A stretch of 64,000 bases of DNA. It comes from Deltaproteobacteria bacterium. Its GTDB lineage: Bacteria; Desulfobacterota; Syntrophobacteria; Syntrophobacterales; Syntrophobacteraceae. Made by a program: the position numbers and the translations under genes. The stretch spans positions 1-64,000 of the forward strand of contig JAAYVE010000018.1 in NCBI GenBank assembly GCA_012517315.1, given 5' to 3'. Shown here one piece after another: positions 1 through 64,000 of the stretch; positions within the stretch are counted from its first letter, which is position 1, and each line of letters starts with the position of its first letter. The notes under the pieces were generated by a model. That model did no database searches, was not told where the DNA came from, and was given only the letters and a program-made list of their open reading frames with translations.

Positions 1-2
1 GA

Positions 3-173
3 AAAACGGGAACACTGAGCAATGTCCTGGGCTTTGCGGGAATCGTATCCATGCCGGGAAACGCCGCTTATGCCGTCACCGTCATTCTCAACCACGTACA
101 GCATCTGCCGAATGCCAGAGAGGCAACGGACGCATTTCTCCAGAGCGTGCCTCTCCTCTCCTGTGATCGTTGA
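3..173 (+). CDS. dacB: D-alanyl-D-alanine carboxypeptidase / PBP4 family (S13), 3' end only
   Basis: The 5' part of this gene lies outside the window. The visible 56 codons start with Lys-Thr-Gly-Thr, the KTG(T) box of penicillin-binding proteins, and continue into a short beta-strand segment (AGIVSMPG, then AYAVTVILNH) and a final helix before the TGA at 171. This layout matches the C-terminus of S13 (PBP4/DacB) peptidases, which trim or cross-cut peptidoglycan peptides in the periplasm. The frame is open from base 3 with no start codon of its own. The gene converges on the minus-strand kinase. The family call rests on the KTG box and the spacing to the C-terminus, so it is good but not certain. 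Confidence 0.72.
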   Translation, partial: KTGTLSNVLGFAGIVSMPGNAAYAVTVILNHVQHLPNAREATDAFLQSVPLLSCDR

Positions 174-495
174 TGGAAAAGCTCCGTACCGAGGCTTGAT
201 GATGCGTTGAAAATCGCTTTCAGGAAAGGGCGCCTTGGCTGAAGCGCCCTGCCTGAAAACGATGGTACGGGAAGGCGGGCATTGGAAAGCGTGAGCATGG
301 GAGAGTTGCCCCCGCTTTCCACAAAAATGGGGTGAGAGGCGTGACTTTTGAAAATAGATATCTCACGGTGGGAGGTAATGAAATAGGGTGAAGACAGTAT
401 TCACTATGCCCAAATGATGTATTTCTCAGGTGAGTATGTAATCTGGATGAACCTTGCCGGCAAAAGAGGAAAAACGGTTGAAGCAGCTGTCCTTC
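174..495. other. Intergenic region between convergent genes
   Basis: This 322-base gap holds the stem-loop at 221-255. I see no other supported gene or site; the short open frames here lack ribosome-binding sites and family resemblance. Confidence 0.6.
221..255 (+). terminator. Stem-loop after the dacB-type gene
   Basis: A perfect 7-bp inverted repeat (AGGGCGC at 227-233, GCGCCCT at 244-250) is flanked by a further CAGG/CCTG pairing. It lies about 50 bases after the stop codon. There is no T-run on the plus strand, so termination is probable rather than proven. Confidence 0.45.
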
Positions 496-1887
496 TCACC
501 CCATCTTGTACGCGGTATCTTGCTCCTTCATGGGGAGGGTGAAGTAAACGAGGTTCCCATAAGGCTGCGGTTCACATCCCACTTTTCCCCCGTGAATCTC
601 CACCACATTCCTGACGAAGTGCAGGCCGTGGCCGCTTCCCTTTTGGCCAGCGGACAATGAGGCCCTGAACCCTTCCTCGAAAAGCCTTTTCGCATCTTCC
701 TGTGAGAGGGGTTTCCCCGTGGTGAAAAAGTTGAAGCGCACCCCGTGAATCCCTTCCCCGAAGAAATCCCTCAGAATCTGACGATTGTAAGAAACCAGCT
801 TGATGCGGTTTCCCAGTTGGTCTTCCACTTCTTGAGTATACTTGACGGCATTGGAGAAAAAATTGTCAAAAACCTGGGAAATCAGCCCCTTGTCAACAAA
901 CAGGGTCACCTGTTCGTCGGGAACATTTTCGATGCGGTTGTCCACAACAATCCCGCGCTTGTCGAACAGGCGCTGATAGCGCTCCAGCAGTGGTTGAATG
1001 ATCTCCGTCCGGAAGTTGCAGGTCTGTTTCCGCAGAACGTATGTCCCCTTTTCAAAATGGTCCCGTCGAAGGAGCGTCTCAAGAAAGAGACTGGTGTGTT
1101 CGAAGTGCTTCGAAAGGGCCTTCCATTCCTCTTCGAGGGACTCATTTCCCTGGAAGACGAGTTGATGGATTTGGCACAGTTCGCTGTAAAGGGGCCCTGT
1201 CGAACCCTGAATGCTTACGATGGCATCCCGGAGTCGCTCCTGAGCCTGTCGATATTCGGAGAGTAGTCTTTTGAGCCGGATGAGGAAAAGCTTGTAATAG
1301 AGGTTGGGGGAGATGACGTTGTGCTCGATGTCGGCCACGAGCTGGTTGGTAAACCGGATGTGGTCGATGTTTTGCTGAATGAGCATCTTTTGATGCAGAT
1401 TGTAGCCGATACGGTTGGCGTACTTCTCCATGAAAAACCTGTCCCTCTCATCCACTTTCTGCCTGGGGTAGATTTCGAGAAAACCAAGGACAGGCAACTG
1501 CAGAAGGAACGGGACGGATTTTGTCAGGGCCTCGTTTCCCCGAATGGGAAAAAGGATGCTCTCATTCAACTCATAGGGTGTGTCCGAAATGGGAAAATCC
1601 TGGGGAATTCTCTGCGCCGGGGGAATCAAACCTTGTTCTGTACCACATACCTTCGTCAGCCGGGAAGTCTTGAAATCGATGACATACAGCCTGCTTTCGT
1701 AGTCAAAAAACTCCTTGGGAACCGCTACAATGATTTGGTAAAGGATCTCCACGCCGATGATTTCCTGGGCGAGGTCAAAGAAGGTGGCGAAGGCCTCCTC
1801 CTTGAGCCGCTCAAAGTTGTAGCGCTGATAGGATTCCTTTTTGCTCCTTACCCGTTCAAAAACTTCCTTCATCGGATCATTCAGCAT
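496..1887 (-). CDS. Orphan sensor histidine kinase-like protein
   Basis: Cytoplasmic-looking protein of 463 residues without a signal peptide or membrane segments. Residues of about 25-170 look like a GAF-type sensory region. A short helical segment follows with a weak H-box (DIEHNVISPN, His about 189) and then a C-terminal HATPase_c domain with an N-box (DNFFSNAVKYT, about 345) and a G-box (GSGHGLHFVRN, about 417). The H-box lacks the usual His-Glu/Asp-x-x-x-Pro form, so autophosphorylation is not assured. The start is uncertain: ATG 1887 follows the gpsA stop by 21 bases, a TTG at 1905 would lengthen it by 6 residues, and ATG 1872 would shorten it. No response regulator is adjacent, so its partner is unknown. 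It is the last gene of the dnaN-gyrB-gyrA-gpsA run. Confidence 0.75.
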   Translation of the reverse strand: MLNDPMKEVFERVRSKKESYQRYNFERLKEEAFATFFDLAQEIIGVEILYQIIVAVPKEFFDYESRLYVIDFKTSRLTKVCGTEQGLIPPAQRIPQDFPISDTPYELNESILFPIRGNEALTKSVPFLLQLPVLGFLEIYPRQKVDERDRFFMEKYANRIGYNLHQKMLIQQNIDHIRFTNQLVADIEHNVISPNLYYKLFLIRLKRLLSEYRQAQERLRDAIVSIQGSTGPLYSELCQIHQLVFQGNESLEEEWKALSKHFEHTSLFLETLLRRDHFEKGTYVLRKQTCNFRTEIIQPLLERYQRLFDKRGIVVDNRIENVPDEQVTLFVDKGLISQVFDNFFSNAVKYTQEVEDQLGNRIKLVSYNRQILRDFFGEGIHGVRFNFFTTGKPLSQEDAKRLFEEGFRASLSAGQKGSGHGLHFVRNVVEIHGGKVGCEPQPYGNLVYFTLPMKEQDTAYKMG

Positions 1888-1908
1888 GCCGTGCTCTGCA
1901 GGCAAAGG

Positions 1909-2961
1909 TCACTCTCTGGGAGCATCAGGGGGCAATTCGCGGTGGAACTCCACTTCCTGCTTCAGCTCCCGTTCCATGAGTTCCCGGACCGCCGTTTGAG
2001 GCTCCTTGTCCTGGTAGAGGACTTCATAGACCTTCTGGCAAATGGGCATTTCCACATTCATGCGTTTTGCAAGAAAGTAAGCGGATTTTGTGGTCTTGAC
2101 CCCTTCGGCGACCATGCGCATTTCCGCAAGTATTTCCTGCAGCTTTCTCCCCTGTCCTAGCTGCAAGCCCACTTTTCGGTTCCTGCTCAAATCACCCGTG
2201 CAAGTGAGGAGCAAATCCCCCACGCCCGATAGCCCCGAGAAAGTCAAGGGATTCGCACCCAGTTTGACGCCGAGGCGGGTGATCTCAGCCAGTCCCCGGG
2301 TGATGAGTGCAGCCCTCGTGTTGTAGCCGAAGCCCAGTCCATCGGATACGCCGGCGGCGAGGGCGATGATATTTTTCAGAGCTCCCGCCAGCTCGACACC
2401 GACCTTGTCCCTGTTTGTGTACACGCGGAAATTCACGGTTGAGAAAATATGCTGAACGGATCTTGCCGTATCTAGATCGTCACAGGCGAGGGCGACAGCC
2501 GTCGGCATGTGGTCAGCTACTTCCCGGGCAAAGGAGGGTCCCGAAAGGGCGAGGACCTGCACGGAGTTGCCGGGCATCAGCAGATCATCCCAGACACCGG
2601 ACATGGTCAGAAGCGTCTCGTTTTCGATTCCCTTCGTGGCACTGACCACCATGGCCGGTTGATTCAGAAAACGCACCATGCTTTGAGCGACCCCCCGATA
2701 AACATGGGATGGCACGACCATGACCAGCAGCGTATGATTCTTGGTCACCGGCTCGATGTCGTTGTGTGCCGTGATGTTTTCACTCAGTCGAACACCGGGG
2801 AGATATAGGCTGTTTTCATGGAGGTCGTTGATTGCCTCCACGAGTTCTTTTTCGTAGGCCCATAAATCCACCCGATATCCCTTCTCAGCAAGCAACTGCG
2901 CCAGTGTAGTCCCCCAGCTGCCTGCACCCACCACTCCAATGGGTCCCTCCAACCGCATCAA
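1909..2961 (-). CDS. gpsA: NAD(P)-dependent glycerol-3-phosphate dehydrogenase
   Basis: Makes sn-glycerol-3-phosphate from dihydroxyacetone phosphate for phospholipid synthesis in the cytoplasm. The 350-residue length is normal. The Rossmann motif [11 protein letters not shown] is at residues 9-19, and the conserved catalytic region ([15 protein letters not shown], with its Lys) and the substrate-loop [12 protein letters not shown] are present. The start ATG overlaps the gyrA stop by four bases (ATGA), which indicates translational coupling. Phospholipid precursor supply is thereby linked to DNA gyrase expression, an unusual operon pairing but one seen in some related bacteria. Confidence 0.96.
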
Positions 2962-5387
2962 TTCTCCCCACTCTCCTTAGATTCCTCAGCATCCACAAAG
3001 GCCGCCACGTCCACCACGCGCTCAGCCTCATCGATCCCCATAAGCTTGACACCCTGGGTAACCCGTCCAATTTTGCTCACCTGTGAGACCGGGATTCGGA
3101 TGAGCCTCCCCCTGTCTGTGATCATGAGAATTTCATCTTCCTCTCCCACTTGGCGGAAAGCCACCACCTGCCCATTGCGCTCCGTGATGCGGATGTTGAG
3201 GACCCCCTTGCCGCCGCGACTCTGGCACCTGTATTCCTCGCTGGCCGTCCTCTTGCCGAAGCCTTTCTCCGTAATGACGAGGATGGACTTGCCATTGTCC
3301 ACCACATCCATGCCCACCAACTCGCTGCCGTCCAGGTTCATGCCCTTGACCCCTCGGCTGACTCTCCCAAGAGGCCTGAACTCCGCCTCGCTCACCCGGA
3401 TGCATTTGCCTGACGTACTCATGAGGAAGAGATCCTGGCTGCCGTCGGTGATGCTCACGGAAATGAGTTCATCCCCTTCGTCCAGGACGATGGCCTTGAT
3501 GCCGGTTGAGCGCGGATTGGAATACGCCGAGAGTTCCGTCTTCTTGACGATGCCCCTGCGGGTTGCCATGACTGCATAGAGCCCCTCACGAAATTCCTTC
3601 ACCGGCAGGATGGTTTGGATCTTTTCCCCAGGCTGGAGTGGAAGCAAGTTCACAACTGCTTTTCCCACTGCGGACGGGCCTACTTCTGGAATCTCATACA
3701 CCTTGAGCCAGAAGACCTGTCCCCGATTGGTGAAAATGAGCAGATAGTCGTGCGTGGAAGCCGTGAAGATGGTCGAAACCACATCCTCTTCCCGTGTGGA
3801 CATACCGCTGCGGCCTCTGCCTCCGCGCTTCTGTGTCCTGTAAATGGACAACGGAGTCCTTTTCACGTAGCCCGCCCTTGAGATGGTCACAACCATTTCC
3901 TCCTGGGCGATGAGATCTTCGATACAAATCTCACCCATTTCAGTAACGATCTTAGTCTTACGCATATCCCCATAATTGTCCATCAATTCCTGAATCTCTT
4001 CCCGAATGACCTGATCCACAAGAGCCGAAGAGGCAAGGATCTGGCGCAATCGTTCCATTTCTTTGAGGACGGCCGCATAATCTTCCAGGATTTTCGCCCG
4101 CTCAAGCCCTGTCAAGCGTTGAAGGCGCATGTCCAGGATCGCCTGAGCCTGTGCGTCAGTCAGTCCCAGCAGATCCATCAGACCTCGTTTGGCTTCTGAA
4201 GGGTTTGGAGCGGATCGAATGAGCGCAATCACCTCATCCAGCCGGTCCAGCGCCTTCTTGAGTCCTTCAAGAATATGGGCCCGCTTTTCAGCTTGAGTGA
4301 GTTCATAGCGGGTGCGCTTGACGACTACTTCCCTCCTGAAATCGAGAAAACTCTGGAGAACCCCCTTCAGACTCAGCACTTCCGGCTTGTTGTCCACAAC
4401 GGCCAGGGTGATGACGCCAAAGGTACTCTCCAGGGCTGTATGCTTGTACAGCTGGTTCTCCACAACTCTCGGGTCGTCTCCCTGGCGCAGGACGAGGACC
4501 ACTCGCATTCCTTCCCGGTCCGATTCATCACGAACGTCTTGAATTCCCTCTATCTTCTTAATCTTTACCAGTTCGGCTATCCTCTCCAGAAGCTTTGCCT
4601 TGTTCACCTGGTAGGGAAGCTCAGTGATGACGAGCTGATTCCTTCGCCCCGATTCTTCAACCTCCACCCTGCCTCGCATTCGGATGGAGCCCTTGCCTGT
4701 TTCATAGGCTTCCCGTATTCCCTCACATCCATGAATAAACCCGCCTGTAGGAAAATCCGGCCCTGGTATGTACTCCATCAGTTGACCCACAGTGATGGAC
4801 GGATCATCCAAAATGGCGAGGAGACCCCGGCACAGTTCTGTCAGGTTGTGAGGCGGTATGTTCGTCGCCATTCCAACAGCGATACCCGATGAACCGTTTA
4901 GGAGCAGGTTGGGCACCCGAGTGGGGAGAACAGTGGGTTCCAGAGACGTGTTGTCATAGTTGGGAGAAAAGGGGACCGTTTCCTTGTCGATGTCCTTGAG
5001 AAATTCGTGAGCGAGACGGTCCATGCGGACTTCCGTGTACCGCATGGCAGCGGGTGGATCTCCATCGATGGATCCGAAGTTTCCCTGCCCGTCCACGAGG
5101 GGGTAACGCATGGAGAAATCCTGTGCCATGCGCACCAAAGCATCATAAATGGCGGCATCACCGTGGGGATGGTACTTCCCCATGACGTCTCCCACCAGCC
5201 GGGCCGACTTCTTATATGGCTTGTTGTAATCATTCCTCAGTTCGTGCATGCCGAAGAGTATTCGGCGGTGAACCGGCTTTAGGCCGTCTCGGACGTCAGG
5301 AATGGCCCGCCCGATGATGACACTCATGGCGTAGTCGAGATAGGAGAGTTTGATTTCGTCTTCTATGTTGATGCTTTTGAGATCCAT
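2958..5387 (-). CDS. gyrA: DNA gyrase subunit A
   Basis: Breakage-reunion subunit of the A2B2 gyrase that introduces negative supercoils. At 809 residues it is typical. The N-terminus has the winged-helix region and the catalytic tyrosine in MRYTEVRMD (Tyr about 118). The C-terminal pinwheel domain begins after about residue 500 and contains the GyrA box (QKRGGRG, about residue 530), which separates it from ParC. It follows gyrB at a distance of 219 bases and overlaps gpsA by four bases. I found no convincing separate promoter in the gyrB-gyrA gap. Confidence 0.98.
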
Positions 5388-5606
5388 TTTTCTAGCCCCA
5401 GAATTGCGTGCGCTTTGATACTGGACTTCTTGTCAAACACCGTGAGGAAAACCTATCCTCCGGCTCGTTTCAAAAATACAGGTATGGAGGAGACGCTGAG
5501 CATAGTGAAGGAAAACTTCGGAAGCCAGCGGTCTTGAGTTCGGTCAGATGTCGTGGAAACGCATTTGGATCAAGGATCACTCAGACCGCGGAGGCAGAGA
5601 ATGTGA

Positions 5607-8192
<2,586 letters not shown>

Positions 8193-8270
8193 TATTTTTC
8201 GGTTACTCACAGAGGACTTTGAAGCCGCTGGCAACCCCGTTTCAGGGATGATTCCAGGGTGATCCGGACG

Positions 8271-8317
8271 TCCCGATGGACCCTGTGTGCATGACCTATT
8301 TCCGCGAGGGTCCGGGA
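8271..8317 (-). terminator. Stem-loop downstream of dnaN
   Basis: GGACCCT (8278-8284) and AGGGTCC (8307-8313) form a perfect 7-bp stem extended by TCCC/GGGA. It sits 50-90 bases beyond the dnaN stop. There is no clear T-run, so it may only pause transcription before gyrB. Confidence 0.35.
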
Positions 8318-8364
8318 GAGAAAACTGCTCCATCTGCCAGGGCAAGATCCTGGCAAACAGGGTA

Positions 8365-9489
8365 TCAAATGACCATGGGCATGATCAGACTGAAATAAGC
8401 AGGCTCGTCTACCCCGAGAAAAACGCCCCCGTGGAATTCGTCCACCCACTCAAACCGGATCCGGTCACTTTCCATGACTTGAATAGCGTCCAAAACATAT
8501 CGGATGTTAAACGCGACGCAAAACGGCTCTCCATCATATTCCACATCCAGCACATCGCTTGCGTTGCCCAAATCGGGATTGCCCCCGTCGAGTTGCAGGG
8601 AACCCTCGGAGAGGATAAACCGCACGTGGCGCCACCTCTGATCCGTTAAAACAGCGACACGCTTCAGTGCCTGTTGGAAGGTCTCCCGTTCCAATTCCAA
8701 CTGGAAAGGCCGTTCCACAGGAATGATGAGTTCATACTCAGGAAACTCACCTTCGAGGAGTTGAACGCTCAGGGTCGTTGACGGAGTCTTGATGATGAGG
8801 CAGTTTTCCTGAATCCCCGCAACGATTTCCGTCTCCTTCTCCAAGACTCGAATGATTTCAGCTACCCCCTTGCGCGGGACAATGATCCCTCCGGACGCTG
8901 TCCCAGATTGAAACCAACCAAAATTGGACCGAGGAACCTGGTAGAAAACGAGTCGGTGGCCATCTGAAGCCACAAAGCGTAGATCGTCCGGTCCAGCCTG
9001 GTGTAAGTAAAGCCCGGAAATACTGAATGGATCGTCGTCCATGGGGATACCGTAAAACGTTTTCTCCAAACATGTCCTGAGGATGGCAGACTCACAAGGT
9101 TCCAACTGGGTTTCCGTTGGAACCCTGAGATAAGGAAAGTCGGAAGCCGGAATGGTCGGAAGCTCAAAGCGCGATCGTCCCACTTCCACGTAGAGGCGGT
9201 GATTGGCAAGTTCTTCAAGGATGATTTTCTTCTGGGGCAATTCACGAAGGATTTCCAGAAGCTTGCGCGCCGAGACCGTTGTGCTTCCAGGCGTGATGAC
9301 GGTGCCGCCGATTTGTGTCCACAGACTCAGTTCCAGATCCGTTGCGGAAAAGTCAATTCGCGAAGAGGCAGGTTCGCTTGCCTGTATCATCACATTGCAC
9401 AGAACCGGCATACTTGTTTTCTTTTCTGTAATTCCAAGGACTTTTTGTAGAACATGAACCAAACCTGCCTGTTCTGCTGTGAATTTCAT
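8365..9489 (-). CDS. dnaN: DNA polymerase III beta subunit (sliding clamp)
   Basis: Ring-shaped processivity clamp of the replicative polymerase. The 374-residue length fits. The start region (MKFTAEQAGLVHVLQKV), the central GLYLHQ and ASDGHRL motifs, and the C-terminal PMVI ending (the PMRL-like motif) are classic beta-clamp landmarks. It is the first gene of a minus-strand run toward gyrB and gyrA. dnaA is not adjacent, unlike the common dnaA-dnaN order. A good sigma-70 promoter lies just upstream. Confidence 0.97.
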   Translation of the reverse strand: MKFTAEQAGLVHVLQKVLGITEKKTSMPVLCNVMIQASEPASSRIDFSATDLELSLWTQIGGTVITPGSTTVSARKLLEILRELPQKKIILEELANHRLYVEVGRSRFELPTIPASDFPYLRVPTETQLEPCESAILRTCLEKTFYGIPMDDDPFSISGLYLHQAGPDDLRFVASDGHRLVFYQVPRSNFGWFQSGTASGGIIVPRKGVAEIIRVLEKETEIVAGIQENCLIIKTPSTTLSVQLLEGEFPEYELIIPVERPFQLELERETFQQALKRVAVLTDQRWRHVRFILSEGSLQLDGGNPDLGNASDVLDVEYDGEPFCVAFNIRYVLDAIQVMESDRIRFEWVDEFHGGVFLGVDEPAYFSLIMPMVI

Positions 9490-9559
9490 GAGTAGGGTCT
9501 CCGTGATTGATTCCCGAACATCTGGTTACTGAGAAAATACTCCATAAAAAAGGTTCATC

Positions 9560-9588
9560 ATCTTAATAAGGAACAGGTCAATTGTCAA
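9560..9588 (-). promoter_or_regulatory. Sigma-70-type promoter for dnaN
   Basis: On the minus strand there is a perfect TTGACA (9583-9588), a 17-base spacer and TAAGAT (9560-9565), ending about 70 bases upstream of the dnaN ATG. Confidence 0.65.
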
Positions 9589-10023
9589 AAAGTATGTCAT
9601 GTATATGAAATTAAACGAATTTTTAATTTACAAGGAGTTGACAAATTCCTACAGATTTCTAGGTCGGCGCTGTAGAGTTCAGAGAAATCTCGACAGTTCT
9701 TTACAGGAATTGAACAAACCGCGGCGGGAAATGGAGACCCAAAACAGTGGGTATTTCTGACCCCTGACCATGGAAGGTGACATAATACTTGTCGATGATG
9801 TGCGCGGAATTCACGCAGGGGGGTCGTATCATCATGCGGTGGTATGATCCTCTCTTTCCCAATTATTATTATGATAATAGTAGAGTTTAATCACTCTCAG
9901 GAATAATCCTCGGTCTTATGTGGCGAAAACTCTCTGCCTGGATGATGTTCTCATGAGAGAGAGGCACAGGGCGCCGTTTGTTCGGTTAAAGCTTTCGAAT
10001 GGCTTTACGCGTCTCTTTTCCGC

Positions 10024-10052
10024 TTGACAACAGAGGTGTGTCTCAGTAATTT
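10024..10052 (+). promoter_or_regulatory. Candidate sigma-70 promoter for fhs
   Basis: TTGACA (10024-10029), a 17-base spacer and TAATTT (10047-10052). A transcript from here would have a 5' leader of about 330 bases before fhs, rich in C and T. Confidence 0.45.
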
Positions 10053-10388
10053 TGTCGTGCTTCGAATACACTCACAGTAATCTACAAGAACGATTTCGTC
10101 TGTTCATCGTCAGCGTTCGGGTTCTGGTTTTTAGACCTTATCACGATCTGCCTCAATTGCTTTTGCGTTTCCGTCTCGCTTCCGTCTGCTTCTCTTTGGC
10201 CCTTCTTGGCTTTTCTTAGGGATGGCTCACGCCTTTTTTCTTTTCATTCGACAGCGTTGCGTTTTCAGATTTTTCACAAAAGGAGGTGAAAGGGAATTCT
10301 CTTGCAGGGGAAAAGGGAGTATTTGGGGAGGGTTTTAAAGGACTTTGGAAGCAAATTGGACATGTGAACCTAATAATGGGAGGCCAAG

Positions 10389-12152
10389 ATGCCCTACGAT
10401 GCGACGAAAATGAAGGACTGGGAAATCTCTGAAGCTGCTGAAAAGAACATGCCGTCACCCAGCGAATGGCAAGAAAAGCTCGGTCTGCAGAAGGACGAAG
10501 TCATTCCAATTGGGAGGCTCTGCAAGCTCGATTTCATGAAGATCATCGACCGGCTGAAAGATCGTCCCGATGGCAAGTACATTGAAGTGACCGCCATTAC
10601 GCCAACACCACTCGGAGAGGGAAAGAGCACGACATCCTGCGGGTTGATGGAAGGTTTGGGGCTGCGCGGGAAGAATGTTGGGGGTGCGCTGCGGCAACCG
10701 TCGGGCGGCCCTACCATGAATGTCAAAGGAACGGCGGCCGGCGGCGGCAATTCTCTTTTGATTCCCATGACTGAATTTTCCATGGGGCTCACTGGCGACA
10801 TCAACGATATCATGAACGCGCACAATCTGGCCATGGTCGCCCTGACGGCCCGCATGCAGCATGAACGCAACTACAATGATGAGCAGTTGGCCCGCCTTAC
10901 TAAAATGCGTCGGCTCGACATCGACCCCACACGGGTAGAGATGGGATGGATCATCGATTTTTGTGCGCAATCCCTCAGGAATATCATCATCGGCATCGGG
11001 GGACGGATGGACGGCTATATGATGCAGTCCAAGTTCGGCATCGCCGTGAGTTCCGAACTGATGGCGATCCTTTCCATTGTGCGGGACCTCCCGGACCTCA
11101 AGGAGCGGTTGAACAACATCACAGTGGCGTTCGACAAGCGCGGGAATCCCATCACGACGCGGGATCTGGAAGTGGGTAACGCCATGACGGCGTGGATGCG
11201 CAATACGATCAATCCCACCCTCATGTGTACCGCCGAATACCAGCCGTGCATGGTTCACGCGGGACCTTTCGCCAACATCGCTGTGGGTCAGTCGTCCATC
11301 ATCGCCGACCGAATCGGTTTGAAGATGTTCGACTACCACGTGACGGAGAGTGGTTTTGCGGCAGACATCGGTTTTGAGAAGTTCTGGAATGTGAAATGCC
11401 GTTACAGCGGCCTCATTCCCCATGTCTCCGTGCTCACGACGACCATTCGGGCGCTCAAGATGCACGGGGGCGGGCCCAAGGTGGTGGCAGGAATTGCTCT
11501 CCCGGAGGCTTACACCAAGGAGGATCTTGGACTGGTGGAGAAGGGCGTTTGCAACATGGTTCACCACATCAATACCATTCGGAAGGCAGGGATCAATCCT
11601 GTTGTTTGCATCAATGCCTTCCACACCGACACGAAGGATGAAATCGCCATTGTGCGCAAACATGCGGAAGCTGCCGGAGCCCGGTGTGCCGTTTCCGAGC
11701 ATTGGGCCAAGGGAGGTGAAGGGGCTCTTGAGTTTGCCGATGCGGTGATTGACGCTTGTAACGAGAAGAACGACTTCAAGTTCCTGTATCCGCTTGAAAT
11801 GAAGTTGAGAGACCGGGTTGCAATGGTGGCTAAGGAGGTGTATGGGGCCGATGGAGTCGCTTGGACGCCTGAAGCTGAGGCCAAGGCGAAGATGCTGGAA
11901 AGCGATCCCAAATACGCAGACTACGCCACGATGATGGTGAAGACACACCTGAGCCTCACTCATGATCCCACTGTGAAGGGTGTTCCCAAGGGATGGGTCC
12001 TCCCCATCCGGGACGTTCTCATCTATTCGGGTTCCAAATTCCTTTGTCCGTGTGCAGGAGCTATCAGCCTAATGCCCGGCACTTCCTCAGATCCCGCGTT
12101 CCGCAGGGTCGACGTTGATGTCAACACAGGAAAGGTGATGGGACTCTTCTGA
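10389..12152 (+). CDS. fhs: Formate--tetrahydrofolate ligase
   Basis: ATP-dependent ligation of formate to tetrahydrofolate, the first folate step of the methyl branch of the Wood-Ljungdahl pathway; it is reversible in organisms that oxidise acetyl-CoA. The protein has 587 residues, slightly longer than the 555-560 of clostridial enzymes. The P-loop TPLGEGKST is at about residues 73-81, followed by the family-typical [14 protein letters not shown] and [16 protein letters not shown] 10389 follows a GGGAGG ribosome site. folD lies directly downstream, so the two consecutive C1-folate enzymes are together. A formate dehydrogenase is encoded 39 kb away. Confidence 0.97.
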
Positions 12153-12287
12153 TGATAACTGTCTGCCTCAATTGATGCTGAGATGTGAAGACCTCAACGG
12201 GAGCATGGGAGTGGGAGCAAACATGTCTCTCCCCTTATTTTTGCAGCGATGAAGGAATGGGGCAGTTCTTAGAGTGGACGGGATAAG

Positions 12288-12321
12288 GACCGGGGTGCGG
12301 GAACCAAACCCCGGTCTTTTT
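12288..12321 (+). terminator. Intrinsic terminator between fhs and folD
   Basis: A perfect 9-bp stem (GACCGGGGT 12288-12296, ACCCCGGTC 12308-12316) is followed by TTTTT. It lies just before the folD ribosome site, so it probably reduces read-through or acts as an attenuator. Confidence 0.75.
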
Positions 12322-12338
12322 CAGGCAGGAGGTGAATC

Positions 12339-13229
12339 ATGCCGGCAAAGTTGCTCAAGGGCGCAGAAGTGGCCAAGGAAATCAGGATCGAGCTGAAGGC
12401 GGAAGTGGAACGGTTGAAGGAAAAATACAATGTGGTTCCCGGGTTAGTCACTATACTTGTTGGAGAAAACCCGGCCTCCCAAAGTTACGTGAGAGCCAAG
12501 CAACAAACGGCGCACGAACTGGGTTTTTATTCCATTCAGGATGATCAGCCCGCTGACCTCAGCGAAGAGAAGCTCCTGGAAATTATCGACAAGTACAACA
12601 ACGACCCGAAGATCCACGGCATTCTTGTGCAATTGCCTTTACCGAAGCACGTGAACGAAAACAAGGTGCTGCTAGCGATCGATCCATCCAAAGACGTGGA
12701 TGCGTTCCATCCCGTTAATGTGGGGAAGCTCATGATCGGAGAACCCGATTACCTGCCTTGCACACCTGCAGGAATCCAGGAACTCCTCGTTCGATCCGGA
12801 ACGGAAATCTCAGGTGCAGAGGTGGTGGTGGTAGGGCGCTCCAATATCGTGGGCAAGCCTATTGCCATGATGCTCCTTCAGAAGGCGAAAGGGGCAAACG
12901 CCACCGTCACCGTGGTGCATACCCGCACCAAGGACGTGAAATTCCACACCAAGCGGGCTGATATTCTCATCGCTGCAGCCGGCGTTGCGGAATATGTCAA
13001 GGGAGATATGATCAAGCCCGGTGCGGTGGTCATTGATGTCGGCGTGAACGAAGTGGGTCGGACAGCGGATGGCAAGAGGATTCTCAAGGGAGACGTGGCT
13101 TTCAATGAAGCCGTGGAAATTGCCAGTGCCATCACCCCTGTTCCTGGAGGGGTGGGGCCCATGACCATCACCATGCTCATGAAGAACACGGTACGAGCCT
13201 GCAAGGTGCACAACAATATCAAGGATTGA
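12339..13229 (+). CDS. folD: Bifunctional methylene-THF dehydrogenase / methenyl-THF cyclohydrolase
   Basis: Interconverts 10-formyl-, methenyl- and methylene-tetrahydrofolate, the steps after Fhs. It is 296 residues, normal for FolD. It has the substrate region YVRAKQQTAHELGF (with the usual Tyr and Lys), the VQLPLPKH motif, the DVDAFHPVN motif, and the NAD(P)-site GRSNIVGKPIAMMLL. The C-terminal PVPGGVGPMTITML signature is intact. The start ATG follows a strong AGGAGGTGA site. It may be co-transcribed with fhs by read-through of the terminator in between. Confidence 0.97.
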   Translation: MPAKLLKGAEVAKEIRIELKAEVERLKEKYNVVPGLVTILVGENPASQSYVRAKQQTAHELGFYSIQDDQPADLSEEKLLEIIDKYNNDPKIHGILVQLPLPKHVNENKVLLAIDPSKDVDAFHPVNVGKLMIGEPDYLPCTPAGIQELLVRSGTEISGAEVVVVGRSNIVGKPIAMMLLQKAKGANATVTVVHTRTKDVKFHTKRADILIAAAGVAEYVKGDMIKPGAVVIDVGVNEVGRTADGKRILKGDVAFNEAVEIASAITPVPGGVGPMTITMLMKNTVRACKVHNNIKD

Positions 13230-13263
13230 CGAAAACTGTGTCCAACAAGGGGACCGGAGGTAA

Positions 13264-13300
13264 AAAACCCGTGGAGGATTCTTCCGCGGGTTTTCTTTTT
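13264..13300 (+). terminator. Intrinsic terminator after folD
   Basis: AAAACCCG...CGGGTTTT, with inner pairing of GGAG/TTCC type, forms a long hairpin followed by a T-rich tail (CTTTTT). It lies 35 bases beyond the folD stop. Confidence 0.85.
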
Positions 13301-13503
13301 GTTCGATGGCAGTAACGACAAATTACGGACGATAGGATCGCAAAGCGAGAGACCATACTGGATATTTGGATATATTGTTCTTATAGAATTTCAGTTGGAA
13401 CTTGAAGAGACGCTCCGTTTCGGCTCGAGAGAGGGTCGCCACAGAAAATGGTCAGTCTGTGCGTTTGAGAAAGCACGCCATTAGCCAGGAAGGATGATTG
13501 AGG

Positions 13504-14601
13504 ATGCCCAGAAAGCCGATCGATATTCCTTGCCGCGTTGATCACCTGTCGATTCTTAGTGAAGATGGAGAAGTGGACCGAGAGATGGAGCCTGAGCTGT
13601 CGGAGGAACTTCTCTTGAGAATGTATCGGACTATGTTGTTATGCCGAAGATTTGACGAACGAATGCTGACCCTTCAGAGGCAGGGGAGAATCGGCACTTT
13701 TGCTCCCATAAAGGGTCAGGAGGCGCAGATCGGAGCGGTGGTTCCCCTGGAACCGGAAGACTGGATCGCTCCGTCCTTCCGGGAGATGCCCGCCGAGGTT
13801 TGGAGAGGAAAGAGCCTGGAGAGTGTTCTGCTCACTTATGCCGGATATAACGAAGGCGGAAAGATTCCTGAAGGCTTGAACAACCTGCCGATAGCCATTC
13901 CTGTCGGCAGCCAGATCCTTCACGCTGTCGGGATTGCTTACGGCATGAAATACCGCCGAAAAAGGCATGTGGCCATGGCATTCTTCGGGGATGGAGGAAC
14001 CTCGGAGGGGGATTTCCACGAGGCATTGAACTTTGCAGGAGTCTTTCAAGTGCCGGCGGTCTTCGTGTGCCAAAACAACCAATGGGCTATATCAGTACCC
14101 CGATCCCGACAGACACGCTCGAGAACCCTTGCTCAGAAAGCTGTTGCGTATGAAATTCCCGGAGTCCAGGTGGACGGCAACGATATTCTGGCTGTGTATG
14201 TGGCTGTCAAGGAGGCGGTGGAACGAGCGCGTGCAGGGGAAGGCCCCACATTCATAGAGAACGTCACTTATCGCATGTCGGTGCATACCACTGCGGACGA
14301 TCCCAAGAAATATCGCAGGGACGAAGAGGTGGAGCCGTGGATCGCCCGCGATCCCATCACGCGATTCGAGAAATATCTTCTGAAAAAGGGGCTGCTGACT
14401 GACCAAAAGGTGGCGTCTGTAGACGAGGAAGTGACGCGGGAAGTGCGGGAAGCGGAACAGCGATGGGCGCTCCAGGTGGAAGAAGGGATCGATCCCATGG
14501 GGATGTTTGATCATGCGTATGAAGACTTGCCACCCCATATCCTCGTGCAGAGGGATGAGCTTCGCAGGGAACTCGAGGAGAAAAGCTCCCAGAGGGGGTG
14601 A
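13504..14601 (+). CDS. pdhA: 2-oxoacid (probably pyruvate) dehydrogenase E1 component, alpha subunit
   Basis: Thiamine-diphosphate subunit that decarboxylates the 2-oxo acid and acylates the lipoyl arm of E2. The 365-residue protein has the TPP motif GDGGTSEGDFHEALNFAG ending in NN (about residues 162-192) and the heterotetrameric E1-alpha signature GQEAQIG. The phosphorylation-loop-like YRMSVHTTADDP is also present. ATG 13504 lies about 10 bases after AGGAAGG; a TTG at 13498 is an alternative. It leads a six-gene operon with E1-beta, E2, E3, lipB and lipA. Pyruvate is the likeliest substrate but branched-chain oxoacids cannot be excluded from sequence. Confidence 0.88.
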   Translation: MPRKPIDIPCRVDHLSILSEDGEVDREMEPELSEELLLRMYRTMLLCRRFDERMLTLQRQGRIGTFAPIKGQEAQIGAVVPLEPEDWIAPSFREMPAEVWRGKSLESVLLTYAGYNEGGKIPEGLNNLPIAIPVGSQILHAVGIAYGMKYRRKRHVAMAFFGDGGTSEGDFHEALNFAGVFQVPAVFVCQNNQWAISVPRSRQTRSRTLAQKAVAYEIPGVQVDGNDILAVYVAVKEAVERARAGEGPTFIENVTYRMSVHTTADDPKKYRRDEEVEPWIARDPITRFEKYLLKKGLLTDQKVASVDEEVTREVREAEQRWALQVEEGIDPMGMFDHAYEDLPPHILVQRDELRRELEEKSSQRG

Positions 14602-14639
14602 GGGCCTACTGTGTGCGAGACAGACTGGAGAAATAGAGC

Positions 14640-15620
14640 ATGGCGAAAATGACAATGGTGCAGGCTTTGAACATGGCCCTCGCCCAAGAGATGGAAAAGG
14701 ACGACCGGGTGGTCGTCCTGGGGGAGGATGTTGGGGTGGACGGAGGTGTTTTTCGGGTGACGGACGGTCTCATTGATCGATTCGGTGGCGAGAGGGTGAT
14801 GGATACGCCCCTCGCCGAGTCGGGTATCGCCGGGTTTTCGATTGGACTCGCTTTGTACGGGTTGCGGCCTGTGTGCGAGATGCAATTCTCGGGCTTCAGT
14901 TACTATGCCATGCACCAGATGGAGGCGCATGCGGCGCGTCTTCGATGGCGCTCCCAGGGTCGCTTCCATGTGCCCATGGTTCTGCGCTGTCCATACGGGG
15001 GAGGTGTGCGCGCCCTGGAACACCACTCGGAGAGCAGGGAAGCCTATTGGGCACACACTCCCGGACTGAAGATGGTGATTCCGTCGGGGCCCAGAAACGC
15101 AAGAGCCCTCCTGGTGAGCGCCATTCGTGACCCCGATCCGGTGGTCTTTTACGAACCGAAGGCGGTATACCGGGCATTTCGGGAAGAGGTGCCTGAAGAG
15201 GAGGAGGTATTTCCCATCGGGCGTTCCCAGTTGGTGCGGGGGGGGAAGGATGTGACCCTCATCTCTTATGGCGCGACTCTGCGGCCGACCCTGGAGGCGG
15301 CCCAGACACTCCATGACCGGTATGGCATTGAAGCGGAGGTCATCGACCTTCTGACCATTTCCCCTCTGGATGATGAGCTTTTCAGCGGATCCGTGCGAAA
15401 GACGGGTCGAGCCGTCGTCGTCCATGAAGCGCCCCGGAGTTTCGGTCCCGGCGCCGAAGTGGTGTCCCGTCTGGTGGAAAAAGCTTTTCTCTACCTGGAG
15501 GCGCCAGTGAAGAGAGTGACGGGTTTTGACATTGTCATTCCCCTCTACCAGAGGGAGCAAGAGTATCTGCCCCATGCAGACCGCATAATGAAAGCTGTGC
15601 GGGAGACACTCGATTTCTGA
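14640..15620 (+). CDS. pdhB: 2-oxoacid dehydrogenase E1 component, beta subunit
   Basis: Forms the alpha2-beta2 E1 with the preceding gene. The 326-residue length and motifs are those of the family: LGEDVGVDGGVFRVT near the N-terminus, DTPLAESGIAGFSIG (with the conserved Glu that activates TPP) and the C-terminal half with LISYGATL and GFDIVIPL. It begins 38 bases after the E1-alpha stop with a GGAG ribosome site. The close spacing and shared strand show co-expression with the rest of the complex. Confidence 0.92.
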   Translation: MAKMTMVQALNMALAQEMEKDDRVVVLGEDVGVDGGVFRVTDGLIDRFGGERVMDTPLAESGIAGFSIGLALYGLRPVCEMQFSGFSYYAMHQMEAHAARLRWRSQGRFHVPMVLRCPYGGGVRALEHHSESREAYWAHTPGLKMVIPSGPRNARALLVSAIRDPDPVVFYEPKAVYRAFREEVPEEEEVFPIGRSQLVRGGKDVTLISYGATLRPTLEAAQTLHDRYGIEAEVIDLLTISPLDDELFSGSVRKTGRAVVVHEAPRSFGPGAEVVSRLVEKAFLYLEAPVKRVTGFDIVIPLYQREQEYLPHADRIMKAVRETLDF

Positions 15621-15674
15621 CGCATTTCAGGGTGTCTTGGCTCACAGGAGGACGACACAGGAAGAGGAGTGTTT

Positions 15675-17021
15675 ATGCCTAAAGAATTCAGGCTGCCGGA
15701 TCTGGGAGAAGGCATTCACGAGGGTGAGATCGTGGAGATTTTGGTTTCCGTGGGAGACCGGGTCATAGACGGGCAACCGGTGATGCTCGTGGAAACGGAC
15801 AAGGCGACCACTGAGGTGCCTGCTCCCGTGACCGGCATCGTTCAGGAAATCAGGGTCAAACCAGGTGACGTGGTCAAGGTGGGTGACGTTCTCATGGTAT
15901 TCCTGGCGGAGGGGGAGGAAGGGAAAAGACCTGCAAAGTTTCCGGAGGTGGCGCCGCCTGAGCTTTCGACGATTCCTGAAAAACCAGCCCATGTGCAAGA
16001 ATCCGTTGGTCGGCGAGTCGAGGTGCGGAGCGAAGTGAGGGTTCAGGCGGCGAAATCCGCTGTCGAAAAAGAGGGTCCCGTTCCCGCGGCGCCATCGACT
16101 CGTCGTCTGGCGCGGGAGCTGGGTGTCGACCTCCGCAGCGTTCAGCCATCGGGTCCCGGGGGTCGGGTCACTTCGGAAGATGTTCTGCGATTCTCCGCTC
16201 AGGCGAAGAGAGAGCCTGAGCCGGCGAGGACTCCGGCTCCCCAGGAGGCTGAGCGGCCTGTGTCTGGGGCGCCTCTACGGGTCGACCCTTTGCCCGACTT
16301 CGACCAATGGGGTGAAGTGGAGCGGGTTCCATTGCGGTCCGTGAGGCGGGCGACGGCCAGACACATGGCCGTTGCATGGTCCCAGGTGCCCCATGTGACA
16401 CACCAGGACGTGGCAGACGTCACAGAACTGGAGGCGCTTCGACGAAGGCACAAGGCGAGCATTGCGGAGCGCGGCGGAGTTCTCAGCCTCACCGTCTTTG
16501 CGCTGAAAGCTGCAGTGACGGCACTGAAGGAGTATCCGCGGTTCAATTCCAGCCTCGATATGGAGGCGGAGGAAATCGTCTTGAAGAGATACTATCACAT
16601 CGGGGTTGCCGTGGACACGGATCGGGGCCTCATTGTACCGGTCATAAGGGATGTGGACCGAAAGAGCATGACGGAACTCGCTGTGGAATTGAAGTCGCTG
16701 GCCGAGCGTACCCGTGGGGGCAGGGTGGAGCGGGAGGACATGGCAGGGGGAACCTTCACCATCACCAACATCGGAATCCTGGGAGGGACAGCGTTCACTC
16801 CCATCGTGAACTTTCCGGAGACGGCCATCCTGGGCTTGGGCCAGGCTCGGTGGCAGGCGGTGGTGAAGTTGGGGGAAGACGGGGAGCAGATGGTTCCTCG
16901 CCTGATGCTTCCTGTTATCCTCGGGTTCGACCACCGGGTGCTCGATGGTGCGGATGCGGCCCGTTTTGTCAATAGAATTGTGGGGCTGCTTGGAGAACCC
17001 GAAAGACTGCTTCTTCACTGA
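15675..17021 (+). CDS. pdhC: Dihydrolipoamide acyltransferase (E2) of the 2-oxoacid dehydrogenase complex
   Basis: Core of the complex, transferring the acyl group to CoA. Domains in order: one lipoyl domain (residues 1-76, lipoyl-lysine K43 in the DKA motif), a Pro/Ala/Glu-rich linker, an E1/E3-binding domain (STRRLARELGVDL to GGRVTSEDV, about 140-172), a second linker, and the catalytic acyltransferase domain ending in DHRVLDGADAARF (the catalytic His/Asp motif). A GTG at 15669 overlaps the ribosome site GAGGAG, so ATG 15675 is preferred (448 residues). It follows E1-beta by 54 bases. Confidence 0.92.
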   Translation: MPKEFRLPDLGEGIHEGEIVEILVSVGDRVIDGQPVMLVETDKATTEVPAPVTGIVQEIRVKPGDVVKVGDVLMVFLAEGEEGKRPAKFPEVAPPELSTIPEKPAHVQESVGRRVEVRSEVRVQAAKSAVEKEGPVPAAPSTRRLARELGVDLRSVQPSGPGGRVTSEDVLRFSAQAKREPEPARTPAPQEAERPVSGAPLRVDPLPDFDQWGEVERVPLRSVRRATARHMAVAWSQVPHVTHQDVADVTELEALRRRHKASIAERGGVLSLTVFALKAAVTALKEYPRFNSSLDMEAEEIVLKRYYHIGVAVDTDRGLIVPVIRDVDRKSMTELAVELKSLAERTRGGRVEREDMAGGTFTITNIGILGGTAFTPIVNFPETAILGLGQARWQAVVKLGEDGEQMVPRLMLPVILGFDHRVLDGADAARFVNRIVGLLGEPERLLLH

Positions 17022-17162
17022 CTCTCTATGTGGCTTAGAGAGTGAAAGGGACGTGTGAAAGATGGGAGCGGGATTCCTCACAGCTTATTCTTCAATACAT
17101 GGGAGCGGACCACGAAGAGGGGCTCAGGCGGGAGCATTACGGTCCCGGGAGGCGACGCGACG

Positions 17163-18587
17163 ATGGTGATGGGAGAGTTCACGCAGGAAACCCAGCTTCT
17201 GGTGTTGGGTGGAGGGCCTGGGGGGTATGCAGCGGCATTTCGGGCCGCGGACCTGGGTCTGGACGTCACGCTGGTGGATGCGGCGGGAAGGCTCGGAGGT
17301 GTGTGCCTTTATCGGGGTTGCATCCCATCCAAGACGCTACTTTACGTGACGGAGCTGCTCCACGATGCCAGGCGTGCAGAGAATATGGGCCTTTCTTTCG
17401 GTGCACCCAGGATAGACTTGGACGCCATGAGAGCATGGAAGAATCGGGTCATTGAAAAGCTTGCAGGAGGTCTGGGAGAACTGGCTGCGAGGCGGGGTGT
17501 CCAGTTGGTCAAGGGCCGGGCGGTCTTCGAGGGTTCCGATCGCGTTAGGATACTGGATTCTGACGTGGCTCACATCAAGTTTCGTCATGCGGTCATTGCG
17601 ACGGGATCCCGCGCCATAACCATTCCGGTCGCGAAGGAAGTGAGAGGGGGGAGCGTCATGACGTCCACCGGTGCTCTCGCCCTGGCGGACATCCCTCAGC
17701 GGTTGCTGGTGGTGGGTGGGGGTTACGTAGGGGTGGAACTGGGACTGGTGTATGCCTCTCTGGGAAGCCGGGTGACAATGGTGGAGGATTCCGATAGGAT
17801 CATGTCGGGAGCGGACGCGGATCTTGTGCAGCCATTGATTCAGAGGTTACAGGAAGTCTTTGATGCCATATACACGAGAACACGCGTGAAACAACTGAGG
17901 GAGACGGAGAGCGGAGTTGAGGCCGTTTTTAATGGAAACGGACACGGGGAAAGGCAGTGTTTCGACCGGGTGCTTGTAGCCATTGGAAGACGTTCCAATT
18001 CCGAGAACCTGGGGTTGGAGAACACGCGGGTCAAGTGTGACGAACGGGGTTTCATAGAGGTCGATGAGCAGATGCGCACGGCGGATGAGAGGATCTTTGC
18101 AGTGGGGGATGTGGTTGGTGGTGTGATGTTGGCGCACAAGGCCATGCACGAGGGAAAGGTGGCAGCTGAGGTCATCGCGGGCAAAGAGGTGGCTTTCGAC
18201 TATCTGGCCATTCCGGCGGTGGTCTACACGGATCCCCAGATTGCCTGGTGCGGTCTCACGGAGCAGGAGGCCAAGAGACAGAACAGATCCGTGCGGGTCA
18301 CCCGGTTTCCTTGGTCGGCTTCGGGTCGGGCGGCCACCATGGGCCTGGCTAAGGGGATGACCAAGTTCATCATTGATGAGCCGACTGGGCGGATTCTGGG
18401 AATGGGGATTGTCGGGCGGGAGGCCGGGGAGATGATTTCAGAGGGCGTTCTGGCTGTAGAGATGGGGGCCTTGGCGGAGGACGTGGCTTTCTCGATGCAT
18501 CCGCATCCCACGCTGTCGGAGAGCGAGGAGGAGGCAGCCGAGGCATTTCTTGGGAGTTCCACCCACATCCTGCCGGCGAAGAAGTGA
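17163..18587 (+). CDS. lpdA: Dihydrolipoyl dehydrogenase (E3)
   Basis: FAD enzyme that re-oxidises the dihydrolipoyl group with NAD+. It has the FAD motif GGGPGGYAAAFRAADLG (about residues 16-32), the redox-active disulfide in GGVCLYRGCIPSK (C48, C53), the NAD motif VVGGGYVGVELG, the GDV...AHKA segment, and the C-terminal HPHPTLSE motif with the catalytic His-Glu pair. The frame is open upstream to 17055, but ATG 17163 has GGGAGG ten bases before it and gives the normal N-terminus (474 residues). Its stop overlaps the lipB start. Confidence 0.95.
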   Translation: MVMGEFTQETQLLVLGGGPGGYAAAFRAADLGLDVTLVDAAGRLGGVCLYRGCIPSKTLLYVTELLHDARRAENMGLSFGAPRIDLDAMRAWKNRVIEKLAGGLGELAARRGVQLVKGRAVFEGSDRVRILDSDVAHIKFRHAVIATGSRAITIPVAKEVRGGSVMTSTGALALADIPQRLLVVGGGYVGVELGLVYASLGSRVTMVEDSDRIMSGADADLVQPLIQRLQEVFDAIYTRTRVKQLRETESGVEAVFNGNGHGERQCFDRVLVAIGRRSNSENLGLENTRVKCDERGFIEVDEQMRTADERIFAVGDVVGGVMLAHKAMHEGKVAAEVIAGKEVAFDYLAIPAVVYTDPQIAWCGLTEQEAKRQNRSVRVTRFPWSASGRAATMGLAKGMTKFIIDEPTGRILGMGIVGREAGEMISEGVLAVEMGALAEDVAFSMHPHPTLSESEEEAAEAFLGSSTHILPAKK

Positions 18588-19351
18588 AAAAGTTTTTTTA
18601 CGGTGACATGGGGCCGGCCCCGGATGTCAAGAGTTGTGCGGTTGCGTGGCTGGGGAGAGTGGAATACATGGAGGCCTTGAAAATACAGAAGGGGCTTGCC
18701 GCAGCAAGGTCCGCAGGTAGGGCGCCTGACGTCCTCATGTTGCTGGAGCACCCTCCAACTTACACCATGGGGCGTAGGGCAAAGGAGGAACACCTCCTTG
18801 TTCCACGTGAAACATTGGAAAAGGAGGGTTTCGCTGTGTATCGGACGGACCGGGGCGGGGATGTGACATACCACGGTCCTGGGCAATTGGTGGGCTACCC
18901 CGTCATAAGCCTCACGGACCGTACAGGGGGGCCCAGCCGGTACCTCAGGAAATTGGAAGAAGTCATTCTCGCGGCCCTTAGAGGTCTCGGCGTGGCGGGT
19001 GAGTGCTGCCCGGGTTACACGGGAGTTTGGGTGGGATCCTCTAAGATCGCCGCCATTGGGGTCAAGATCGATGTGAACCGGGTCACCCAGCACGGTTTTG
19101 CCCTCAATGTGACAACGGATCTACACAGCTTCAGGCGGATTGTGCCGTGTGGCATCAAGGAACGCGGTGTGACCAACCTGGAATGTATCCTGGGTCGTCC
19201 CCTCCCCCTCCCTGAAATGGTGCCGCGTATCGCTGCATCCTTCTCCCACGTGTTCGGCTTTAAGATGGTGAAGACGGACTGGGAGGAATTGCACGATTGG
19301 CTCTCTCTTGGGAATTGCGGGGAAAATCGACATGGGACATCTGCTTTATGA
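18584..19351 (+). CDS. lipB: Octanoyl-[ACP]:protein N-octanoyltransferase
   Basis: Transfers octanoate from acyl carrier protein to the lipoyl-domain lysine, the first step of lipoate synthesis for the E2 encoded upstream. Diagnostic motifs are RRAKEEHLL, RGGDVTYHGPGQLVGYP, the catalytic lysine in GSSKIAAIGVKI, HGFALNV and the catalytic cysteine in RIVPCGI. The start is a GTG overlapping the lpdA stop (GTGA). It is 255 residues and overlaps lipA by four bases. Tight coupling with lpdA and lipA indicates the lipoate machinery is made together with its target complex. Confidence 0.95.
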   Translation: MKKFFYGDMGPAPDVKSCAVAWLGRVEYMEALKIQKGLAAARSAGRAPDVLMLLEHPPTYTMGRRAKEEHLLVPRETLEKEGFAVYRTDRGGDVTYHGPGQLVGYPVISLTDRTGGPSRYLRKLEEVILAALRGLGVAGECCPGYTGVWVGSSKIAAIGVKIDVNRVTQHGFALNVTTDLHSFRRIVPCGIKERGVTNLECILGRPLPLPEMVPRIAASFSHVFGFKMVKTDWEELHDWLSLGNCGENRHGTSAL

Positions 19352-20259
19352 ACAGGATCGCCAAACCTCCATGGCTCCGAGTGAAAATCCCTTCCGGGGA
19401 AACCCATGCAAGGGTGAAGGCACTCATCCGCGCAAAGTCCCTCCACACCGTGTGTGAGGAAGCAAAATGCCCCAACCTCGCGGAATGCTGGGGTGCCGGT
19501 ACAGCCACATTCCTCATCCTCGGAGACCGGTGCAGTCGGCGCTGTAAGTTTTGCTCCGTGAAATCGATGGACGGGAGCGAAGCGATTCCTGCGGGCTGCT
19601 CCGCGGCCGAGGAATCATGGGAAGACGAGGTTGTCGAATTGGCCAGGGCCGTCGTGGCCATGGGGCTCAAGCATGTCGTGGTGACCTCCGTCACGCGGGA
19701 TGATCTCTCCGATGGCGGCGCCGGCGCATTTGCACAGGTCCTTCGGACGTTGCGCTCTGAGGCGCGGGCGTGCACCGTCGAACTTCTGGTCCCGGATTTC
19801 ATGGGCGACAGGCGATCCATCGCCACGGTCATCGGCGAGAGGCCTGACATCTTCGGGCATAATGTGGAAACCGTTCCCCGACTCTATTCGTCGGTGAGAC
19901 CCCAAGCCCAGTACCGAAGGTCTCTGTTGGTCCTCGCCGCTGCCAGGGAACTGGAACCCTCCGTCGTAACCAAATCCGGCTTCATGGTGGGTTTGGGAGA
20001 AAACCGGCAGGAAGTGAGAAGGATGATGGAAGACCTCCTTGCCGTCGGTTGCCAGATCCTCACCATCGGCCAGTATCTGCGCCCAGGAAAAATCCAGCTC
20101 CCCGTGGTCCGTTACTACAAGCCCGAAGAGTTTCTGGCCATGAGGGAGGAAGCCCTCCAGCTGGGCTTCCGATGGGTTGAGTCGGGTCCCCTCGTTCGCA
20201 GTTCGTATCGCGCCGAAACGCAGGCAGCGGCGGTGCTCTCCCAGCAGCAAAGGCTTTGA
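19348..20259 (+). CDS. lipA: Lipoyl synthase (radical SAM)
   Basis: Inserts two sulfurs into the protein-bound octanoyl chain. Both cluster motifs are present: the auxiliary-cluster triad CEEAKCPNLAEC and the radical SAM triad CSRRCKFC. Downstream are the family-typical GHNVETV and SGFMVGLGE, and the C-terminal GPLVRSSY with the essential serine of the RSSY motif. ATG 19348 overlaps the lipB TGA by four bases, giving 303 residues; the frame upstream of it is not coding for LipA. Last gene of the operon before a sigma-54 activator. Confidence 0.96.
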   Translation: MNRIAKPPWLRVKIPSGETHARVKALIRAKSLHTVCEEAKCPNLAECWGAGTATFLILGDRCSRRCKFCSVKSMDGSEAIPAGCSAAEESWEDEVVELARAVVAMGLKHVVVTSVTRDDLSDGGAGAFAQVLRTLRSEARACTVELLVPDFMGDRRSIATVIGERPDIFGHNVETVPRLYSSVRPQAQYRRSLLVLAAARELEPSVVTKSGFMVGLGENRQEVRRMMEDLLAVGCQILTIGQYLRPGKIQLPVVRYYKPEEFLAMREEALQLGFRWVESGPLVRSSYRAETQAAAVLSQQQRL

Positions 20260-20344
20260 AGCCCGTCCAAAGCGGAAAGGATGCAGTCGTTGGGCGCATC
20301 GGGTATTCAGGACCCCATGCAGCGAGACAGAGAACACAGAGACA

Positions 20345-21721
20345 ATGAAATCCCCCGATCTGTCGCAAGGGACACAGACCATTCTCAACAGCATAGCAGA
20401 CGGTGTCTTCACTGTTGACCTGGACTGGCGCATCACCTTTTTCAACCGAGCAGCGGAAAAGATCACCGGCATCTCCGCAGAGGAGGCCCTCGGGCGTCCA
20501 TGCTGTGAAGTCTTCCGCGCCAACGTGTGCGAGACGACCTGTGTGCTGCGGCACACCATGCAGACTCTCAAACCGGTGATCAACAAGCCTATTTCCATCA
20601 TGCGCGCCGACGGCCGGGAGATTCCCATCAGTGTCAGTACTGCACTTCTGGAGGATGCGGACCGAAAGATCATTGGAGGGGTGGAGACATTTCGGGACCT
20701 CAGTCTCGTGGAATCCCTGCGGAGAGAGATCGATCGGCAGTATCGCTTCCAGGACATCATCTCCCGATCCCCCCTCATGCGGAAGATCTTCGCAATTCTC
20801 CCGGACGTGGCTCAAAGCGAAAGCACCGTCCTCATCCAGGGGGAGAGCGGAACGGGAAAGGAATTGCTCAGCCGTGCCATACACAATCTCAGCCCGCGGG
20901 CCAAGGGAGCTTTTGTGGCGGTCAACTGCGGAGCCCTGCCCGACACTCTGCTCGAGTCGGAACTTTTTGGGCACGTGGCCGGCGCCTTCACCGATGCGAA
21001 ACGCTCCCGCCAGGGCAGGTTCGCCATGGCCGAAGGTGGTACCCTTTTTCTGGATGAAATAGGCGACATTTCCCCAGCACTGCAAATACGCCTTCTGAGG
21101 GTTTTGGAAGAGAAGTGTTACGAACCTCTCGGATCGTCCACAACAGTGAAGGCCAATGTCCGCATCATCACCGCCACCAATCGTGACTTGAGCCAGCTCG
21201 TGGAAGAGGGCCTGTTTCGGAAGGATCTCTTCTACCGCGTCAACGTGGTGAAGCTGGAACTTCCGCCTCTCAACCGGAGAAAGGAGGATATCCCCCTTTT
21301 GTGCGAGCATTTCATCGAGCGGTTGAACCGCCTGAGAAACAAGAACATTGCGGGAATCAGCCACGAGACGCTCGCCATTTTCATGCGCCATGACTGGCCC
21401 GGAAACATCCGGGAATTAGAGAACGCCCTGGAATATGCGTTCATCCTTTGCCGTGAGAAGCTCATCCGGCCCGATCATCTTCCCGAGCAACTCGCATCCC
21501 TGGGGGCACCCGTGACCATTCCCTCCGGAACGACCCTCAAAGATATCGAGGCCCGAGCAATCCTGGAGGCCTTGGAGCGGAACCACTGGCGGCGGCTGGC
21601 CACAGCCAGGGAACTGGGAATCGACAAGAACACCCTCCGTCGGAAGATTCAAAGAATGAAGATCGAAGGTTTGAACGAGATGGGTAATGCCGAAGAAGAC
21701 GTTTCGTCGTTGAAACGCTGA
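20345..21721 (+). CDS. PAS-domain sigma-54-dependent transcriptional activator
   Basis: 458-residue enhancer-binding protein. A PAS domain covers about residues 10-120, with a Cys-rich stretch (CCEVFRANVCETTC) that could hold a cofactor or sense redox. The AAA+ domain follows, with Walker A GESGTGKE, the sigma-54 contact loop reading GAFTDA instead of the usual GAFTGA, Walker B GGTLFLDEIGD and the R-fingers. A Fis-type helix-turn-helix is at the end (RRLATARELGIDKNTLRRKI). It lies 85 bases after lipA on the same strand and may regulate the preceding operon or a distant target; no -24/-12 promoter is obvious nearby. A longer frame to 20177 overlaps lipA and is unlikely. Confidence 0.9.
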   Translation: MKSPDLSQGTQTILNSIADGVFTVDLDWRITFFNRAAEKITGISAEEALGRPCCEVFRANVCETTCVLRHTMQTLKPVINKPISIMRADGREIPISVSTALLEDADRKIIGGVETFRDLSLVESLRREIDRQYRFQDIISRSPLMRKIFAILPDVAQSESTVLIQGESGTGKELLSRAIHNLSPRAKGAFVAVNCGALPDTLLESELFGHVAGAFTDAKRSRQGRFAMAEGGTLFLDEIGDISPALQIRLLRVLEEKCYEPLGSSTTVKANVRIITATNRDLSQLVEEGLFRKDLFYRVNVVKLELPPLNRRKEDIPLLCEHFIERLNRLRNKNIAGISHETLAIFMRHDWPGNIRELENALEYAFILCREKLIRPDHLPEQLASLGAPVTIPSGTTLKDIEARAILEALERNHWRRLATARELGIDKNTLRRKIQRMKIEGLNEMGNAEEDVSSLKR

Positions 21722-21726
21722 GGAAA

Positions 21727-21760
21727 GCGCTTCATCTGGGAACAATCCCGGATGAAGCGC
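21727..21760. terminator. Bidirectional hairpin between convergent genes
   Basis: Perfect 10-bp stem GCGCTTCATC / GATGAAGCGC with inner GGGA/TCCC pairing, six bases after the activator stop and between convergent genes. T-runs are weak on both sides. Confidence 0.65.
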
Positions 21761-21815
21761 GAAAAATTGGGCGAGGCCGGCGATCCAGCTCCAAGGCACC
21801 GTCGGCGGAAGCGGG

Positions 21816-22181
21816 TCAGGAGAAAATGTTCTCCGGTTTATACGGGTGGGTGCCCAGGATGACCTCTGCCCCGGCCTTGGCCTTGATTTTGTTGACGATG
21901 GTTTCCATGTGGGGGCAATGGTCCACGATGCAGGGGGCCACGTGAACCTTGGTGACCTTCTCGTTCATGGGTTTGTTCCAAAGGCTCATCTGGGCAAGAC
22001 GGGTCACGATGGTCGCCCCGGGACAATCGCCGCAGTTGAGAAGGCCGATCATTTCCGCATCGGCCTTGCCATATCGGCTGAACTCCCCATCCCTTCGGTT
22101 GAAAGCCACCATACAGCGGGAACACCCGATACACACATCATCCATCGCCTTCTTACACCCCACGATCAAAATCTTTTCCAT
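21816..22181 (-). CDS. CGGC-domain protein (putative metal-binding)
   Basis: 121-residue Cys-rich cytoplasmic protein. It has VGCKK near the start, CIGCSRCM at about 17-24, then LLNCGDCPG (the C-G-x-C core of CGGC proteins), VAPCIVDHCPHM, and a C-terminal GTHPY motif. This fits the CGGC domain family, which is found mostly in anaerobes and has no proven function; metal or iron-sulfur binding is presumed from the cysteines. ATG 22181 has AAAGGAG upstream; an earlier start at 22211 is not supported. It follows a NifU-like gene on the same strand, so a role in metal or cluster handling is reasonable. Confidence 0.8.
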   Translation of the reverse strand: MEKILIVGCKKAMDDVCIGCSRCMVAFNRRDGEFSRYGKADAEMIGLLNCGDCPGATIVTRLAQMSLWNKPMNEKVTKVHVAPCIVDHCPHMETIVNKIKAKAGAEVILGTHPYKPENIFS

Positions 22182-22318
22182 TCTTTTCTCCTTTGTCCCT
22201 GAACATGCCACGGGAGCAGCGTGAGTTCAGAGGGGGCGGGAACACCGGAACGGGGCTTGACCACACACACCGAACGCCCCGTACAGGGACACCTGCCGAG
22301 TGAAGTTTGAACCCATGT

Positions 22319-22783
22319 TCACGATTTTCCGTGCTCGGGAAGATGCTCCCGGAAGCGAGGTTTGGCCAGGTAGTTGTGAATGGCGATCCGCAGCGTTTCG
22401 GCTGCCAGCATGGCGCAGTGCCGATGATCGTCGGGAAGGTTCCCTACTGTGTCCAAGATGGTGTCTGCATCGATTCCCGCCGCGTCGTCGATGGTCTTTC
22501 CCCTGGCAAGCAAGGCGGCCGCGTAACCGCACAGGACACTGGCTCCGCACCCATCGGTGTAGAAACTGGTCTTCTCGATCCGTTCGCCCTTCACCTTGAG
22601 GTAGATCTCGATGCTTTCCCCACAGGGTCCGGTGACACTGGCAGACGATGACGCGTCGGGTAGCCTTCCCATGCCGATTCCCTTGGGCGTGGGAGGTTCT
22701 GAATGGGTTCCGTAGGATTTGCCGCTGAGGCGGTATAAACTGTCCTCGAACTCTTTCCAATGATCATTGTGATGCTTGGTCAT
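22319..22783 (-). CDS. NifU/IscU N-terminal-domain iron-sulfur scaffold-like protein
   Basis: 154 residues. The three scaffold cysteines can be seen in order: GPCGES (about 54), DGCGAS (about 78) and HCAMLAAETL (about 122), each in the local context of the IscU/NifU N-terminal fold. The family assembles [2Fe-2S] or [4Fe-4S] clusters for transfer to apoproteins. No cysteine desulfurase is adjacent, so this may be an accessory scaffold rather than the main Isc/Nif system. It may be transcribed with the CGGC gene 137 bases downstream. The N-terminal 30 residues are unusual and charged. Confidence 0.82.
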   Translation of the reverse strand: MTKHHNDHWKEFEDSLYRLSGKSYGTHSEPPTPKGIGMGRLPDASSSASVTGPCGESIEIYLKVKGERIEKTSFYTDGCGASVLCGYAAALLARGKTIDDAAGIDADTILDTVGNLPDDHRHCAMLAAETLRIAIHNYLAKPRFREHLPEHGKS

Positions 22784-22888
22784 GGAGTGTCATTCCTCTC
22801 CTGGCGAGCATGACGGGACATTGCGGTTGGTATGAACAATTTCCCTCATGGTTTCGACCTTCTTGGAAAGGCCTGCTGTCGGTTACGA

Positions 22889-22905
22889 TGCCGGGACGCC
22901 CGGCA
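22889..22905 (-). other. Short GC-rich hairpin upstream of the NifU-like gene
   Basis: TGCCGGG-ACG-CCCGGCA, a perfect 7-bp stem with a 3-base loop, about 105 bases upstream of the NifU-like start. It could be a leader structure or the terminator of the SOD transcript. Confidence 0.35.
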
Positions 22906-23002
22906 GTCCTCAGAGGGCTGGTTGGGTGTCAACTTCCATTGGAATGGCAGGATCGACAGATGCCTCGGTTCTTCAACATGTGGAAAAGGGTGAGCGGTCG
23001 TC

Positions 23003-23016
23003 GTATCAAATGATAC
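23003..23016. promoter_or_regulatory. Perfect palindrome, candidate operator
   Basis: GTATCA-AA-TGATAC (14 bases) in the gap between the SOD gene and the NifU-like gene, about 220 bases upstream of the latter. Symmetry and location fit a dimeric repressor or activator site; the regulator is unknown. Confidence 0.35.
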
Positions 23017-23133
23017 CGCCCAACCGCGAATCGGGCAGTTCAAGGGGCTGCCGTTGCGAACGCATCGAATCCTCTACGGCAAGATTTGTTCCATTGTGCT
23101 CTCCAGAATTCAAAAGAATCTCTACTTCCCCCA

Positions 23134-23856
23134 TCATGCCCTGGAGAGGTTCTCCGCTGCAAACTGCCAGTTGATCAAGTGGTCCAAAAGAGCGTTCACG
23201 TAGTCACCCCGGCGATTCTGATAGTCAAGGTAATAGGCGTGCTCCCAGACATCGATGGTGAGGAGCGGTGTCTGCCCTTTGGTGAGGGGATTGTCCGCGT
23301 TTGCTGTCTGAACTACCTTCAGGCGGTCGCCGTCCAGGACCAACCAGGCCCAACCGCTGCCAAACTGGGTCAGGGCGGTGTTGAAGAACTCTTTTCTGAA
23401 ATTGGCAAAGCTGCCGAAGGACTTATCCACGAGGGTTTGGAGATCCCCCTCAGGTTTTCCTCCCCCGCCTTTGCGCAAACTCTTCCAAAAAAAGTCGTGG
23501 TTCCAAGACTGCGCCGCATTGTTGAAAACGGCTGTCTTTTCGGGAAGATTGGCCGTCTGCTTCAGGATCTCTTGAAAAGACAGGCCGGCAAGCGGAGTCC
23601 CTTTGATGAGTTCAATGGTCTTGTCCACGTATCCCTTGTGGTGCTTTCCATAATGAAATGACATTGTCCGGCTGGAAATGTAGGGTTCCAGGGCGTCATC
23701 CTTGTATGGAAGAGGGGAGAATGCCACCGCCGGGGGGGGTGGAGACTGGGCGCAACCCAACGGAAGAGTTCCCATGCCAAGAGCCACGCACAAACCCCCT
23801 GCCCGGACCAGGAATTCTCTCCGGTTCACGTCACCACGAGGTATCTCCTCCTTCAT
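23134..23856 (-). CDS. sod: Exported lipoprotein Fe/Mn superoxide dismutase
   Basis: 240 residues. The N-terminus carries a twin-arginine motif ([11 protein letters not shown], about residues 11-21), a hydrophobic stretch and a lipobox-like LPLGC, so the enzyme is predicted to be Tat-exported and lipid-anchored. The Fe/Mn SOD domain follows, with metal ligands in [17 protein letters not shown], and [15 protein letters not shown]. It dismutates superoxide outside the cytoplasm. ATG 23856 follows GGAGGAAAAC. Export of an Fe/Mn SOD as a lipoprotein is uncommon but fits a need to protect periplasmic metalloenzymes such as the hydrogenase and formate dehydrogenase encoded here. Fe versus Mn cannot be decided safely. 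Confidence 0.93.
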
Positions 23857-23904
23857 GTTTTCCTCCTCGTTCCTATGGTGGTCGCGGAATAAAGACTGCA
23901 ATGA

Positions 23905-23934
23905 ACTCTAAGGCAGCCATTATCCAGGTGTCAA
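23905..23934 (-). promoter_or_regulatory. Sigma-70-type promoter for the SOD gene
   Basis: On the minus strand there is TTGACA (23929-23934), an 18-base spacer and TAGAGT (23905-23910), ending about 49 bases upstream of the start codon. Confidence 0.55.
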
Positions 23935-23981
23935 GGGGAACCCTCCCGAGGCGCAAACTTGTTTGAAAGAAGTCGACCGAC

Positions 23982-24016
23982 AGGGATGCCGCCGTCGGAC
24001 CCACTCAGGCATCCCT
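23982..24016. other. Stem-loop in the SOD-Mrp divergent gap
   Basis: Perfect 9-bp inverted repeat AGGGATGCC (23982-23990) / GGCATCCCT (24008-24016). There is no adjacent gene end to terminate. Confidence 0.4.
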
Positions 24017-24181
24017 CCGAATGCCCGTTTTGAATGGGTGCAGAATGTTCCGTGACCTGTTTGTTACCGGGTCATTATGCACCAAGTCCTTGCCAATGGC
24101 CATGCGCAAGGGGGCGGAAGGGAAACACGATTGAGGGGCGAAGCGGTGGAAGAATCCTGATGGGATGGGCTGCCGGGAAAG

Positions 24182-24214
24182 AGGTGGCCTGTCTGTCTTT
24201 CACACAGGCCACCT
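24182..24214. other. Strong stem-loop in the SOD-Mrp divergent gap
   Basis: Perfect 11-bp inverted repeat AGGTGGCCTGT / ACAGGCCACCT with an 11-base loop. With the stem-loop at 23982 it could belong to a small RNA or to terminators of short transcripts. Confidence 0.45.
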
Positions 24215-24252
24215 GGCGAACAGGGAGGAAGAAAAGGGGGAGCGTCTTTGGT

Positions 24253-24293
24253 TTCAAAGAATCCAGAGAGCCGTGGCATAATACTTGTTATGC
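24253..24293 (+). promoter_or_regulatory. Candidate promoter and operator for the Mrp-NifX fusion gene
   Basis: TTCAAA (24253-24258), an 18-base spacer and CATAAT (24277-24282). The -10 overlaps an inverted repeat GCATAA-N6-TTATGC (24276-24293), which would place a repressor over the promoter. Confidence 0.4.
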
Positions 24294-24354
24294 AATCGTC
24301 CGTTGATCCGCCGGGGAGCATAAAAAACAATTGGACACAAAGGGAGTGGGCATT

Positions 24355-25587
24355 ATGGGTTCCTGTCATGGTGGTCAGTGTGACCACGGAGCGAAGGAAA
24401 GCGAGAGTGATCGCAAGTTTGAACAACAGCTGGGAAAGATCCGACGCAAGATTCTGGTCATGAGCGGGAAAGGGGGAGTGGGTAAAAGCAGCGTTGCGAG
24501 CTATCTCGCCCTCGGTCTTTCCAACCTGGGGCTGCGAGTCGGCCTTCTCGATGTGGATTTCCACGGCCCCAGCATCCCCCGCATGCTGGGAGTGAGCGGC
24601 ATGCTGCGCGTGGACGATGAACGCAAGTGCATGATTCCTCATCAGTACAATGACAAACTCCAGGTGGCTTCCATCGAGTGTTTCCTGGAGGATCGCGATA
24701 CAGCAGTGGTCTGGCGGGGGCCGGTCAAACACGGGGTCATCAAGCAGTTCATGACGGATATCAACTGGGGGGAGCTGGACTACCTGGTCATCGACTGCCC
24801 TCCGGGCACGGGGGATGAACCCCTCAGTGTGGCGCAGTCCATCCCGGGGACCTATGCCGTCATCGTGACGACGCCCCAGGAGATCGCCCTGGCCGACGTG
24901 AGGAAGTCCATCAATTTCTGCAAACTGGTCCATATGCCCATTCTTGGTCTGGTGGAGAACATGAGCGGTTATGTCTGTCCCCACTGTAACCAGGAGGTTC
25001 CCCTTTTCGGAAAAGATGGGGGGGTCCGAACAGCGAGGAAGATGGGCATTGAGTGGTTGGGAAGTCTTCCGTTCGACCCTCGGGTCGTGGAGAGTGCCGA
25101 CGTGGGTGTTTCCCTCCTCGGAAGGCAGGATGGGAGTCCTTTTGTCAGGGAATTGGGGCAGTTGGTGGCGAATGTCGTCCGCAAAATGGATCACCTTGGA
25201 AGCAGTGTCGCACCGACGACAGTTCCCAAGACGGTGTCGGCAGGTGAAAAGACCTTCAAGGTGGCCATTCCCCTGGCTGAGGGACGGCTCACCAATCATT
25301 TCGGCCATTGCGAGCAGTTCGCAATCATCCAGGTGGACGATGGACAGATCAAGGGAAAGGAATTGGTGACGCCTCCCCCCCACGAACCCGGTCTTTTGCC
25401 GAGATGGCTTGGAGAGAAGGATGTCCACTGCATCATCGCCGGAGGCATGGGGCAACGGGCGATTCAACTTTTCGCCGAGCGCGCCATCAAGGTGATCACA
25501 GGCGCTCCAAATCTCACGCCGGAGGAATTGGTGAAGAGCTATCTCGATGGAACCCTCGTTACGGGGGCCAACGTCTGCGATCATTGA
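24355..25587 (+). CDS. Mrp/NBP35-type P-loop ATPase fused to a NifX/NifB-C-like domain
   Basis: 410 residues in two modules. Residues 30 to about 290 are an Mrp/Nbp35 (ApbC) ATPase: deviant Walker A SGKGGVGKS (37-45), DVDFHGPSIPRMLG, DYLVIDCPPGTGDE, and the CxxC in YVCPHC that binds a bridging iron-sulfur cluster between two subunits. From about residue 302 there is a dinitrogenase iron-molybdenum cofactor biosynthesis (NifX/NifB-C) domain starting KVAIPLAEGRLTNHFGHCEQF. The N-terminus (MGSCHGGQCDHG) is Cys/His-rich and could bind metal. ATG 24355 follows AGGGAG; a TTG at 24331 is less likely. A second NifX-like gene is 35 bases downstream. Likely role: iron-sulfur or metal cofactor carriage. 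Confidence 0.92.
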   Translation: MGSCHGGQCDHGAKESESDRKFEQQLGKIRRKILVMSGKGGVGKSSVASYLALGLSNLGLRVGLLDVDFHGPSIPRMLGVSGMLRVDDERKCMIPHQYNDKLQVASIECFLEDRDTAVVWRGPVKHGVIKQFMTDINWGELDYLVIDCPPGTGDEPLSVAQSIPGTYAVIVTTPQEIALADVRKSINFCKLVHMPILGLVENMSGYVCPHCNQEVPLFGKDGGVRTARKMGIEWLGSLPFDPRVVESADVGVSLLGRQDGSPFVRELGQLVANVVRKMDHLGSSVAPTTVPKTVSAGEKTFKVAIPLAEGRLTNHFGHCEQFAIIQVDDGQIKGKELVTPPPHEPGLLPRWLGEKDVHCIIAGGMGQRAIQLFAERAIKVITGAPNLTPEELVKSYLDGTLVTGANVCDH

Positions 25588-25622
25588 TCAGGATCGGAAC
25601 ATTTTGAGAAGAAAGGGATGAT

Positions 25623-25985
25623 GTGAAGATAGCAGTCAGTGTTTCGGGAGGAGATCTGGATGCCCAGGTGGATCCAAGGTTTGGCAGGGCCTCCGGTTTT
25701 CTCCTCATCGACCCCGAAACGATGGACTACGAGGTTGTAGAAAACAAACAGAACGTCAATGCCCCCCAAGGGGCCGGTATTCAGGCCGCCGCCACCATCG
25801 CCCGCGCTGGCGCATCGGTTTTGCTGACGGGCCATTGCGGGCCCAAGGCTTTCCAGACGCTTCAGGCGGCCGGGGTCAAGGTGATCGTGGGCGTGGAGGG
25901 TTCTGTGAGGGATGCCTTGGAGGCCTTCAGGGTAGGTCGCCTGCAGACGGCGGGAGGCCCGGATGTGGAGGGCCACTGGAGCTGA
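25623..25985 (+). CDS. NifX/NifB-C-like small cofactor-binding protein
   Basis: 120 residues forming one dinitrogenase iron-molybdenum cofactor domain (start KIAVSVSGGDLDAQVDPRFGRA, core VLLTGHCGPKAF). Such stand-alone proteins occur widely in anaerobes that do not fix nitrogen and are thought to bind iron-sulfur or molybdenum-type clusters. GTG 25623 follows AAGGGATGAT. It is paired with the Mrp-NifX fusion, and this two-gene arrangement is common in Desulfobacterota. It ends at a hairpin shared with the hydrogenase operon. Confidence 0.88.
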   Translation: MKIAVSVSGGDLDAQVDPRFGRASGFLLIDPETMDYEVVENKQNVNAPQGAGIQAAATIARAGASVLLTGHCGPKAFQTLQAAGVKVIVGVEGSVRDALEAFRVGRLQTAGGPDVEGHWS

Positions 25986-26004
25986 ACGAGGAGAAGAAAG
26001 CAGT

Positions 26005-26050
26005 GCGGAGTGGGCAGGGGAGATACCCCCACCCCACTCCGTTTCTTTTC
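26005..26050. terminator. Bidirectional intrinsic terminator
   Basis: CGGAGTGGG (26006-26014) pairs with CCCACTCCG (26033-26041), with inner GGGG/CCCC, followed by TTTCTTTTC. It lies between the NifX-like gene and the hydrogenase large subunit, which converge. Confidence 0.8.
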
Positions 26051-26052
26051 CC

Positions 26053-28020
26053 TTAGAGAACTTGCACCATGTGGGAGCAATGCTTCTCCATATCGATCAC
26101 ATGGACTCCGCAGGCGATACAGGGATCGAAGGAATGGAGAATGCGAAGAAGTTCCAGCGGCTTGGAGGTATCTGCCACGGGGGTTCCCATGAGAGCCTTC
26201 TCCACCGGTCCTGGTTCGTTGTTCCCGCAGCGGGGGCTGAAGTTCCATGTGGAGGGCACCACGAGCTGATAATTTCCAATTTTTCCGCTCTTAACCGATA
26301 GCCAATGACCCAGGGCTCCTCGAGGGGCCTCGTTGAAACCCTCTCCCCTTGCCTCCAGCGCAGGTGAGTAGATCTCAAAAACCTGCCTGACTCCTTGGCT
26401 GATGTTTGTTTCCAATTTCTCCACCCATTCAAGCATGGCATCGGCGATGACAACGGTTTCAATGGCGCGGGCTGCAGTGCGTCCCAGGGTGGAGAACATC
26501 CCGGTGACATCGAGGCCGGTTGCACCCAAAAAATCGTTTACCTCCTGCGTCACGTGAAGATGGCCGGAGGCGTAGGCTGTGAGAACCCGGGCGAGAGGGC
26601 CCACCTCCATGGGCAGTCCGTCGTAGCGGGGAGCCTTCAGCCAGCTGTAACGATCCTCCGCGTCCATGGGGGTGAACAACGGTGTGGTCCTGCCGTCGTA
26701 AGGATGGAGAGCGCTGGAACCTTCGTACCAGGAATGGGCCACGTGCTCCAGGATCTTCCCCATATCGACGGGATAGACGTCTCCCAGATTCCTATCCAGA
26801 ATGATCCCTCGCGGCAGGAAGAGGTCCTCAGGTTCATCAGGCCCCTGGGGAAATTCTCCAAAGCTCATCAGGTGGTCGTGACCACCGATTGCATCCCAAC
26901 CACTATTCTTGTATACGCTTGCCAGCAGACGCACGTCAGGAAGATAGACCCCATTGACGAACTTCGTGGCCCCATTCAGAATTTCCCTGAAAAGATCCAA
27001 GGTCGAAGGTTTCCCCAATTCGCCGCTGCAGGTGACCCCTCCCACCACGACCGATTGAGGATGAGGGTTCTTGCCACCCAGGATGGCGTGAAGGCGGGCA
27101 ACCTCAGCCTGCTTTTTGAGTGCCTCAAGGTAGTGGGCCGTCATGAGGAGATTCTCCTCGGGTGAAAAGCGGTATGCGGTATGTCCCCAGTATGCATTGG
27201 CGAAGGGTCCGAGCCTGCCGGTCTCAACGAAAGCGGCCAGGCGGGACTGAACGGCGACGAAATCGATGGGATCGGCATCAGGGGTCAGACTCTCGGCCAG
27301 CCGTTCCGTCTGAATGGGGTCTGCGCCTAAGGCGCTCACCAGATCCACCCAGTCCATGGCATGGAGATGGTAGAAGTGGACGATATGGTCATGGATGAAT
27401 TGGGCCCCCAGGAGAAGATTTCTCACGATGCGCGCGTTTTCGGGAATCGACACACCGTATGTGGTCTCGATGCAGCGGCTCGCGGTGAGCATGTGGATGT
27501 AGGTACATACCCCGCAGAGGCGCTGAGTGATGTGGGGTGCATCCGTTGGATTGCGTCCGTTGAGAATGAGTTCGATTCCCCGGAAAAGAGTGGCCGTGGA
27601 CCAAGCTCCCGTGACCCTGCCGTTGTCCACCTGCGTCTCGATCTTGAGGTGCCCCTCGATGCGGGTCACGGGGTCGATGACGACTCTGGTGCCGCTGCTG
27701 GCGGGCTGAGAGCTGTCCTCCTGGACCGCCGTAACGGTCGTCCCCAGAAGATTGGAGCCGAAAAGGGAGAAGGTTGCCGTGTCGTTGACGCTGTCGGCAT
27801 CGGTGAGGGACTTGACCAAGACCCTGACGGGGACGGACCAATTGTTGGAATCGAAACGGATAGCCGTGGGTTGAGGCACCAAGTATTCACTCCCTTCAGT
27901 GCGCACGATACGCACGGCGACGCGGCGCGCAGGCCGCTCAGAAAGCCATACCGTAAAGACATTCTCCCCTCCTTCGGGAACCTTCAGGGAAGAGACGCTC
28001 GTCATGATTTGAATTGCCAT
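26053..28020 (-). CDS. hynB: Periplasmic [NiFe] hydrogenase large subunit with N-terminal Calx-beta-like domain
   Basis: 655 residues. Residues 1 to about 105 form a beta-rich module resembling Calx-beta domains: VPEGGENVFTVWLSERP, then NWSVPVRVLV, DADSVNDTATF and GTTVTAVQED. The catalytic subunit starts at VVIDPVTRIEGHLKIE. The nickel-site motifs are intact: RLCGVCTYIH (C169, C172) and DPCIACGVH near the C-terminus, followed by a 15-residue tail that a maturation protease would remove after the His. The call is group 1 uptake-type hydrogenase. It has no signal peptide; export must rely on the Tat signal of the small subunit 185 bases upstream. No maturation protease or cytochrome partner is nearby. 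Usual large subunits lack the front domain. Confidence 0.93.
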   Translation of the reverse strand: MAIQIMTSVSSLKVPEGGENVFTVWLSERPARRVAVRIVRTEGSEYLVPQPTAIRFDSNNWSVPVRVLVKSLTDADSVNDTATFSLFGSNLLGTTVTAVQEDSSQPASSGTRVVIDPVTRIEGHLKIETQVDNGRVTGAWSTATLFRGIELILNGRNPTDAPHITQRLCGVCTYIHMLTASRCIETTYGVSIPENARIVRNLLLGAQFIHDHIVHFYHLHAMDWVDLVSALGADPIQTERLAESLTPDADPIDFVAVQSRLAAFVETGRLGPFANAYWGHTAYRFSPEENLLMTAHYLEALKKQAEVARLHAILGGKNPHPQSVVVGGVTCSGELGKPSTLDLFREILNGATKFVNGVYLPDVRLLASVYKNSGWDAIGGHDHLMSFGEFPQGPDEPEDLFLPRGIILDRNLGDVYPVDMGKILEHVAHSWYEGSSALHPYDGRTTPLFTPMDAEDRYSWLKAPRYDGLPMEVGPLARVLTAYASGHLHVTQEVNDFLGATGLDVTGMFSTLGRTAARAIETVVIADAMLEWVEKLETNISQGVRQVFEIYSPALEARGEGFNEAPRGALGHWLSVKSGKIGNYQLVVPSTWNFSPRCGNNEPGPVEKALMGTPVADTSKPLELLRILHSFDPCIACGVHVIDMEKHCSHMVQVL

Positions 28021-28205
28021 CTGGATTTCCTCTCTAGTCTTTTTCCCAGCCTGCCTGGTGACGTATTCCCCTTCCAGGATGAAATGGAAGAAGGCGGAGG
28101 CCGCGTGAAAGAGATTCAGACAGGCAAGAGCTCATTTTCGTCGGGGATACCCTGAATCATCGGATGAAAAAAGTTCTTACAGGGACCGCAAAGCGCCAGG
28201 GCCCT

Positions 28206-29150
28206 TCAATCATCGCCTGCCGCTTTCCCTTCACCGATGAAGGCGTAATCGGCGTAGAATTTCCGCACGAACTCGGAGGAATAGAAGGGAGCAAACCTGT
28301 CCCAAAAACCGGGTTCAGTGCATCCGATGCAGTGATGACCGGCCTGAACGTCCCAACTGGTCCCATCGTTGAACCTGAGGGTTGGACAATTGCCGTAGGT
28401 CCTCTTGCCTTCGCACCCCAGATCTTCGAGGCAGCCGTAAGGCTTGTTGCATCGGTCGTGGACCTTGCTGCCATAGGCGAATTTTGGTCTTCCTAATGGA
28501 TCAAGCTCCGGCAGTGTGTTAAAGAGAAGGTAATTGGCGATGGTGGAAACCAGGTTGATGGGATTGGGGGGGCAGCCGCTGATGTTGATGGTCTTCACTC
28601 CCACAGCGTCCTGTACGCCCTTGGCACCAGTGGGATTGGGTGCGGCGGCGGTGACTCCCCCGAAAGAAGAGCAAGTGCCATAGGCAATGACAGCCTTGGC
28701 TTTCGGGAGGATCGTCTGGGCAATGTCAAGCATGGTACGACCCCCGATGGTGCCAAATACACCGTTTTGCCCAGTGGGAATAGCTCCCTCAACGACACAG
28801 ATGAATTCACCAGGGAAATCGGCCACAGCCTGGTCTCGATTGGTTTCCGCCTGTGCCCCTGCAGCGACCATCAACGTCTCATGATAGTCGAGGGAAATCG
28901 TATCCAGAAGAATCTGCTCCACAGAAGGCCGGGTGCTCCTCAGAAATGCCTCGCTGCACCCCGTGCATTCGGCGAAATGCAGCCAGACCACGGGAGGGCG
29001 CTCCGGACTGGTCAAGGCTTCCGCGATGCGACCGGCATAGGAAGGGCCGAGACCCAATGCTGCGGCGATGGTGCCGCAGTACTTCAGAAAGCTTCTCCGT
29101 GAGATCCCCTTGTTCAAAAGATTGGTTTGTTTCTCGCTGAATTCCATCAT
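28206..29150 (-). CDS. hynA: Periplasmic [NiFe] hydrogenase small subunit
   Basis: 314 residues. It has a Tat signal with SRRSFLKYC (17-25) and a hydrophobic stretch, so the folded heterodimer is predicted to be exported. Ligands for the proximal cluster (AECTGCSE, YGTCSSFGG, SGCPPNP) and for the medial and distal clusters (VHDRCNKPYGCLEDLGC, YGNCPT, HHCIGC) are present. There is no C-terminal membrane helix, so the enzyme should be soluble in the periplasm and pass electrons to a c-type cytochrome. The start is ATG 29150 (or 29147) after AGGAG. It is first in the operon, under the promoter at 29198-29225. Confidence 0.95.
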   Translation of the reverse strand: MMEFSEKQTNLLNKGISRRSFLKYCGTIAAALGLGPSYAGRIAEALTSPERPPVVWLHFAECTGCSEAFLRSTRPSVEQILLDTISLDYHETLMVAAGAQAETNRDQAVADFPGEFICVVEGAIPTGQNGVFGTIGGRTMLDIAQTILPKAKAVIAYGTCSSFGGVTAAAPNPTGAKGVQDAVGVKTINISGCPPNPINLVSTIANYLLFNTLPELDPLGRPKFAYGSKVHDRCNKPYGCLEDLGCEGKRTYGNCPTLRFNDGTSWDVQAGHHCIGCTEPGFWDRFAPFYSSEFVRKFYADYAFIGEGKAAGDD

Positions 29151-29569
29151 CCGTACTCCTTTTGTGAATTAACGTGCCTCACCCTGAAGCGCACCCAATT
29201 GTAGAGCAATATGCATACCTGACAACTAGGATTCTATCAAAGTGGGGCCAATGGGCTGGAATTCTGTATTTTTTTCCCACTCGAAGCATCCTATTTTGAT
29301 GAAATGGCATGGTCGTCAGGCGTTTGTTTCCGGAAAAACAGACAAGAATCATCCGGTTTTGCCGACGCGAATGAAGGAGAAAGACCTCGGCAGCGGGGAA
29401 TGCACAAGCAGTTCGGATGTCACAGGGGCTTTCCATGCGTGAGGAGATGCGTTAGGTTGCGCAATGGTGTTGTACACGAGATGCGCTGCATCGAGAGCGA
29501 AGTCACTCGAACCTATCTGTCTTCTGTCAGGGATTGCTGTGTTCCTTGACGCGAGCGAGGAGGGAAATG
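29151..29569. other. Divergent intergenic region between hydrogenase and EF-hand genes
   Basis: Holds the hydrogenase promoter and the ribosome site of the EF-hand gene (GGAGGG at 29559-29564). The promoter for the EF-hand gene is not obvious. No other gene is supported. Confidence 0.5.
29198..29225 (-). promoter_or_regulatory. Sigma-70-type promoter for the hydrogenase operon
   Basis: On the minus strand there is TTGTCA (29220-29225), a 16-base spacer and TACAAT (29198-29203), both 5/6 to consensus, 48 bases upstream of the small-subunit start. Confidence 0.6.
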
Positions 29570-29977
29570 ATGAAAACGAAATGGATGTTTGGATCGTTTG
29601 CCCTGCTGCTGTGCCTTTTTTATTCAGGTTCAGCCAATGCCGCAGAGCCGGGTGCGGGAGTCGAGGTGGAGGTGGCGGGACCACAGAGTGCGTCTGCGTG
29701 CACCGCACGGTTCGACCTATTGGATAAGGACAAGGACGGCAAGCTGATTCCCGAGGAGTTCAGCCCCGGCCAAAGAAGGCGGGGAAGGGGAGACAGGTTC
29801 ATGAACCGGTTGGACCTGGATGGTGATGGTGTGGTGACGAAGGAGGAGTTTTGCGAGCGACGGGGCCGGGGGCGAGGGAAGGGGACGGTGGTGCCTCTTT
29901 CACAGTCGGGTACCTCTTCCACCTCCCAGATAGAGCAACAGTCGGGGCCCGAAATCCCAAAGCCCGAAAAACCTTGA
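29570..29977 (+). CDS. Exported EF-hand calcium-binding protein
   Basis: 135 residues. It has a Sec signal peptide (KTKW, hydrophobic core, cleavage near SANA-AEP at 24). Two canonical EF-hand loops follow: DKDKDGKLIPEE at 52-63 and DLDGDGVVTKEE at 82-93, both with Asp at positions 1, 3 and 5 and Glu at 12, so calcium binding is likely. The linker and tail are Arg/Gly and Ser/Pro rich. ATG 29567 or 29570 follows GGAGG. It is divergent from the hydrogenase operon, whose large subunit carries a Calx-beta-like (often calcium-binding) domain; a functional link is only a hypothesis. Confidence 0.85.
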   Translation: MKTKWMFGSFALLLCLFYSGSANAAEPGAGVEVEVAGPQSASACTARFDLLDKDKDGKLIPEEFSPGQRRRGRGDRFMNRLDLDGDGVVTKEEFCERRGRGRGKGTVVPLSQSGTSSTSQIEQQSGPEIPKPEKP

Positions 29978-30230
29978 AGTGTCCTGGGGGCGCCCACTCG
30001 ATGGAAAGTCTTGCTGGACAGGAAGAAGTGGAAGAGTCCTTGAAGGGTAAGGGCCGGCTTCCATATCTTTTCGAAGGGCTCAGAATCGACGGCTGTGAGT
30101 GCTTCGATCCGGCGGGCCCGGCGGCGGTGAGCCGGCCGGGACCCGTCGGAGCATGTTGGAGGAAAAGGGAGCCGTCCGGGGGAGATGGATCTGGAGATAC
30201 CCCGATGGCGGCTCCGCTGAGGCTTTGTCT

Positions 30231-31796
30231 TCAGTTGAAGTCACGGCAAGGGACCGGTCTCCTGATGGAGGGCTTGAGGGCCGAAGTCGTCGGGACACCG
30301 GCTGCTGTGGTCATGAAGTGGTATAGTTGGGTATTGTCAAGGATCCGAGTGCAGGGGTACCAGCTCCCTTCATATTTATGAAGAAGGGGGCTTTGAAAAG
30401 CGCCCTGGGCGTACAGCATCACGAGTTCATTGGTATGATCACCAGTGGAGTAGGTTACCTCACCAGCAGGGTAATTGAAGCACGTCTTGGTTGGGTCGTA
30501 AGGACAGGATCCGCCGGCTACCTGTTGCGGCAAATCCCCTGCACCCAGCTTCATCGATTCACTCAAACGCATGTAGCTGTTGGAATGATCCGCTGTGACA
30601 ATCATTAAGGTATTGGACCAGTCCATGTTGTCGCCGGGCCGGTTCACAAAGTCGATGGCGGCTTGGACGGCTTTGTGGAGGTCCCACGTGGTGCCGATCA
30701 TACGGTGAAAATCATTGGCGTGGTTGGCCCAGTCGATGTCTCCCTGCTCCACCATGAGGAAGAAGCCGTCTGGATCCGCGCTCAATACTTTCAAGGCGGC
30801 CTGGGTGGCATCGGCAAGAAGCGGGTTTTCAATAGTGGCCCTGGTCACAAGAGGGGTCTCGGGGAAATCCCAAGGCACGGGAGACTCGAAATTGCCGTCG
30901 GGTCCGCCAAAGAGGCCGAAAAGCTTCTTTCCTTCTGACACCGCTTCCAGTGCTCCTTCAAAAAGCTTCACCGAACCGTCCGCCAGTTCAGTGCGTTCCA
31001 CGAAGACATAGGGACTGTTGGAGTCAAACTTCAGGTAATCGTATTCGCCCTGGGCGAGGTACTGCATCTTGTTGGTGCCACTGGGGCCGGGATAACCGCC
31101 TCCGATGACCACTTCAGGCTGAACGGTGCGGATGATTTCACGGGCGATGCCGTGATAGTCGTTGCGAGTGACGTTATGGCTCACAAAGGCGGCTGGTGTC
31201 GCGTGGCTGAAGGGGACCGTGCTCACGACTCCGATGGCGAATCCCTTTTCTTCCCGCAAGAGTTCAGCAATGGTCTTCAGTGCGCCGTCTGCAGGATCGG
31301 AGGGGAGCCATGCGATGTTGCCGTCGTCGGTCTTGTGTCCGGTTGACCAGGCGGTGGCGGCCGACGCCGAATCGGTAGCGGGGATCTTCCCGTTGATTTT
31401 GGTCAGGAAGTAACTGTCATCAAAGCCGGTGGACTGGAGGGGGTAAGGCTTCTTTCCGCCTTTTGCAGGATCGTATCCCACCAGAGGATCGAACCCGGTG
31501 GGGGCGTAGGGAGAGGTGGAGAGTGTTCCCGCATACTTGTTGTATGTCGTCACATCCCAAGTGGCAACATTCCCCTTGTACCACAGACCGTGGAAGGACA
31601 GTCCGTCGTCCTTTCCGAAAAGATAACGGCTCGTGGCGATCTCGTGCTCCAGCTGCATCCCGTCGCCGACGAACAGGATGATGTGTTTGGCCCTGCCGGT
31701 GATTCCACGGGCGTCGGCATGCAGGGAACAGCTCATCAGACAGATGAGTGTGAGCAGGAGAACCAACCTCGTCTTCTTCAGTGACTGCATTTTCAT
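30231..31796 (-). CDS. phoA: Alkaline phosphatase (PhoA family)
   Basis: 521 residues with a Sec signal peptide (hydrophobic 10-25, cleavage near residue 28). It has the family metal-site motif FVGDGM, the phosphoserine active site DSASAATAWSTGHKT, zinc-ligand regions (GDIDWANHAND, TADHSN) and GDHTNE near the C-terminus. It is a periplasmic phosphomonoesterase that releases phosphate under limitation. ATG 31796 follows AGGAGG. It is transcribed alone on the minus strand; Pho-box-like direct repeats lie about 150 bases upstream. Confidence 0.93.
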   Translation of the reverse strand: MKMQSLKKTRLVLLLTLICLMSCSLHADARGITGRAKHIILFVGDGMQLEHEIATSRYLFGKDDGLSFHGLWYKGNVATWDVTTYNKYAGTLSTSPYAPTGFDPLVGYDPAKGGKKPYPLQSTGFDDSYFLTKINGKIPATDSASAATAWSTGHKTDDGNIAWLPSDPADGALKTIAELLREEKGFAIGVVSTVPFSHATPAAFVSHNVTRNDYHGIAREIIRTVQPEVVIGGGYPGPSGTNKMQYLAQGEYDYLKFDSNSPYVFVERTELADGSVKLFEGALEAVSEGKKLFGLFGGPDGNFESPVPWDFPETPLVTRATIENPLLADATQAALKVLSADPDGFFLMVEQGDIDWANHANDFHRMIGTTWDLHKAVQAAIDFVNRPGDNMDWSNTLMIVTADHSNSYMRLSESMKLGAGDLPQQVAGGSCPYDPTKTCFNYPAGEVTYSTGDHTNELVMLYAQGAFQSPLLHKYEGSWYPCTRILDNTQLYHFMTTAAGVPTTSALKPSIRRPVPCRDFN

Positions 31797-32186
31797 AGAA
31801 CCTCCTTGGCAAAAGCATTGAACTGAACTGGAGTTGGCCGTGAAATTCAGCGCCAGCGTCCGGCCTCCATGCCGTCTCCGGCCACTGAGAGCTCCAAATG
31901 CTCCCTTCTCGGAGGAGGATGATCAAATACTTATGTGGCATCCCTGTTAAAAGCAGGTTAAAAATGCGTGACAATGTCTCGATCACGGCACTGGGGGAGT
32001 ATCTGGTGATCGGGGTGTCCCACGTCATCTCCATTCCCGGCGGAAGCGAAGAAGGAGTTTGCTTGGGATGAAAGGGTCTTTCCGGCGACTGAACTCAATA
32101 CCCCGTCCGTCATTCAGGAGCATATATTTAAGGCAACATGATGGAAACATGTGCATTTCCCGCCGAACCGGCGGGGTTCACTTTCA
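31797..32186. other. Intergenic region between the small unknown gene and the alkaline phosphatase
   Basis: 390 bases with the Pho-box-like repeat (31943-31964) and a 7-bp hairpin CCCGCCG-AAC-CGGCGGG (32159-32175) just past the stop of the small unknown gene. No gene is supported. Confidence 0.45.
31943..31964 (-). promoter_or_regulatory. Pho-box-like direct repeat upstream of the alkaline phosphatase
   Basis: On the minus strand two 11-base units (TTTTTAACCTG and CTTTTAACAGG) repeat in tandem with helical-turn spacing, as PhoB/PhoP-type sites do. The match to known consensus is loose. Confidence 0.35.
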
Positions 32187-32510
32187 TCAGCCCTGATAGA
32201 CACCGTCGATGAGGTCCGCCAGCTCGGCGGAGACGCCCCTGCGACCGAGAAGATCCAAAGCGGAGACTGCCTGGGAGGGATGCTGCAACAGAACTTCAGG
32301 GCCCCACACGGTGTCCTCAACTGGAAACCCTGCTTCCTTCAGGATTTCCAAGGAGTTTTCCAGTCGGTCCACGTTGAGGCCGAGGACGGAGTAGTCCTGC
32401 ATGTAAAAGACGGGCAGGGGCTTTCCATAAACACCGCATTGGGGAGAGTGATTGCCGGAACCTTTTTGGTCATGGCAGTTCTTCATGACGATGGGAACTT
32501 TCCACATCAT
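32187..32510 (-). CDS. Small protein of unknown function
   Basis: 107 residues starting at ATG 32510, which has AGGAGG eight to nine bases upstream. It begins MWKVPIV after a double Met and contains a short Cys/His region (NCHD, PQCGVYG), then VFYMQDYSVLGLNVDRLENSLEILKEAGFPV, which reads like a beta-alpha-beta ligand-binding or ACT-like unit, and a C-terminal helical part (SQAVSALDLLGRRGVSAELADLIDGVYQG). I do not recognise the family. It is divergent from fumarase and ends at a hairpin. The ribosome site and sensible amino-acid composition argue that it is real. Confidence 0.6.
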   Translation of the reverse strand: MMWKVPIVMKNCHDQKGSGNHSPQCGVYGKPLPVFYMQDYSVLGLNVDRLENSLEILKEAGFPVEDTVWGPEVLLQHPSQAVSALDLLGRRGVSAELADLIDGVYQG

Positions 32511-32912
32511 TTTTCGTTGCCTCCTGTGCCACTGTTTTGCCCTTGCCCCCACGGTAATGCCTTATTTGATGGAATTCAAGCCGCCGCCCGGAGCGATCCC
32601 TTTCATGGTCGGGGATTCACAAACCGGAAATGCCATACGACAGGGTGAATCCTCGGCGGGAAACTGCCAATGCTTGTGATTCCATTGCTCCTTGGCTTTT
32701 TCCAGCGGGGCAGGTCTCTGTGTGTCGGGGCGAATGGGGTTCGGGTGCTCGACGGGAGGGTGTGACGCAGGCGTTTCGGGGACGGATTTTCATGAGAATT
32801 TGTGCACAAAGAGCACTCGACACGGGGACTGTTTTTCCGTAAAATGAAAAATCGAGGTTTTCTGTTCGAGCGCCTGTTCATTCGGAAACACTGTGGAGCA
32901 AAGGAGTGGAAG
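32511..32912. other. Divergent intergenic region upstream of fumarase
   Basis: 402 bases. Holds the fumarase promoter at 32817-32845; I see no other gene or clear site. Confidence 0.5.
32817..32845 (+). promoter_or_regulatory. Sigma-70-type promoter for fumarase
   Basis: TCGACA (32817-32822), a 17-base spacer and TAAAAT (32840-32845), each 5/6 to consensus, 67 bases upstream of the start. Confidence 0.65.
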
Positions 32913-34529
32913 ATGCCAGAGTTCAAATACCAAGACCCGTTCCCCCTCGCCAAAGACAACACCCAGTATCGACTCGTCACTAAGGATCACGTGTCCGTGG
33001 CCCAATTTGACGGCAAGGAGATCCTCAAGGTGGAACCCGAGGCCCTGACTCTTCTCGCCAACGAAGCCATGCGGGACGTTTCTTTTCTCCTTCGCCCTTC
33101 TCACCTGGAAAAGGTGGCGGCCATCCTAAACGATCCGGAGTCTTCCCCCAACGATCGTGGTGTGGCCATCGCCATGCTACGCAATGCCGAGGTGGCGGCG
33201 GAGGGGATTCTCCCCCTTTGTCAGGATACCGGCACGGCGACTATCGTCGGCAAGAAGGGGCAGCAGGTGTGGACCGGCGCCCCGGACGAGGAATACCTCA
33301 GCAAGGGGGTTTACAAGACCTATACGGAGGAAAACCTTCGTTATTCCCAGACCATACCCCTGACCATGTACGACGAGGTGAATTCGGGCAACAACCTGCC
33401 CGCTCAGATCGACATTTACGCCACCGAGGGGATGGAGTACAAGTTCCTCTTCATTGCTAAAGGGGGGGGCTCCGCCAACAAGAGCATGCTGTACCAGGAG
33501 ACGAAGGCACTTTTGAACCCTGCGAGCCTCGAGAAGTTTCTCGTGGAGAAGATGAAGAGTCTCGGAACGGCTGCATGTCCGCCCTATCACCTGGCGTTTG
33601 CGGTGGGTGGAACTTCCGCTGAAGCGTGCCTCAAGACGGTAAAGCTTGCCAGTGCAGGCTACCTGGACAACCTTCCCACGAAGGGAAACGAAGGGGGCCA
33701 GGCATTCCGGGATGTGGAAATGGAGGAGAAACTGTTGCAGGCCGCGTACAAATGCGGGCTGGGCGCGCAGTTCGGGGGCAAGCATTTCGTCCTGGACGTG
33801 CGGGTGATCCGCCTTCCCCGCCACGGAGCATCCTGCCCTGTTGCTATGGGGGTTTCCTGTTCCGCCGACAGAAACATCAAGGCGAAAATCAACAGAGACG
33901 GCATCTGGGTGGAGGAACTGGAACGCAACCCCAGCCGCTTCATCCCCGAAAAATACCGTGGGAAGCATGAGCATGGTGTGGTGAAGATCAATCTCAATCG
34001 CCCCATGAAAGAGGTTCTTGCTGAGCTGAGCAAGTATCCCGTGACGACGCAACTCTCCCTCACTGGTACCCTGGTGGTGGGTCGTGATATCGCCCATGCC
34101 AAGCTCAAGGAGCGGATCGACAAGGGTGAGGGGCTTCCCCAGTACATGAAGGACCATCCCATTTACTATGCAGGACCTGCCAAGACCCCCAAGGGGATGG
34201 CATCCGGTTCCTTCGGTCCCACCACGGCTGGCAGAATGGATTCGTACGTGGACCTCTTCCAGTCCCATGGGGGGTCCATGATCATGATCGCCAAGGGCAA
34301 CCGCAGTCAGCAGGTGACCGATGCCTGTAAGAAGCACGGCGGTTTCTACCTGGGCTCCATCGGCGGTCCTGCGGCGCTCATTGCCAAGGAAAACATCAAG
34401 AAAGTGGAAGTGCTGGAATTCCCGGAACTAGGCATGGAAGCGGTTTGGAAGATCGAGGTGGAAGACTTCCCGGCGTTCATCCTGGTGGATGACAAGGGGA
34501 ACGATTTCTTCAAGCAGATCGGTTGCTGA
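32913..34529 (+). CDS. fumA: Fumarate hydratase, class I (iron-sulfur)
   Basis: Reversible hydration of fumarate to malate. It is a single 538-residue chain, i.e. the fused alpha+beta form of the oxygen-labile [4Fe-4S] class I enzymes. Seen are [17 protein letters not shown] (first cluster cysteine), [30 protein letters not shown], and the C-terminal beta part with [28 protein letters not shown] and [13 protein letters not shown] 32913 follows AAGGAG; the open frame further upstream overlaps the promoter and is not coding. It is monocistronic, with a strong terminator. It would serve the TCA cycle or the methylmalonyl-CoA pathway. Confidence 0.96.
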
Positions 34530-34573
34530 AACCCTTTGCGGGTATTCAGTCCGCGAAAGGAAAGGATAAGCCG

Positions 34574-34611
34574 GCCCCCTGCGCCACAAACGGCACGGGG
34601 GGCTTTTTTTT
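34574..34611 (+). terminator. Intrinsic terminator after fumarase
   Basis: A GC-rich hairpin (GCCCCCTG...CGGGGGGC, one G-T pair and one mismatch inside) is followed by eight T residues, 45 bases after the stop. Confidence 0.85.
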
Positions 34612-34620
34612 GTGCTGAGG

Positions 34621-36243
34621 TTACAGGATGTCGAGGGGGATCCAGTAGCCCTCCGAGGACAGGCTTTTCTTTTGGAAATCCAGCCCAAGGACGTGGGACC
34701 CATAGGCCCCGATGCGGCGATTGATGTTGTAGGTGATGGGCGGCGTGAGCCCCGTTTCGAATTGCATCATGCCGTCCATGGCCTTGATGAATTTTTCCCG
34801 GCTCAGCTGTCGACCGGTTCGCTTGAGCCCCTCCACGAAGATTTTCGCGGCGCAGTATGATGAAATTTGGGCGGCCAGGTGTCTTTCCGGGAGTTTGCGG
34901 GAGGCGCGAAAGCGGCTGAAATCCTTTGCACCGGGCCCGGTGTAGTCTAGAGGGGCCGTGGCGTAGGCCAGGTAGACGCGGTTTCCCCAGTTTTCGAGGA
35001 TCTGAAAGAGGTCTTCACCTGCGGAGGAACCGGGCAGGTACAATTGGGGCGACCACTCGATTCTGTCCGCTTCCTGGACCATTGCCTTGATCTCTTCCCA
35101 TGTGCCGAGATGGATCACCACTCCTGTATCGCGCTGTTTCAAGGTCCCGACAAAAAGGTGCGGGGAGAGGGTTCCGCCGGCGGTTTCAATTTTTTCCAGT
35201 CTTTTCCAGCCCAGTTTCCGCGCCTGCCTCTCAGCGGCATCGAGGACGGCCTCGGGAGTCTCTTTGGATGAGTAGACAACGGCGGCGGAGCCTGTCGGTC
35301 CTCGGAGCTTCTCCCTTGCGAAGATGAGCATGGCGCGAACCTGTTCCGTGATCCCCGAGTAGATGTAGAAAGTGAATCGGTTGAGGAGGTTCACGTCGGC
35401 GGGTCGGATCGTGAACGGGCCCACCACCGGGACTTCCAGTTCCTCGGCGAGGCTTGCGATTGCATCTTCCGCCCCCGCCACGAAGGGACCCACGAGGGCG
35501 AAAATGTCCTCGCTCTCCATGAGTCGCCTGGCGGCCTCCAGCGGAGAGGCGGCGGTTTCCTCCAATTCCACCGGATGGAGCTCCAGGCGACGGCCGTAAA
35601 CACCTCCCCCGCGGTTGATGTCCTCGAAGAATCCCTTCAGGACCGACTCCATGGACTTTCCCATGGGGGACAGTCTCCCTCCCAGGGGGAGAAAGGTGCC
35701 CACCCGGATGGAGGTTTCCTCCAGGCCGGGATCGAGGACGGTGCCGATGCGCCGGATATAGGCAATGAGGTCGGCCATGTCCGCTTCCGACATTGTGTAG
35801 CGGGGCATGGACACGTCCAGTTCGCGGCCCGCAGGGTCCAGTCCCTGGGAAATGGCCCGGGCCAGCGTCTCCTCGGTGTATGGGGGGTGTTCCCGCCCTG
35901 TGATGTGCCGAACGCCGTAGGGTTTGGTCAGTTCCTCCCAAGTGATGGTGGTCGCCGTCACCCCGCTTTCCACCAATCCGATGCCGTCATGGCCGTGGCA
36001 GTTGATGCAGGGAAGGGACACTCCAGGGGCCACCATTTGGGACTTCCCCACCCTGGCCGTGATCTCTCTTCCGGAAGGGCTTACTGTCTTGACATAGATC
36101 TGCTTACCGCGCCTTTCCTCTTTGGAGAGCTTGGCGCCCCACGCATGGGCGAAAAGAGCAAGAAGGATGACGGAGGAGAGTACCGCGCTAACGAATCCCT
36201 GAGGAAAGGGCTTTTCGCCCCGGCTTTGCATGGGGTTGCTCAC
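34621..36243 (-). CDS. c-type cytochrome fused to a branched-chain-amino-acid-binding-like periplasmic domain
   Basis: 540 residues. A signal anchor or signal peptide (hydrophobic about 20-35) is followed by a cytochrome c domain with one heme site (CINCHGHDGIG, about 79-83) and an axial Met in MPRYTMSEADMADLIAYIRR. From about residue 178 there is a Leu/Ile/Val-binding-protein-like (type I periplasmic binding) domain: VGTFLPLGGRLSPMG, ALVGPFVAGAEDA, VPVVGPFT, and VYLAYATAPLDY. GTG 36243 has AGAGGAG upstream; a GTG at 36288 and an ATG at 36231 are alternatives. It is third in line behind the beta-propeller and multicopper oxidase genes. It may couple ligand sensing or delivery with electron transfer; the substrate is unknown. 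No ABC permease or ATPase genes are near. Confidence 0.88.
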   Translation of the reverse strand: MSNPMQSRGEKPFPQGFVSAVLSSVILLALFAHAWGAKLSKEERRGKQIYVKTVSPSGREITARVGKSQMVAPGVSLPCINCHGHDGIGLVESGVTATTITWEELTKPYGVRHITGREHPPYTEETLARAISQGLDPAGRELDVSMPRYTMSEADMADLIAYIRRIGTVLDPGLEETSIRVGTFLPLGGRLSPMGKSMESVLKGFFEDINRGGGVYGRRLELHPVELEETAASPLEAARRLMESEDIFALVGPFVAGAEDAIASLAEELEVPVVGPFTIRPADVNLLNRFTFYIYSGITEQVRAMLIFAREKLRGPTGSAAVVYSSKETPEAVLDAAERQARKLGWKRLEKIETAGGTLSPHLFVGTLKQRDTGVVIHLGTWEEIKAMVQEADRIEWSPQLYLPGSSAGEDLFQILENWGNRVYLAYATAPLDYTGPGAKDFSRFRASRKLPERHLAAQISSYCAAKIFVEGLKRTGRQLSREKFIKAMDGMMQFETGLTPPITYNINRRIGAYGSHVLGLDFQKKSLSSEGYWIPLDIL

Positions 36244-36337
36244 AGGCCGCTCCTCTTGCGATGTTCTTTGCGCGTTCCCCCTTTTCACGGGGAGAAAAGT
36301 GCCCGATGCCTCTCCGTGGCCATGCCGCAGGAATGCG

Positions 36338-38311
36338 TCACTTGGTGGCGTTGAGGTTCAGATGGGGCATCTTGTGCATCAGGGCGTCCCTGGAGGGAGA
36401 CTCGAAAAAGACTTTGTAGTAGCCCGGTTCCGCAGCCAGGAGTTCCACCTGGTAGACGCCGTCCTGGGACGGTTCGACCGGAATCCTGGATTGGGATGTC
36501 CCCGGCATGAGAACGAGCAGAGCCGTCAGATCCTGAAGGTCTTTAACGGCCTTGCCGCTCAAGGTGTCTTTCACCCGCATCTTCAGGGAGAAAGGAGTCC
36601 CCACTCGGATGTTTCTCTCCTGGGTGAGGAATTCAATGGTCAGTGGAACATGGACCTTCCTCGGGATGGCGGGGTTGGGCTTTACAGAGATTTCAAAGCA
36701 GTGGTAAAGGCGGGGCGACTCCATGAGGAAGGCCACATCGAACACGCCGCTGTGAGGCAGTCTGAGCACCGAGGAGTAGAAGCCGGGTTTGGTCTCCTTG
36801 AGACTTCGGTCCACCACCAGAATGCCTTGGGGCTCGCCCGGATAGTTCTGAAAGGTCCCCATAGGGGCAAGCATTCCCTCCATGTAATAATAGACATTTC
36901 TGTCGGCGGGGTTGGCGATGAGAACCACGTCGAATTCCGGGGTGGGGGTGATCACCCGGGTGAGCCCGATTTGGTTCGCGTGCCCGGGTGCATCCTGGCC
37001 GATGGGGATCTTCACCACGGGAAGCTTTTCCATCTTCTCGATGAGGCTCAACTGCAAAGCGTTGACCTGGCTGGACCCGAGAGACCGGACGTATGCATAG
37101 GTTGCGCTGAAGCCGACCTGGTCCGGTCCCGGTTCCACCTGGACCGTGTGGAGGACCCGGTTCACGGAGACGTCGAGAACGTGGACGAGGTTCTCCTTAT
37201 GGTTCAGGACGAAACCCCAACGCCCGTCCGGACTGAATCGAATGGTCCGAATCCCGGGCTGCAGGTCGAGGGTCGCGGTGATTTCCTGTCTTTTTCCGTC
37301 TACGGCTACGACTTTCCCATCTTTCTCGTGGACGACGTAGAGGGCTTTGGCTCTCGAGGAGAAAGCGGCTGAAACGGGCATTTCCCCTGTCCTGACGTCT
37401 TTCACCTTCCGAAGCCCGGGGACGTCGATGACGGAGACGGTCCCCTCGTCCTGGTTCGTCACAAAGGCAAAGGCGCTGTCGTCCGAGAAATCAATGACGT
37501 GGTGGCCCCTCCCCGTTTCGATTTTGGCGACCACTTGGAGCCCTGAGGGGTCGATTACCGTCACCCCGCTGAAAAGCAAAGGACCGGCAGGTCCGTCATT
37601 GCCCACCCAGAGGTACTTTTCGTCGGGTTGCATGGCGATGCGAACAGGGTTTTCGGCAACGGCCAGATTCTGCATGACTTTCCAGTTTGCCGTGTCTGTC
37701 ACCGCCACTTGGTTGACCTTGGGCAGGGTGACGAAGAGCTTTTTCGTGTCCCGGGTCAACACCCAATCCTTTCCCGGAGCCTTCAGGGGAATGGTTGTCA
37801 CGGTCTTGGACACGTACATTCCCAATTGAGGGTTCAGCACCGTGATGCTGGGGCGGTCGTTCATCACCAGAATGAAGTAGGAGGTGAGATCGATTTCCGG
37901 CTGGTAAGCCAGACTTCCCTGGAGGAACTGGCTGATCTTCTCCTTGCAGGTCATGGCCATGCCCCCGTCGGTTTTCGATGTGCCGGAAGACGCCTTGGTG
38001 TCGATCCAAACCGCCGGCCTGAGTCCCGACATGGGGACGCCGGTTGCCGTATCCACCGCTTGGAACGCGATGGAGATGTCCTCTCCGTCCATGAGATCGT
38101 GGATTTTGTTTTCTCCGGTGAGGCTTTCCACCCTCATCTCCACAGAGATGCCGCCCTTCACCACTCGGGCTGGGGATTCCTCAACCTTTTCTCCCCCAGC
38201 CTGGGAGGGCCCGGATTCCCCCATCGTCGCGGCTGTTGCCGGGACAAAAGAAAAAAGGCCGAAAAGCCAAAAAACCGACGCTGGCAAAAACAAACTCTTT
38301 TTTCGGAACAT
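36338..38311 (-). CDS. Exported YVTN-type beta-propeller protein
   Basis: 657 residues with a Sec signal peptide (MFRKK, hydrophobic about 7-22, cleavage near ATA-AT). The N-terminal about 150 residues are a beta-rich module (GGISVEMRVESLTG...). The centre (about 150-470) holds repeated blades such as KYLWVGNDG, AFAFVTNQDEGTVSVIDVPGLRK, ALYVVHEKDGKVVAVD and WGFVLNHKENLVHVLDV, which are YVTN/cytochrome-cd1-like beta-propeller units. The C-terminal part is again beta-sandwich-like (FLTQERNIRVGTPFSLKMRVKD). No CxxCH heme site is present. ATG 38311 has GGAGG upstream. It lies between a multicopper oxidase gene and a cytochrome-fused binding protein on the same strand and is likely a scaffold or metal/cofactor-binding partner. 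Confidence 0.85.
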   Translation of the reverse strand: MFRKKSLFLPASVFWLFGLFSFVPATAATMGESGPSQAGGEKVEESPARVVKGGISVEMRVESLTGENKIHDLMDGEDISIAFQAVDTATGVPMSGLRPAVWIDTKASSGTSKTDGGMAMTCKEKISQFLQGSLAYQPEIDLTSYFILVMNDRPSITVLNPQLGMYVSKTVTTIPLKAPGKDWVLTRDTKKLFVTLPKVNQVAVTDTANWKVMQNLAVAENPVRIAMQPDEKYLWVGNDGPAGPLLFSGVTVIDPSGLQVVAKIETGRGHHVIDFSDDSAFAFVTNQDEGTVSVIDVPGLRKVKDVRTGEMPVSAAFSSRAKALYVVHEKDGKVVAVDGKRQEITATLDLQPGIRTIRFSPDGRWGFVLNHKENLVHVLDVSVNRVLHTVQVEPGPDQVGFSATYAYVRSLGSSQVNALQLSLIEKMEKLPVVKIPIGQDAPGHANQIGLTRVITPTPEFDVVLIANPADRNVYYYMEGMLAPMGTFQNYPGEPQGILVVDRSLKETKPGFYSSVLRLPHSGVFDVAFLMESPRLYHCFEISVKPNPAIPRKVHVPLTIEFLTQERNIRVGTPFSLKMRVKDTLSGKAVKDLQDLTALLVLMPGTSQSRIPVEPSQDGVYQVELLAAEPGYYKVFFESPSRDALMHKMPHLNLNATK

Positions 38312-38621
38312 GCTGCCTCCCCCCGGTGGCCCTCGGCCACCCTCTTTCCGGGGTTTTCCGACCGTTGGATTGTGCTCTATCGAGATGCGCTCCTGTCGCC
38401 ACCTGTGCGTTAAAGCCTGCGGACCGGATGAGAGGACGCGGCCGCAAAAAACGCCCATGTTCGCCTCGGGGTGTCCAAGAAGGCATCATACCCCTTTGTT
38501 CCTGTTCCGATCTACTTTCAATCGATGCGATACCTTCTTTTTTCGTGGACGTACACCGTCACGTGAAAAGGGTGCATATCCCAGAGGACTGCACCCTTCT
38601 GTCAAAGTTGGTTCGTTGCAA
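38312..38621. other. Intergenic region between multicopper oxidase and beta-propeller genes
   Basis: 310 bases with the terminator at 38568-38598. A TATGAT-like -10 is visible on the minus strand near 38470 but without a good -35, so a separate promoter is not established. Confidence 0.45.
38568..38598 (-). terminator. Intrinsic terminator or attenuator after the multicopper oxidase gene
   Basis: Perfect 9-bp stem AAGGGTGCA / TGCACCCTT with a TTTTC tail on the minus strand, 24 bases after the stop. It should reduce read-through into the beta-propeller gene. Confidence 0.65.
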
Positions 38622-41600
38622 TCAGTTGACTCTCAGGATTCCCCAGACCCCGCCCACGAAATGGGGCGAAGAGAAATCCCTGTAGAGGTAATCCCCCCGG
38701 ATGCCGAACCTGCCTCCGGCACTCCTCAGGATCAGGTTCCAGTGGGCATACGGGCCGTGCCCTTCCTGGGATCCCTGCACCTGAGACTTGGAGTTGAACC
38801 CAAGCCTGGTGGAATCGAACTGGTACGGAAGGCGCTCCCAACCATGCCCCTGGATGACCGGAACGTGATTGCGGGCGTGTCCGCCGGCCTTGAGGACGCG
38901 GAATCGGACCTGATGCCTCGCCCTGGCCAGGAAAACCGGAGTTTGAGGATCGGCACCACCTGTGATGGAATTGGAGAGAGCCGCCGAGAAATCCACGGCG
39001 TCCGTCTGTGCCCCCGTGGCATTGGGAGCGTACCCCAGTCGGAACCAGAGAGGTTCGGCCCTGTAGTTCAGACCCTCGTTTCCTGAATCCTCCGCGCCTT
39101 CCTCCACCACGGCCGGCGGAATGGGGATCCGGTTGGCGTCCATGAGGTTCACGTCGTCCTGGAACATGAGGACAAATTCCCTGAACGTTCCCGAATCCGG
39201 CGAAAACACGGTGGCTTGGGCCCTGGAGTTCGTGTCTTCAAGCCACTGGGCGTTGCGCGGTTCGATGATAAGGGCTCCGACAGCCCCCTTGTTGCTGTGC
39301 TTCATGGGATCTGCGGGAATCAGATTGGTGGCCCCGAATTCCACAGGAGTTGCGACCAGTTCCTCGCGTTCGCCGAATCTGAGGGTCCCGGCATACCACC
39401 GGTAGGTGATCACGCCGCCCGGGCCCACCGTCTGGTTGGCCGCCGGGGCCGCCGGGTTGATGCGGTTCGGGTTCAGCCCCACGTTGGTCCCGTCATGGAG
39501 GGACACATCGTAGGCCACCAGTTGGGCATGGAGTCCCACCTGGGTGGACGGCCTAACCTGGTTGGCGTTGAAGTTGTCGATGAGAAAGGGCCAGTGATTC
39601 CACCCGGCCGGGTCTTCCAAGACATTGGGCAGGCGGTTTCGCAGCGTCACGTCGATGCATTCACCGGCAGCCGCACGAAGAATGAGCGGTTCCACGGGCA
39701 CCCCGGGCAGGAGCCTGCCGGAATCATCCAGGTCGGAGGAGCGCACATACAGGATAGCCGATGGATCGTGGAGCGGTCCGGGATTCCCCGCAAAAGCCCC
39801 CGTTCGACTGTTGTAAACCAAGGTTCCACGAGATCCACGGGGTGCGCCGGGCAAAGGAGGCAATGCCTCGGACGCGGCCACCGCCGTCACGTCAAAACGC
39901 CGCACCGGCGCCGTCCTGGGGCATACCCCGTTAAACTCCCGTGCGTTGTTGATGCGGATGGTCTCGGGCGGATTATTGGGCAAAGGCTTCAGTTCCACGC
40001 CGGAATGTTGCCGGTCATATGCCCTGAGGATTCCCCAAGTGCCGTTCCATTGGTCGTCCACCGATGCCCCGAACTTGTAGAGGAAGTCCGTGAAAGGAAA
40101 GCGAGGTGTCGTCTCGTTCAGAGTGGGAACGAGCGGGATGTTGAGTTCGAAGTGTTCCGCGATCCCCAGGTGCTGATGGTTGATGTACCCGGAATTGGGG
40201 GAATTGGTCTCCTGGAGCCAGGCAGCCCCGTGGATGGCCGCGTTGTGGGATTCTTCCGTTGCCCCGGTCCCCAACCTCATGACCACCCTGTCCCCGTAAA
40301 AGATTTTGAGGAGCGGCGTGAAGGGGTCCCCCCGCTGGGCCCCGGTGGTGAGGAAGTCACCGCCGAAGAAGTCGGGCTGAACATTGAGTTCAGGATTGGC
40401 CCGGTTGATGTCCGAGCGGTACACGAAGGCCAGGTCCCCGGCCAGGCCTGGGGACTGGCTCCCGGTCGCCGGGTTGTAGATACGATGGGCGATGGGTTCG
40501 TTTCGGTAGTTCACTAGCATGGTTCCAGGATCAGCGGCCGAAATGGCTTCCGGACAAGGGGGTGGATTGATGCCGTCAGGGCACACGTTGCTCCGGTTTA
40601 CCACGATGGGCAAGGGAGCCTGTTCCCTTGCCGGGCCGTTGATGACGAGCTGCGGATTGGCTTCACCCACCACCACGGTGCCCGAACCGGGTTCGGACAC
40701 ACCGAGAACGCTTCGGCTCGGAGCCGTGTCCGTCACCGCGAAGAGGGGCCCCGGTGCGTATGCCTGCTGAAAATCCGCCGTGAACATGAAGAATTCTCGA
40801 AAGCTCCTGCTGCTGTCCGGCGGAATGATATTTGCCTGGAAACTCGTGGGCCCGCCGTCTTCCCTCACACCCAGAGGTTCGCCCGTTTCCGCGTGGAGCC
40901 ACTGGGACCCCTCCGGTTCCACGCCCAAGAAGGCATAAAGGCCCGCCTGCTGATGGGTGGACGGTCCGAAGTGGTCGTGGGTGAACACGGTCCCGAGAGT
41001 CCTGTCCTCCCCCCTGTTGTTCATGGTCCGGTCGGCGTACCACCGCTGAAGAGTGGTCTGCGCCCCGTTTCTCAGTTCAAGGGGCAGGCCGGCGAAAGCC
41101 GGGTCGGGATGGGGCACGGGCTGAAGGTTGGTGTCCACCTGGCCGCTGATTCGAGTGAGGCCGCCACCGTGGTTGAGAGCCTCGATGCGCTCCCTCACCT
41201 CATGAGGGCTGAACGTGCCGTCTTCGTAGTTCCAGCCGTTGCCGGAACCGTCGGAGGAGGTCACGTCGAATTTCACCAAGTGAATGTGCTGGCCGATGAT
41301 GTCCGTGGGCGTCCGCACCTGGTAGTCGTCCATCTGGTAGACATTGGGAACCAGGTTGGTGTGATGGAAGGTGATGCAGTCATTGGAGTTGGCACGGAAG
41401 AAGAAGGGTTCCGGTGCCTTCTGCTTGTTCATGATGGCTTCCACGTCCTGCCAGTGCGCCAGGATGCGAGCCTGGTTGAAGTGCCATCCCACCTTGTTCA
41501 TGATCATGTCGAACTGGAAGGCGGCCCCCTTGATGATGCGTTCTACGCCGGTGGGTTCTCCCGAATCGTCGACGCACGGGTCAGCAAAAGGTGCTCCCGC

Positions 41601-43751
41601 GATGGGCGGCAGGCCGTTGGTCTTGAACCCGCCGGGGTCGTTGGCGGCAGCTCCTGCGGGTGTCCCATCGGGATAGAACGTGGGGTGAAAACGCAGGGCG
41701 TGAAAGGACATGGCTGCCTGTTCCAGGGGCGTGCCCGATTCGGGCAGTTCCCTCGCGGCCATCTCGATGAGCACCTTATCAAAGCTCAGCCGTGTCTCCG
41801 CGTGGTCATAGACGGACTGCTCGATTCCCGATGTCACCACGTGACGGGGCAACCCCCCGTCGTGGAGCGTGTCCAGAGGAGACCTGGGGGGCCTGTGGCC
41901 TGCAATGCCCGGGATGAAGAAGGGATATCCGGGGTTCCCCAGGGGCTGACCGGCGAGGGGAGTCACTTGCACCTGCCCCCCGGGTTCCCCCGCTCTCTGG
42001 ACGATGGTCACGTTGGCTCCCGGTCTGGGGGGCATGGGGCGGCCCGGTAGAGGCACCACGGCGGGAATGGGGGTGCCGGTGGCGATTTCCGCGTCAGGGA
42101 GTGCCCGGCTTCCTGGGGCCGGCCGGCCCTCGGCGTCCAGCTGCGTCCCCGTCTCCAGCACATCGTGCACCCGCCAGAGGGCCCACATGCCCATGGCGAA
42201 GTGCGGATAGAAATGGCAGTGAAAAATGGAGTCCCCTGCCGTGAGGTTGCGATTGCCGCTGCCGTTGTAGGCAATTTCGTATGTGTAGCTGGCCCCGGGA
42301 CCCAGTCCCTGGACGTCCACGTAATTGGAGTTGTCGTCATCGGGGGTGAACAGCCACTGATGGGCGTGGAGGTGAAACATGTGGTGTTCCTTGCCCGCGT
42401 GGACGTTGCGCATTTTCACATGATCGTTGAGGTAGCTGTGAAAGACGTTGGAAGGATCGTCGGCGTAAAATGCCTTGGTGGCTTTCGGCCCCGGCTGCAG
42501 AAAAGCTTCGGCGCCAATGAAGTCCCCGGGGCCTGCCGGAATGTCCACCACCATGGCGGGATCCCCCACCGCCCAGGAAGTGAGGAAAAACTCCTCGAAT
42601 TTGCATTCGGTGCAGTCCCACATGGGTCCCACTTTGAGCCGGTTTCCGATGATCTCAGACCCGATGCCCCCGGTTCCGTAGTTCACGGCGAACGCATCCC
42701 GCACCGGATGCAAGGTGTGGCTGAGGGGATTCTGGTTCACCCCTCCAACCTCACCTTCCTCCTCACCCCCTCCCGTGAAGTTGGGCGTGAATTGGGGGAA
42801 TGCCTGTGTGGCGTTGATCTCATCGTGAAACACAATCGTGAATTCCCTGTACGGCTCAAGGCGTGTGCGGGCGGGTAGATCGTCGGATCCCGGCGGAACG
42901 GCCACATCCACCCTGGGGTAGGTCCCCGGGATGAAGTTGCCTCTCCCCGGCCCCGTGATGATGGCGTTGATGTCGCTGTGCACCAGTTCATTGTTTGCGG
43001 TGAGCATCTTCAGGATGGGGCGCCCCGCCAGGGGGTGGCCTGCGGGGTAAACGGCGTCGTAATCGATGATGGGGTGACCCGAAGCGGTCTGATCGATGGT
43101 GGCCAGGGAAAGGTCGTCCTCGGTCACTTGGCTACGGTAATATTCCGCGCCAACCGGCTGAACGTTGACCGTACCGAAAAGCCCAACGGAAAAGGCGCCG
43201 GTTCCCTCCTCTCCGCCGCCGAGGGTGCTTCCGCTGTAGAGCAGGTAGGCACCCTCACGTTCCGCTGTGTAGGAATACGTGGCCCTGCCCCCCGGAGGCA
43301 CCAGGCTGCTTCGGTTTCGCCCCACATGGGAACCCATGCTGCCCACGCCACCCACTAGGCTCAAGCCCATGACCTGAACCGAAGCGGTCCGGGTGGCCGG
43401 TTGGCCGGGGGCTGCAAGGGGTGTCAGAAGATTTTCGAAATGGATGGTGAGGGTGTCTCCCACGTTCATGCGGAGCACGATGGGGCGGGGTCTCTTGCCC
43501 GATCGCAGCTGTACGTTGCCCGGTACCAGCCCGAGCGCTGGGTTCCGGGGAACCACGTCCCCTTTGAGGGCGTAGATCATCCCATTGGGAATCATGGCGC
43601 CGAGTCGGTTCAACATGATGGAATGATCCAGTGCTACCACATTGGCTGTGACGTTCTTGGCGGAAGCTGTGGAAACCACAAGGGGGACCGCCAATAAACC
43701 AAACGCCGTTGCCAGTGGCCATCTCGTCAGTTTGCGTCCGAACCTGTTCAT
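38622..43751 (-). CDS. Giant exported multidomain multicopper oxidase
   Basis: 1709 residues, several times the usual 450-650 of three-domain laccases. It has a Sec signal peptide (MNRFGRK, hydrophobic about 10-26, cleavage after SASA). Many cupredoxin-like segments follow. Copper motifs: HHMFHLHAHQW (456-466), the type 1/type 3 motif HCHFYPHFAMGM (511-522), FHHTN (796-799), HIH (822-824) and THDHFGPSTHQQAG (924-937). A later domain has HNAAIHGAAW and HQHLGIAEHF, and the last domain has a degenerate copper loop (YRDFSSPHF). CTECKFEEFF is a CxxC without heme His. The layout recalls MnxG-like manganese oxidases and ceruloplasmin, but the substrate is unknown. ATG 43751 follows GGGAGGG; the longer frame to 43829 is unlikely. 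It heads a three-gene exported set. Confidence 0.92.
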   Translation of the reverse strand: MNRFGRKLTRWPLATAFGLLAVPLVVSTASAKNVTANVVALDHSIMLNRLGAMIPNGMIYALKGDVVPRNPALGLVPGNVQLRSGKRPRPIVLRMNVGDTLTIHFENLLTPLAAPGQPATRTASVQVMGLSLVGGVGSMGSHVGRNRSSLVPPGGRATYSYTAEREGAYLLYSGSTLGGGEEGTGAFSVGLFGTVNVQPVGAEYYRSQVTEDDLSLATIDQTASGHPIIDYDAVYPAGHPLAGRPILKMLTANNELVHSDINAIITGPGRGNFIPGTYPRVDVAVPPGSDDLPARTRLEPYREFTIVFHDEINATQAFPQFTPNFTGGGEEEGEVGGVNQNPLSHTLHPVRDAFAVNYGTGGIGSEIIGNRLKVGPMWDCTECKFEEFFLTSWAVGDPAMVVDIPAGPGDFIGAEAFLQPGPKATKAFYADDPSNVFHSYLNDHVKMRNVHAGKEHHMFHLHAHQWLFTPDDDNSNYVDVQGLGPGASYTYEIAYNGSGNRNLTAGDSIFHCHFYPHFAMGMWALWRVHDVLETGTQLDAEGRPAPGSRALPDAEIATGTPIPAVVPLPGRPMPPRPGANVTIVQRAGEPGGQVQVTPLAGQPLGNPGYPFFIPGIAGHRPPRSPLDTLHDGGLPRHVVTSGIEQSVYDHAETRLSFDKVLIEMAARELPESGTPLEQAAMSFHALRFHPTFYPDGTPAGAAANDPGGFKTNGLPPIAGAPFADPCVDDSGEPTGVERIIKGAAFQFDMIMNKVGWHFNQARILAHWQDVEAIMNKQKAPEPFFFRANSNDCITFHHTNLVPNVYQMDDYQVRTPTDIIGQHIHLVKFDVTSSDGSGNGWNYEDGTFSPHEVRERIEALNHGGGLTRISGQVDTNLQPVPHPDPAFAGLPLELRNGAQTTLQRWYADRTMNNRGEDRTLGTVFTHDHFGPSTHQQAGLYAFLGVEPEGSQWLHAETGEPLGVREDGGPTSFQANIIPPDSSRSFREFFMFTADFQQAYAPGPLFAVTDTAPSRSVLGVSEPGSGTVVVGEANPQLVINGPAREQAPLPIVVNRSNVCPDGINPPPCPEAISAADPGTMLVNYRNEPIAHRIYNPATGSQSPGLAGDLAFVYRSDINRANPELNVQPDFFGGDFLTTGAQRGDPFTPLLKIFYGDRVVMRLGTGATEESHNAAIHGAAWLQETNSPNSGYINHQHLGIAEHFELNIPLVPTLNETTPRFPFTDFLYKFGASVDDQWNGTWGILRAYDRQHSGVELKPLPNNPPETIRINNAREFNGVCPRTAPVRRFDVTAVAASEALPPLPGAPRGSRGTLVYNSRTGAFAGNPGPLHDPSAILYVRSSDLDDSGRLLPGVPVEPLILRAAAGECIDVTLRNRLPNVLEDPAGWNHWPFLIDNFNANQVRPSTQVGLHAQLVAYDVSLHDGTNVGLNPNRINPAAPAANQTVGPGGVITYRWYAGTLRFGEREELVATPVEFGATNLIPADPMKHSNKGAVGALIIEPRNAQWLEDTNSRAQATVFSPDSGTFREFVLMFQDDVNLMDANRIPIPPAVVEEGAEDSGNEGLNYRAEPLWFRLGYAPNATGAQTDAVDFSAALSNSITGGADPQTPVFLARARHQVRFRVLKAGGHARNHVPVIQGHGWERLPYQFDSTRLGFNSKSQVQGSQEGHGPYAHWNLILRSAGGRFGIRGDYLYRDFSSPHFVGGVWGILRVN

Positions 43752-43945
43752 GAATGCCCTCCCATAGGACACGGGAGATGAGGTGCCATGCCCCAAAATT
43801 CCCCCGAAATCTCCCGGGTCATCATGCACGCCGAAGTGGCGGTTGCATACCTGCGTTCAGTTTTCGTTTCGGCCTCTGAAGCCACATGGCCTCTCCCCGG
43901 AGCCGCCTTGAAATGAAAACTGCGGAAGCCATGAAGCGATGGACG

Positions 43946-43957
43946 GTTCCATGGAAC
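43946..43957. promoter_or_regulatory. Perfect palindrome upstream of the multicopper oxidase gene
   Basis: GTTCCATGGAAC, 12 bases, about 200 bases upstream of the start codon and inside the predicted leader. A second odd palindrome, TTGCT-C-AGCAA, is at 43974-43984. Possible regulator sites; chance cannot be excluded. Confidence 0.25.
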
Positions 43958-44075
43958 TCCCTGCACCTCAATGTTGCTCAGCAAAGATGCTTTCGTAAAT
44001 GCGTAAAAATACCTAATTGCCACGTGAACAGTGGGATTTGCACCAGGCAGGAAATCTTCATGAACTCTCCGGAAA

Positions 44076-44104
44076 ATGAAAGATGATCGTGGGGATTGGG
44101 TCAA
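44076..44104 (-). promoter_or_regulatory. Candidate promoter for the multicopper oxidase gene
   Basis: On the minus strand there is TTGACC (44099-44104), a 17-base spacer and TTTCAT (44076-44081). It would give a leader of about 320 bases. Confidence 0.35.
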
Positions 44105-44198
44105 GCGAAATTCAGGGAGGGTTCATTGACTTGAGGTCTTGGGAAGTGCCGGATCGCTCCCGGAGCGAAGGATGCCAGGAGCGGCTGGCCCTGTGAAG

Positions 44199-44233
44199 GA
44201 GGGGGGCGACGTCGCCGAGGGGATGCCCCCCTC
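44199..44233 (-). terminator. Stem-loop after the small unknown gene
   Basis: GAGGGGGGC (44199-44207) pairs perfectly with GCCCCCCTC (44225-44233); the region also includes the palindrome GGCGACGTCGCC. It lies 18 bases after the stop of the gene at 44251-44730. Confidence 0.55.
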
Positions 44234-44250
44234 TTGAGGTTCAAATGCCG

Positions 44251-44730
44251 TCAAACGTTCCAACCCCTGACCTCCCCGTCCCAGTCGATGATCATGAGGA
44301 GGCCGCCCCCTCTCAAGTCACCGTCCACCGCCCTTTTCCTTATGGCGAAATCCCAGGGCTTCTGGAGGTCGTGTTCCTCGATGTTCGTATTGGCCTTGCA
44401 CCAGTTGACGGCCTTCTCACGGCTGGAAGCGATGTGGGCGATCACGGAGGAGTAGGTGAATCGATTGCTTTCAGTGAGGCCGTTGACAATGTGCTGTCGG
44501 AACTCCACAAGGTATATTTCATCACCACTGGTGTCCCTTGGACCGGGGGAATCATCCCGTTGGAAGGTGGGCTCCGACTTGTGGCGTATGAACTCGAGCG
44601 TCTCAGCTACGGCGGCTTCCCTGGCCTTTTCTCCGTCGTCTCCCTGGTTGGTGTGACGTTGAAAAAACGAGTCGATGGCCCTCTCGAGAACCGAGATCAT
44701 CTCCTCCAGCGACAGTCTGTATTCCGGCAT
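44251..44730 (-). CDS. Small protein of unknown function
   Basis: 159 residues, no signal peptide or membrane segment. It is acidic, with an N-terminal helix (LSLEEMISVLERAIDSFF), a middle region with EIYLVEFRQHIVNGL, a single Cys (NWCKANTN), and a C-terminal strand (LLMIIDWDGEVRGWNV). ATG 44730 follows AAAGGA at normal distance. I do not recognise the family. It is on the same strand as the multicopper oxidase but separated by 499 bases and a stem-loop, so it is probably its own transcript, divergent from the GAF sigma-54 activator. Confidence 0.6.
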   Translation of the reverse strand: MPEYRLSLEEMISVLERAIDSFFQRHTNQGDDGEKAREAAVAETLEFIRHKSEPTFQRDDSPGPRDTSGDEIYLVEFRQHIVNGLTESNRFTYSSVIAHIASSREKAVNWCKANTNIEEHDLQKPWDFAIRKRAVDGDLRGGGLLMIIDWDGEVRGWNV

Positions 44731-45093
44731 GGATGCATCCTTTCCATTTTCACAAAAAGTGGTGCTCTTCAGCGGGTCAGGGTTTGACGATGGGGTGCGA
44801 GCCGCTGCACAAGACAGTGCCGCAACCTTCCGGCAAGGCTCGGCGCAAGCGCGACCGCCACTGCATCGTCAGTATATTCGGGTGTTACAGCGACGGAGTT
44901 GAGAGGAATCCTCAAAGGCAACCCCTGATAGAAGCCCCTTTCTTGCTTGACCTCATCCCGGAAGTCCTGCAAGGATAAGCATGGAACCTGGGAGAGAGGC
45001 ATGCCGTTTGAGGGTGCCCTGTCTTTGGTTCCCCTTTTCCTCTTTCCTTATCAGGCTCCTCAGAAGTTGTTCGCCCATGGAGGATTGAAGAAC
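44731..45093. other. Divergent intergenic region upstream of the GAF activator
   Basis: 363 bases without a clear promoter or operator. An in-frame ATG at 45001 with GGGAGAG upstream could extend the activator by 31 residues. Confidence 0.4.
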
Positions 45094-46638
45094 ATGCCCC
45101 GAAGACCTTTCGATTTCTGCAAGGTTTTGTCGGAAGAACTGGATCCGGAAAAACTGCAGAAGAAGTTCCTGGGTGCTCTTTTGGACCTGCAGAATGTGGA
45201 GCGGGGTTCCATCTGGGTGAAAGAGGAGGGGGGCTACCGCTGTATTGAGGCTGCCGGTCTTCAAAGCGAACAGGTGAGGGGATTGACCATCAGTGCTTCC
45301 CATCCGAGCATTGTGGGATGGGTGATCGAAAACGGAAAAATGACCATCGGGGAGCCCGGCAAGGATGCCCGCCACTACAAGGAAGTGGAAGCGGGGCTGA
45401 TTGTCAAGAGCAGGCTCATCCTCTGCTTTCCTTTGTTCCTTAGAAACGGGCAGGTGTATGGTGCGGTGCAGCTCATCGACACGAGTGCAGGTGGAGACCG
45501 GCTCAACCTCAACAAGGACTATCTGGATCTGCTGCAGCAGATCATCGACATCGGCTCCATTTCCCTGGCCAACTCCCTGGTCTATTCCGAGCAGGTGCGG
45601 GAGAACCGCTTCCTGAAAGAGCGGCTGGCGGAGATGCGGGGTGGCGGCCCCGTCATCGGGAGGAGCGAAGCATTCGCCAAGGTCTTGAAGATCGCCGGGG
45701 ATTATGCGAGAACAGATTTTCCCGTGCTCATCACCGGGGAGAGCGGGACGGGCAAAGAGCTCGTCGCCAATGAGATGCACCGCCGAAGCGGTCGAAGTGA
45801 GAAGCCTTTTTTCGTGCAGAATTGCAGCGCCATACCGGAAACGTTACTGGAAAGTGAACTGTTCGGCTATCGCAAAGGGGCGTTCACGGGGGCATTGAAG
45901 GACAAGGCGGGGCTGTTTGAAGCGGCGGACGGCGGAACCCTTTTCCTTGATGAAATCGGGGACATGCCCTCACACTTGCAGGCGAGGATGCTCCGGGTTC
46001 TCCAGGACGGGGAGATCAAGCCCCTTGGGGGGACAAAGGCCACGAAAGTGGATGTGCGGATCATATCGGCCACCAACAAGGATCTACGGGACGAAATCGA
46101 AAAGGGACACTTCCGGGAGGACTTGTTCTATCGTTTGAACGTCTTGCCGCTCCATCTTCCTCCCCTCCGCGAGCGGAAGGAGGACATCCCCCTGCTGCTG
46201 GAGCACTTCATCCAGAGGGAGTCACGAAAAATGGGGATGCCACCGAAAAGGCTGGCGAAAGACGCCGTAGACGCACTGGTGAGCTATCCATGGCGAGGGA
46301 ATATCCGGGAACTGGAGAACTTCGTCAAGCACATCCTAGTGGTGGTGAGGGGGGAGCTCATCCGCCTGGAGGAACTGGCGCCCCACCTGGATCTGGATTC
46401 GGAAAACCAATCCGGCGGTCTTGAACCGGCCCAAGTTCCAGAGGGGGAGAAGTCGGGAACGGCCGTTCGGCGGGCCGGATCTTTCTTCGAGGGCTATACC
46501 TGGACGGAATTGGAAAGGGATTATGTCCTGTTTCTCCTGGAGAAGAACAAGTGGCACATCACCCGGGCGGCCAAAGAGGCCGGGGTGAACCGGAGCACCT
46601 TCGATTCCAGGATGAAGAAGCTGGGCATCAGGAGATGA
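45094..46638 (+). CDS. GAF-domain sigma-54-dependent transcriptional activator
   Basis: 514 residues. The N-terminal GAF domain (about 10-160; VERGSIWVKEEGGYRC, IVGWVIENGK, CFPLFLRNGQVYGAVQLID) is followed by an AAA+ domain with Walker A GESGTGKE, an intact GAFTGA loop, Walker B GGTLFLDEIGDM and the arginine region, then a Fis-type helix-turn-helix (HITRAAKEAGVNRSTFDSRMKK). It activates sigma-54 promoters on an unknown signal. ATG 45094 follows GGAGG at ten bases; ATG 45001 is the alternative. It is followed at 48 bases by a Cys-rich unknown gene and a methyltransferase-like gene, which it may be co-transcribed with. Confidence 0.92.
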   Translation: MPRRPFDFCKVLSEELDPEKLQKKFLGALLDLQNVERGSIWVKEEGGYRCIEAAGLQSEQVRGLTISASHPSIVGWVIENGKMTIGEPGKDARHYKEVEAGLIVKSRLILCFPLFLRNGQVYGAVQLIDTSAGGDRLNLNKDYLDLLQQIIDIGSISLANSLVYSEQVRENRFLKERLAEMRGGGPVIGRSEAFAKVLKIAGDYARTDFPVLITGESGTGKELVANEMHRRSGRSEKPFFVQNCSAIPETLLESELFGYRKGAFTGALKDKAGLFEAADGGTLFLDEIGDMPSHLQARMLRVLQDGEIKPLGGTKATKVDVRIISATNKDLRDEIEKGHFREDLFYRLNVLPLHLPPLRERKEDIPLLLEHFIQRESRKMGMPPKRLAKDAVDALVSYPWRGNIRELENFVKHILVVVRGELIRLEELAPHLDLDSENQSGGLEPAQVPEGEKSGTAVRRAGSFFEGYTWTELERDYVLFLLEKNKWHITRAAKEAGVNRSTFDSRMKKLGIRR

Positions 46639-46686
46639 ACCGGGCTTCTGGGAGATCCTGAATTCTCAAGGGTGCGGAGGCAATCG

Positions 46687-47205
46687 ATGGCACCGGGAAA
46701 CCGGAATCACGCCGGATCTGATGAGCCCATACTGAAAAAGATCTCCGTTGCACGTGAACTCAGGGAGGCGTGGGGCGGCGCCATGGCGGCAGACCCCCGG
46801 GTGTCCGGCCTTCTCATGTCCCTGAAAGAGGCTTCCAGGAGATCCGGTCGGGTCATGGCGCAATTGGGCGTGGTGGCAGCCTGTGCCCGGTGCGAGGAAC
46901 TGGAAGGGGGCAGTTGCTGCGGGGCGGGGATAGAAAACCGTTACTCCCCGGTGCTCCTTTTCATCAATCTCCTTCTTGGATGCGAGCTTCCCGCCTCCCG
47001 AAGGTTCCTCAACAGCTGCTTTTTCCTGGGGACGCAAGGATGCACCCTGGCGGCGAGGCATGTCCTATGCATCAATTACCTGTGTCCTGCCCTCCGGAGA
47101 ATGCTCGAACCCGATGCCCTCGCCCTTCTGCAGGGAACAACGGGTGAGGAAATGGACACGATCTTCGTCCTGCACGAGTGCATCAAGCAAAAACTGACGG
47201 CTTGA
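46687..47205 (+). CDS. Cysteine-rich protein of unknown function
   Basis: 172 residues, soluble. After a helical N-terminal 70 residues there are conserved-looking cysteine motifs: AACARCEEL, GGSCCGAGIE, LLGCELP, CFFLGTQGCTLAARHVLCINYLCP. The nine cysteines and the GIENRY segment suggest metal or iron-sulfur binding, but I do not recognise a named family. ATG 46687 follows GCGGAGG at six bases; a GTG at 46672 is weaker. It sits between a sigma-54 activator and a methyltransferase-like gene on the same strand. Confidence 0.72.
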   Translation: MAPGNRNHAGSDEPILKKISVARELREAWGGAMAADPRVSGLLMSLKEASRRSGRVMAQLGVVAACARCEELEGGSCCGAGIENRYSPVLLFINLLLGCELPASRRFLNSCFFLGTQGCTLAARHVLCINYLCPALRRMLEPDALALLQGTTGEEMDTIFVLHECIKQKLTA

Positions 47206-47220
47206 GAACGCCTCAAGATT

Positions 47221-47841
47221 ATGCCGAGCTACAACTCTCTCCTGTCCGAAACCATCAGGCACATTGCGGAATTTTACGATGCCCGGAAATACGGGTACGA
47301 GGGCGTTGAAGGGTATCGCAAATCCACGGACCTTCGGAAGCTGGCTGTCATCATCGAGGAAATGGGCCGGCTGGAGATGATCCATCCCGGGCGAACCGTC
47401 TTCCTGGACTTGGGATGTGCCGACGGACGGGTGAACCTCCTTTTCAGTCACTTTGTGAAGCATTCCATCGGCATCGAGATCGATCCCCTGATCCTGGGGG
47501 AATACAAACCCCGCAAGCTGGCTTTGAGTCGTGAACTGGAAGAGAGGCGCCTCCAGCCTTTTCCGGAAAACGTCCGCTTGTTTCAGGGCAGTTCCCTCGA
47601 AGCCGAGACATACGCCAGGATCGCGGAGACGACGGGAATCCGCTTCGACCAATTCGACCTCTTTTACACCTACATCACCCTTCACGACCTCTTCGGGGAA
47701 AAGATCGCGTCGGAAGCCCAAAAAGGGGCCCTCTACCTAGTATACGGGTTTCACAAGGTGCTGCCCCGCTACGAGGGACTTGAGATCCTGGTTCCCGACA
47801 TAGGGGGCCAGTCCATCGCCGCCGTCTACAGGAAAGTGTGA
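47221..47841 (+). CDS. SAM-dependent methyltransferase-like protein
   Basis: 206 residues. The nucleotide-binding motif I is clear (VFLDLGCADGRVNLLF, about 60-75), followed by an acidic motif II position (GIEIDPLILGEY) and a motif IV-like FDQFDLFYTYITLHDLFG. The substrate is unknown; the helical N-terminus (HIAEFYDARKYGYEG) is not diagnostic. It starts 15 bases after the Cys-rich gene, so the two form an operon. It ends before a long inverted repeat shared with the convergent binding-protein gene. Confidence 0.78.
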   Translation: MPSYNSLLSETIRHIAEFYDARKYGYEGVEGYRKSTDLRKLAVIIEEMGRLEMIHPGRTVFLDLGCADGRVNLLFSHFVKHSIGIEIDPLILGEYKPRKLALSRELEERRLQPFPENVRLFQGSSLEAETYARIAETTGIRFDQFDLFYTYITLHDLFGEKIASEAQKGALYLVYGFHKVLPRYEGLEILVPDIGGQSIAAVYRKV

Positions 47842-48021
47842 AAGATTTCATTCGCTGTTTCCGGTGAAGAGCCGCCCGGAGTGTTGTCTTCAGGAGGAGG
47901 GTCCCACCGAGCCGCGATGAAGAGTCCCAAAGGATCCGGGGCAACTTCTCGTATCCTTCGGGGAGGCAGTTGTGATTTGCTCAAGTCCACCGCCTTGCAT
48001 CGGGAAGGGGGGAGCGTTTCG

Positions 48022-48074
48022 GACGGCCGGATGGCAACCGGCGGATGGCATTCTTCCGTTGACATCCGGCCGTC
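48022..48074. terminator. Long inverted repeat between convergent genes
   Basis: A perfect 12-bp stem (GACGGCCGGATG at 48022-48033, CATCCGGCCGTC at 48063-48074) with a 29-base loop, between two gene ends. No T-run; probably a bidirectional terminator. Confidence 0.55.
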
Positions 48075-48099
48075 TCAGAAGAATGGAAGTGGAAGGTGA

Positions 48100-48999
48100 T
48101 CACTTCTTGGCGATAACACCCTGGTGCACAATCTGCATGCAGTCGGCAACGGGCGTGTAATCCAGGGGCTTTCTCCAGCCCTGGATCTTGGCGCTGACCG
48201 CCGCAGGTTCGGAAGGGGTGAGGGAATTCAGGGCCTGGGCCACCTCGTTTCTCACATTCGCGGGCACATGGGCGACGGCGACCATGGGGAATTCCGGGTA
48301 CAACGGGGTGGAATGAGCGACGGGGAAGTTGTCGGCAATAGGGTTGATGAGTCTGAAGTCTTCCATCTTCACCTTTCCCTCATGGGCCATTTCTTCGAGG
48401 GTCCCAGCGATGACCGCGCCTCCGTCGACCGCTCCGTTCACCACAGCGTAGACCACATGTTCAACCGATTTCGTTTCCCGCACAGCCTTGAAATCCCGGT
48501 CCGGATCGATCCCCTTCTCCAGGAACAACCTTTTAACAATCAGCCAGCCGGCGAAAGAACTCTTGGCCCGTGTCATGAACTCCTTGCCTTTGAAGTCTGC
48601 AAGGGTCTGAACGGGGCTGTCTTTACGGACGAGAATGCTGGACGCCACATATTCCATCGGCTGATTCTTGAAGGACTTGACCAGGGTGGCCACTGCCTGG
48701 GCTCCACACTGCCGGTTCAATTCGGTGTAGATGGACGGGTTGGAGAAAAAGAAGTCGACCTTTCCCTCTTTCACCGCTTCCATGAGGCCCTTGTCGTCGA
48801 GGGGAACGGCGGTGAATTTCTTCCCAAGTTTTGCCGTCAGGTATTCGGCGGTGGGTCTCCATTCGGTAATGGCCTTGTCGGCCCCTTTGTATGCCTGTAT
48901 GCCGATCTTGTATTCCTGTGAAAGGCAAATGGAGGGACTCAGGCACAATGCGGCAATAACCATGTTTCGGCAGATCTTCTTCGTGAGGTTCCTGATCAT
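48100..48999 (-). CDS. PhnD-like periplasmic substrate-binding protein (orphan)
   Basis: 299 residues with a Sec signal (hydrophobic about 12-24, cleavage near LSQ-E). The fold signature is that of phosphate/phosphite/phosphonate-binding proteins: YKIGIQAYKGADKAITEWRPTAEYL, VDFFFSNPSIYTELN, ASSILVRKDSPVQTLADFKG, and GAVDGGAVIAGTL. No ABC permease or ATPase is adjacent. PhnD-like proteins also act as sensory subunits for kinases (as in TtrS or TorS-type systems), so a sensing role is as likely as transport. It is divergent from fdhA across 705 bases. Confidence 0.82.
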   Translation of the reverse strand: MIRNLTKKICRNMVIAALCLSPSICLSQEYKIGIQAYKGADKAITEWRPTAEYLTAKLGKKFTAVPLDDKGLMEAVKEGKVDFFFSNPSIYTELNRQCGAQAVATLVKSFKNQPMEYVASSILVRKDSPVQTLADFKGKEFMTRAKSSFAGWLIVKRLFLEKGIDPDRDFKAVRETKSVEHVVYAVVNGAVDGGAVIAGTLEEMAHEGKVKMEDFRLINPIADNFPVAHSTPLYPEFPMVAVAHVPANVRNEVAQALNSLTPSEPAAVSAKIQGWRKPLDYTPVADCMQIVHQGVIAKK

Positions 49000-49704
49000 A
49001 GCAGCCTTTCTCTTTTCAAACGCTTTGCAATGACGGGCTGGAACCGTTGCCCGCCTCCTCCGGTCTTTCCCGAGCGGTATCGGCAGCCATGAACATGGAC
49101 TTGAGTCAAAATACGGAATGGTGTTGACAGTTCAGTGCATCACCCTTTAAAGTCTTCTTGGTTCATTTCGGCAGTGCGGCCTGTGATTTTGCAGGGCTTC
49201 TTGCCGCGCGGAACAGACAAACCTAGTGTGTGAGTGGCGGCCCGGATATCGTGGTGCCGAGTCATGCCCGCTCAGCCGACGTATGGAGGCACGACGTATT
49301 CATGCTTTCATGCAGCATCGCCATCTTCTTTTCCCCCCACGGTTACCTCTGACTCCCTGCCTGAACCCCAGGTGCTGGGACATGCTCCGGATTTGCCTGC
49401 ACATCCGTTCATAGCCAACCACCGATCAGAAACATCGACATGCAGGGGAAGACCGTTCGGCGGATGAACCGCCGGGAGCCCCGAGTGGAAGCATTCGGCT
49501 GCGGCTGGAAAGTCGATCAACCCGTCTGCCGCCGTGAAACCGGGGAGCGTTGGAGGGATTCCTCCCATGGGAACTGGGTGTCACCGACGTTTCTCCGATC
49601 CTCGGCAGGACTCAGTGCCTGGATGCCTTCCGCCTTCACCAGGATGTTTGCCATGGGGGAGGAGGAATGGGTGCCGATCGTGAGGAAGGAGGGTGTATTG
49701 TTCT
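49000..49704. other. Long divergent intergenic region upstream of fdhA
   Basis: 705 bases. Contains the candidate promoter, two hairpins (CGGCGG-ATGAA-CCGCCG at 49458-49474 and GGAGG-GATT-CCTCC near 49555) and short open frames without support. The length allows a structured leader but I cannot name one. Confidence 0.4.
49124..49153 (+). promoter_or_regulatory. Candidate promoter upstream of fdhA
   Basis: TTGACA (49124-49129), 18-base spacing and TAAAGT (49148-49153). The leader to fdhA would be about 545 bases. Confidence 0.35.
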
Positions 49705-52700
49705 ATGAAGGTCAGCAGAAGACAGTTCATGAAAATTTCAGGCGCCACGATGGGCGGCCTGGTCCTCGGGGGACTGGGTTTCGACCTGAAGCCCGTTGAG
49801 GTTCATGCAGGGACGCTCAAGATCGCCAACACCGCTGAATCCACCACCATCTGCCCCTATTGCGGTGTGGGTTGCGGTCTTGTTGTCCATACCACCAAGG
49901 ACGGTTCCAAAAAAATCATCAACATTGAGGGCGATCCGGACCATCCCATCAACAGAGGGGCCTTGTGCGCCAAGGGATCGGCCCTGTACCAGTTGGCCAC
50001 TACGGAGAACCGGTCCAGAAAAGTTCTCTACAGGGCTCCTTTCAGTGACCGATGGGAGGAAAAGTCCTGGGAATGGGCCCTGACCGAAATCGCCAAGAGA
50101 GTGAAAAAGACTCGGGACGCCAGTTTCAGGGCCACGAACAGCAAAGGCCAGGTGATCAACAGGACCGACGGCATTGCCCACATCGGCAGCGCGGCCCTGG
50201 ACAACGAGGAGTGTTGGACGATCCAGGCCATGATGAGAGCTCTGGGGATCGTGTACCTCGAGCACCAGGCGCGGCTGTGCCACAGTTCCACCGTCGCGGC
50301 ACTGGCGGAGTCTTTCGGTCGCGGGGCGATGAGCAATCACTGGATCGACATCGCCAACAGCGACTGCATCCTGATCATGGGAAGCAACGCCGCCGAGAAC
50401 CATCCCATTTCGTTCAAATGGGTCACCAAGGCCATGAACAGCGGAGCAACCCTTATCAGTGTCGATCCGCGCTTCACCCGCTCCTCTTCAAAGGCGCACA
50501 TCTATGCCCCCATCCGCACGGGGACCGACATTGCCTTCCTTGGAGGGTTGATCCGCTACATCCTGGAGAACAACCTCTACCATAAGGACTACGTGATCCA
50601 CTATACCAACGCCGGATTCATCCTCGACAAAGGTTACGATTTCAAGGAGGGGCTGTTTTCCGGGTTCGACGCCAAGACTTCATCTTACGACAAGTCCCAC
50701 TGGGCGTTTGAGAGGGATGAAAAGGGCAACCCCCGCAAAGACCGGACGCTCAAGAACCCTCGATGCGTCTTCCAGCAGTTGAAGAAGCATTACGCACGGT
50801 ACACCCTGGAGAAGGTCTCGGAAATCACCGGTACGCCGAGGGAATCGCTTCTGAAGGTCTATAAGGCATACGCCGCCACAGGGAAGCCGGACAAGGTGGG
50901 GACCGTGATGTATGCCATGGGCTGGACGCAGCACACGGTGGGAGTCCAATATATCCGGACCATGTGTATCGTTCAGCTCCTGTTGGGCAACATGGGTCTT
51001 GCAGGAGGCGGCGTGAACGCCATGCGGGGCGAGTCCAACGTTCAAGCCTCTACAGACCATGCCCTCCTCTTCCATATCTGGCCTGGCTACCTGAAGACAG
51101 CCCGAGCCTCAAACGATTCCCTTGCCGCTTACAACAAGAAATGGACACCCGTTTCCAACGATCCCATGAGCGCCAATTGGTGGGGCAACTACCCCAAATA
51201 CTCGGTGAGCTTCCTCAAAGCCATGTTCGGAGATGCCGCCACGCGGGAGAACGATTTCGGATATCACTGGTTGCCCAAGATCGACGATGACAAGAGCTAT
51301 ACCTGGCTGGACATGTTCGATGCCATGTACCAGGGGGCTTTTACGGGCTTTTTCGCGTGGGGACAGAACCCCGCCTGCTCGGGGGCCAATGCAGGCAAGA
51401 CGCGGAAAGCCCTGGCGAATCTTGACTGGATGGTGAATGTGAACCTCTTTGAAAACGAGACGGGATCCTTTTGGAAAGGTCCTGGAGTGGACCCGAAGCA
51501 GGTCAAGACCGAAGTCTTTTTCCTGCCCTGTGCCTGTTCCGTGGAAAAGGAGGGCTCAATCACCAACAGCGGCCGCTGGATGCAATGGCGATACAAAGCG
51601 GCCGAGCCACCGGGCGACTGCAAGCCGGACGGGGACATCATGGTGGAGTTGTTCGAGAGGATCAGGGCACTTTACAGGAAGGAGGGTGGGGCGTTCCCCG
51701 AGCCCATCGTCAACCTTTTCTTTGATTATACCACCGATGGGAGATTCGATGCCCACAAGGTCGCGAAAGCGATCAACGGTTATTTCCTCAGAGACGTCAA
51801 TATCAAGGGCGTCGAATACAAGAAGGGCACCCTGGTGCCCTCCTTTGCCCTTCTCCAGGATGACGGATCGACGTCTTGCGGCAACTGGATCTACTGCAAC
51901 AGCTACACGGAGAAGGGGAACATGGCGGCGAGGCGGAATCCCGAGGACAAATCCGGCATTGGGCTCTATTCCGAATGGGCCTGGAGTTGGCCGCTGAATC
52001 GCAGGATCATCTACAACAGGGCTTCCGTCGATCCAACGGGCAAGCCCTGGGATCCGAAACGTGCGGTGATCCGGTGGACCGGGGAGAAGTGGGAAGGGGA
52101 CGTTCCCGACGGCCCCTGGCCTCCCATGCTCACAGCGGACGGTAAACCCAACCCCGAAGGCAGGTATCCTTTCATCATGCAGGTGGAGGGGCACGGGCAC
52201 ATTTTCGGGCCGGGCCTCAACGACGGTCCGTTCCCCGAACACTACGAGCCCCTGGAATGCCCGGTGGAAAAGAACCTCCTGAGCGCTCAACTCATCAATC
52301 CCGTTCTCAAGCACTACCAGACGGATATGGACAAGCGGGCCACGTGCGATCCGAGGTTCCCTTTTGTGGGGACAACGTACCGGGTGACGGAGCACTGGCA
52401 GACCGGCCTCATGACCCGCTGGCAGCCGTGGCTGGTGGAGGCCCAGCCGCAGCAGTTCTGTGAAATGAGTGAGGAGCTTGCGTCGGCGAAGGGCATCAAG
52501 AACGGAGACCGCGTGGTCGTGGAATCCATCCGCGGGCAAGTGAATGCAGTGGCCATCGTGACCAAGCGTTTCCGGCCCCTGAAGGTGGCAGGCCATGAAA
52601 TCCATCAGGTCGGGCTTCCCTGGTGTTTCGGATGGATCACCCCGAAGGATGGCGGGGACAGCTCCAACCTGCTCACCCCCTCCATCGGGGATGCCAACAC

Positions 52701-52749
52701 GAGGATCCCCGAAACCAAGTCATTCATGGTGAATGTTCGCAAAGTCTGA
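49705..52749 (+). CDS. fdhA: Formate dehydrogenase alpha (catalytic) subunit, Cys-type, periplasmic
   Basis: 1014 residues. It has a Tat signal (SRRQFMKIS at 4-12), then the [4Fe-4S] motif CPYCGVGCGL and later Cys (ALCAKG). It binds a pterin Mo or W cofactor and oxidises formate or reduces CO2. The active-site position that is selenocysteine in many homologues is Cys192 here (codon TGC 50278-50280, in RLCHSSTVA), followed by the conserved FGRGAMSNHW. ATG 49705 is 12 bases after AAGGAGG; a GTG at 49693 abuts the ribosome site. It is co-transcribed with fdhB. No gamma (cytochrome b) subunit follows, so the dimer should be soluble in the periplasm. Confidence 0.95.
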   Translation: MKVSRRQFMKISGATMGGLVLGGLGFDLKPVEVHAGTLKIANTAESTTICPYCGVGCGLVVHTTKDGSKKIINIEGDPDHPINRGALCAKGSALYQLATTENRSRKVLYRAPFSDRWEEKSWEWALTEIAKRVKKTRDASFRATNSKGQVINRTDGIAHIGSAALDNEECWTIQAMMRALGIVYLEHQARLCHSSTVAALAESFGRGAMSNHWIDIANSDCILIMGSNAAENHPISFKWVTKAMNSGATLISVDPRFTRSSSKAHIYAPIRTGTDIAFLGGLIRYILENNLYHKDYVIHYTNAGFILDKGYDFKEGLFSGFDAKTSSYDKSHWAFERDEKGNPRKDRTLKNPRCVFQQLKKHYARYTLEKVSEITGTPRESLLKVYKAYAATGKPDKVGTVMYAMGWTQHTVGVQYIRTMCIVQLLLGNMGLAGGGVNAMRGESNVQASTDHALLFHIWPGYLKTARASNDSLAAYNKKWTPVSNDPMSANWWGNYPKYSVSFLKAMFGDAATRENDFGYHWLPKIDDDKSYTWLDMFDAMYQGAFTGFFAWGQNPACSGANAGKTRKALANLDWMVNVNLFENETGSFWKGPGVDPKQVKTEVFFLPCACSVEKEGSITNSGRWMQWRYKAAEPPGDCKPDGDIMVELFERIRALYRKEGGAFPEPIVNLFFDYTTDGRFDAHKVAKAINGYFLRDVNIKGVEYKKGTLVPSFALLQDDGSTSCGNWIYCNSYTEKGNMAARRNPEDKSGIGLYSEWAWSWPLNRRIIYNRASVDPTGKPWDPKRAVIRWTGEKWEGDVPDGPWPPMLTADGKPNPEGRYPFIMQVEGHGHIFGPGLNDGPFPEHYEPLECPVEKNLLSAQLINPVLKHYQTDMDKRATCDPRFPFVGTTYRVTEHWQTGLMTRWQPWLVEAQPQQFCEMSEELASAKGIKNGDRVVVESIRGQVNAVAIVTKRFRPLKVAGHEIHQVGLPWCFGWITPKDGGDSSNLLTPSIGDANTRIPETKSFMVNVRKV

Positions 52750-52769
52750 GTGAAGGAGGTGTGATTCCA

Positions 52770-53546
52770 ATGGCTGACAAATCGTTCTTCATCGATACCA
52801 CGCGATGCACGGCCTGCCGCGGGTGCCAGATTGCCTGCAAGCAGTGGAACAACCTGCCTGCCGAGAGGACGACGAACTGGGGGAGCTTCCAGAACCCTGC
52901 CGATCTCTCTCACTCCACATTCAAGCTGGTGCGGTTCAGTGAAGTGGATGCCGGTGGCAAGGTGAACTGGTACTTCTTTCCCGACCAGTGTCGGCATTGC
53001 ATCGACCCGCCATGCAAGGATGCGGCTGAAGCCTATTTGAACGAGGCGGTGGTGATCGACGGAGCCACGGGGGCCGTCGTCTACACGGAGAAGACCCGGG
53101 AGTTGAGCGCCGAAGCCTTCAAGGAGGTCAGAGCGGCGTGTCCTTACGATATCCCCCGCAGGAACGACGCAACGGGGCTGATCACAAAGTGCACCATGTG
53201 CTTCGACCGGGTTCACCATGGACTCCTCCCCGCCTGCGTGAAAGCCTGCTGCACCGGTGCCCTGAGTTTCGGGGACCGGCCCGCGATGCTCGAGGCGGCA
53301 AGAAGGCGCGTGGAGGAACTGAAGGGGAAGGGTTACGCCAAGGCCCAAATTCTCGATGCGGATTCGGTGAGGGCCATCTTCCTCGTCATCGATGACCCCA
53401 AATCCTACCATCCGTTCGCCACGGCGAGGGCAGAGATGGGCAAACGCCGGAAACTGGCTCTTCCAAGGTTGTTTCGTGGCGGAGCGGGACTGATTGCAGG
53501 AACTTATCTGGTTGGAAGCCTCATGGACTCCTGCGGATCCGAATGA
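52770..53546 (+). CDS. fdhB: Formate dehydrogenase beta (iron-sulfur) subunit
   Basis: 258 residues with ligands for four [4Fe-4S] clusters: CTACRGCQIACKQW, CRHCIDPPC, ACPYDIPR, and CTMCFDRVHHGLLPACVKACC. It passes electrons from the catalytic subunit to a periplasmic acceptor such as cytochrome c. It has no signal peptide; export would be by piggyback on the alpha subunit. The C-terminus has a weakly hydrophobic stretch (GGAGLIAGTYLVGSLMD) shorter than a full membrane anchor. ATG 52770 follows AAGGAGG, 20 bases after the fdhA stop. The last 43 bases overlap the end of selB on the other strand. Confidence 0.94.
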   Translation: MADKSFFIDTTRCTACRGCQIACKQWNNLPAERTTNWGSFQNPADLSHSTFKLVRFSEVDAGGKVNWYFFPDQCRHCIDPPCKDAAEAYLNEAVVIDGATGAVVYTEKTRELSAEAFKEVRAACPYDIPRRNDATGLITKCTMCFDRVHHGLLPACVKACCTGALSFGDRPAMLEAARRRVEELKGKGYAKAQILDADSVRAIFLVIDDPKSYHPFATARAEMGKRRKLALPRLFRGGAGLIAGTYLVGSLMDSCGSE

Positions 53547-55513
53547 CCTCCACGCCCCCTGGGTGGGGATGAAACGCCTTGAGCCTTCGGCCTCGCTTTG
53601 AGGATCCTTTCATTTCCCACCCTCAGGGTCAATCCTGAGGCGTCGAGGTATTCCAGGACGGGAACACCGCCCGTGCGCCCGTAGCCCAGTATTTCCTTGC
53701 TGTCTTCAAGGGTGAGTTTTCCCTTTTTCTCGATGGTGGCTTGGACCTTCTCCCGAATCCTTTCCATGGCATGGGGCGTCATATAGCGGTTGTTCTTCAG
53801 GCGAACGAGTCTCTTTTGAGCCAGGAGGTAATCGAGCAGCCGCTGCACCTCGTTCTTCCTGAACTGCTGATCGTAGGCTCTGCAAAACATGTCGGCGTTG
53901 AAATGTACGAAATCAGAGTCTTCCGCGTAGCGCATCAGCAAGTCTATGAGGGTCTTTTGGTCGGGTGACAGGCGATCGGGGATTTGTGGGATCCTGTAAC
54001 CTCCTGCTGCGAGTTCGACTTTTCTCTCGCGGCACAGTTCACTCAATGCGCTCTGGAGCGCCGTTTCTTGTATCTGTGTCCGCTTGACCAGTTCGTGCAA
54101 TCCCACGAACTGCTTGAAGGGAGTACTGGTTAGGATTTCAGCGATCAGTTCCCTCAGATGGGATTTCAGGTCTACGTGGTGTTGCCTCCACAAGATAGCC
54201 CCTCCCGACAGTTGAAAATAATCCCCACGGTCAATCCCGGCCTCCACGGCGGTTCTTACGCTGGGCAGCGGAAGTCCGGTGTACCCCGTGATGTCCGGGT
54301 ACGCAAGAGGGGTGTATACGCTCTTTTGAAGGAGTCGCTCGACGATCATCCCGGGGTTGCCTGCTTCGACGGCTTTCAGATAAGGGATGATGGTCCCCGC
54401 TTTGGCCCGCCGGTATTTCTGCCTTGCGACTTCCAGCACGGTCCCCCCCCCGGCCAACGTCCGGCAATTGAGTGGCCAGATGACAAATGGATCACCGGGT
54501 GCGGATGCGATCGGCTGCTGCAACCGAAACTGCACCAGCCCCTTTTCTCCCGGGTTTATCCGATCGGTTCCCATGAGTACGACGAGTGCGTTTCTTGATG
54601 CCGTTCCAAGGCAGAGCCTCACGCGCTGGTAGTTGACGACGGGGCGTCCGGCGCTGCCGGAAACCTCCAACCGAGCGTTGAGCAGGGAGCTTTGGAGGAA
54701 ACCGCCGGCTTTGACCAAGGCCATTCCCCGCTGCACCTCCTTGTGGGTCAAATGGCGCAGGTTGATTCCCACCCTCTGGCCCGCCTTGGCACACTCCACC
54801 CTTTTGCGAAAGATCTCCAGGAATCGAACCCGTGTCTCCTTTTCACCAGGGATCAGCAGGAGAGCGTCGTCTTGACGGAGTTCTCCGGACATGACCGTGC
54901 CGGACACAACGGTTCCAAACCCTCTCGCGTGCCACCTTCCGTCAATCCATAGACGGAAGGCCGAGCCGACCCTTCCCCGGTCCGGCGCCCGGCATAGCCG
55001 GCGGATGCTCGCTCGGAGCTCCTCCACCCCCCTCCCATCGACTGCCGAGTAGGCAATGACAGGGCTTCCCTCGAGAAAGGTTCCCCGAGTCGCTTCCAGT
55101 GCCTCCAGTTCAGCCATTTCGAGGATTTCCTGATCCACGAGGTCGGCTTTGCTGAGGACAGTGAAACCGCGTTTCACCTTGAGCAAGGTGAGAATCCGCA
55201 AGTGTTCCAGTGTCTGGGGCATGACGCCGTCATCCGCCGCCACGACGAGCACTGCCGCTTCAACCCCGCTCAGCCCCCGCACGGTGTTTTTCAGGTAGCC
55301 GGTATGTCCCGGCACGTCAACAAGAACGGGGAGGATACCCGCTTCCTCGCGCATTGGAAAGATTCCCGCCTCCACCGAGCGGTTCTGTTTTGAGTCCTTC
55401 CACATGGGCATCAGCGTTCCCCGAACCAAGACATTGACAAGGCTGGTTTTGCCGTGGGCCACGTGCCCCGCGACCCCGATGATCACATGCCTGTTCAAGG
55501 AAGGTGGAGCCAT
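53504..55513 (-). CDS. selB: Selenocysteine-specific elongation factor SelB, divergent GTPase
   Basis: 669 residues. It is recognised by overall layout: N-terminal GTPase, beta-barrel domains (RHARGFGTVVSGTVMSGE), and C-terminal winged helices ending RTGGVPVLEYLDASGLTLRVGNERIL, which bind SECIS RNA. The GTPase motifs depart from the family: GHVAHGKT at 16-23 (normally GHVDHGKT or GHIDHGKT), no RGITI-type switch I (RSVEAGIF instead), an intact DVPGH (66-70), and SKAD (121-124) in place of N/TKxD. It may still function or may have altered nucleotide use. tRNA-Sec lies 76 bases upstream. It overlaps fdhB tail to tail. No selA or selD is in the window. Confidence 0.87.
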   Translation of the reverse strand: MAPPSLNRHVIIGVAGHVAHGKTSLVNVLVRGTLMPMWKDSKQNRSVEAGIFPMREEAGILPVLVDVPGHTGYLKNTVRGLSGVEAAVLVVAADDGVMPQTLEHLRILTLLKVKRGFTVLSKADLVDQEILEMAELEALEATRGTFLEGSPVIAYSAVDGRGVEELRASIRRLCRAPDRGRVGSAFRLWIDGRWHARGFGTVVSGTVMSGELRQDDALLLIPGEKETRVRFLEIFRKRVECAKAGQRVGINLRHLTHKEVQRGMALVKAGGFLQSSLLNARLEVSGSAGRPVVNYQRVRLCLGTASRNALVVLMGTDRINPGEKGLVQFRLQQPIASAPGDPFVIWPLNCRTLAGGGTVLEVARQKYRRAKAGTIIPYLKAVEAGNPGMIVERLLQKSVYTPLAYPDITGYTGLPLPSVRTAVEAGIDRGDYFQLSGGAILWRQHHVDLKSHLRELIAEILTSTPFKQFVGLHELVKRTQIQETALQSALSELCRERKVELAAGGYRIPQIPDRLSPDQKTLIDLLMRYAEDSDFVHFNADMFCRAYDQQFRKNEVQRLLDYLLAQKRLVRLKNNRYMTPHAMERIREKVQATIEKKGKLTLEDSKEILGYGRTGGVPVLEYLDASGLTLRVGNERILKARPKAQGVSSPPRGRGGHSDPQESMRLPTR

Positions 55514-55589
55514 CGTTCCCGACTCCTGAAGATTTCTTGAAACGTCACTGAAAGGGGGGCATCCTCGCGGTCAATTCGCGGCGCAGGCT

Positions 55590-55681
55590 TGGTGAGGGCA
55601 GGGGGAATCGAACCTCCTCCCGGTTGTTGAGACCGAGCCAACGGGTTTGAAGCCCGCGTGGCGCCCAGCGCCTCTGCCCTC
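55590..55681 (-). tRNA. selC: tRNA-Sec (anticodon UCA)
   Basis: 92 bases including an encoded CCA. On the minus strand there is an 8-bp acceptor stem (GAGGGCAG with CTGCCCTC), a D-arm GGCGC/GCGCC, an anticodon arm with loop CTTCAAA (anticodon TCA), a long variable arm (CTCGGT/ACCGGG), and a T-arm with loop TTCGATT. Unusual: only 12 bases follow the T-loop before the discriminator where 13 are expected, the T-stem has an A-C mismatch, and the discriminator reads A. It is located just upstream of selB on the same strand. Confidence 0.9.
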
Positions 55682-56016
55682 GAACGCAGTCATCCCTTCT
55701 GCCGGCTTTTCTCTGGTCTCATGCTGTTCGGATGGCCGCCAGGAATGTTTCTGGGACTGGTGCAAAGAGCCCGGCGTCGGGAGGCGTACCTGGATGACTC
55801 ACCACCAACGGCACCCCTGCCGGCGGCAAGGATGCCATTGCAATGGATGAAGCCGGGAAACAAAGTCTGTACAAGAAAATGAAGATGGTGCCGGCCTTAC
55901 CTGCCCGATCCTGGCAGATCCACACCCAAAGTTCAGGTGAAGCCGGTTGAGAGGCGCATGGATAGATCCCTTTGGGGCAAATGGTTCGCAGATGAAAAAT
56001 TCATAGTCGAAAACAA
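55682..56016. other. Intergenic region between the cupin gene and tRNA-Sec
   Basis: 335 bases; I see no gene, strong hairpin or good promoter. Confidence 0.4.
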
Positions 56017-56520
56017 TCAGTGGGTCAAGCGCCTGATGAGGGTGCGGTGCTGAGGATACATGGCCATGAGGGATTCCCGGTTTCCCAACTCAAAGTCCTG
56101 GAAATCGAAACCTGGAAAGACGGTGCAGCCCGCCAGGGAAAAGCCATCCCGTTGCTGTACCATGGCTCCGAACCAACGCCCGGCGGGTACCAGGACCTGG
56201 TAGGATTCACCCAGGCCCGGGTTGCTGCCCAGTTTCTGTTCCTCCAAATTGCCGTGAATGTCGATACTGTAAACAATGAGAGGGCTGCCTTCGTGAAAGT
56301 GCCACAGCTCATCCGACTTGATCCTGTGGAGCACCGACTTCTGATGTCCCATCAAGAGGTAAACAATGGCCGATGCCAGGTGACGGGAACCCTCGAAACC
56401 AGGGGGTAGGCATTCGGGGGGGAGTGTGTGGGGGGAAAGGTAAGTGCGCCGGTAGAACCCCCCTTCCGGATGTGGGGCGAGATCGAGAGTTTCAAGGAGT
56501 TCCCACGCCCTTGCCATCAT
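56017..56520 (-). CDS. DUF985-family cupin protein
   Basis: 167 residues. It begins MMARAWELLETLDLAPHPEGGFYRRTY, the signature of DUF985 cupins, and has ASAIVYLLMGHQKSVLHRIKSDELWHFHEGSPL with the cupin metal-site histidines, then the second cupin motif around VPAGRWFGA and GCTVFPGFDFQDFEL. The function is unproven; some members are epimerase-like or sugar-binding. A TTG at 56568 would add 16 residues, but ATG 56520 has GGAG at eight bases and the family N-terminus. It is divergent from def. Confidence 0.85.
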   Translation of the reverse strand: MMARAWELLETLDLAPHPEGGFYRRTYLSPHTLPPECLPPGFEGSRHLASAIVYLLMGHQKSVLHRIKSDELWHFHEGSPLIVYSIDIHGNLEEQKLGSNPGLGESYQVLVPAGRWFGAMVQQRDGFSLAGCTVFPGFDFQDFELGNRESLMAMYPQHRTLIRRLTH

Positions 56521-56688
56521 TGCTTGCAGCTCCGTTGTCGCCAAATTGATTGAAATGTCAAGAGGCAAGGCTTAGAATTCGAAAACTGAGAAAAACTTCA
56601 TTATTGATATTTGGATGCCTCTCTCTAATGGATCCTTTTGCACCGGTGTTGATGATACAAAATGATAGCGAATATAAGGTATTGAGTG

Positions 56689-57207
56689 ATGGCTTGTCTC
56701 AGCATTTGTACTTATCCCGATCCCGTCTTGAGGCAGAAGGCGGCGGAGGTCGCCGATCTTGACAAACAAAGCCGGCAGCTCATCGAGGACATGGTGGAAA
56801 CCATGTACAGGGCGCCGGGCATCGGACTTGCGGCGAACCAGGTGGGCAAGCCCGTCCGAATTCTCGTCATCGACCTGCAGAAACCCGACGAACATCGAGG
56901 CCTCATCGTGTTGGTGAATCCCAAAATCGTGGGAGCCCAAGGGGAAATCACCTACGAAGAAGGATGCTTGAGCGTGCCGGAGTTCTTCCATAATGTCAAG
57001 AGGTTTCGGGAGGTTACGGTTCAGGGGTTTGACCGGCACGAAAAGGCCGTGGAGATCACGGCCAACGGCTTGCTGGCCGTGGTTCTTCAACACGAAATCG
57101 ACCACCTGGATGGGAAGCTTTTCATCGACCGCATAGGTCCTGTTGCCAGGGATGTGTTCAAAAGGAAATGGAAAAAGAAGCTGAAAGACGAGAGAGACAG
57201 GACTTAG
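56689..57207 (+). CDS. def: Peptide deformylase
   Basis: 172 residues. All three metal-site motifs are intact: GIGLAANQVG, EGCLSVPE and QHEIDHLDGKLF. It removes the N-formyl group from nascent proteins. ATG 56689 follows AAGG; a GTG three bases earlier is possible. Its stop overlaps the fmt start, pairing the enzymes that add and remove the formyl group. Confidence 0.96.
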   Translation: MACLSICTYPDPVLRQKAAEVADLDKQSRQLIEDMVETMYRAPGIGLAANQVGKPVRILVIDLQKPDEHRGLIVLVNPKIVGAQGEITYEEGCLSVPEFFHNVKRFREVTVQGFDRHEKAVEITANGLLAVVLQHEIDHLDGKLFIDRIGPVARDVFKRKWKKKLKDERDRT

Positions 57208-58148
57208 TGTTTCCTCGCATCGCCTTTTTCGGAACCCCTGAATTCGCTGTCCCATCCCTCAGGAGACTCGTTTCGGCCGGCGCCCCCCTTGCGGTTGTCG
57301 TGACCCAGCCTGATCGTCCCAGGGGGCGGGGAATCAAGACGACTCCCCCCCCGACGAAAGTCTTTGCCCTTTCAGCTGGAATCCCGGTGCTTCAAGCGGA
57401 ACGGATCAAGGAAAGGGGCGTCCTCGAACGAATCGCTTCCTTCGGGTGCGAGTGCGCCGTGGTGGTGGCTTACGGTCAACTGCTCCCCCAGATGCTGCTG
57501 GATTTGTTCCCCCTCGGGGTGCTCAACGTTCATGCGTCTTTGCTGCCGCGCTACAGGGGCGCAGCCCCCATTCAGCGGGCTCTCCTTTCCGGTGACACGA
57601 CCACGGGGGTCTCGATCATGCTCCTCGATGCCGGAATGGACACGGGGCCAGTGCTCGCGAGGAGGGAAATTCCCATCGTTGAGGACGACTGTTTCGGGAC
57701 CGTTCACGAGCGACTTGCCCACGATGGCGCAGACCTCCTGTGCGACGTGATCCCCCGGTGGAAGGCGGGTCTTCTCCATCCCGAACCTCAGCCGGATTCT
57801 CTGGCGACTTATGCTCCACCGATCCGGAAAGAGGAGCTGCGCCTTTCGTGGGGACTTTCCGCCCGGAGTTTGGTCAACGCCATCCGCGCATTCGACCCCC
57901 TGCCCGGCGCGTTCACGATCTTCGGGACCAAGCGCCTAAAATGCTTCTCGGGCAAGCTCCTCTCCTGGAAACGGGTTGGGGGGAATGCCGGTGAAGTGCT
58001 GGGGGGGAGCGAAACGGGCTTGGTCGTGCTTGGAGGGGACGGAATGGCATTGAGCATCGGCGAACTGCAACTTGAGGGACAAAAGAGGCTGGCTGCGGCG
58101 GATTTTCTCCGGGGTCACCCCATACCCCAAGGCACCGTCCTGCAATGA
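57207..58148 (+). CDS. fmt: Methionyl-tRNA formyltransferase
   Basis: 313 residues. Formylates initiator Met-tRNA using 10-formyl-THF. It has RIAFFGTPEFAVPSL at the start, the PDRPRGRG loop, the catalytic HASLLPRYRGAAPIQ, and TTGVSIMLLDAGMDTGPVL. The start is GTG 57207, sharing one base with the def stop (TAGTG). An ATG at 57168 inside def would add a non-homologous extension. It overlaps the DUF116 gene by four bases (ATGA). Confidence 0.95.
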   Translation: MFPRIAFFGTPEFAVPSLRRLVSAGAPLAVVVTQPDRPRGRGIKTTPPPTKVFALSAGIPVLQAERIKERGVLERIASFGCECAVVVAYGQLLPQMLLDLFPLGVLNVHASLLPRYRGAAPIQRALLSGDTTTGVSIMLLDAGMDTGPVLARREIPIVEDDCFGTVHERLAHDGADLLCDVIPRWKAGLLHPEPQPDSLATYAPPIRKEELRLSWGLSARSLVNAIRAFDPLPGAFTIFGTKRLKCFSGKLLSWKRVGGNAGEVLGGSETGLVVLGGDGMALSIGELQLEGQKRLAAADFLRGHPIPQGTVLQ

Positions 58149-58993
58149 TTGTTCACGAAGTCAAGAGCGGAAGCATGGCTTCTTCCAAGACCCAGCAAGA
58201 GTTCCCGATGTACCGGGAGACCCCCTCCAGGCAGCCCGGGAGAAAGACCCTCGCCTTCCTTCTCGGGTTTACGGCTCTTGCGCTCCTTCTCTTTCTTTTG
58301 CTCGCGTACCTTGTGCCCTACTACGGCTTCAGCGGGATCCATTCCAGACTGCCCTGGATCATGGGTATATTCATGCTGGTGCTGGGGGGCGTCGTCTTTG
58401 TCTCCTTTGTGCTCCTCATCACCGTGACGCTCATGGGACGAGACGTTCCCTTTTCCGCCAAGCTGCGCGGCATCACGCTGAAGTTCCTCCTTCCCGTTCT
58501 CATCGGCGTGGGCCGATTGCTCGGGTTCCGGAAGCAGGATGTGCAGCATGCCTTCGTGGCCGTCAACAACGAGCTGGTCATGGCCCAGTGCCGCAACGGT
58601 CATCCGCCTCGAAGGATTCTTCTGCTCATGCCCCATTGTCTCCAGGACAGTGAGTGCACCGTCAAGATCACCAACCGGGTGGAAAACTGCAAGAAATGCG
58701 GAAAATGCCCCATTAAAGACCTCGTGGAACTGGCGACGAAATACAAAGTGGACCTGGCGGTGGCGACGGGGGGGACCTTCGCCCGCCGTATCGTCATCGA
58801 AAAGCGCCCGGATCTCATCATCGCGGTGGCGTGTGAGCGGGACCTGACGAGCGGCATTCAGGACACGGCTCCCCTTCCCGTCTACGGCATTTTCAATCAA
58901 CGCCCGTTCGGACCTTGCTTCAATACCCGCGTGGCTCTGGACCGGGTGGAGTCCGTGCTCAAAGAGGTGACTGCAATGAGACAGGGAATGTGA
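58145..58993 (+). CDS. DUF116 membrane protein
   Basis: 282 residues. Two hydrophobic helices (about 36-58 and 72-96) precede a cytoplasmic Cys-rich domain: PHCLQDSEC, CKKCGKCPIKDL, then ATGGTFARRI, VACERDL, and GPCFNTRVALDRV. This is the DUF116 family, whose function is unknown; the cysteines suggest a metal or iron-sulfur site. It is translationally coupled to fmt (ATGA overlap) and followed by rsmB, an arrangement seen in other Desulfobacterota, which hints at a role near translation or RNA modification. Confidence 0.85.
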   Translation: MIVHEVKSGSMASSKTQQEFPMYRETPSRQPGRKTLAFLLGFTALALLLFLLLAYLVPYYGFSGIHSRLPWIMGIFMLVLGGVVFVSFVLLITVTLMGRDVPFSAKLRGITLKFLLPVLIGVGRLLGFRKQDVQHAFVAVNNELVMAQCRNGHPPRRILLLMPHCLQDSECTVKITNRVENCKKCGKCPIKDLVELATKYKVDLAVATGGTFARRIVIEKRPDLIIAVACERDLTSGIQDTAPLPVYGIFNQRPFGPCFNTRVALDRVESVLKEVTAMRQGM

Positions 58994-59062
58994 AGACAGG
59001 GTTCCTCCGCCCAGCCCCCGTTTCTTCCCGCCAGTCGGACACTCTCTCAGCAGGAAAAACCC

Positions 59063-60412
59063 ATGATCAACGCCAGGACATTGGCTTTCCAGATTCTCCT
59101 TCACCTGGACCGTAAAGCATCCCATCCGGACAGGCTGATTCGGGGGGCCATGGGTCGGCACGTTCAGTTGGACGACAGGGAGAGGGCACTCCTGACGGAG
59201 TTGGTGTACGGCGTGGTGAGGTGGCAGGGTCGGCTGGACTGGCACATCGACCAATTGAGCCGCGTGAAGCCCGAAAGGATTGCCTCCTCCGTCCGGATCC
59301 TCCTCAGGCTCGCCCTATACCAGATTCTCTTCCTTGACCGTATCCCGGCCCACGCGGCGGTGAACGAAGCCGTGAAGATGACGAGGGCGACGCACCCCCC
59401 TTACCTGGCGGGCTTTGTCAACGGCATCCTGCGGGAAGCCATCCGGACCGGAAAAGAGTGGAAATGGCCTTCCATGGCGAAACATCCGGTGGAATACCTG
59501 GCGGTTGCCACTTCCCACCCCCTTTGGATGGTCAGGCGTTTCCTCAAGGAAATGGGGTTCGATGAAGCCTTCGCATTCTGCTCAGCCAACAATCAGGTGG
59601 CGCCACTGGTCCTCAGGGCCAACACTCTCAAGGTCACGGCTGACCGGCTTGCCGAAAAACTGGAGAGGGAAGGCATCCACTCAGAGCCGTCTCCTCACCT
59701 GCCCCACGCGCTGCGGGTGAAAGGGGTGAGAACAGACCCTTTCGCTTTGGGTTCCTTCCGGGAGGGGTGGTTTCAGGTCCAAGATGAAGCGTCCCAGTTG
59801 GTGAGCCTTCTCCTGGATCCAACGCCGGGAGACCGCGTGCTGGACCTGTGCGCGGGATTCGGAGCCAAGACCACTCACATGGCGGCTCTCATGGAAAACA
59901 GAGGGCGCATCGTCGCGGTGGACGAAGCGGCCTGGAAACTGGATGAATTGACAGAAAACGCCGCCCGGCAGGGGGTGGGTATCGTCGATGTCCACGGGGG
60001 CGATGTGCTTCAGACGCATCCCGAGGACTTGGGCTTCTTCGACCACGTGCTCCTGGACGCTCCCTGCAGTGGACTGGGGACCCTGCGACGCAATCCCGAC
60101 ATCCGGTGGCGCCGCCATGTGAAGGATCCCCAACGCTTTTCCCGGTTGCAGCAGGATCTGATCCGACAGGCAGCGCGCTTTGTGAAGGCAAAGGGTGTGC
60201 TGGTCTACGCCACGTGCACCATATTTTCGGAGGAGAATGAAACCGTCGTGGACCGGTTTCTCCAAACGCACCCGGCTTGGGAGCTGGAGCCCGCGGAACA
60301 GGTCCTCCCCGAGGCGTGTCGCTCTCTATGCCAGGGCGGTTTCCTCAGGACCTGGCCCCACCGGAACGATGTGGACGGTTTCTTCGGGGCGAGATTTCGA
60401 AGAAACCCATGA
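59063..60412 (+). CDS. rsmB: 16S rRNA (cytosine-967-C5)-methyltransferase
   Basis: 449 residues. The N-terminal NusB-like domain (ARTLAFQILLHLDRKASHPDR, VYGVVRWQGRLDW) is followed by a SAM methyltransferase domain with LDLCAGFGAKTTHMA (motif I), the DAPCSGLGTLRRNPDIRW motif and the catalytic-Cys YATCTIFSEEN. It methylates 16S rRNA. Start ATG 59063 follows AGGA, 69 bases after the DUF116 stop. Part of the def-fmt-DUF116-rsmB operon. Confidence 0.95.
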   Translation: MINARTLAFQILLHLDRKASHPDRLIRGAMGRHVQLDDRERALLTELVYGVVRWQGRLDWHIDQLSRVKPERIASSVRILLRLALYQILFLDRIPAHAAVNEAVKMTRATHPPYLAGFVNGILREAIRTGKEWKWPSMAKHPVEYLAVATSHPLWMVRRFLKEMGFDEAFAFCSANNQVAPLVLRANTLKVTADRLAEKLEREGIHSEPSPHLPHALRVKGVRTDPFALGSFREGWFQVQDEASQLVSLLLDPTPGDRVLDLCAGFGAKTTHMAALMENRGRIVAVDEAAWKLDELTENAARQGVGIVDVHGGDVLQTHPEDLGFFDHVLLDAPCSGLGTLRRNPDIRWRRHVKDPQRFSRLQQDLIRQAARFVKAKGVLVYATCTIFSEENETVVDRFLQTHPAWELEPAEQVLPEACRSLCQGGFLRTWPHRNDVDGFFGARFRRNP

Positions 60413-60452
60413 GTCGCCCTCCTTCCCCACCATTCCACCTCGTCAGTTGGCA

Positions 60453-60474
60453 TCATTTTTGATTATAAAAATGA
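60453..60474. other. AT-rich perfect inverted repeat
   Basis: TCATTTTT-GATTAT-AAAAATGA, an 8-bp stem 40 bases after the rsmB stop. It could be a terminator hairpin for rsmB or a binding site over a TATAAA element. Confidence 0.4.
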
Positions 60475-60536
60475 AGGCTCTTTTCATGGAGCGGGAGGTA
60501 CCGGCGGAGATGGACAATGGTTGCAAGGAGTGACAA

Positions 60537-61247
60537 GTGATCAAGAGAGCACTGTTTCTGATCGTCGGTTTTGCAATGATCGCCGGAGGCATCGTGGGCA
60601 TCACCACGGCTGTTTCCAGGGAGAAACACAAGGCCGCCCAAAAGGAAATGGAAACACTCCGGGAGAGGGCACGGCTGGCGGCCGAGGAAGAGGAAAGGAC
60701 ACTCCAGGAGAAGCGCAGGGAAATGGAGATCAGGGAAGCGGCCCTGCTGGATGAAAAACTGCGCGTCCAGGAAGAGCGCCGTTTGGCAGAGGCGGCCTTG
60801 CAGGAGGCTCAAAGGCTGACGAAAGAGAGAGAGCGGCGGGCGGAGAGATTCCGGCCAGCGCCACCCAGGGAGATGGCAGGGGATGCATCTTCGAAAGAAA
60901 AAGCACAGGGTTCTGCTCAGGATGCCCTGGAGCCGCCCGGGAGCGGAAGTGCAAAAAGGTCGGATTCCCGCAAGTCCATTTCTGCGGGAGCCGGGAGACG
61001 CATAGGGGAAGACCCAGAGATCCGCTGGATTTCCAGGAAGGCAAGCCTTGAGGCGGCAAGAAATATGGAGCCCGTGGAATACTACAACAGGGAGACCCGT
61101 CAGTCGGTCCTCGCTGAACCCTACGGGGTCACACATGGTTTCATGCGAGTGAGGGTTCGCATTTGGAAAGGTGACAGGCTGGTCAAGGATTCATGGGTGA
61201 AGGTCCCCCACGGCTTCATTCCGGATAGGCTGTATCCGAGGGTTTGA
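60537..61247 (+). CDS. Membrane-anchored coiled-coil protein of unknown function
   Basis: 236 residues. One N-terminal membrane helix (about 4-24), then a long charged coiled coil rich in Glu, Arg, Lys (about 28-105), a low-complexity Pro/Ser/Ala linker, and a C-terminal domain (VEYYNRETRQSVLAEPYGVTHG, VRVRIWKGDRLVKDSWVKVPHG) that looks globular and beta-rich. I do not recognise it. GTG 60537 follows AAGGAG. It follows rsmB by 124 bases. Confidence 0.7.
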   Translation: MIKRALFLIVGFAMIAGGIVGITTAVSREKHKAAQKEMETLRERARLAAEEEERTLQEKRREMEIREAALLDEKLRVQEERRLAEAALQEAQRLTKERERRAERFRPAPPREMAGDASSKEKAQGSAQDALEPPGSGSAKRSDSRKSISAGAGRRIGEDPEIRWISRKASLEAARNMEPVEYYNRETRQSVLAEPYGVTHGFMRVRVRIWKGDRLVKDSWVKVPHGFIPDRLYPRV

Positions 61248-61306
61248 TGCGAAAGCTCTGGGTTTATTGGAAGGTTCCCCCGAAAAAAGACTGAAAGGAG
61301 AGAGCC

Positions 61307-61789
61307 GTGCCTCTGTCTGCTATGCTTTTCCTCTGCGTTCTTTGTATCCTCACCGGCATTGTGCTTGTCCTGAAAGGGATTTCCACCCGGTCGACACGGA
61401 GAAGTCGCACGGAAGCATCCCCTTGGGAGCACTCTCTAGAAAGGGAAGAGTCCACGCCCGAGCAGGATTCCCCCCTGCCCTTCCATTTTTTGGGAGAAAA
61501 CCGGTTTGCCCGCCGGGCCAGGGTGAAATCGAGCGGATTGTTATCTCTGGAGGAATGCGAGCAGGAGGAAATGGGGCCGACGGCGGACGGGATTCCAACT
61601 CAGGAGCGTCCGGGAAGGTTGGCCTTTCTCACAGCTCCTTTTCGCCGTTTTGCACGGAGAGGAAGGGCGGGGGGCGCTGCGATGGTTCTCGATGAACCCG
61701 TCTCCAGCGGGATCGTTCTGAATCCCAGGGTCCCGGCAAAACCGCACAAACCGACCTCAGATGCCGGAACACCGGGGGACGCCGACTAA
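61307..61789 (+). CDS. Small membrane-anchored protein of unknown function
   Basis: 160 residues. One N-terminal hydrophobic helix (MLFLCVLCILTGIVLVLKG, about 6-24) followed by a charged, probably disordered region without recognised motifs. GTG 61307 follows AAAGGAGAG; an internal ATG at 61322 is the alternative. It is on the same strand and 59 bases after the coiled-coil gene, and may work with it. It converges on metG. Confidence 0.62.
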   Translation: MPLSAMLFLCVLCILTGIVLVLKGISTRSTRRSRTEASPWEHSLEREESTPEQDSPLPFHFLGENRFARRARVKSSGLLSLEECEQEEMGPTADGIPTQERPGRLAFLTAPFRRFARRGRAGGAAMVLDEPVSSGIVLNPRVPAKPHKPTSDAGTPGDAD

Positions 61790-61905
61790 TGGTCCATGAT
61801 TTGCTGGATTATTCCCGAATATTCATCATTTTCATGAGCATCCCGAAAAATCTGGACCATCTTGGGTTCAGGACGAGGGTTTCGTTGGCCCCCTGAAGAA
61901 CCGTT

Positions 61906-63810
61906 TCAGGACACCCTGGCTCCAGGGGATACCGGTTCTTCAGGAGAGACGATGCGAAGAGCTTTGCCGTCGTGGGCTGCGAGGACCATGCCGTGGGATT
62001 CCACTCCCATGAGTTTGGCTGGCTGAAGATTGGCGACCAGGACCACCTGTTTGCCAACCAGTTCTTCCGGCGCGTAGTGCCGGCCGATGCCCGCAACCAC
62101 CTGCCGCTCCTCCCCCATGTCCACCACGAGACGGAGCAGTTTGTTTGATTTGGGGATCTTCTCCGCCTCTTTCACGACCCCCACCCGCAGATCGATCTTC
62201 TGGAAGCTCTCGATTGTGACACCCTCCACCTCAGGCGGTTTGGCGGAAATCTCCCCCTTCTCCTTTTCTTTGACAGCCTGTTCGATGCGAGGGAACAGGG
62301 CTTCTCCCTTGGACACGGGAGTTCCATCCGGCAGAGATCCCCAGACGGCGTCTTCGTCCAGCCTGTAGGCGTCCATGGGTTTTGCGCCTCCGAGGCGTTC
62401 GAGCATCTTCCGGGCCGTGGAAGGCATAAAGGGAGCGATGAGAAGAGCCACCGTCCGGTTGGCTTCCAGGGCGCATCGGATCACGGTTCGCAGGCGCTCT
62501 TCGCAAGCCGGGTCTTTCGCGAGGTTCCACGGGGCGGCGTGGTCGATGTACTTGTTTGCCGCGTTGATACACTCCCAAATGGAGATGAGCGCTTTGTGGA
62601 ACCCAAGCCTGGGAATTTCTTCCATAGCGGTTTGCAGGGCTTGCCTGGCATGGGCTTCCAGTTCCCGGTCCATGGCCTCGGCTTCGGATCCGAAGGGAGG
62701 GATTCTGCCTCCGAAGTATCGGGCGGTCATGGCCAGTGTGCGGCTGAAGAGATTTCCCAGGTCATTTGCGAGATCGGAATTGATGCGCTGCACCAGGGCC
62801 TCTTCACTGAAATTGGCGTCCAGGCCGAAGACCATCTCCCGCATGAGAAAGTAGCGAAAAGCGTCCAGACCATAGCGAGGTACGAGGTCGAGGGGTCGGA
62901 CCACAGCCCCCTTGCTCTTGCTCATTTTCCCTTCGTTGATTTTCCAGTACCCGTGAACGTTCAGGGACTGGTACGGTTCGAATCCGGCCGCCCGAATCAT
63001 GGTCGGCCAGTAGATCCCGTGGGGTTTCAGGATGTCTTTGGCGATGATGTGTTGCACGCAGGGCCAGAATTCCCGGAAGAGAGGCCCGTCGGGGTAGCCG
63101 ATGGCGGAGACGTAGTTGATGAGGGCGTCGAACCACACGTATGTGACATAACGGTCATCGAAGGGGAGGGGGATACCCCAGTCGAGTCGTTCCCTGGGCC
63201 GGGAGATGCACAGGTCTTCAAGGGGTTCCTTCAGGAAGGAGAGCACCTCGTTGCGGTACCGTTCGGGCCGGATGAAGTGGGGGTTGGATTCGATGTGTCC
63301 GATGAGCCAATCCTGGTATTTGCTCATGCGAAAAAAATAATTCGCTTCTTCCCGCTCCACCGGTTCCCGGTCATGATCGGGGCATTTGCCGTCCACCAGT
63401 TCGCGCTCGGTGTAAAACCGTTCGCATCCGACGCAATACAGTCCTTTGTAAGTGCTGAAATAAATGTCCCCCGAGTCATGCACTTTTTGGAGAATGTGCT
63501 GCACCACGCGCATGTGCCCGGGGTCCGTGGTGCGGATGAAACAGTCGTTGGCGATGTCCAGCTTGGGCCATGTTTCTCTGAAAAGGGCACTGATGTGGTC
63601 GGCGTAGCTCTTGGGATCCATTCCTGCTTCCTGCGCCGCCTGAACGATTTTGTCCCCGTGTTCGTCCGTGCCGGTAAGGAAGAAGGTCCTGTACCCCAGG
63701 AGTTTGTGGAAGCGATTGAGCACGTCGGAAACGATGGTTGTGTAGGCGTGGCCGATGTGCGGTTCTGCGTTCACGTAGTAGATAGGGGTCGTCACATAAA
63801 AACGCTTCAT
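61906..63810 (-). CDS. metG: Methionyl-tRNA synthetase
   Basis: 634 residues. It has the HIGH motif (PHIGHAYTT, about 17-25), a zinc-knuckle-like CVGCERFYTERELVDGKC region, the KMSKSKG loop (about 295), the anticodon-binding helical domain, and a C-terminal OB-fold tRNA-binding domain from about 530 (IDLRVGVVKEAEKIPKSNKLLRLVVDMG). ATG 63810 follows AAGGAAAAAGG. Its start overlaps the psp1-type stop by four bases. Ends convergent to the small unknown gene. Confidence 0.97.
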   Translation of the reverse strand: MKRFYVTTPIYYVNAEPHIGHAYTTIVSDVLNRFHKLLGYRTFFLTGTDEHGDKIVQAAQEAGMDPKSYADHISALFRETWPKLDIANDCFIRTTDPGHMRVVQHILQKVHDSGDIYFSTYKGLYCVGCERFYTERELVDGKCPDHDREPVEREEANYFFRMSKYQDWLIGHIESNPHFIRPERYRNEVLSFLKEPLEDLCISRPRERLDWGIPLPFDDRYVTYVWFDALINYVSAIGYPDGPLFREFWPCVQHIIAKDILKPHGIYWPTMIRAAGFEPYQSLNVHGYWKINEGKMSKSKGAVVRPLDLVPRYGLDAFRYFLMREMVFGLDANFSEEALVQRINSDLANDLGNLFSRTLAMTARYFGGRIPPFGSEAEAMDRELEAHARQALQTAMEEIPRLGFHKALISIWECINAANKYIDHAAPWNLAKDPACEERLRTVIRCALEANRTVALLIAPFMPSTARKMLERLGGAKPMDAYRLDEDAVWGSLPDGTPVSKGEALFPRIEQAVKEKEKGEISAKPPEVEGVTIESFQKIDLRVGVVKEAEKIPKSNKLLRLVVDMGEERQVVAGIGRHYAPEELVGKQVVLVANLQPAKLMGVESHGMVLAAHDGKALRIVSPEEPVSPGARVS

Positions 63811-63998
63811 TCCCGGGCCTTTTTCCTTTCATTCCCCCTGGGCAGGGGGTCGAGTTTCTTTTCGATTTCCTTTCCGTCTTCCAGAAGAACGGTGATGGTG
63901 CGTTCGATGATGTTCTGGCGGATCACCTTTCCTTTGCCTTCCGGAAGTTCGATCTTCTTGCCCAGCTTGGGCATGTCTTTTTTCAATTCCCTGTAAGT
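63807..63998 (-). CDS. PSP1-domain protein (YaaT/RicT-like), 3' end only
   Basis: Only the last 63 codons are in the window; the gene runs off the right edge. The visible part, with MPKLGKKIELPEGKGKV and TVLLEDGKEIEK, matches the C-terminal region of PSP1/YaaT proteins. The TGA overlaps the metG ATG (ATGA). psp1 next to metG is a conserved order in Desulfobacterota and Firmicutes, supporting the call. PSP1 proteins (RicT) act in RNA processing and iron-sulfur-linked complexes in Bacillus; the role here is unknown. Confidence 0.75.
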   Translation of the reverse strand, partial: TYRELKKDMPKLGKKIELPEGKGKVIRQNIIERTITVLLEDGKEIEKKLDPLPRGNERKKARE

Positions 63999-64000
63999 TT

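Follow-up and report, generated by a model that had tools for sequence, protein, structure and literature searches.

The window, meaning the whole 64,000-nucleotide stretch of DNA that was analyzed, carries on its reverse strand the adjoining genes for the two subunits of a [NiFe] hydrogenase whose large subunit has an additional N-terminal domain (NTD). The features of this pair are, in the direction of reading:

28206–29150, minus strand: hydrogenase small subunit of 314 residues with a predicted twin-arginine signal (TIGR00391, TIGR01409), adjoining the large subunit upstream
28021–28034, minus strand: purine-rich, ribosome-binding-like stretch (GAGAGGAA; GAGAGGAAATCCAG) directly before the large-subunit ATG
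26053–28020, minus strand: [NiFe] hydrogenase large subunit with NTD, an uninterrupted reading frame of 655 amino acids with an ATG start
27709–28020, minus strand: residues 1–104, predicted Calx-beta-like beta-sandwich (AlphaFold2, Foldseek and VIA-align; homologues in six other genomes)
27685–27708, minus strand: residues 105–112, linker of low confidence in the full-length model, probably flexible
26101–27684, minus strand: residues 113–640, catalytic core (PF00374) with RxCGxC (167–172), DPCxAC (632–637) and His640
26056–26100, minus strand: the 15 C-terminal residues after His640, read from the sequence; for many of the listed solved chains the alignment ends at query residue 640

The catalytic part is that of an ordinary large subunit. 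Residues 147–640 match the Pfam family NiFeSe_Hases (PF00374) at 657 bits against a cut-off of 25.8 (E = 2.7e-197), both Ni-Fe ligand motifs (RLCGVC, DPCIAC) are intact, as is the final His, and Cys169, Cys172, Cys634 and Cys637, together with the other motif residues and His640, are invariant in 12/12 aligned members of its clade. The 15 residues following His640 are expected to be cleaved off by a maturation protease. Residues 110–653 align end to end (E = 2.2e-190) with 1h2a, a Desulfovibrio-type group 1 periplasmic hydrogenase (HynAB; 1h2a, 1frf), and the likeness extends to a small subunit with a Tat signal, the 15-residue C-terminal extension after the last His and the layout of a soluble heterodimer; unlike HynAB, the window protein adds a beta-sandwich of ~104 residues and a linker at its N-terminus, and its core belongs to a divergent clade that scores 547.6 with NF033181, for which the cut-off is 600. 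The small subunit scores 351.9 with TIGR00391 (cut-off 179.5) and 28 bits with the twin-arginine model TIGR01409 (cut-off 16.7), in agreement with the preliminary description, which took the hydrogenase to be exported; inspection of its sequence revealed neither a C-terminal membrane anchor nor a heme tail. Exported large subunits pass the Tat system folded, and to our knowledge they are normally bare. In sulfate reducers the expected role of such an enzyme is the oxidation of H2 in the periplasm, and because the genome to which the window belongs contains matches to dsrA and to the cytochrome c3 family, this role is expected here as well.

Additional residues ahead of the usual catalytic start had already been suspected from the sequence, and alignment with solved structures bears this out. 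Among the PDB chains listed (60 of the 70 matched), no alignment starts before query residue 98, and the best matches listed, to solved periplasmic hydrogenases, run from about residue 101–113 to residue 640 or beyond; roughly 100–110 N-terminal residues are therefore extra. Codons 69–117 contain no ATG, GTG or TTG, and the first possible start after codon 117 is GTG118, which lies within the conserved IDPVTR motif. An orthologue of the same length (655 residues) with the same fusion is present in genome G035, from another genus of the same family (loci L088 and L171, hereafter L171). Identity between the two proteins is 57% in the NTD (residues 1–100) and 75% in the core; codon differences in the NTD fall 37/24/61 on the three positions, and NG86 estimates of dN/dS are 0.38/2.60 (a ratio of about 0.15, with dS near saturation), a comparison of sequences that points to purifying selection on the NTD between the two genomes, dS being near saturation. 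Given the 655-residue orthologue, the excess of dS over dN, the multi-copy relatives described below and the lack of start codons in positions 69–117, the extension is not a start-site artefact. That explanation was rejected on the grounds that there is no usable start near residue 110, that the orthologue begins at the same start and that the codon pattern is that of a coding region, and an assembly chimera was likewise rejected, since the fusion is found in seven genomes that include one complete isolate chromosome. By this evidence, all of it from sequence, the extension is translated, and the reading frame is as first described.

The fold of the extension was approached by structure prediction. 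An AlphaFold2 model built from a six-row alignment shows a nine-strand sandwich with a pLDDT of 93.1 on residues 1–108; in the full-length model, which is only modest in the core (mean pLDDT 69, pTM 0.61), residues 105–110 and 114–125 fall below pLDDT 50. The predicted sandwich thus appears to be a separate domain, and it matches Calx-beta structures, as the preliminary description had anticipated. In a Foldseek search of the PDB the Calx domain CBD1 (3e9t) is one of 31 matches under 0.001 (E = 5.2e-4, TM 0.74/0.71), and PapD-like chaperones and ciliary ASH/MSP domains rank as high or higher. VIA-align gives Z 11.1 for NCX1 CBD1 (3gin; rmsd 2.6, 103 residues aligned) and Z 10.9 for 3e9t; the Calx-beta domains of NCX1, CALX and integrin beta4 span Z 9.8–11.1 at rmsd 2.4–3.2, tied with PapD-like folds, and the highest Z, 12.6, belongs to a ciliary protein.

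Direct sequence searches do not make the assignment. Pfam returned no Calx-beta match to the whole protein or to its 112 N-terminal residues even at E 10; a PF03160 search of the own genome returned no match, which says nothing, since none of its 14 controls matched either; and the NTD profile run against PDB sequences retrieved no Calx-beta chain, the best match, at E = 0.00097, being a fragment of an IgA Fc receptor. Intermediates nevertheless exist. A surface-protein repeat at locus L141 is matched by the NTD profile (E = 5e-11) and also reaches 27.3 bits with Pfam Calx-beta, just above the cut-off of 27; five of ten scanned repeats show some Pfam Calx-beta match, four of these five below cut-off; and hhalign places the NTD set against the five matching repeats at 97.3% probability (E = 2e-11). 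Because these sequence intermediates link the NTD to Pfam Calx-beta, it is put on the Calx-beta rather than the PapD/MSP side. The Calx-beta identity first suggested from strand motifs therefore fails as a direct profile match and holds by predicted fold and by transitive homology through the L141 and L145 repeats, and it is in this sense that the domain is Calx-beta-like. An absence of profile similarity, which the preliminary description named as grounds for refutation, does occur in the direct Pfam search, but the intermediates and the fold overturn that outcome. It shares with PF03160 domains (CBD1 of CALX and NCX1, integrin beta4) the beta-sandwich, with the L141 and L145 repeats as the link in sequence, and differs from them in lacking a direct Pfam match and in a C-terminal acidic site that is reduced in the window copy.

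Large proteins of Desulfobacterota that are putatively at the cell surface (L166, L170 and L165) contain the same domain family as tandem repeats, the best score with the NTD profile being 115 bits. These repeats occur with Big_2 domains in L166, and with Fn3 domains and a sub-threshold dockerin match in L170. In those proteins, which are apparently non-enzymatic, the family is tandem, whereas in the window it is a single domain fused to an oxidoreductase. At L165 the repeats are split across frames (frames 3587 and 3367 of L165, minus strand), either because the gene has decayed or through an error of assembly.

Large subunits that carry the NTD are rare. In the class of the window the protein is matched in 45 of 55 genomes and the NTD is covered in two (G000 and G035); in its order a strong large subunit is present in 32 of 39 genomes and extended in two. 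Across the phylum sample the NTD profile matches 7/395 genomes, and lies in a hydrogenase only in the window's own genome. For the order of Desulfosarcina alkanivorans the count is 31 of 389 genomes, with five matches in hydrogenases (locus DNA was examined for most, not all, matching frames), against 139/389 with a large subunit that matches at E ≤ 1e-150. Eighty loci from named genomes yielded 62 complete large-subunit frames, three of which have an extension of at least 60 residues. Among 66 frames with an NTD match, 47 are not large subunits and 19 are, representing seven distinct proteins, and to these seven hydrogenases the NTD is limited within the searches made. They contain one N-domain (window and G035), two (L001, L002, G726 (L162) and G560 (L163)) or three (G650 (L164)); the five Desulfosarcina-type genomes are thus those with two or three copies, and L002 is D. 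alkanivorans itself, the complete genome of a cultured isolate. The earlier belief that known large subunits lack the domain holds for the listed solved structures but not for the six further genomes with one to three copies.

A tree of 96 cores places the seven extended proteins in one 12-row clade (SH-aLRT 100, quick method), within which they group with L045, a long branch, at 95. At the same N-terminal site other members of the clade have Pro-rich tails (L004, L011), a Thr-rich tail (L045) or nothing (L053). One further member, the large subunit at L003:5746-7695, has there a different Ig-like N-terminal extension of ~100 residues and a Pro-rich linker; this extension matches no Pfam family. 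The own genome has a second group-1-like large subunit (C45), which is placed in another part of the tree and is free of the NTD. In the domain tree one surface repeat joins the first domains of the hydrogenases and the copy in the window (support 92/96, not starred), a grouping that fits a single origin of the NTD and also several. Beyond the small–large pair, nothing in the gene neighborhood is conserved between genomes, as judged by simple ORF calling in which some called ORFs are on the wrong strand.

D. alkanivorans and its four relatives share with the window the clade, the fusion point and the domain family, and differ from it in the number of N-domains (two or three) and in the C-terminus of the small subunit, which ends in a tail with two CxxCH heme-c motifs; the window lacks such a tail. 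The tailed small subunits are:

L001, 4833–5921: two CxxCH
L002, 4824–5921: two CxxCH
L162, 6409–7491: two CxxCH
L163, 7435–8571: two CxxCH
L164, 6496–7587: two CxxCH

Over all loci, 5 of the 63 small subunits obtained have this tail, and all five relatives with two or three N-domains have it, while the window and L171 do not.

The observed fusion and its conservation, the separately predicted fold, the low-confidence linker, the intact ligands, the Tat signal and the kinship with surface repeats are compatible with several roles. The reading that we prefer, at about even confidence, is that the Calx-beta-like NTD serves as a docking or spacer arm that positions a soluble, Tat-exported uptake hydrogenase. 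A domain of surface-protein type, fused onto the N-terminus of the large subunit, would face outward and place the enzyme at the envelope, the matrix or a redox partner, and the core would oxidize H2 and pass the electrons to periplasmic cytochromes. This is the first choice because the domain belongs to a surface-protein family, the linker is of low confidence, copy number varies and modules are exchanged at one site; the range of one to three copies, the NTD-free paralogue C45 and a Tat signal without an anchor are also counted in its favor. Docking, its target and the uptake direction are what we infer, and a spacer or stabilizer role would fit the same data. The earlier suggestion of docking to the envelope, a partner cell or a mineral thus gains circumstantial support from the surface-protein family, the other extensions at the same site and the NTD-free paralogue, but no anchor motif, ligand or partner gene came to light, and the unconserved neighborhood also speaks against an arm.

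It is rather unlikely that the NTD instead is a platform for a periplasmic cytochrome of the c3 type, or for the relatives' own di-heme tail, and so concerns the exit of electrons and not attachment. The co-occurrence of several N-domains with the two-CxxCH tail (5/5 relatives, against 5/63 small subunits overall) and the cytochrome c3-family genes of the own genome agree with such a platform, but the window and L171 have the NTD without a heme tail, and no cytochrome gene was seen directly beside the hydrogenase pair in the window. Still less probable is the calcium-responsive regulatory or stabilizing domain proposed in the preliminary description. Candidate acidic sites are kept in the hydrogenase copies (Asp74 and Asp76 in 13/13, Glu16 in 12/13, Asp102 in 11/13 with Glu in two), the predicted fold matches Calx CBD1, and a gene for an EF-hand protein is nearby on the opposite strand; we take Glu16, Asp74, Asp76, Asp102 and the C-terminal cluster to correspond to Calx ligands. 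Yet the likely C-terminal acidic cluster is weak (QEDSS in the window and QKEST in L171, as against, for example, EVDND in relatives), and PapD-like and MSP folds score equal to Calx-beta. Under passive accretion, added sequence would be tolerated at the N-terminus in this clade, and the NTD would serve no selected purpose other than leaving export unhindered; this comports with the unrelated extensions, low-complexity tails or bare termini at the same site but is improbable in the face of purifying selection on the NTD (NG86 dN/dS about 0.15, dS near saturation) and its retention in seven genomes.

Returning to the docking or spacer arm, a conserved, fused domain of surface type that varies in number, in a clade that exchanges modules at one site, suggests that the location of the hydrogenase is under selection. 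Such selection bears on the questions posed, in syntrophy and in metal corrosion, by hydrogenases that are outside the cell or associated with a partner; the fusion also amounts to a natural design for hydrogenase immobilization. A broader picture is entertained only tentatively, and we regard it as doubtful: this clade of sulfate-reducer hydrogenases would be a modular, surface- or partner-docked redox machine in which domains of adhesin type, one to three in number, orient the catalytic subunit and the small subunit of the Desulfosarcina branch is connected directly, through its fused di-heme tail, with a cytochrome or partner outside.

Both the enzyme and the domain are already known, and their combination in a large subunit was found in no paper. 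Searches of the open-access literature returned no paper with both 'hydrogenase' and 'Calx-beta', passages of PMC10052568 and PMC4794192 being on other subjects, and no description of this large-subunit fusion, of clade-wide module exchange or of a di-heme small-subunit link. A search against a defense-system library gave no match.

Several other genes of the window deserve mention. Divergent from the hydrogenase pair is a gene for a small, putatively exported EF-hand protein (29567–29977, plus strand). At 34621–36231 (minus strand) a cytochrome c region with CxxCH and a periplasmic binding protein domain (Peripla_BP_6) share a single ORF, and 38622–43751 (minus strand) encodes a putatively exported protein of 1709 residues with weak multicopper-oxidase matches. 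On the other side of the pair, an Mrp/NUBPL-type iron-transfer ATPase is fused with a dinitrogenase FeMo-cofactor-type domain (24331–25587, plus strand), and an iron/manganese superoxide dismutase (23134–23856, minus strand) is probably exported, since it has a twin-arginine-like leader.

Follow-up and report, generated by a model that had tools for sequence, protein, structure and literature searches.

Most work on manganese oxidases has dealt with aerobes. The Mnx enzyme of Bacillus is accompanied by MnxE and MnxF, neither of which is a propeller or a cytochrome. In Pseudomonas putida GB-1, the putative mnxG operon encodes MnxG, a YVTN propeller, two successive SCO1/SenC proteins, an amino-acid/amide ABC substrate-binding protein with a cytochrome c domain, and SurA (PMC11409713, Table 4; PMC8218464). 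Cytochrome c/periplasmic-binding fusions also adjoin the giant multicopper oxidase (MCO) in clusters of the mof/ompB type (PMC5566968). In our literature search, we came across no function assigned to the genes for the propeller and the cytochrome/binding protein that adjoin mnxG.

A 64,000-nucleotide stretch of a Syntrophobacteraceae genome, referred to here as the window, carries a giant MCO followed by a YVTN propeller and a cytochrome c/substrate-binding fusion, as in an mnxG-type operon. The first-pass annotation of this DNA knew of no cluster that combines such proteins with this oxidase, a statement that the published P. putida operon and the fusions beside other giant MCOs overturn. 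The gene combination is already known from the mnxG operon; the unexpected part is its occurrence in a host of the sulfate-reducer type.

The three-gene block and its borders

Open reading frames, Pfam and NCBIfam identified three consecutive minus-strand genes: the mnxG-type giant MCO (38622–43751; 1709 aa), the YVTN beta-propeller protein (36338–38311; 657 aa) and a monohaem cytochrome c fused to a type-1 periplasmic binding domain (34621–36243; 540 aa). All three appear to be exported, judging by eye from their hydrophobic N-termini, and the initial description of three consecutive exported genes was confirmed to that extent. The fusion starts with GTG and has AGGAG upstream. No further convincing gene was found between the three frames, and the two SCO genes and the SurA/PPIC gene of the Pseudomonas operon are absent from the block. 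The MCO and propeller genes are separated by 310 bp containing a stable minus-strand RNA hairpin with a short U run (38560–38615; −20.9 kcal/mol, z −3.2, with 1 of 200 shuffles equally good), a possible attenuator or terminator, so a single transcript is not assured. No sigma-54 site was seen upstream of the MCO at 43752–44250 with up to 2 mismatches allowed, and sigma-54-like matches across the whole window were not above chance.

The block is flanked by a fumarase gene and a 159-aa ORF (44251–44730). In the genus-mate G001, these two flanking genes lie ∼116 bp apart and the gene order continues further out; G001:C255 positions 434–2174, 2290–3009 and 3261–5985 correspond to window positions 32789–34529, 44251–44977 and 45106–47833, respectively. 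The interval 34530–44250 is therefore present in the host and missing from G001, and this empty site between the same flanking genes means that the three genes arrived in the host or left G001 jointly, as one block. Neither a common direct repeat of at least 10 bases nor a tRNA was found at the block borders.

The 159-aa ORF was considered as a module gene and set aside, as it is not conserved with the module. The neighbouring sigma-54 activator (44947–46638) was likewise considered as a module-specific regulator; this was weakened by G001, which keeps the activator without the module. Sigma-54 activators do adjoin the MCO at several other loci. Further along the window, a phosphonate-type periplasmic binding protein is encoded at 48100–48999, and the P. 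putida mcoA operon lists one too. A molybdopterin formate-dehydrogenase-like gene (49693–52749) has a selenocysteine tRNA (55590–55681) within a few kb.

Protein families, copper sites and phylogeny

Pfam sees the MCO weakly (Cu-oxidase_2, 21 bits, barely above the cut-off). The NCBIfam model of MnxG, NF041487, matched it in four stretches from residue 32 on with 1434.7 bits (E 0), short of the equivalog cut-off of 3100 that the P. putida control passes with 3892.9 bits. Membership of the MnxG family in the wide sense is seen in the match of the P. putida protein to residues 1–1708 of the query, in an alignment of six full proteins that also showed full-length homology, and in similarity to the solved MnxG structure (PDB 9bxa, E 4.7e-94). 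Identity to Pseudomonas MnxG is ∼41%.

Twelve putative copper ligands (H457, H460, H462, H511, C512, H513, H517, M522, H822, H824, H925 and H927), assigned by analogy with laccase motifs, were invariant in 85 homologues and would make up a type-1 site of two His, Cys and Met plus the eight His of a trinuclear site. With this apparently full set, electrons can reach O2 within the enzyme and need no external exit. The proposal that the cytochrome serves as the electron exit consequently lacks support; the proposed scaffold role of the propeller is unsupported as well. Among characterised proteins, the Mn oxidase MnxG is the nearest relative, which makes a metal our best guess for the substrate. 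This portion of the earlier idea of a metal- or small-molecule-oxidising chain held up, while the chain roles given to the cytochrome and propeller did not. The MCO sits on a long branch outside the Pseudomonas clade, so its substrate may differ from that of MnxG.

The propeller protein was recognised by Pfam (Cytochrom_D1/Lactonase), by YVTN repeats (TIGR02276) and by its homologues in MCO loci. It has an N-terminal domain and a C-terminal Ig/YtkA-like domain; C122, in the former, and H271 are invariant in 20 sequences. Its structural model (pLDDT 84) has 1l0q and nitrous oxide reductases as nearest folds, at low TM-scores. An assignment as a lactonase-type nitrous oxide reductase was rejected (51 bits against a cut-off of 700), the Foldseek TM of ∼0.4 to such enzymes reflecting the common propeller.

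The third protein, which also has homologues in MCO loci, combines Peripla_BP_6 (4.6e-33) with Cytochrom_C and a single haem motif, CINCH, at residues 80–84 of P0003; its model (pLDDT 85) has a LivJ/LivK-like fold. Positions conserved at 90% number 31 of 134 in the cytochrome domain and 20 of 329 in the binding domain. A transport role is unlikely, given the greater conservation of the cytochrome domain and the lack of an ABC permease accompanying the fusion.

Phylogenies were inferred as quick trees with long branches, and their groupings are to be read as such. The MCO paired with L053, a Desulfobacterales MAG (SH-aLRT 95), and not with the copies of G010, a genome of the same family; the propeller tree agreed in grouping with L053 (support 96). 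The fusion protein, which was not found at L053, grouped with one G010 copy (96). They point to differential loss or horizontal movement, and the host and G010 probably carry different MCO lineages.

Conservation and distribution of the module

A genome scan with six MCOs provided 80 loci, the best 80 of 534, as an uneven sample rich in Pseudomonas. Neighbourhoods were counted at the 68 of these best 80 loci that had at least 6 kb downstream: the propeller occurred in 64, SCO in 57 and the fusion in 54, and all three together in 54 of the 68. Incomplete cases among the listed loci include those of Methanoperedens, Geobacter, Pelobacter and the Desulfobacterales relative L053. The order MCO-propeller-SCO-(SCO)-cytochrome/binding protein is kept in Pseudomonas, Aromatoleum, Roseomonas, Acidobacteriota, Planctomycetota and Myxococcota, and in both complete copies of G010. 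As the same genes neighbour each other in dozens of genomes, the three-gene organisation is far beyond chance.

Co-occurrence across genomes, which had been proposed as a check on the module, was assessed in a phylum sample of 395 genomes, eight of which contain the MCO. The fused cytochrome-binding protein (>300 bits) was present in 7/8 genomes with the MCO and in 1/387 without it (Fisher p 2e-13); in that single MCO-less genome the fusion lies at a contig edge. Together with the shared neighbourhoods and the joint absence from the genus-mate, this bears out the earlier view of the three genes as one exported module. Accessory genes that are kept across many phyla and are jointly present or absent are part of the enzyme system and worth testing.

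Among 59 other relatives of the host, the MCO was found in G010 only. This genome (L013, L014 and L015) contains two complete, diverged modules, whose MCOs occupy different positions in the tree, and a fragment of a third MCO close to the end of a contig. Giant MCOs of the MnxG family were also observed in anaerobes: L017, L020 (Methanoperedens nitroreducens), L029 (Jettenia ecosi), L030 (Geobacter), L033 (Pelobacter) and L066 (Bacillota). The module is complete in the Jettenia genome and in the Bacillota MAG; in Methanoperedens, only the MCO and propeller are present. In Methylobacter luteus (L049, 9938–20956), two MnxG-family MCO genes lie in tandem.

Just two SCO genes occur in the host; they lie side by side on another contig (G000:C33), next to a PPIC isomerase gene. 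A tree of 85 SCO domains places one of them with the first operon SCO, where it joins the operon SCO of G010 with 99% support, and the other with the second operon SCO. The PPIC protein matches the SurA-like gene that ends the Pseudomonas operons at ∼64–96 bits, which may reflect a shared domain only. Taken together, these findings suggest a six-gene mnxG-type set that is split over two contig locations in the host. Genes of the first SCO type (SCO-a) also occur alone in G003, G015 and G016, all of which lack the MCO, and the trio on C33 may therefore have its own history and not be a displaced half of the operon. No oxidase was found in the neighbourhoods of the lone SCO in G003 and G015. In G008, which has no MCO match, an SCO gene lies beside a truncated binding domain without the cytochrome (G008:C17:65530–66713, L158), a possible operon remnant.

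Proposed function and relation to known systems

The host genome encodes dsrA, a cytochrome bd oxidase and a cbb3-type COX1/FixO pair. An organism carrying dsrA probably meets little free O2; with its bd and cbb3-type oxidases, this sulfate-reducer-type host is nonetheless equipped for O2 reduction, and an O2-dependent enzyme is plausible at interfaces. The anaerobic setting emphasised by the first-pass annotation is weakened accordingly.

We consider it probable (roughly 0.6) that the block is an mnxG-type manganese-oxidase module in Syntrophobacteraceae, in which an exported enzyme that depends on O2 and probably oxidises Mn(II) acts, together with accessory proteins, at oxic-anoxic interfaces. 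The giant MCO would be exported and loaded with copper by the SCO chaperones encoded elsewhere in the genome, and the PPIC-type isomerase would help it fold. Electrons from a reduced metal, with Mn(II)/Mn(III) as the likeliest source, would enter at its type-1 copper and move on to the trinuclear site to reduce O2 to water. For assembly, surface placement or electron exchange, the enzyme may have dedicated accessories in the propeller and the cytochrome/binding-protein fusion. During oxygen exposure at oxic-anoxic interfaces, such a system could yield Mn(III/IV) oxides and serve oxygen or metal detoxification. We count the deletion evidence from P. putida GB-1 in favour of a manganese oxidase (PMC11930936). 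Regarding the need for O2, sparse oxide formation by P. putida in closed chambers has been attributed by the authors to a lower O2 supply (PMC11930936).

A module devoted to periplasmic detoxification of oxygen or of copper and iron, as a cuprous or ferrous oxidase or an O2 scavenger to which Mn oxidation is incidental, would suit a sulfate-reducer-type host that has other O2-reducing enzymes, and many small MCOs act in this way. We regard it as unlikely, since in size, family and gene set the module resembles the Mn oxidase and not CueO-type enzymes, and no copper-efflux gene was seen in the block. Somewhat less probable still is an anoxic role akin to that of OmpB/OmpC in Geobacter sulfurreducens, in which the MCO would take part in extracellular electron transfer to metal oxides and the fused cytochrome would act as a relay between the cell and the MCO. 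Fe(III)-oxide reduction requires OmpB, itself a giant MCO, whose cluster likewise includes an SCO gene and a MofC-like cytochrome, a type of protein that combines cytochrome c with a periplasmic binding domain (PMC5566968); the window MCO family, moreover, is present in the anaerobes Methanoperedens, Jettenia, Geobacter, Pelobacter and Desulfobacterales. Gene content and sequence nevertheless point to MnxG, the copper set for O2 reduction is intact, the Methanoperedens, Geobacter and Pelobacter carriers have no cytochrome fusion nearby, and the window cytochrome has a single haem motif, with no multihaem conduit in the block.

It is comparably doubtful that an mnx-type module runs without free O2 in anaerobes such as this host and the Methanoperedens, Jettenia and Geobacter-type carriers, a metal being oxidised with another acceptor via the fused cytochrome or electrons being delivered to metal oxides. 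The patchy occurrence of the MCO in the host's relatives, the empty site of the genus-mate, the location of the SCO genes outside the block and the bare SCO with truncated binding domain in G008 would all suit cargo that was acquired recently or is decaying and that currently plays no role in the host. Three frames intact over 9 kb, invariant copper ligands and the presence of the haem motif make this very improbable. The presence of the module in a dsrA-bearing host of the sulfate-reducer type, and of its relatives in Methanoperedens, anammox and Geobacter-type genomes, poses the question of whether metals are oxidised at or below the oxic-anoxic boundary.

Among the described systems, the YVTN protein of PQQ-dependent catabolism (TIGR03866) with its branched-chain-amino-acid-binding-like partner shares a YVTN propeller and a substrate-binding-like protein with the block. 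However, the host propeller, at 94 bits, falls short of the cut-off (287), the block has no PQQ dehydrogenase, and the host cytochrome is fused to the binding domain. In the mofABC cluster of Leptothrix and the ompB cluster of Geobacter, a giant MCO is likewise accompanied by a cytochrome c/periplasmic-binding protein and by an SCO or prolyl isomerase (PMC5566968); no YVTN propeller is described there, and the likeness drawn here is one of gene content. Bacillus MnxG (PDB 9bxa) is alignable over several cupredoxin domains, but has 1227 aa where the host MCO has 1709. The P. putida GB-1 mnxG operon differs in its MCO, to which the host enzyme is ∼41% identical, scoring below the MnxG equivalog cut-off, in its promoter PmnxG, whose sigma-54 site has no counterpart seen upstream of the host MCO, in the position of the SCO and isomerase genes, which the host has on another contig, and in its host, which is not of the sulfate-reducer type. 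It is nevertheless the operon whose genes 1, 2 and 5 make up the block in the window, in that order, and the host genome also has the two SCO genes and a PPIC isomerase.
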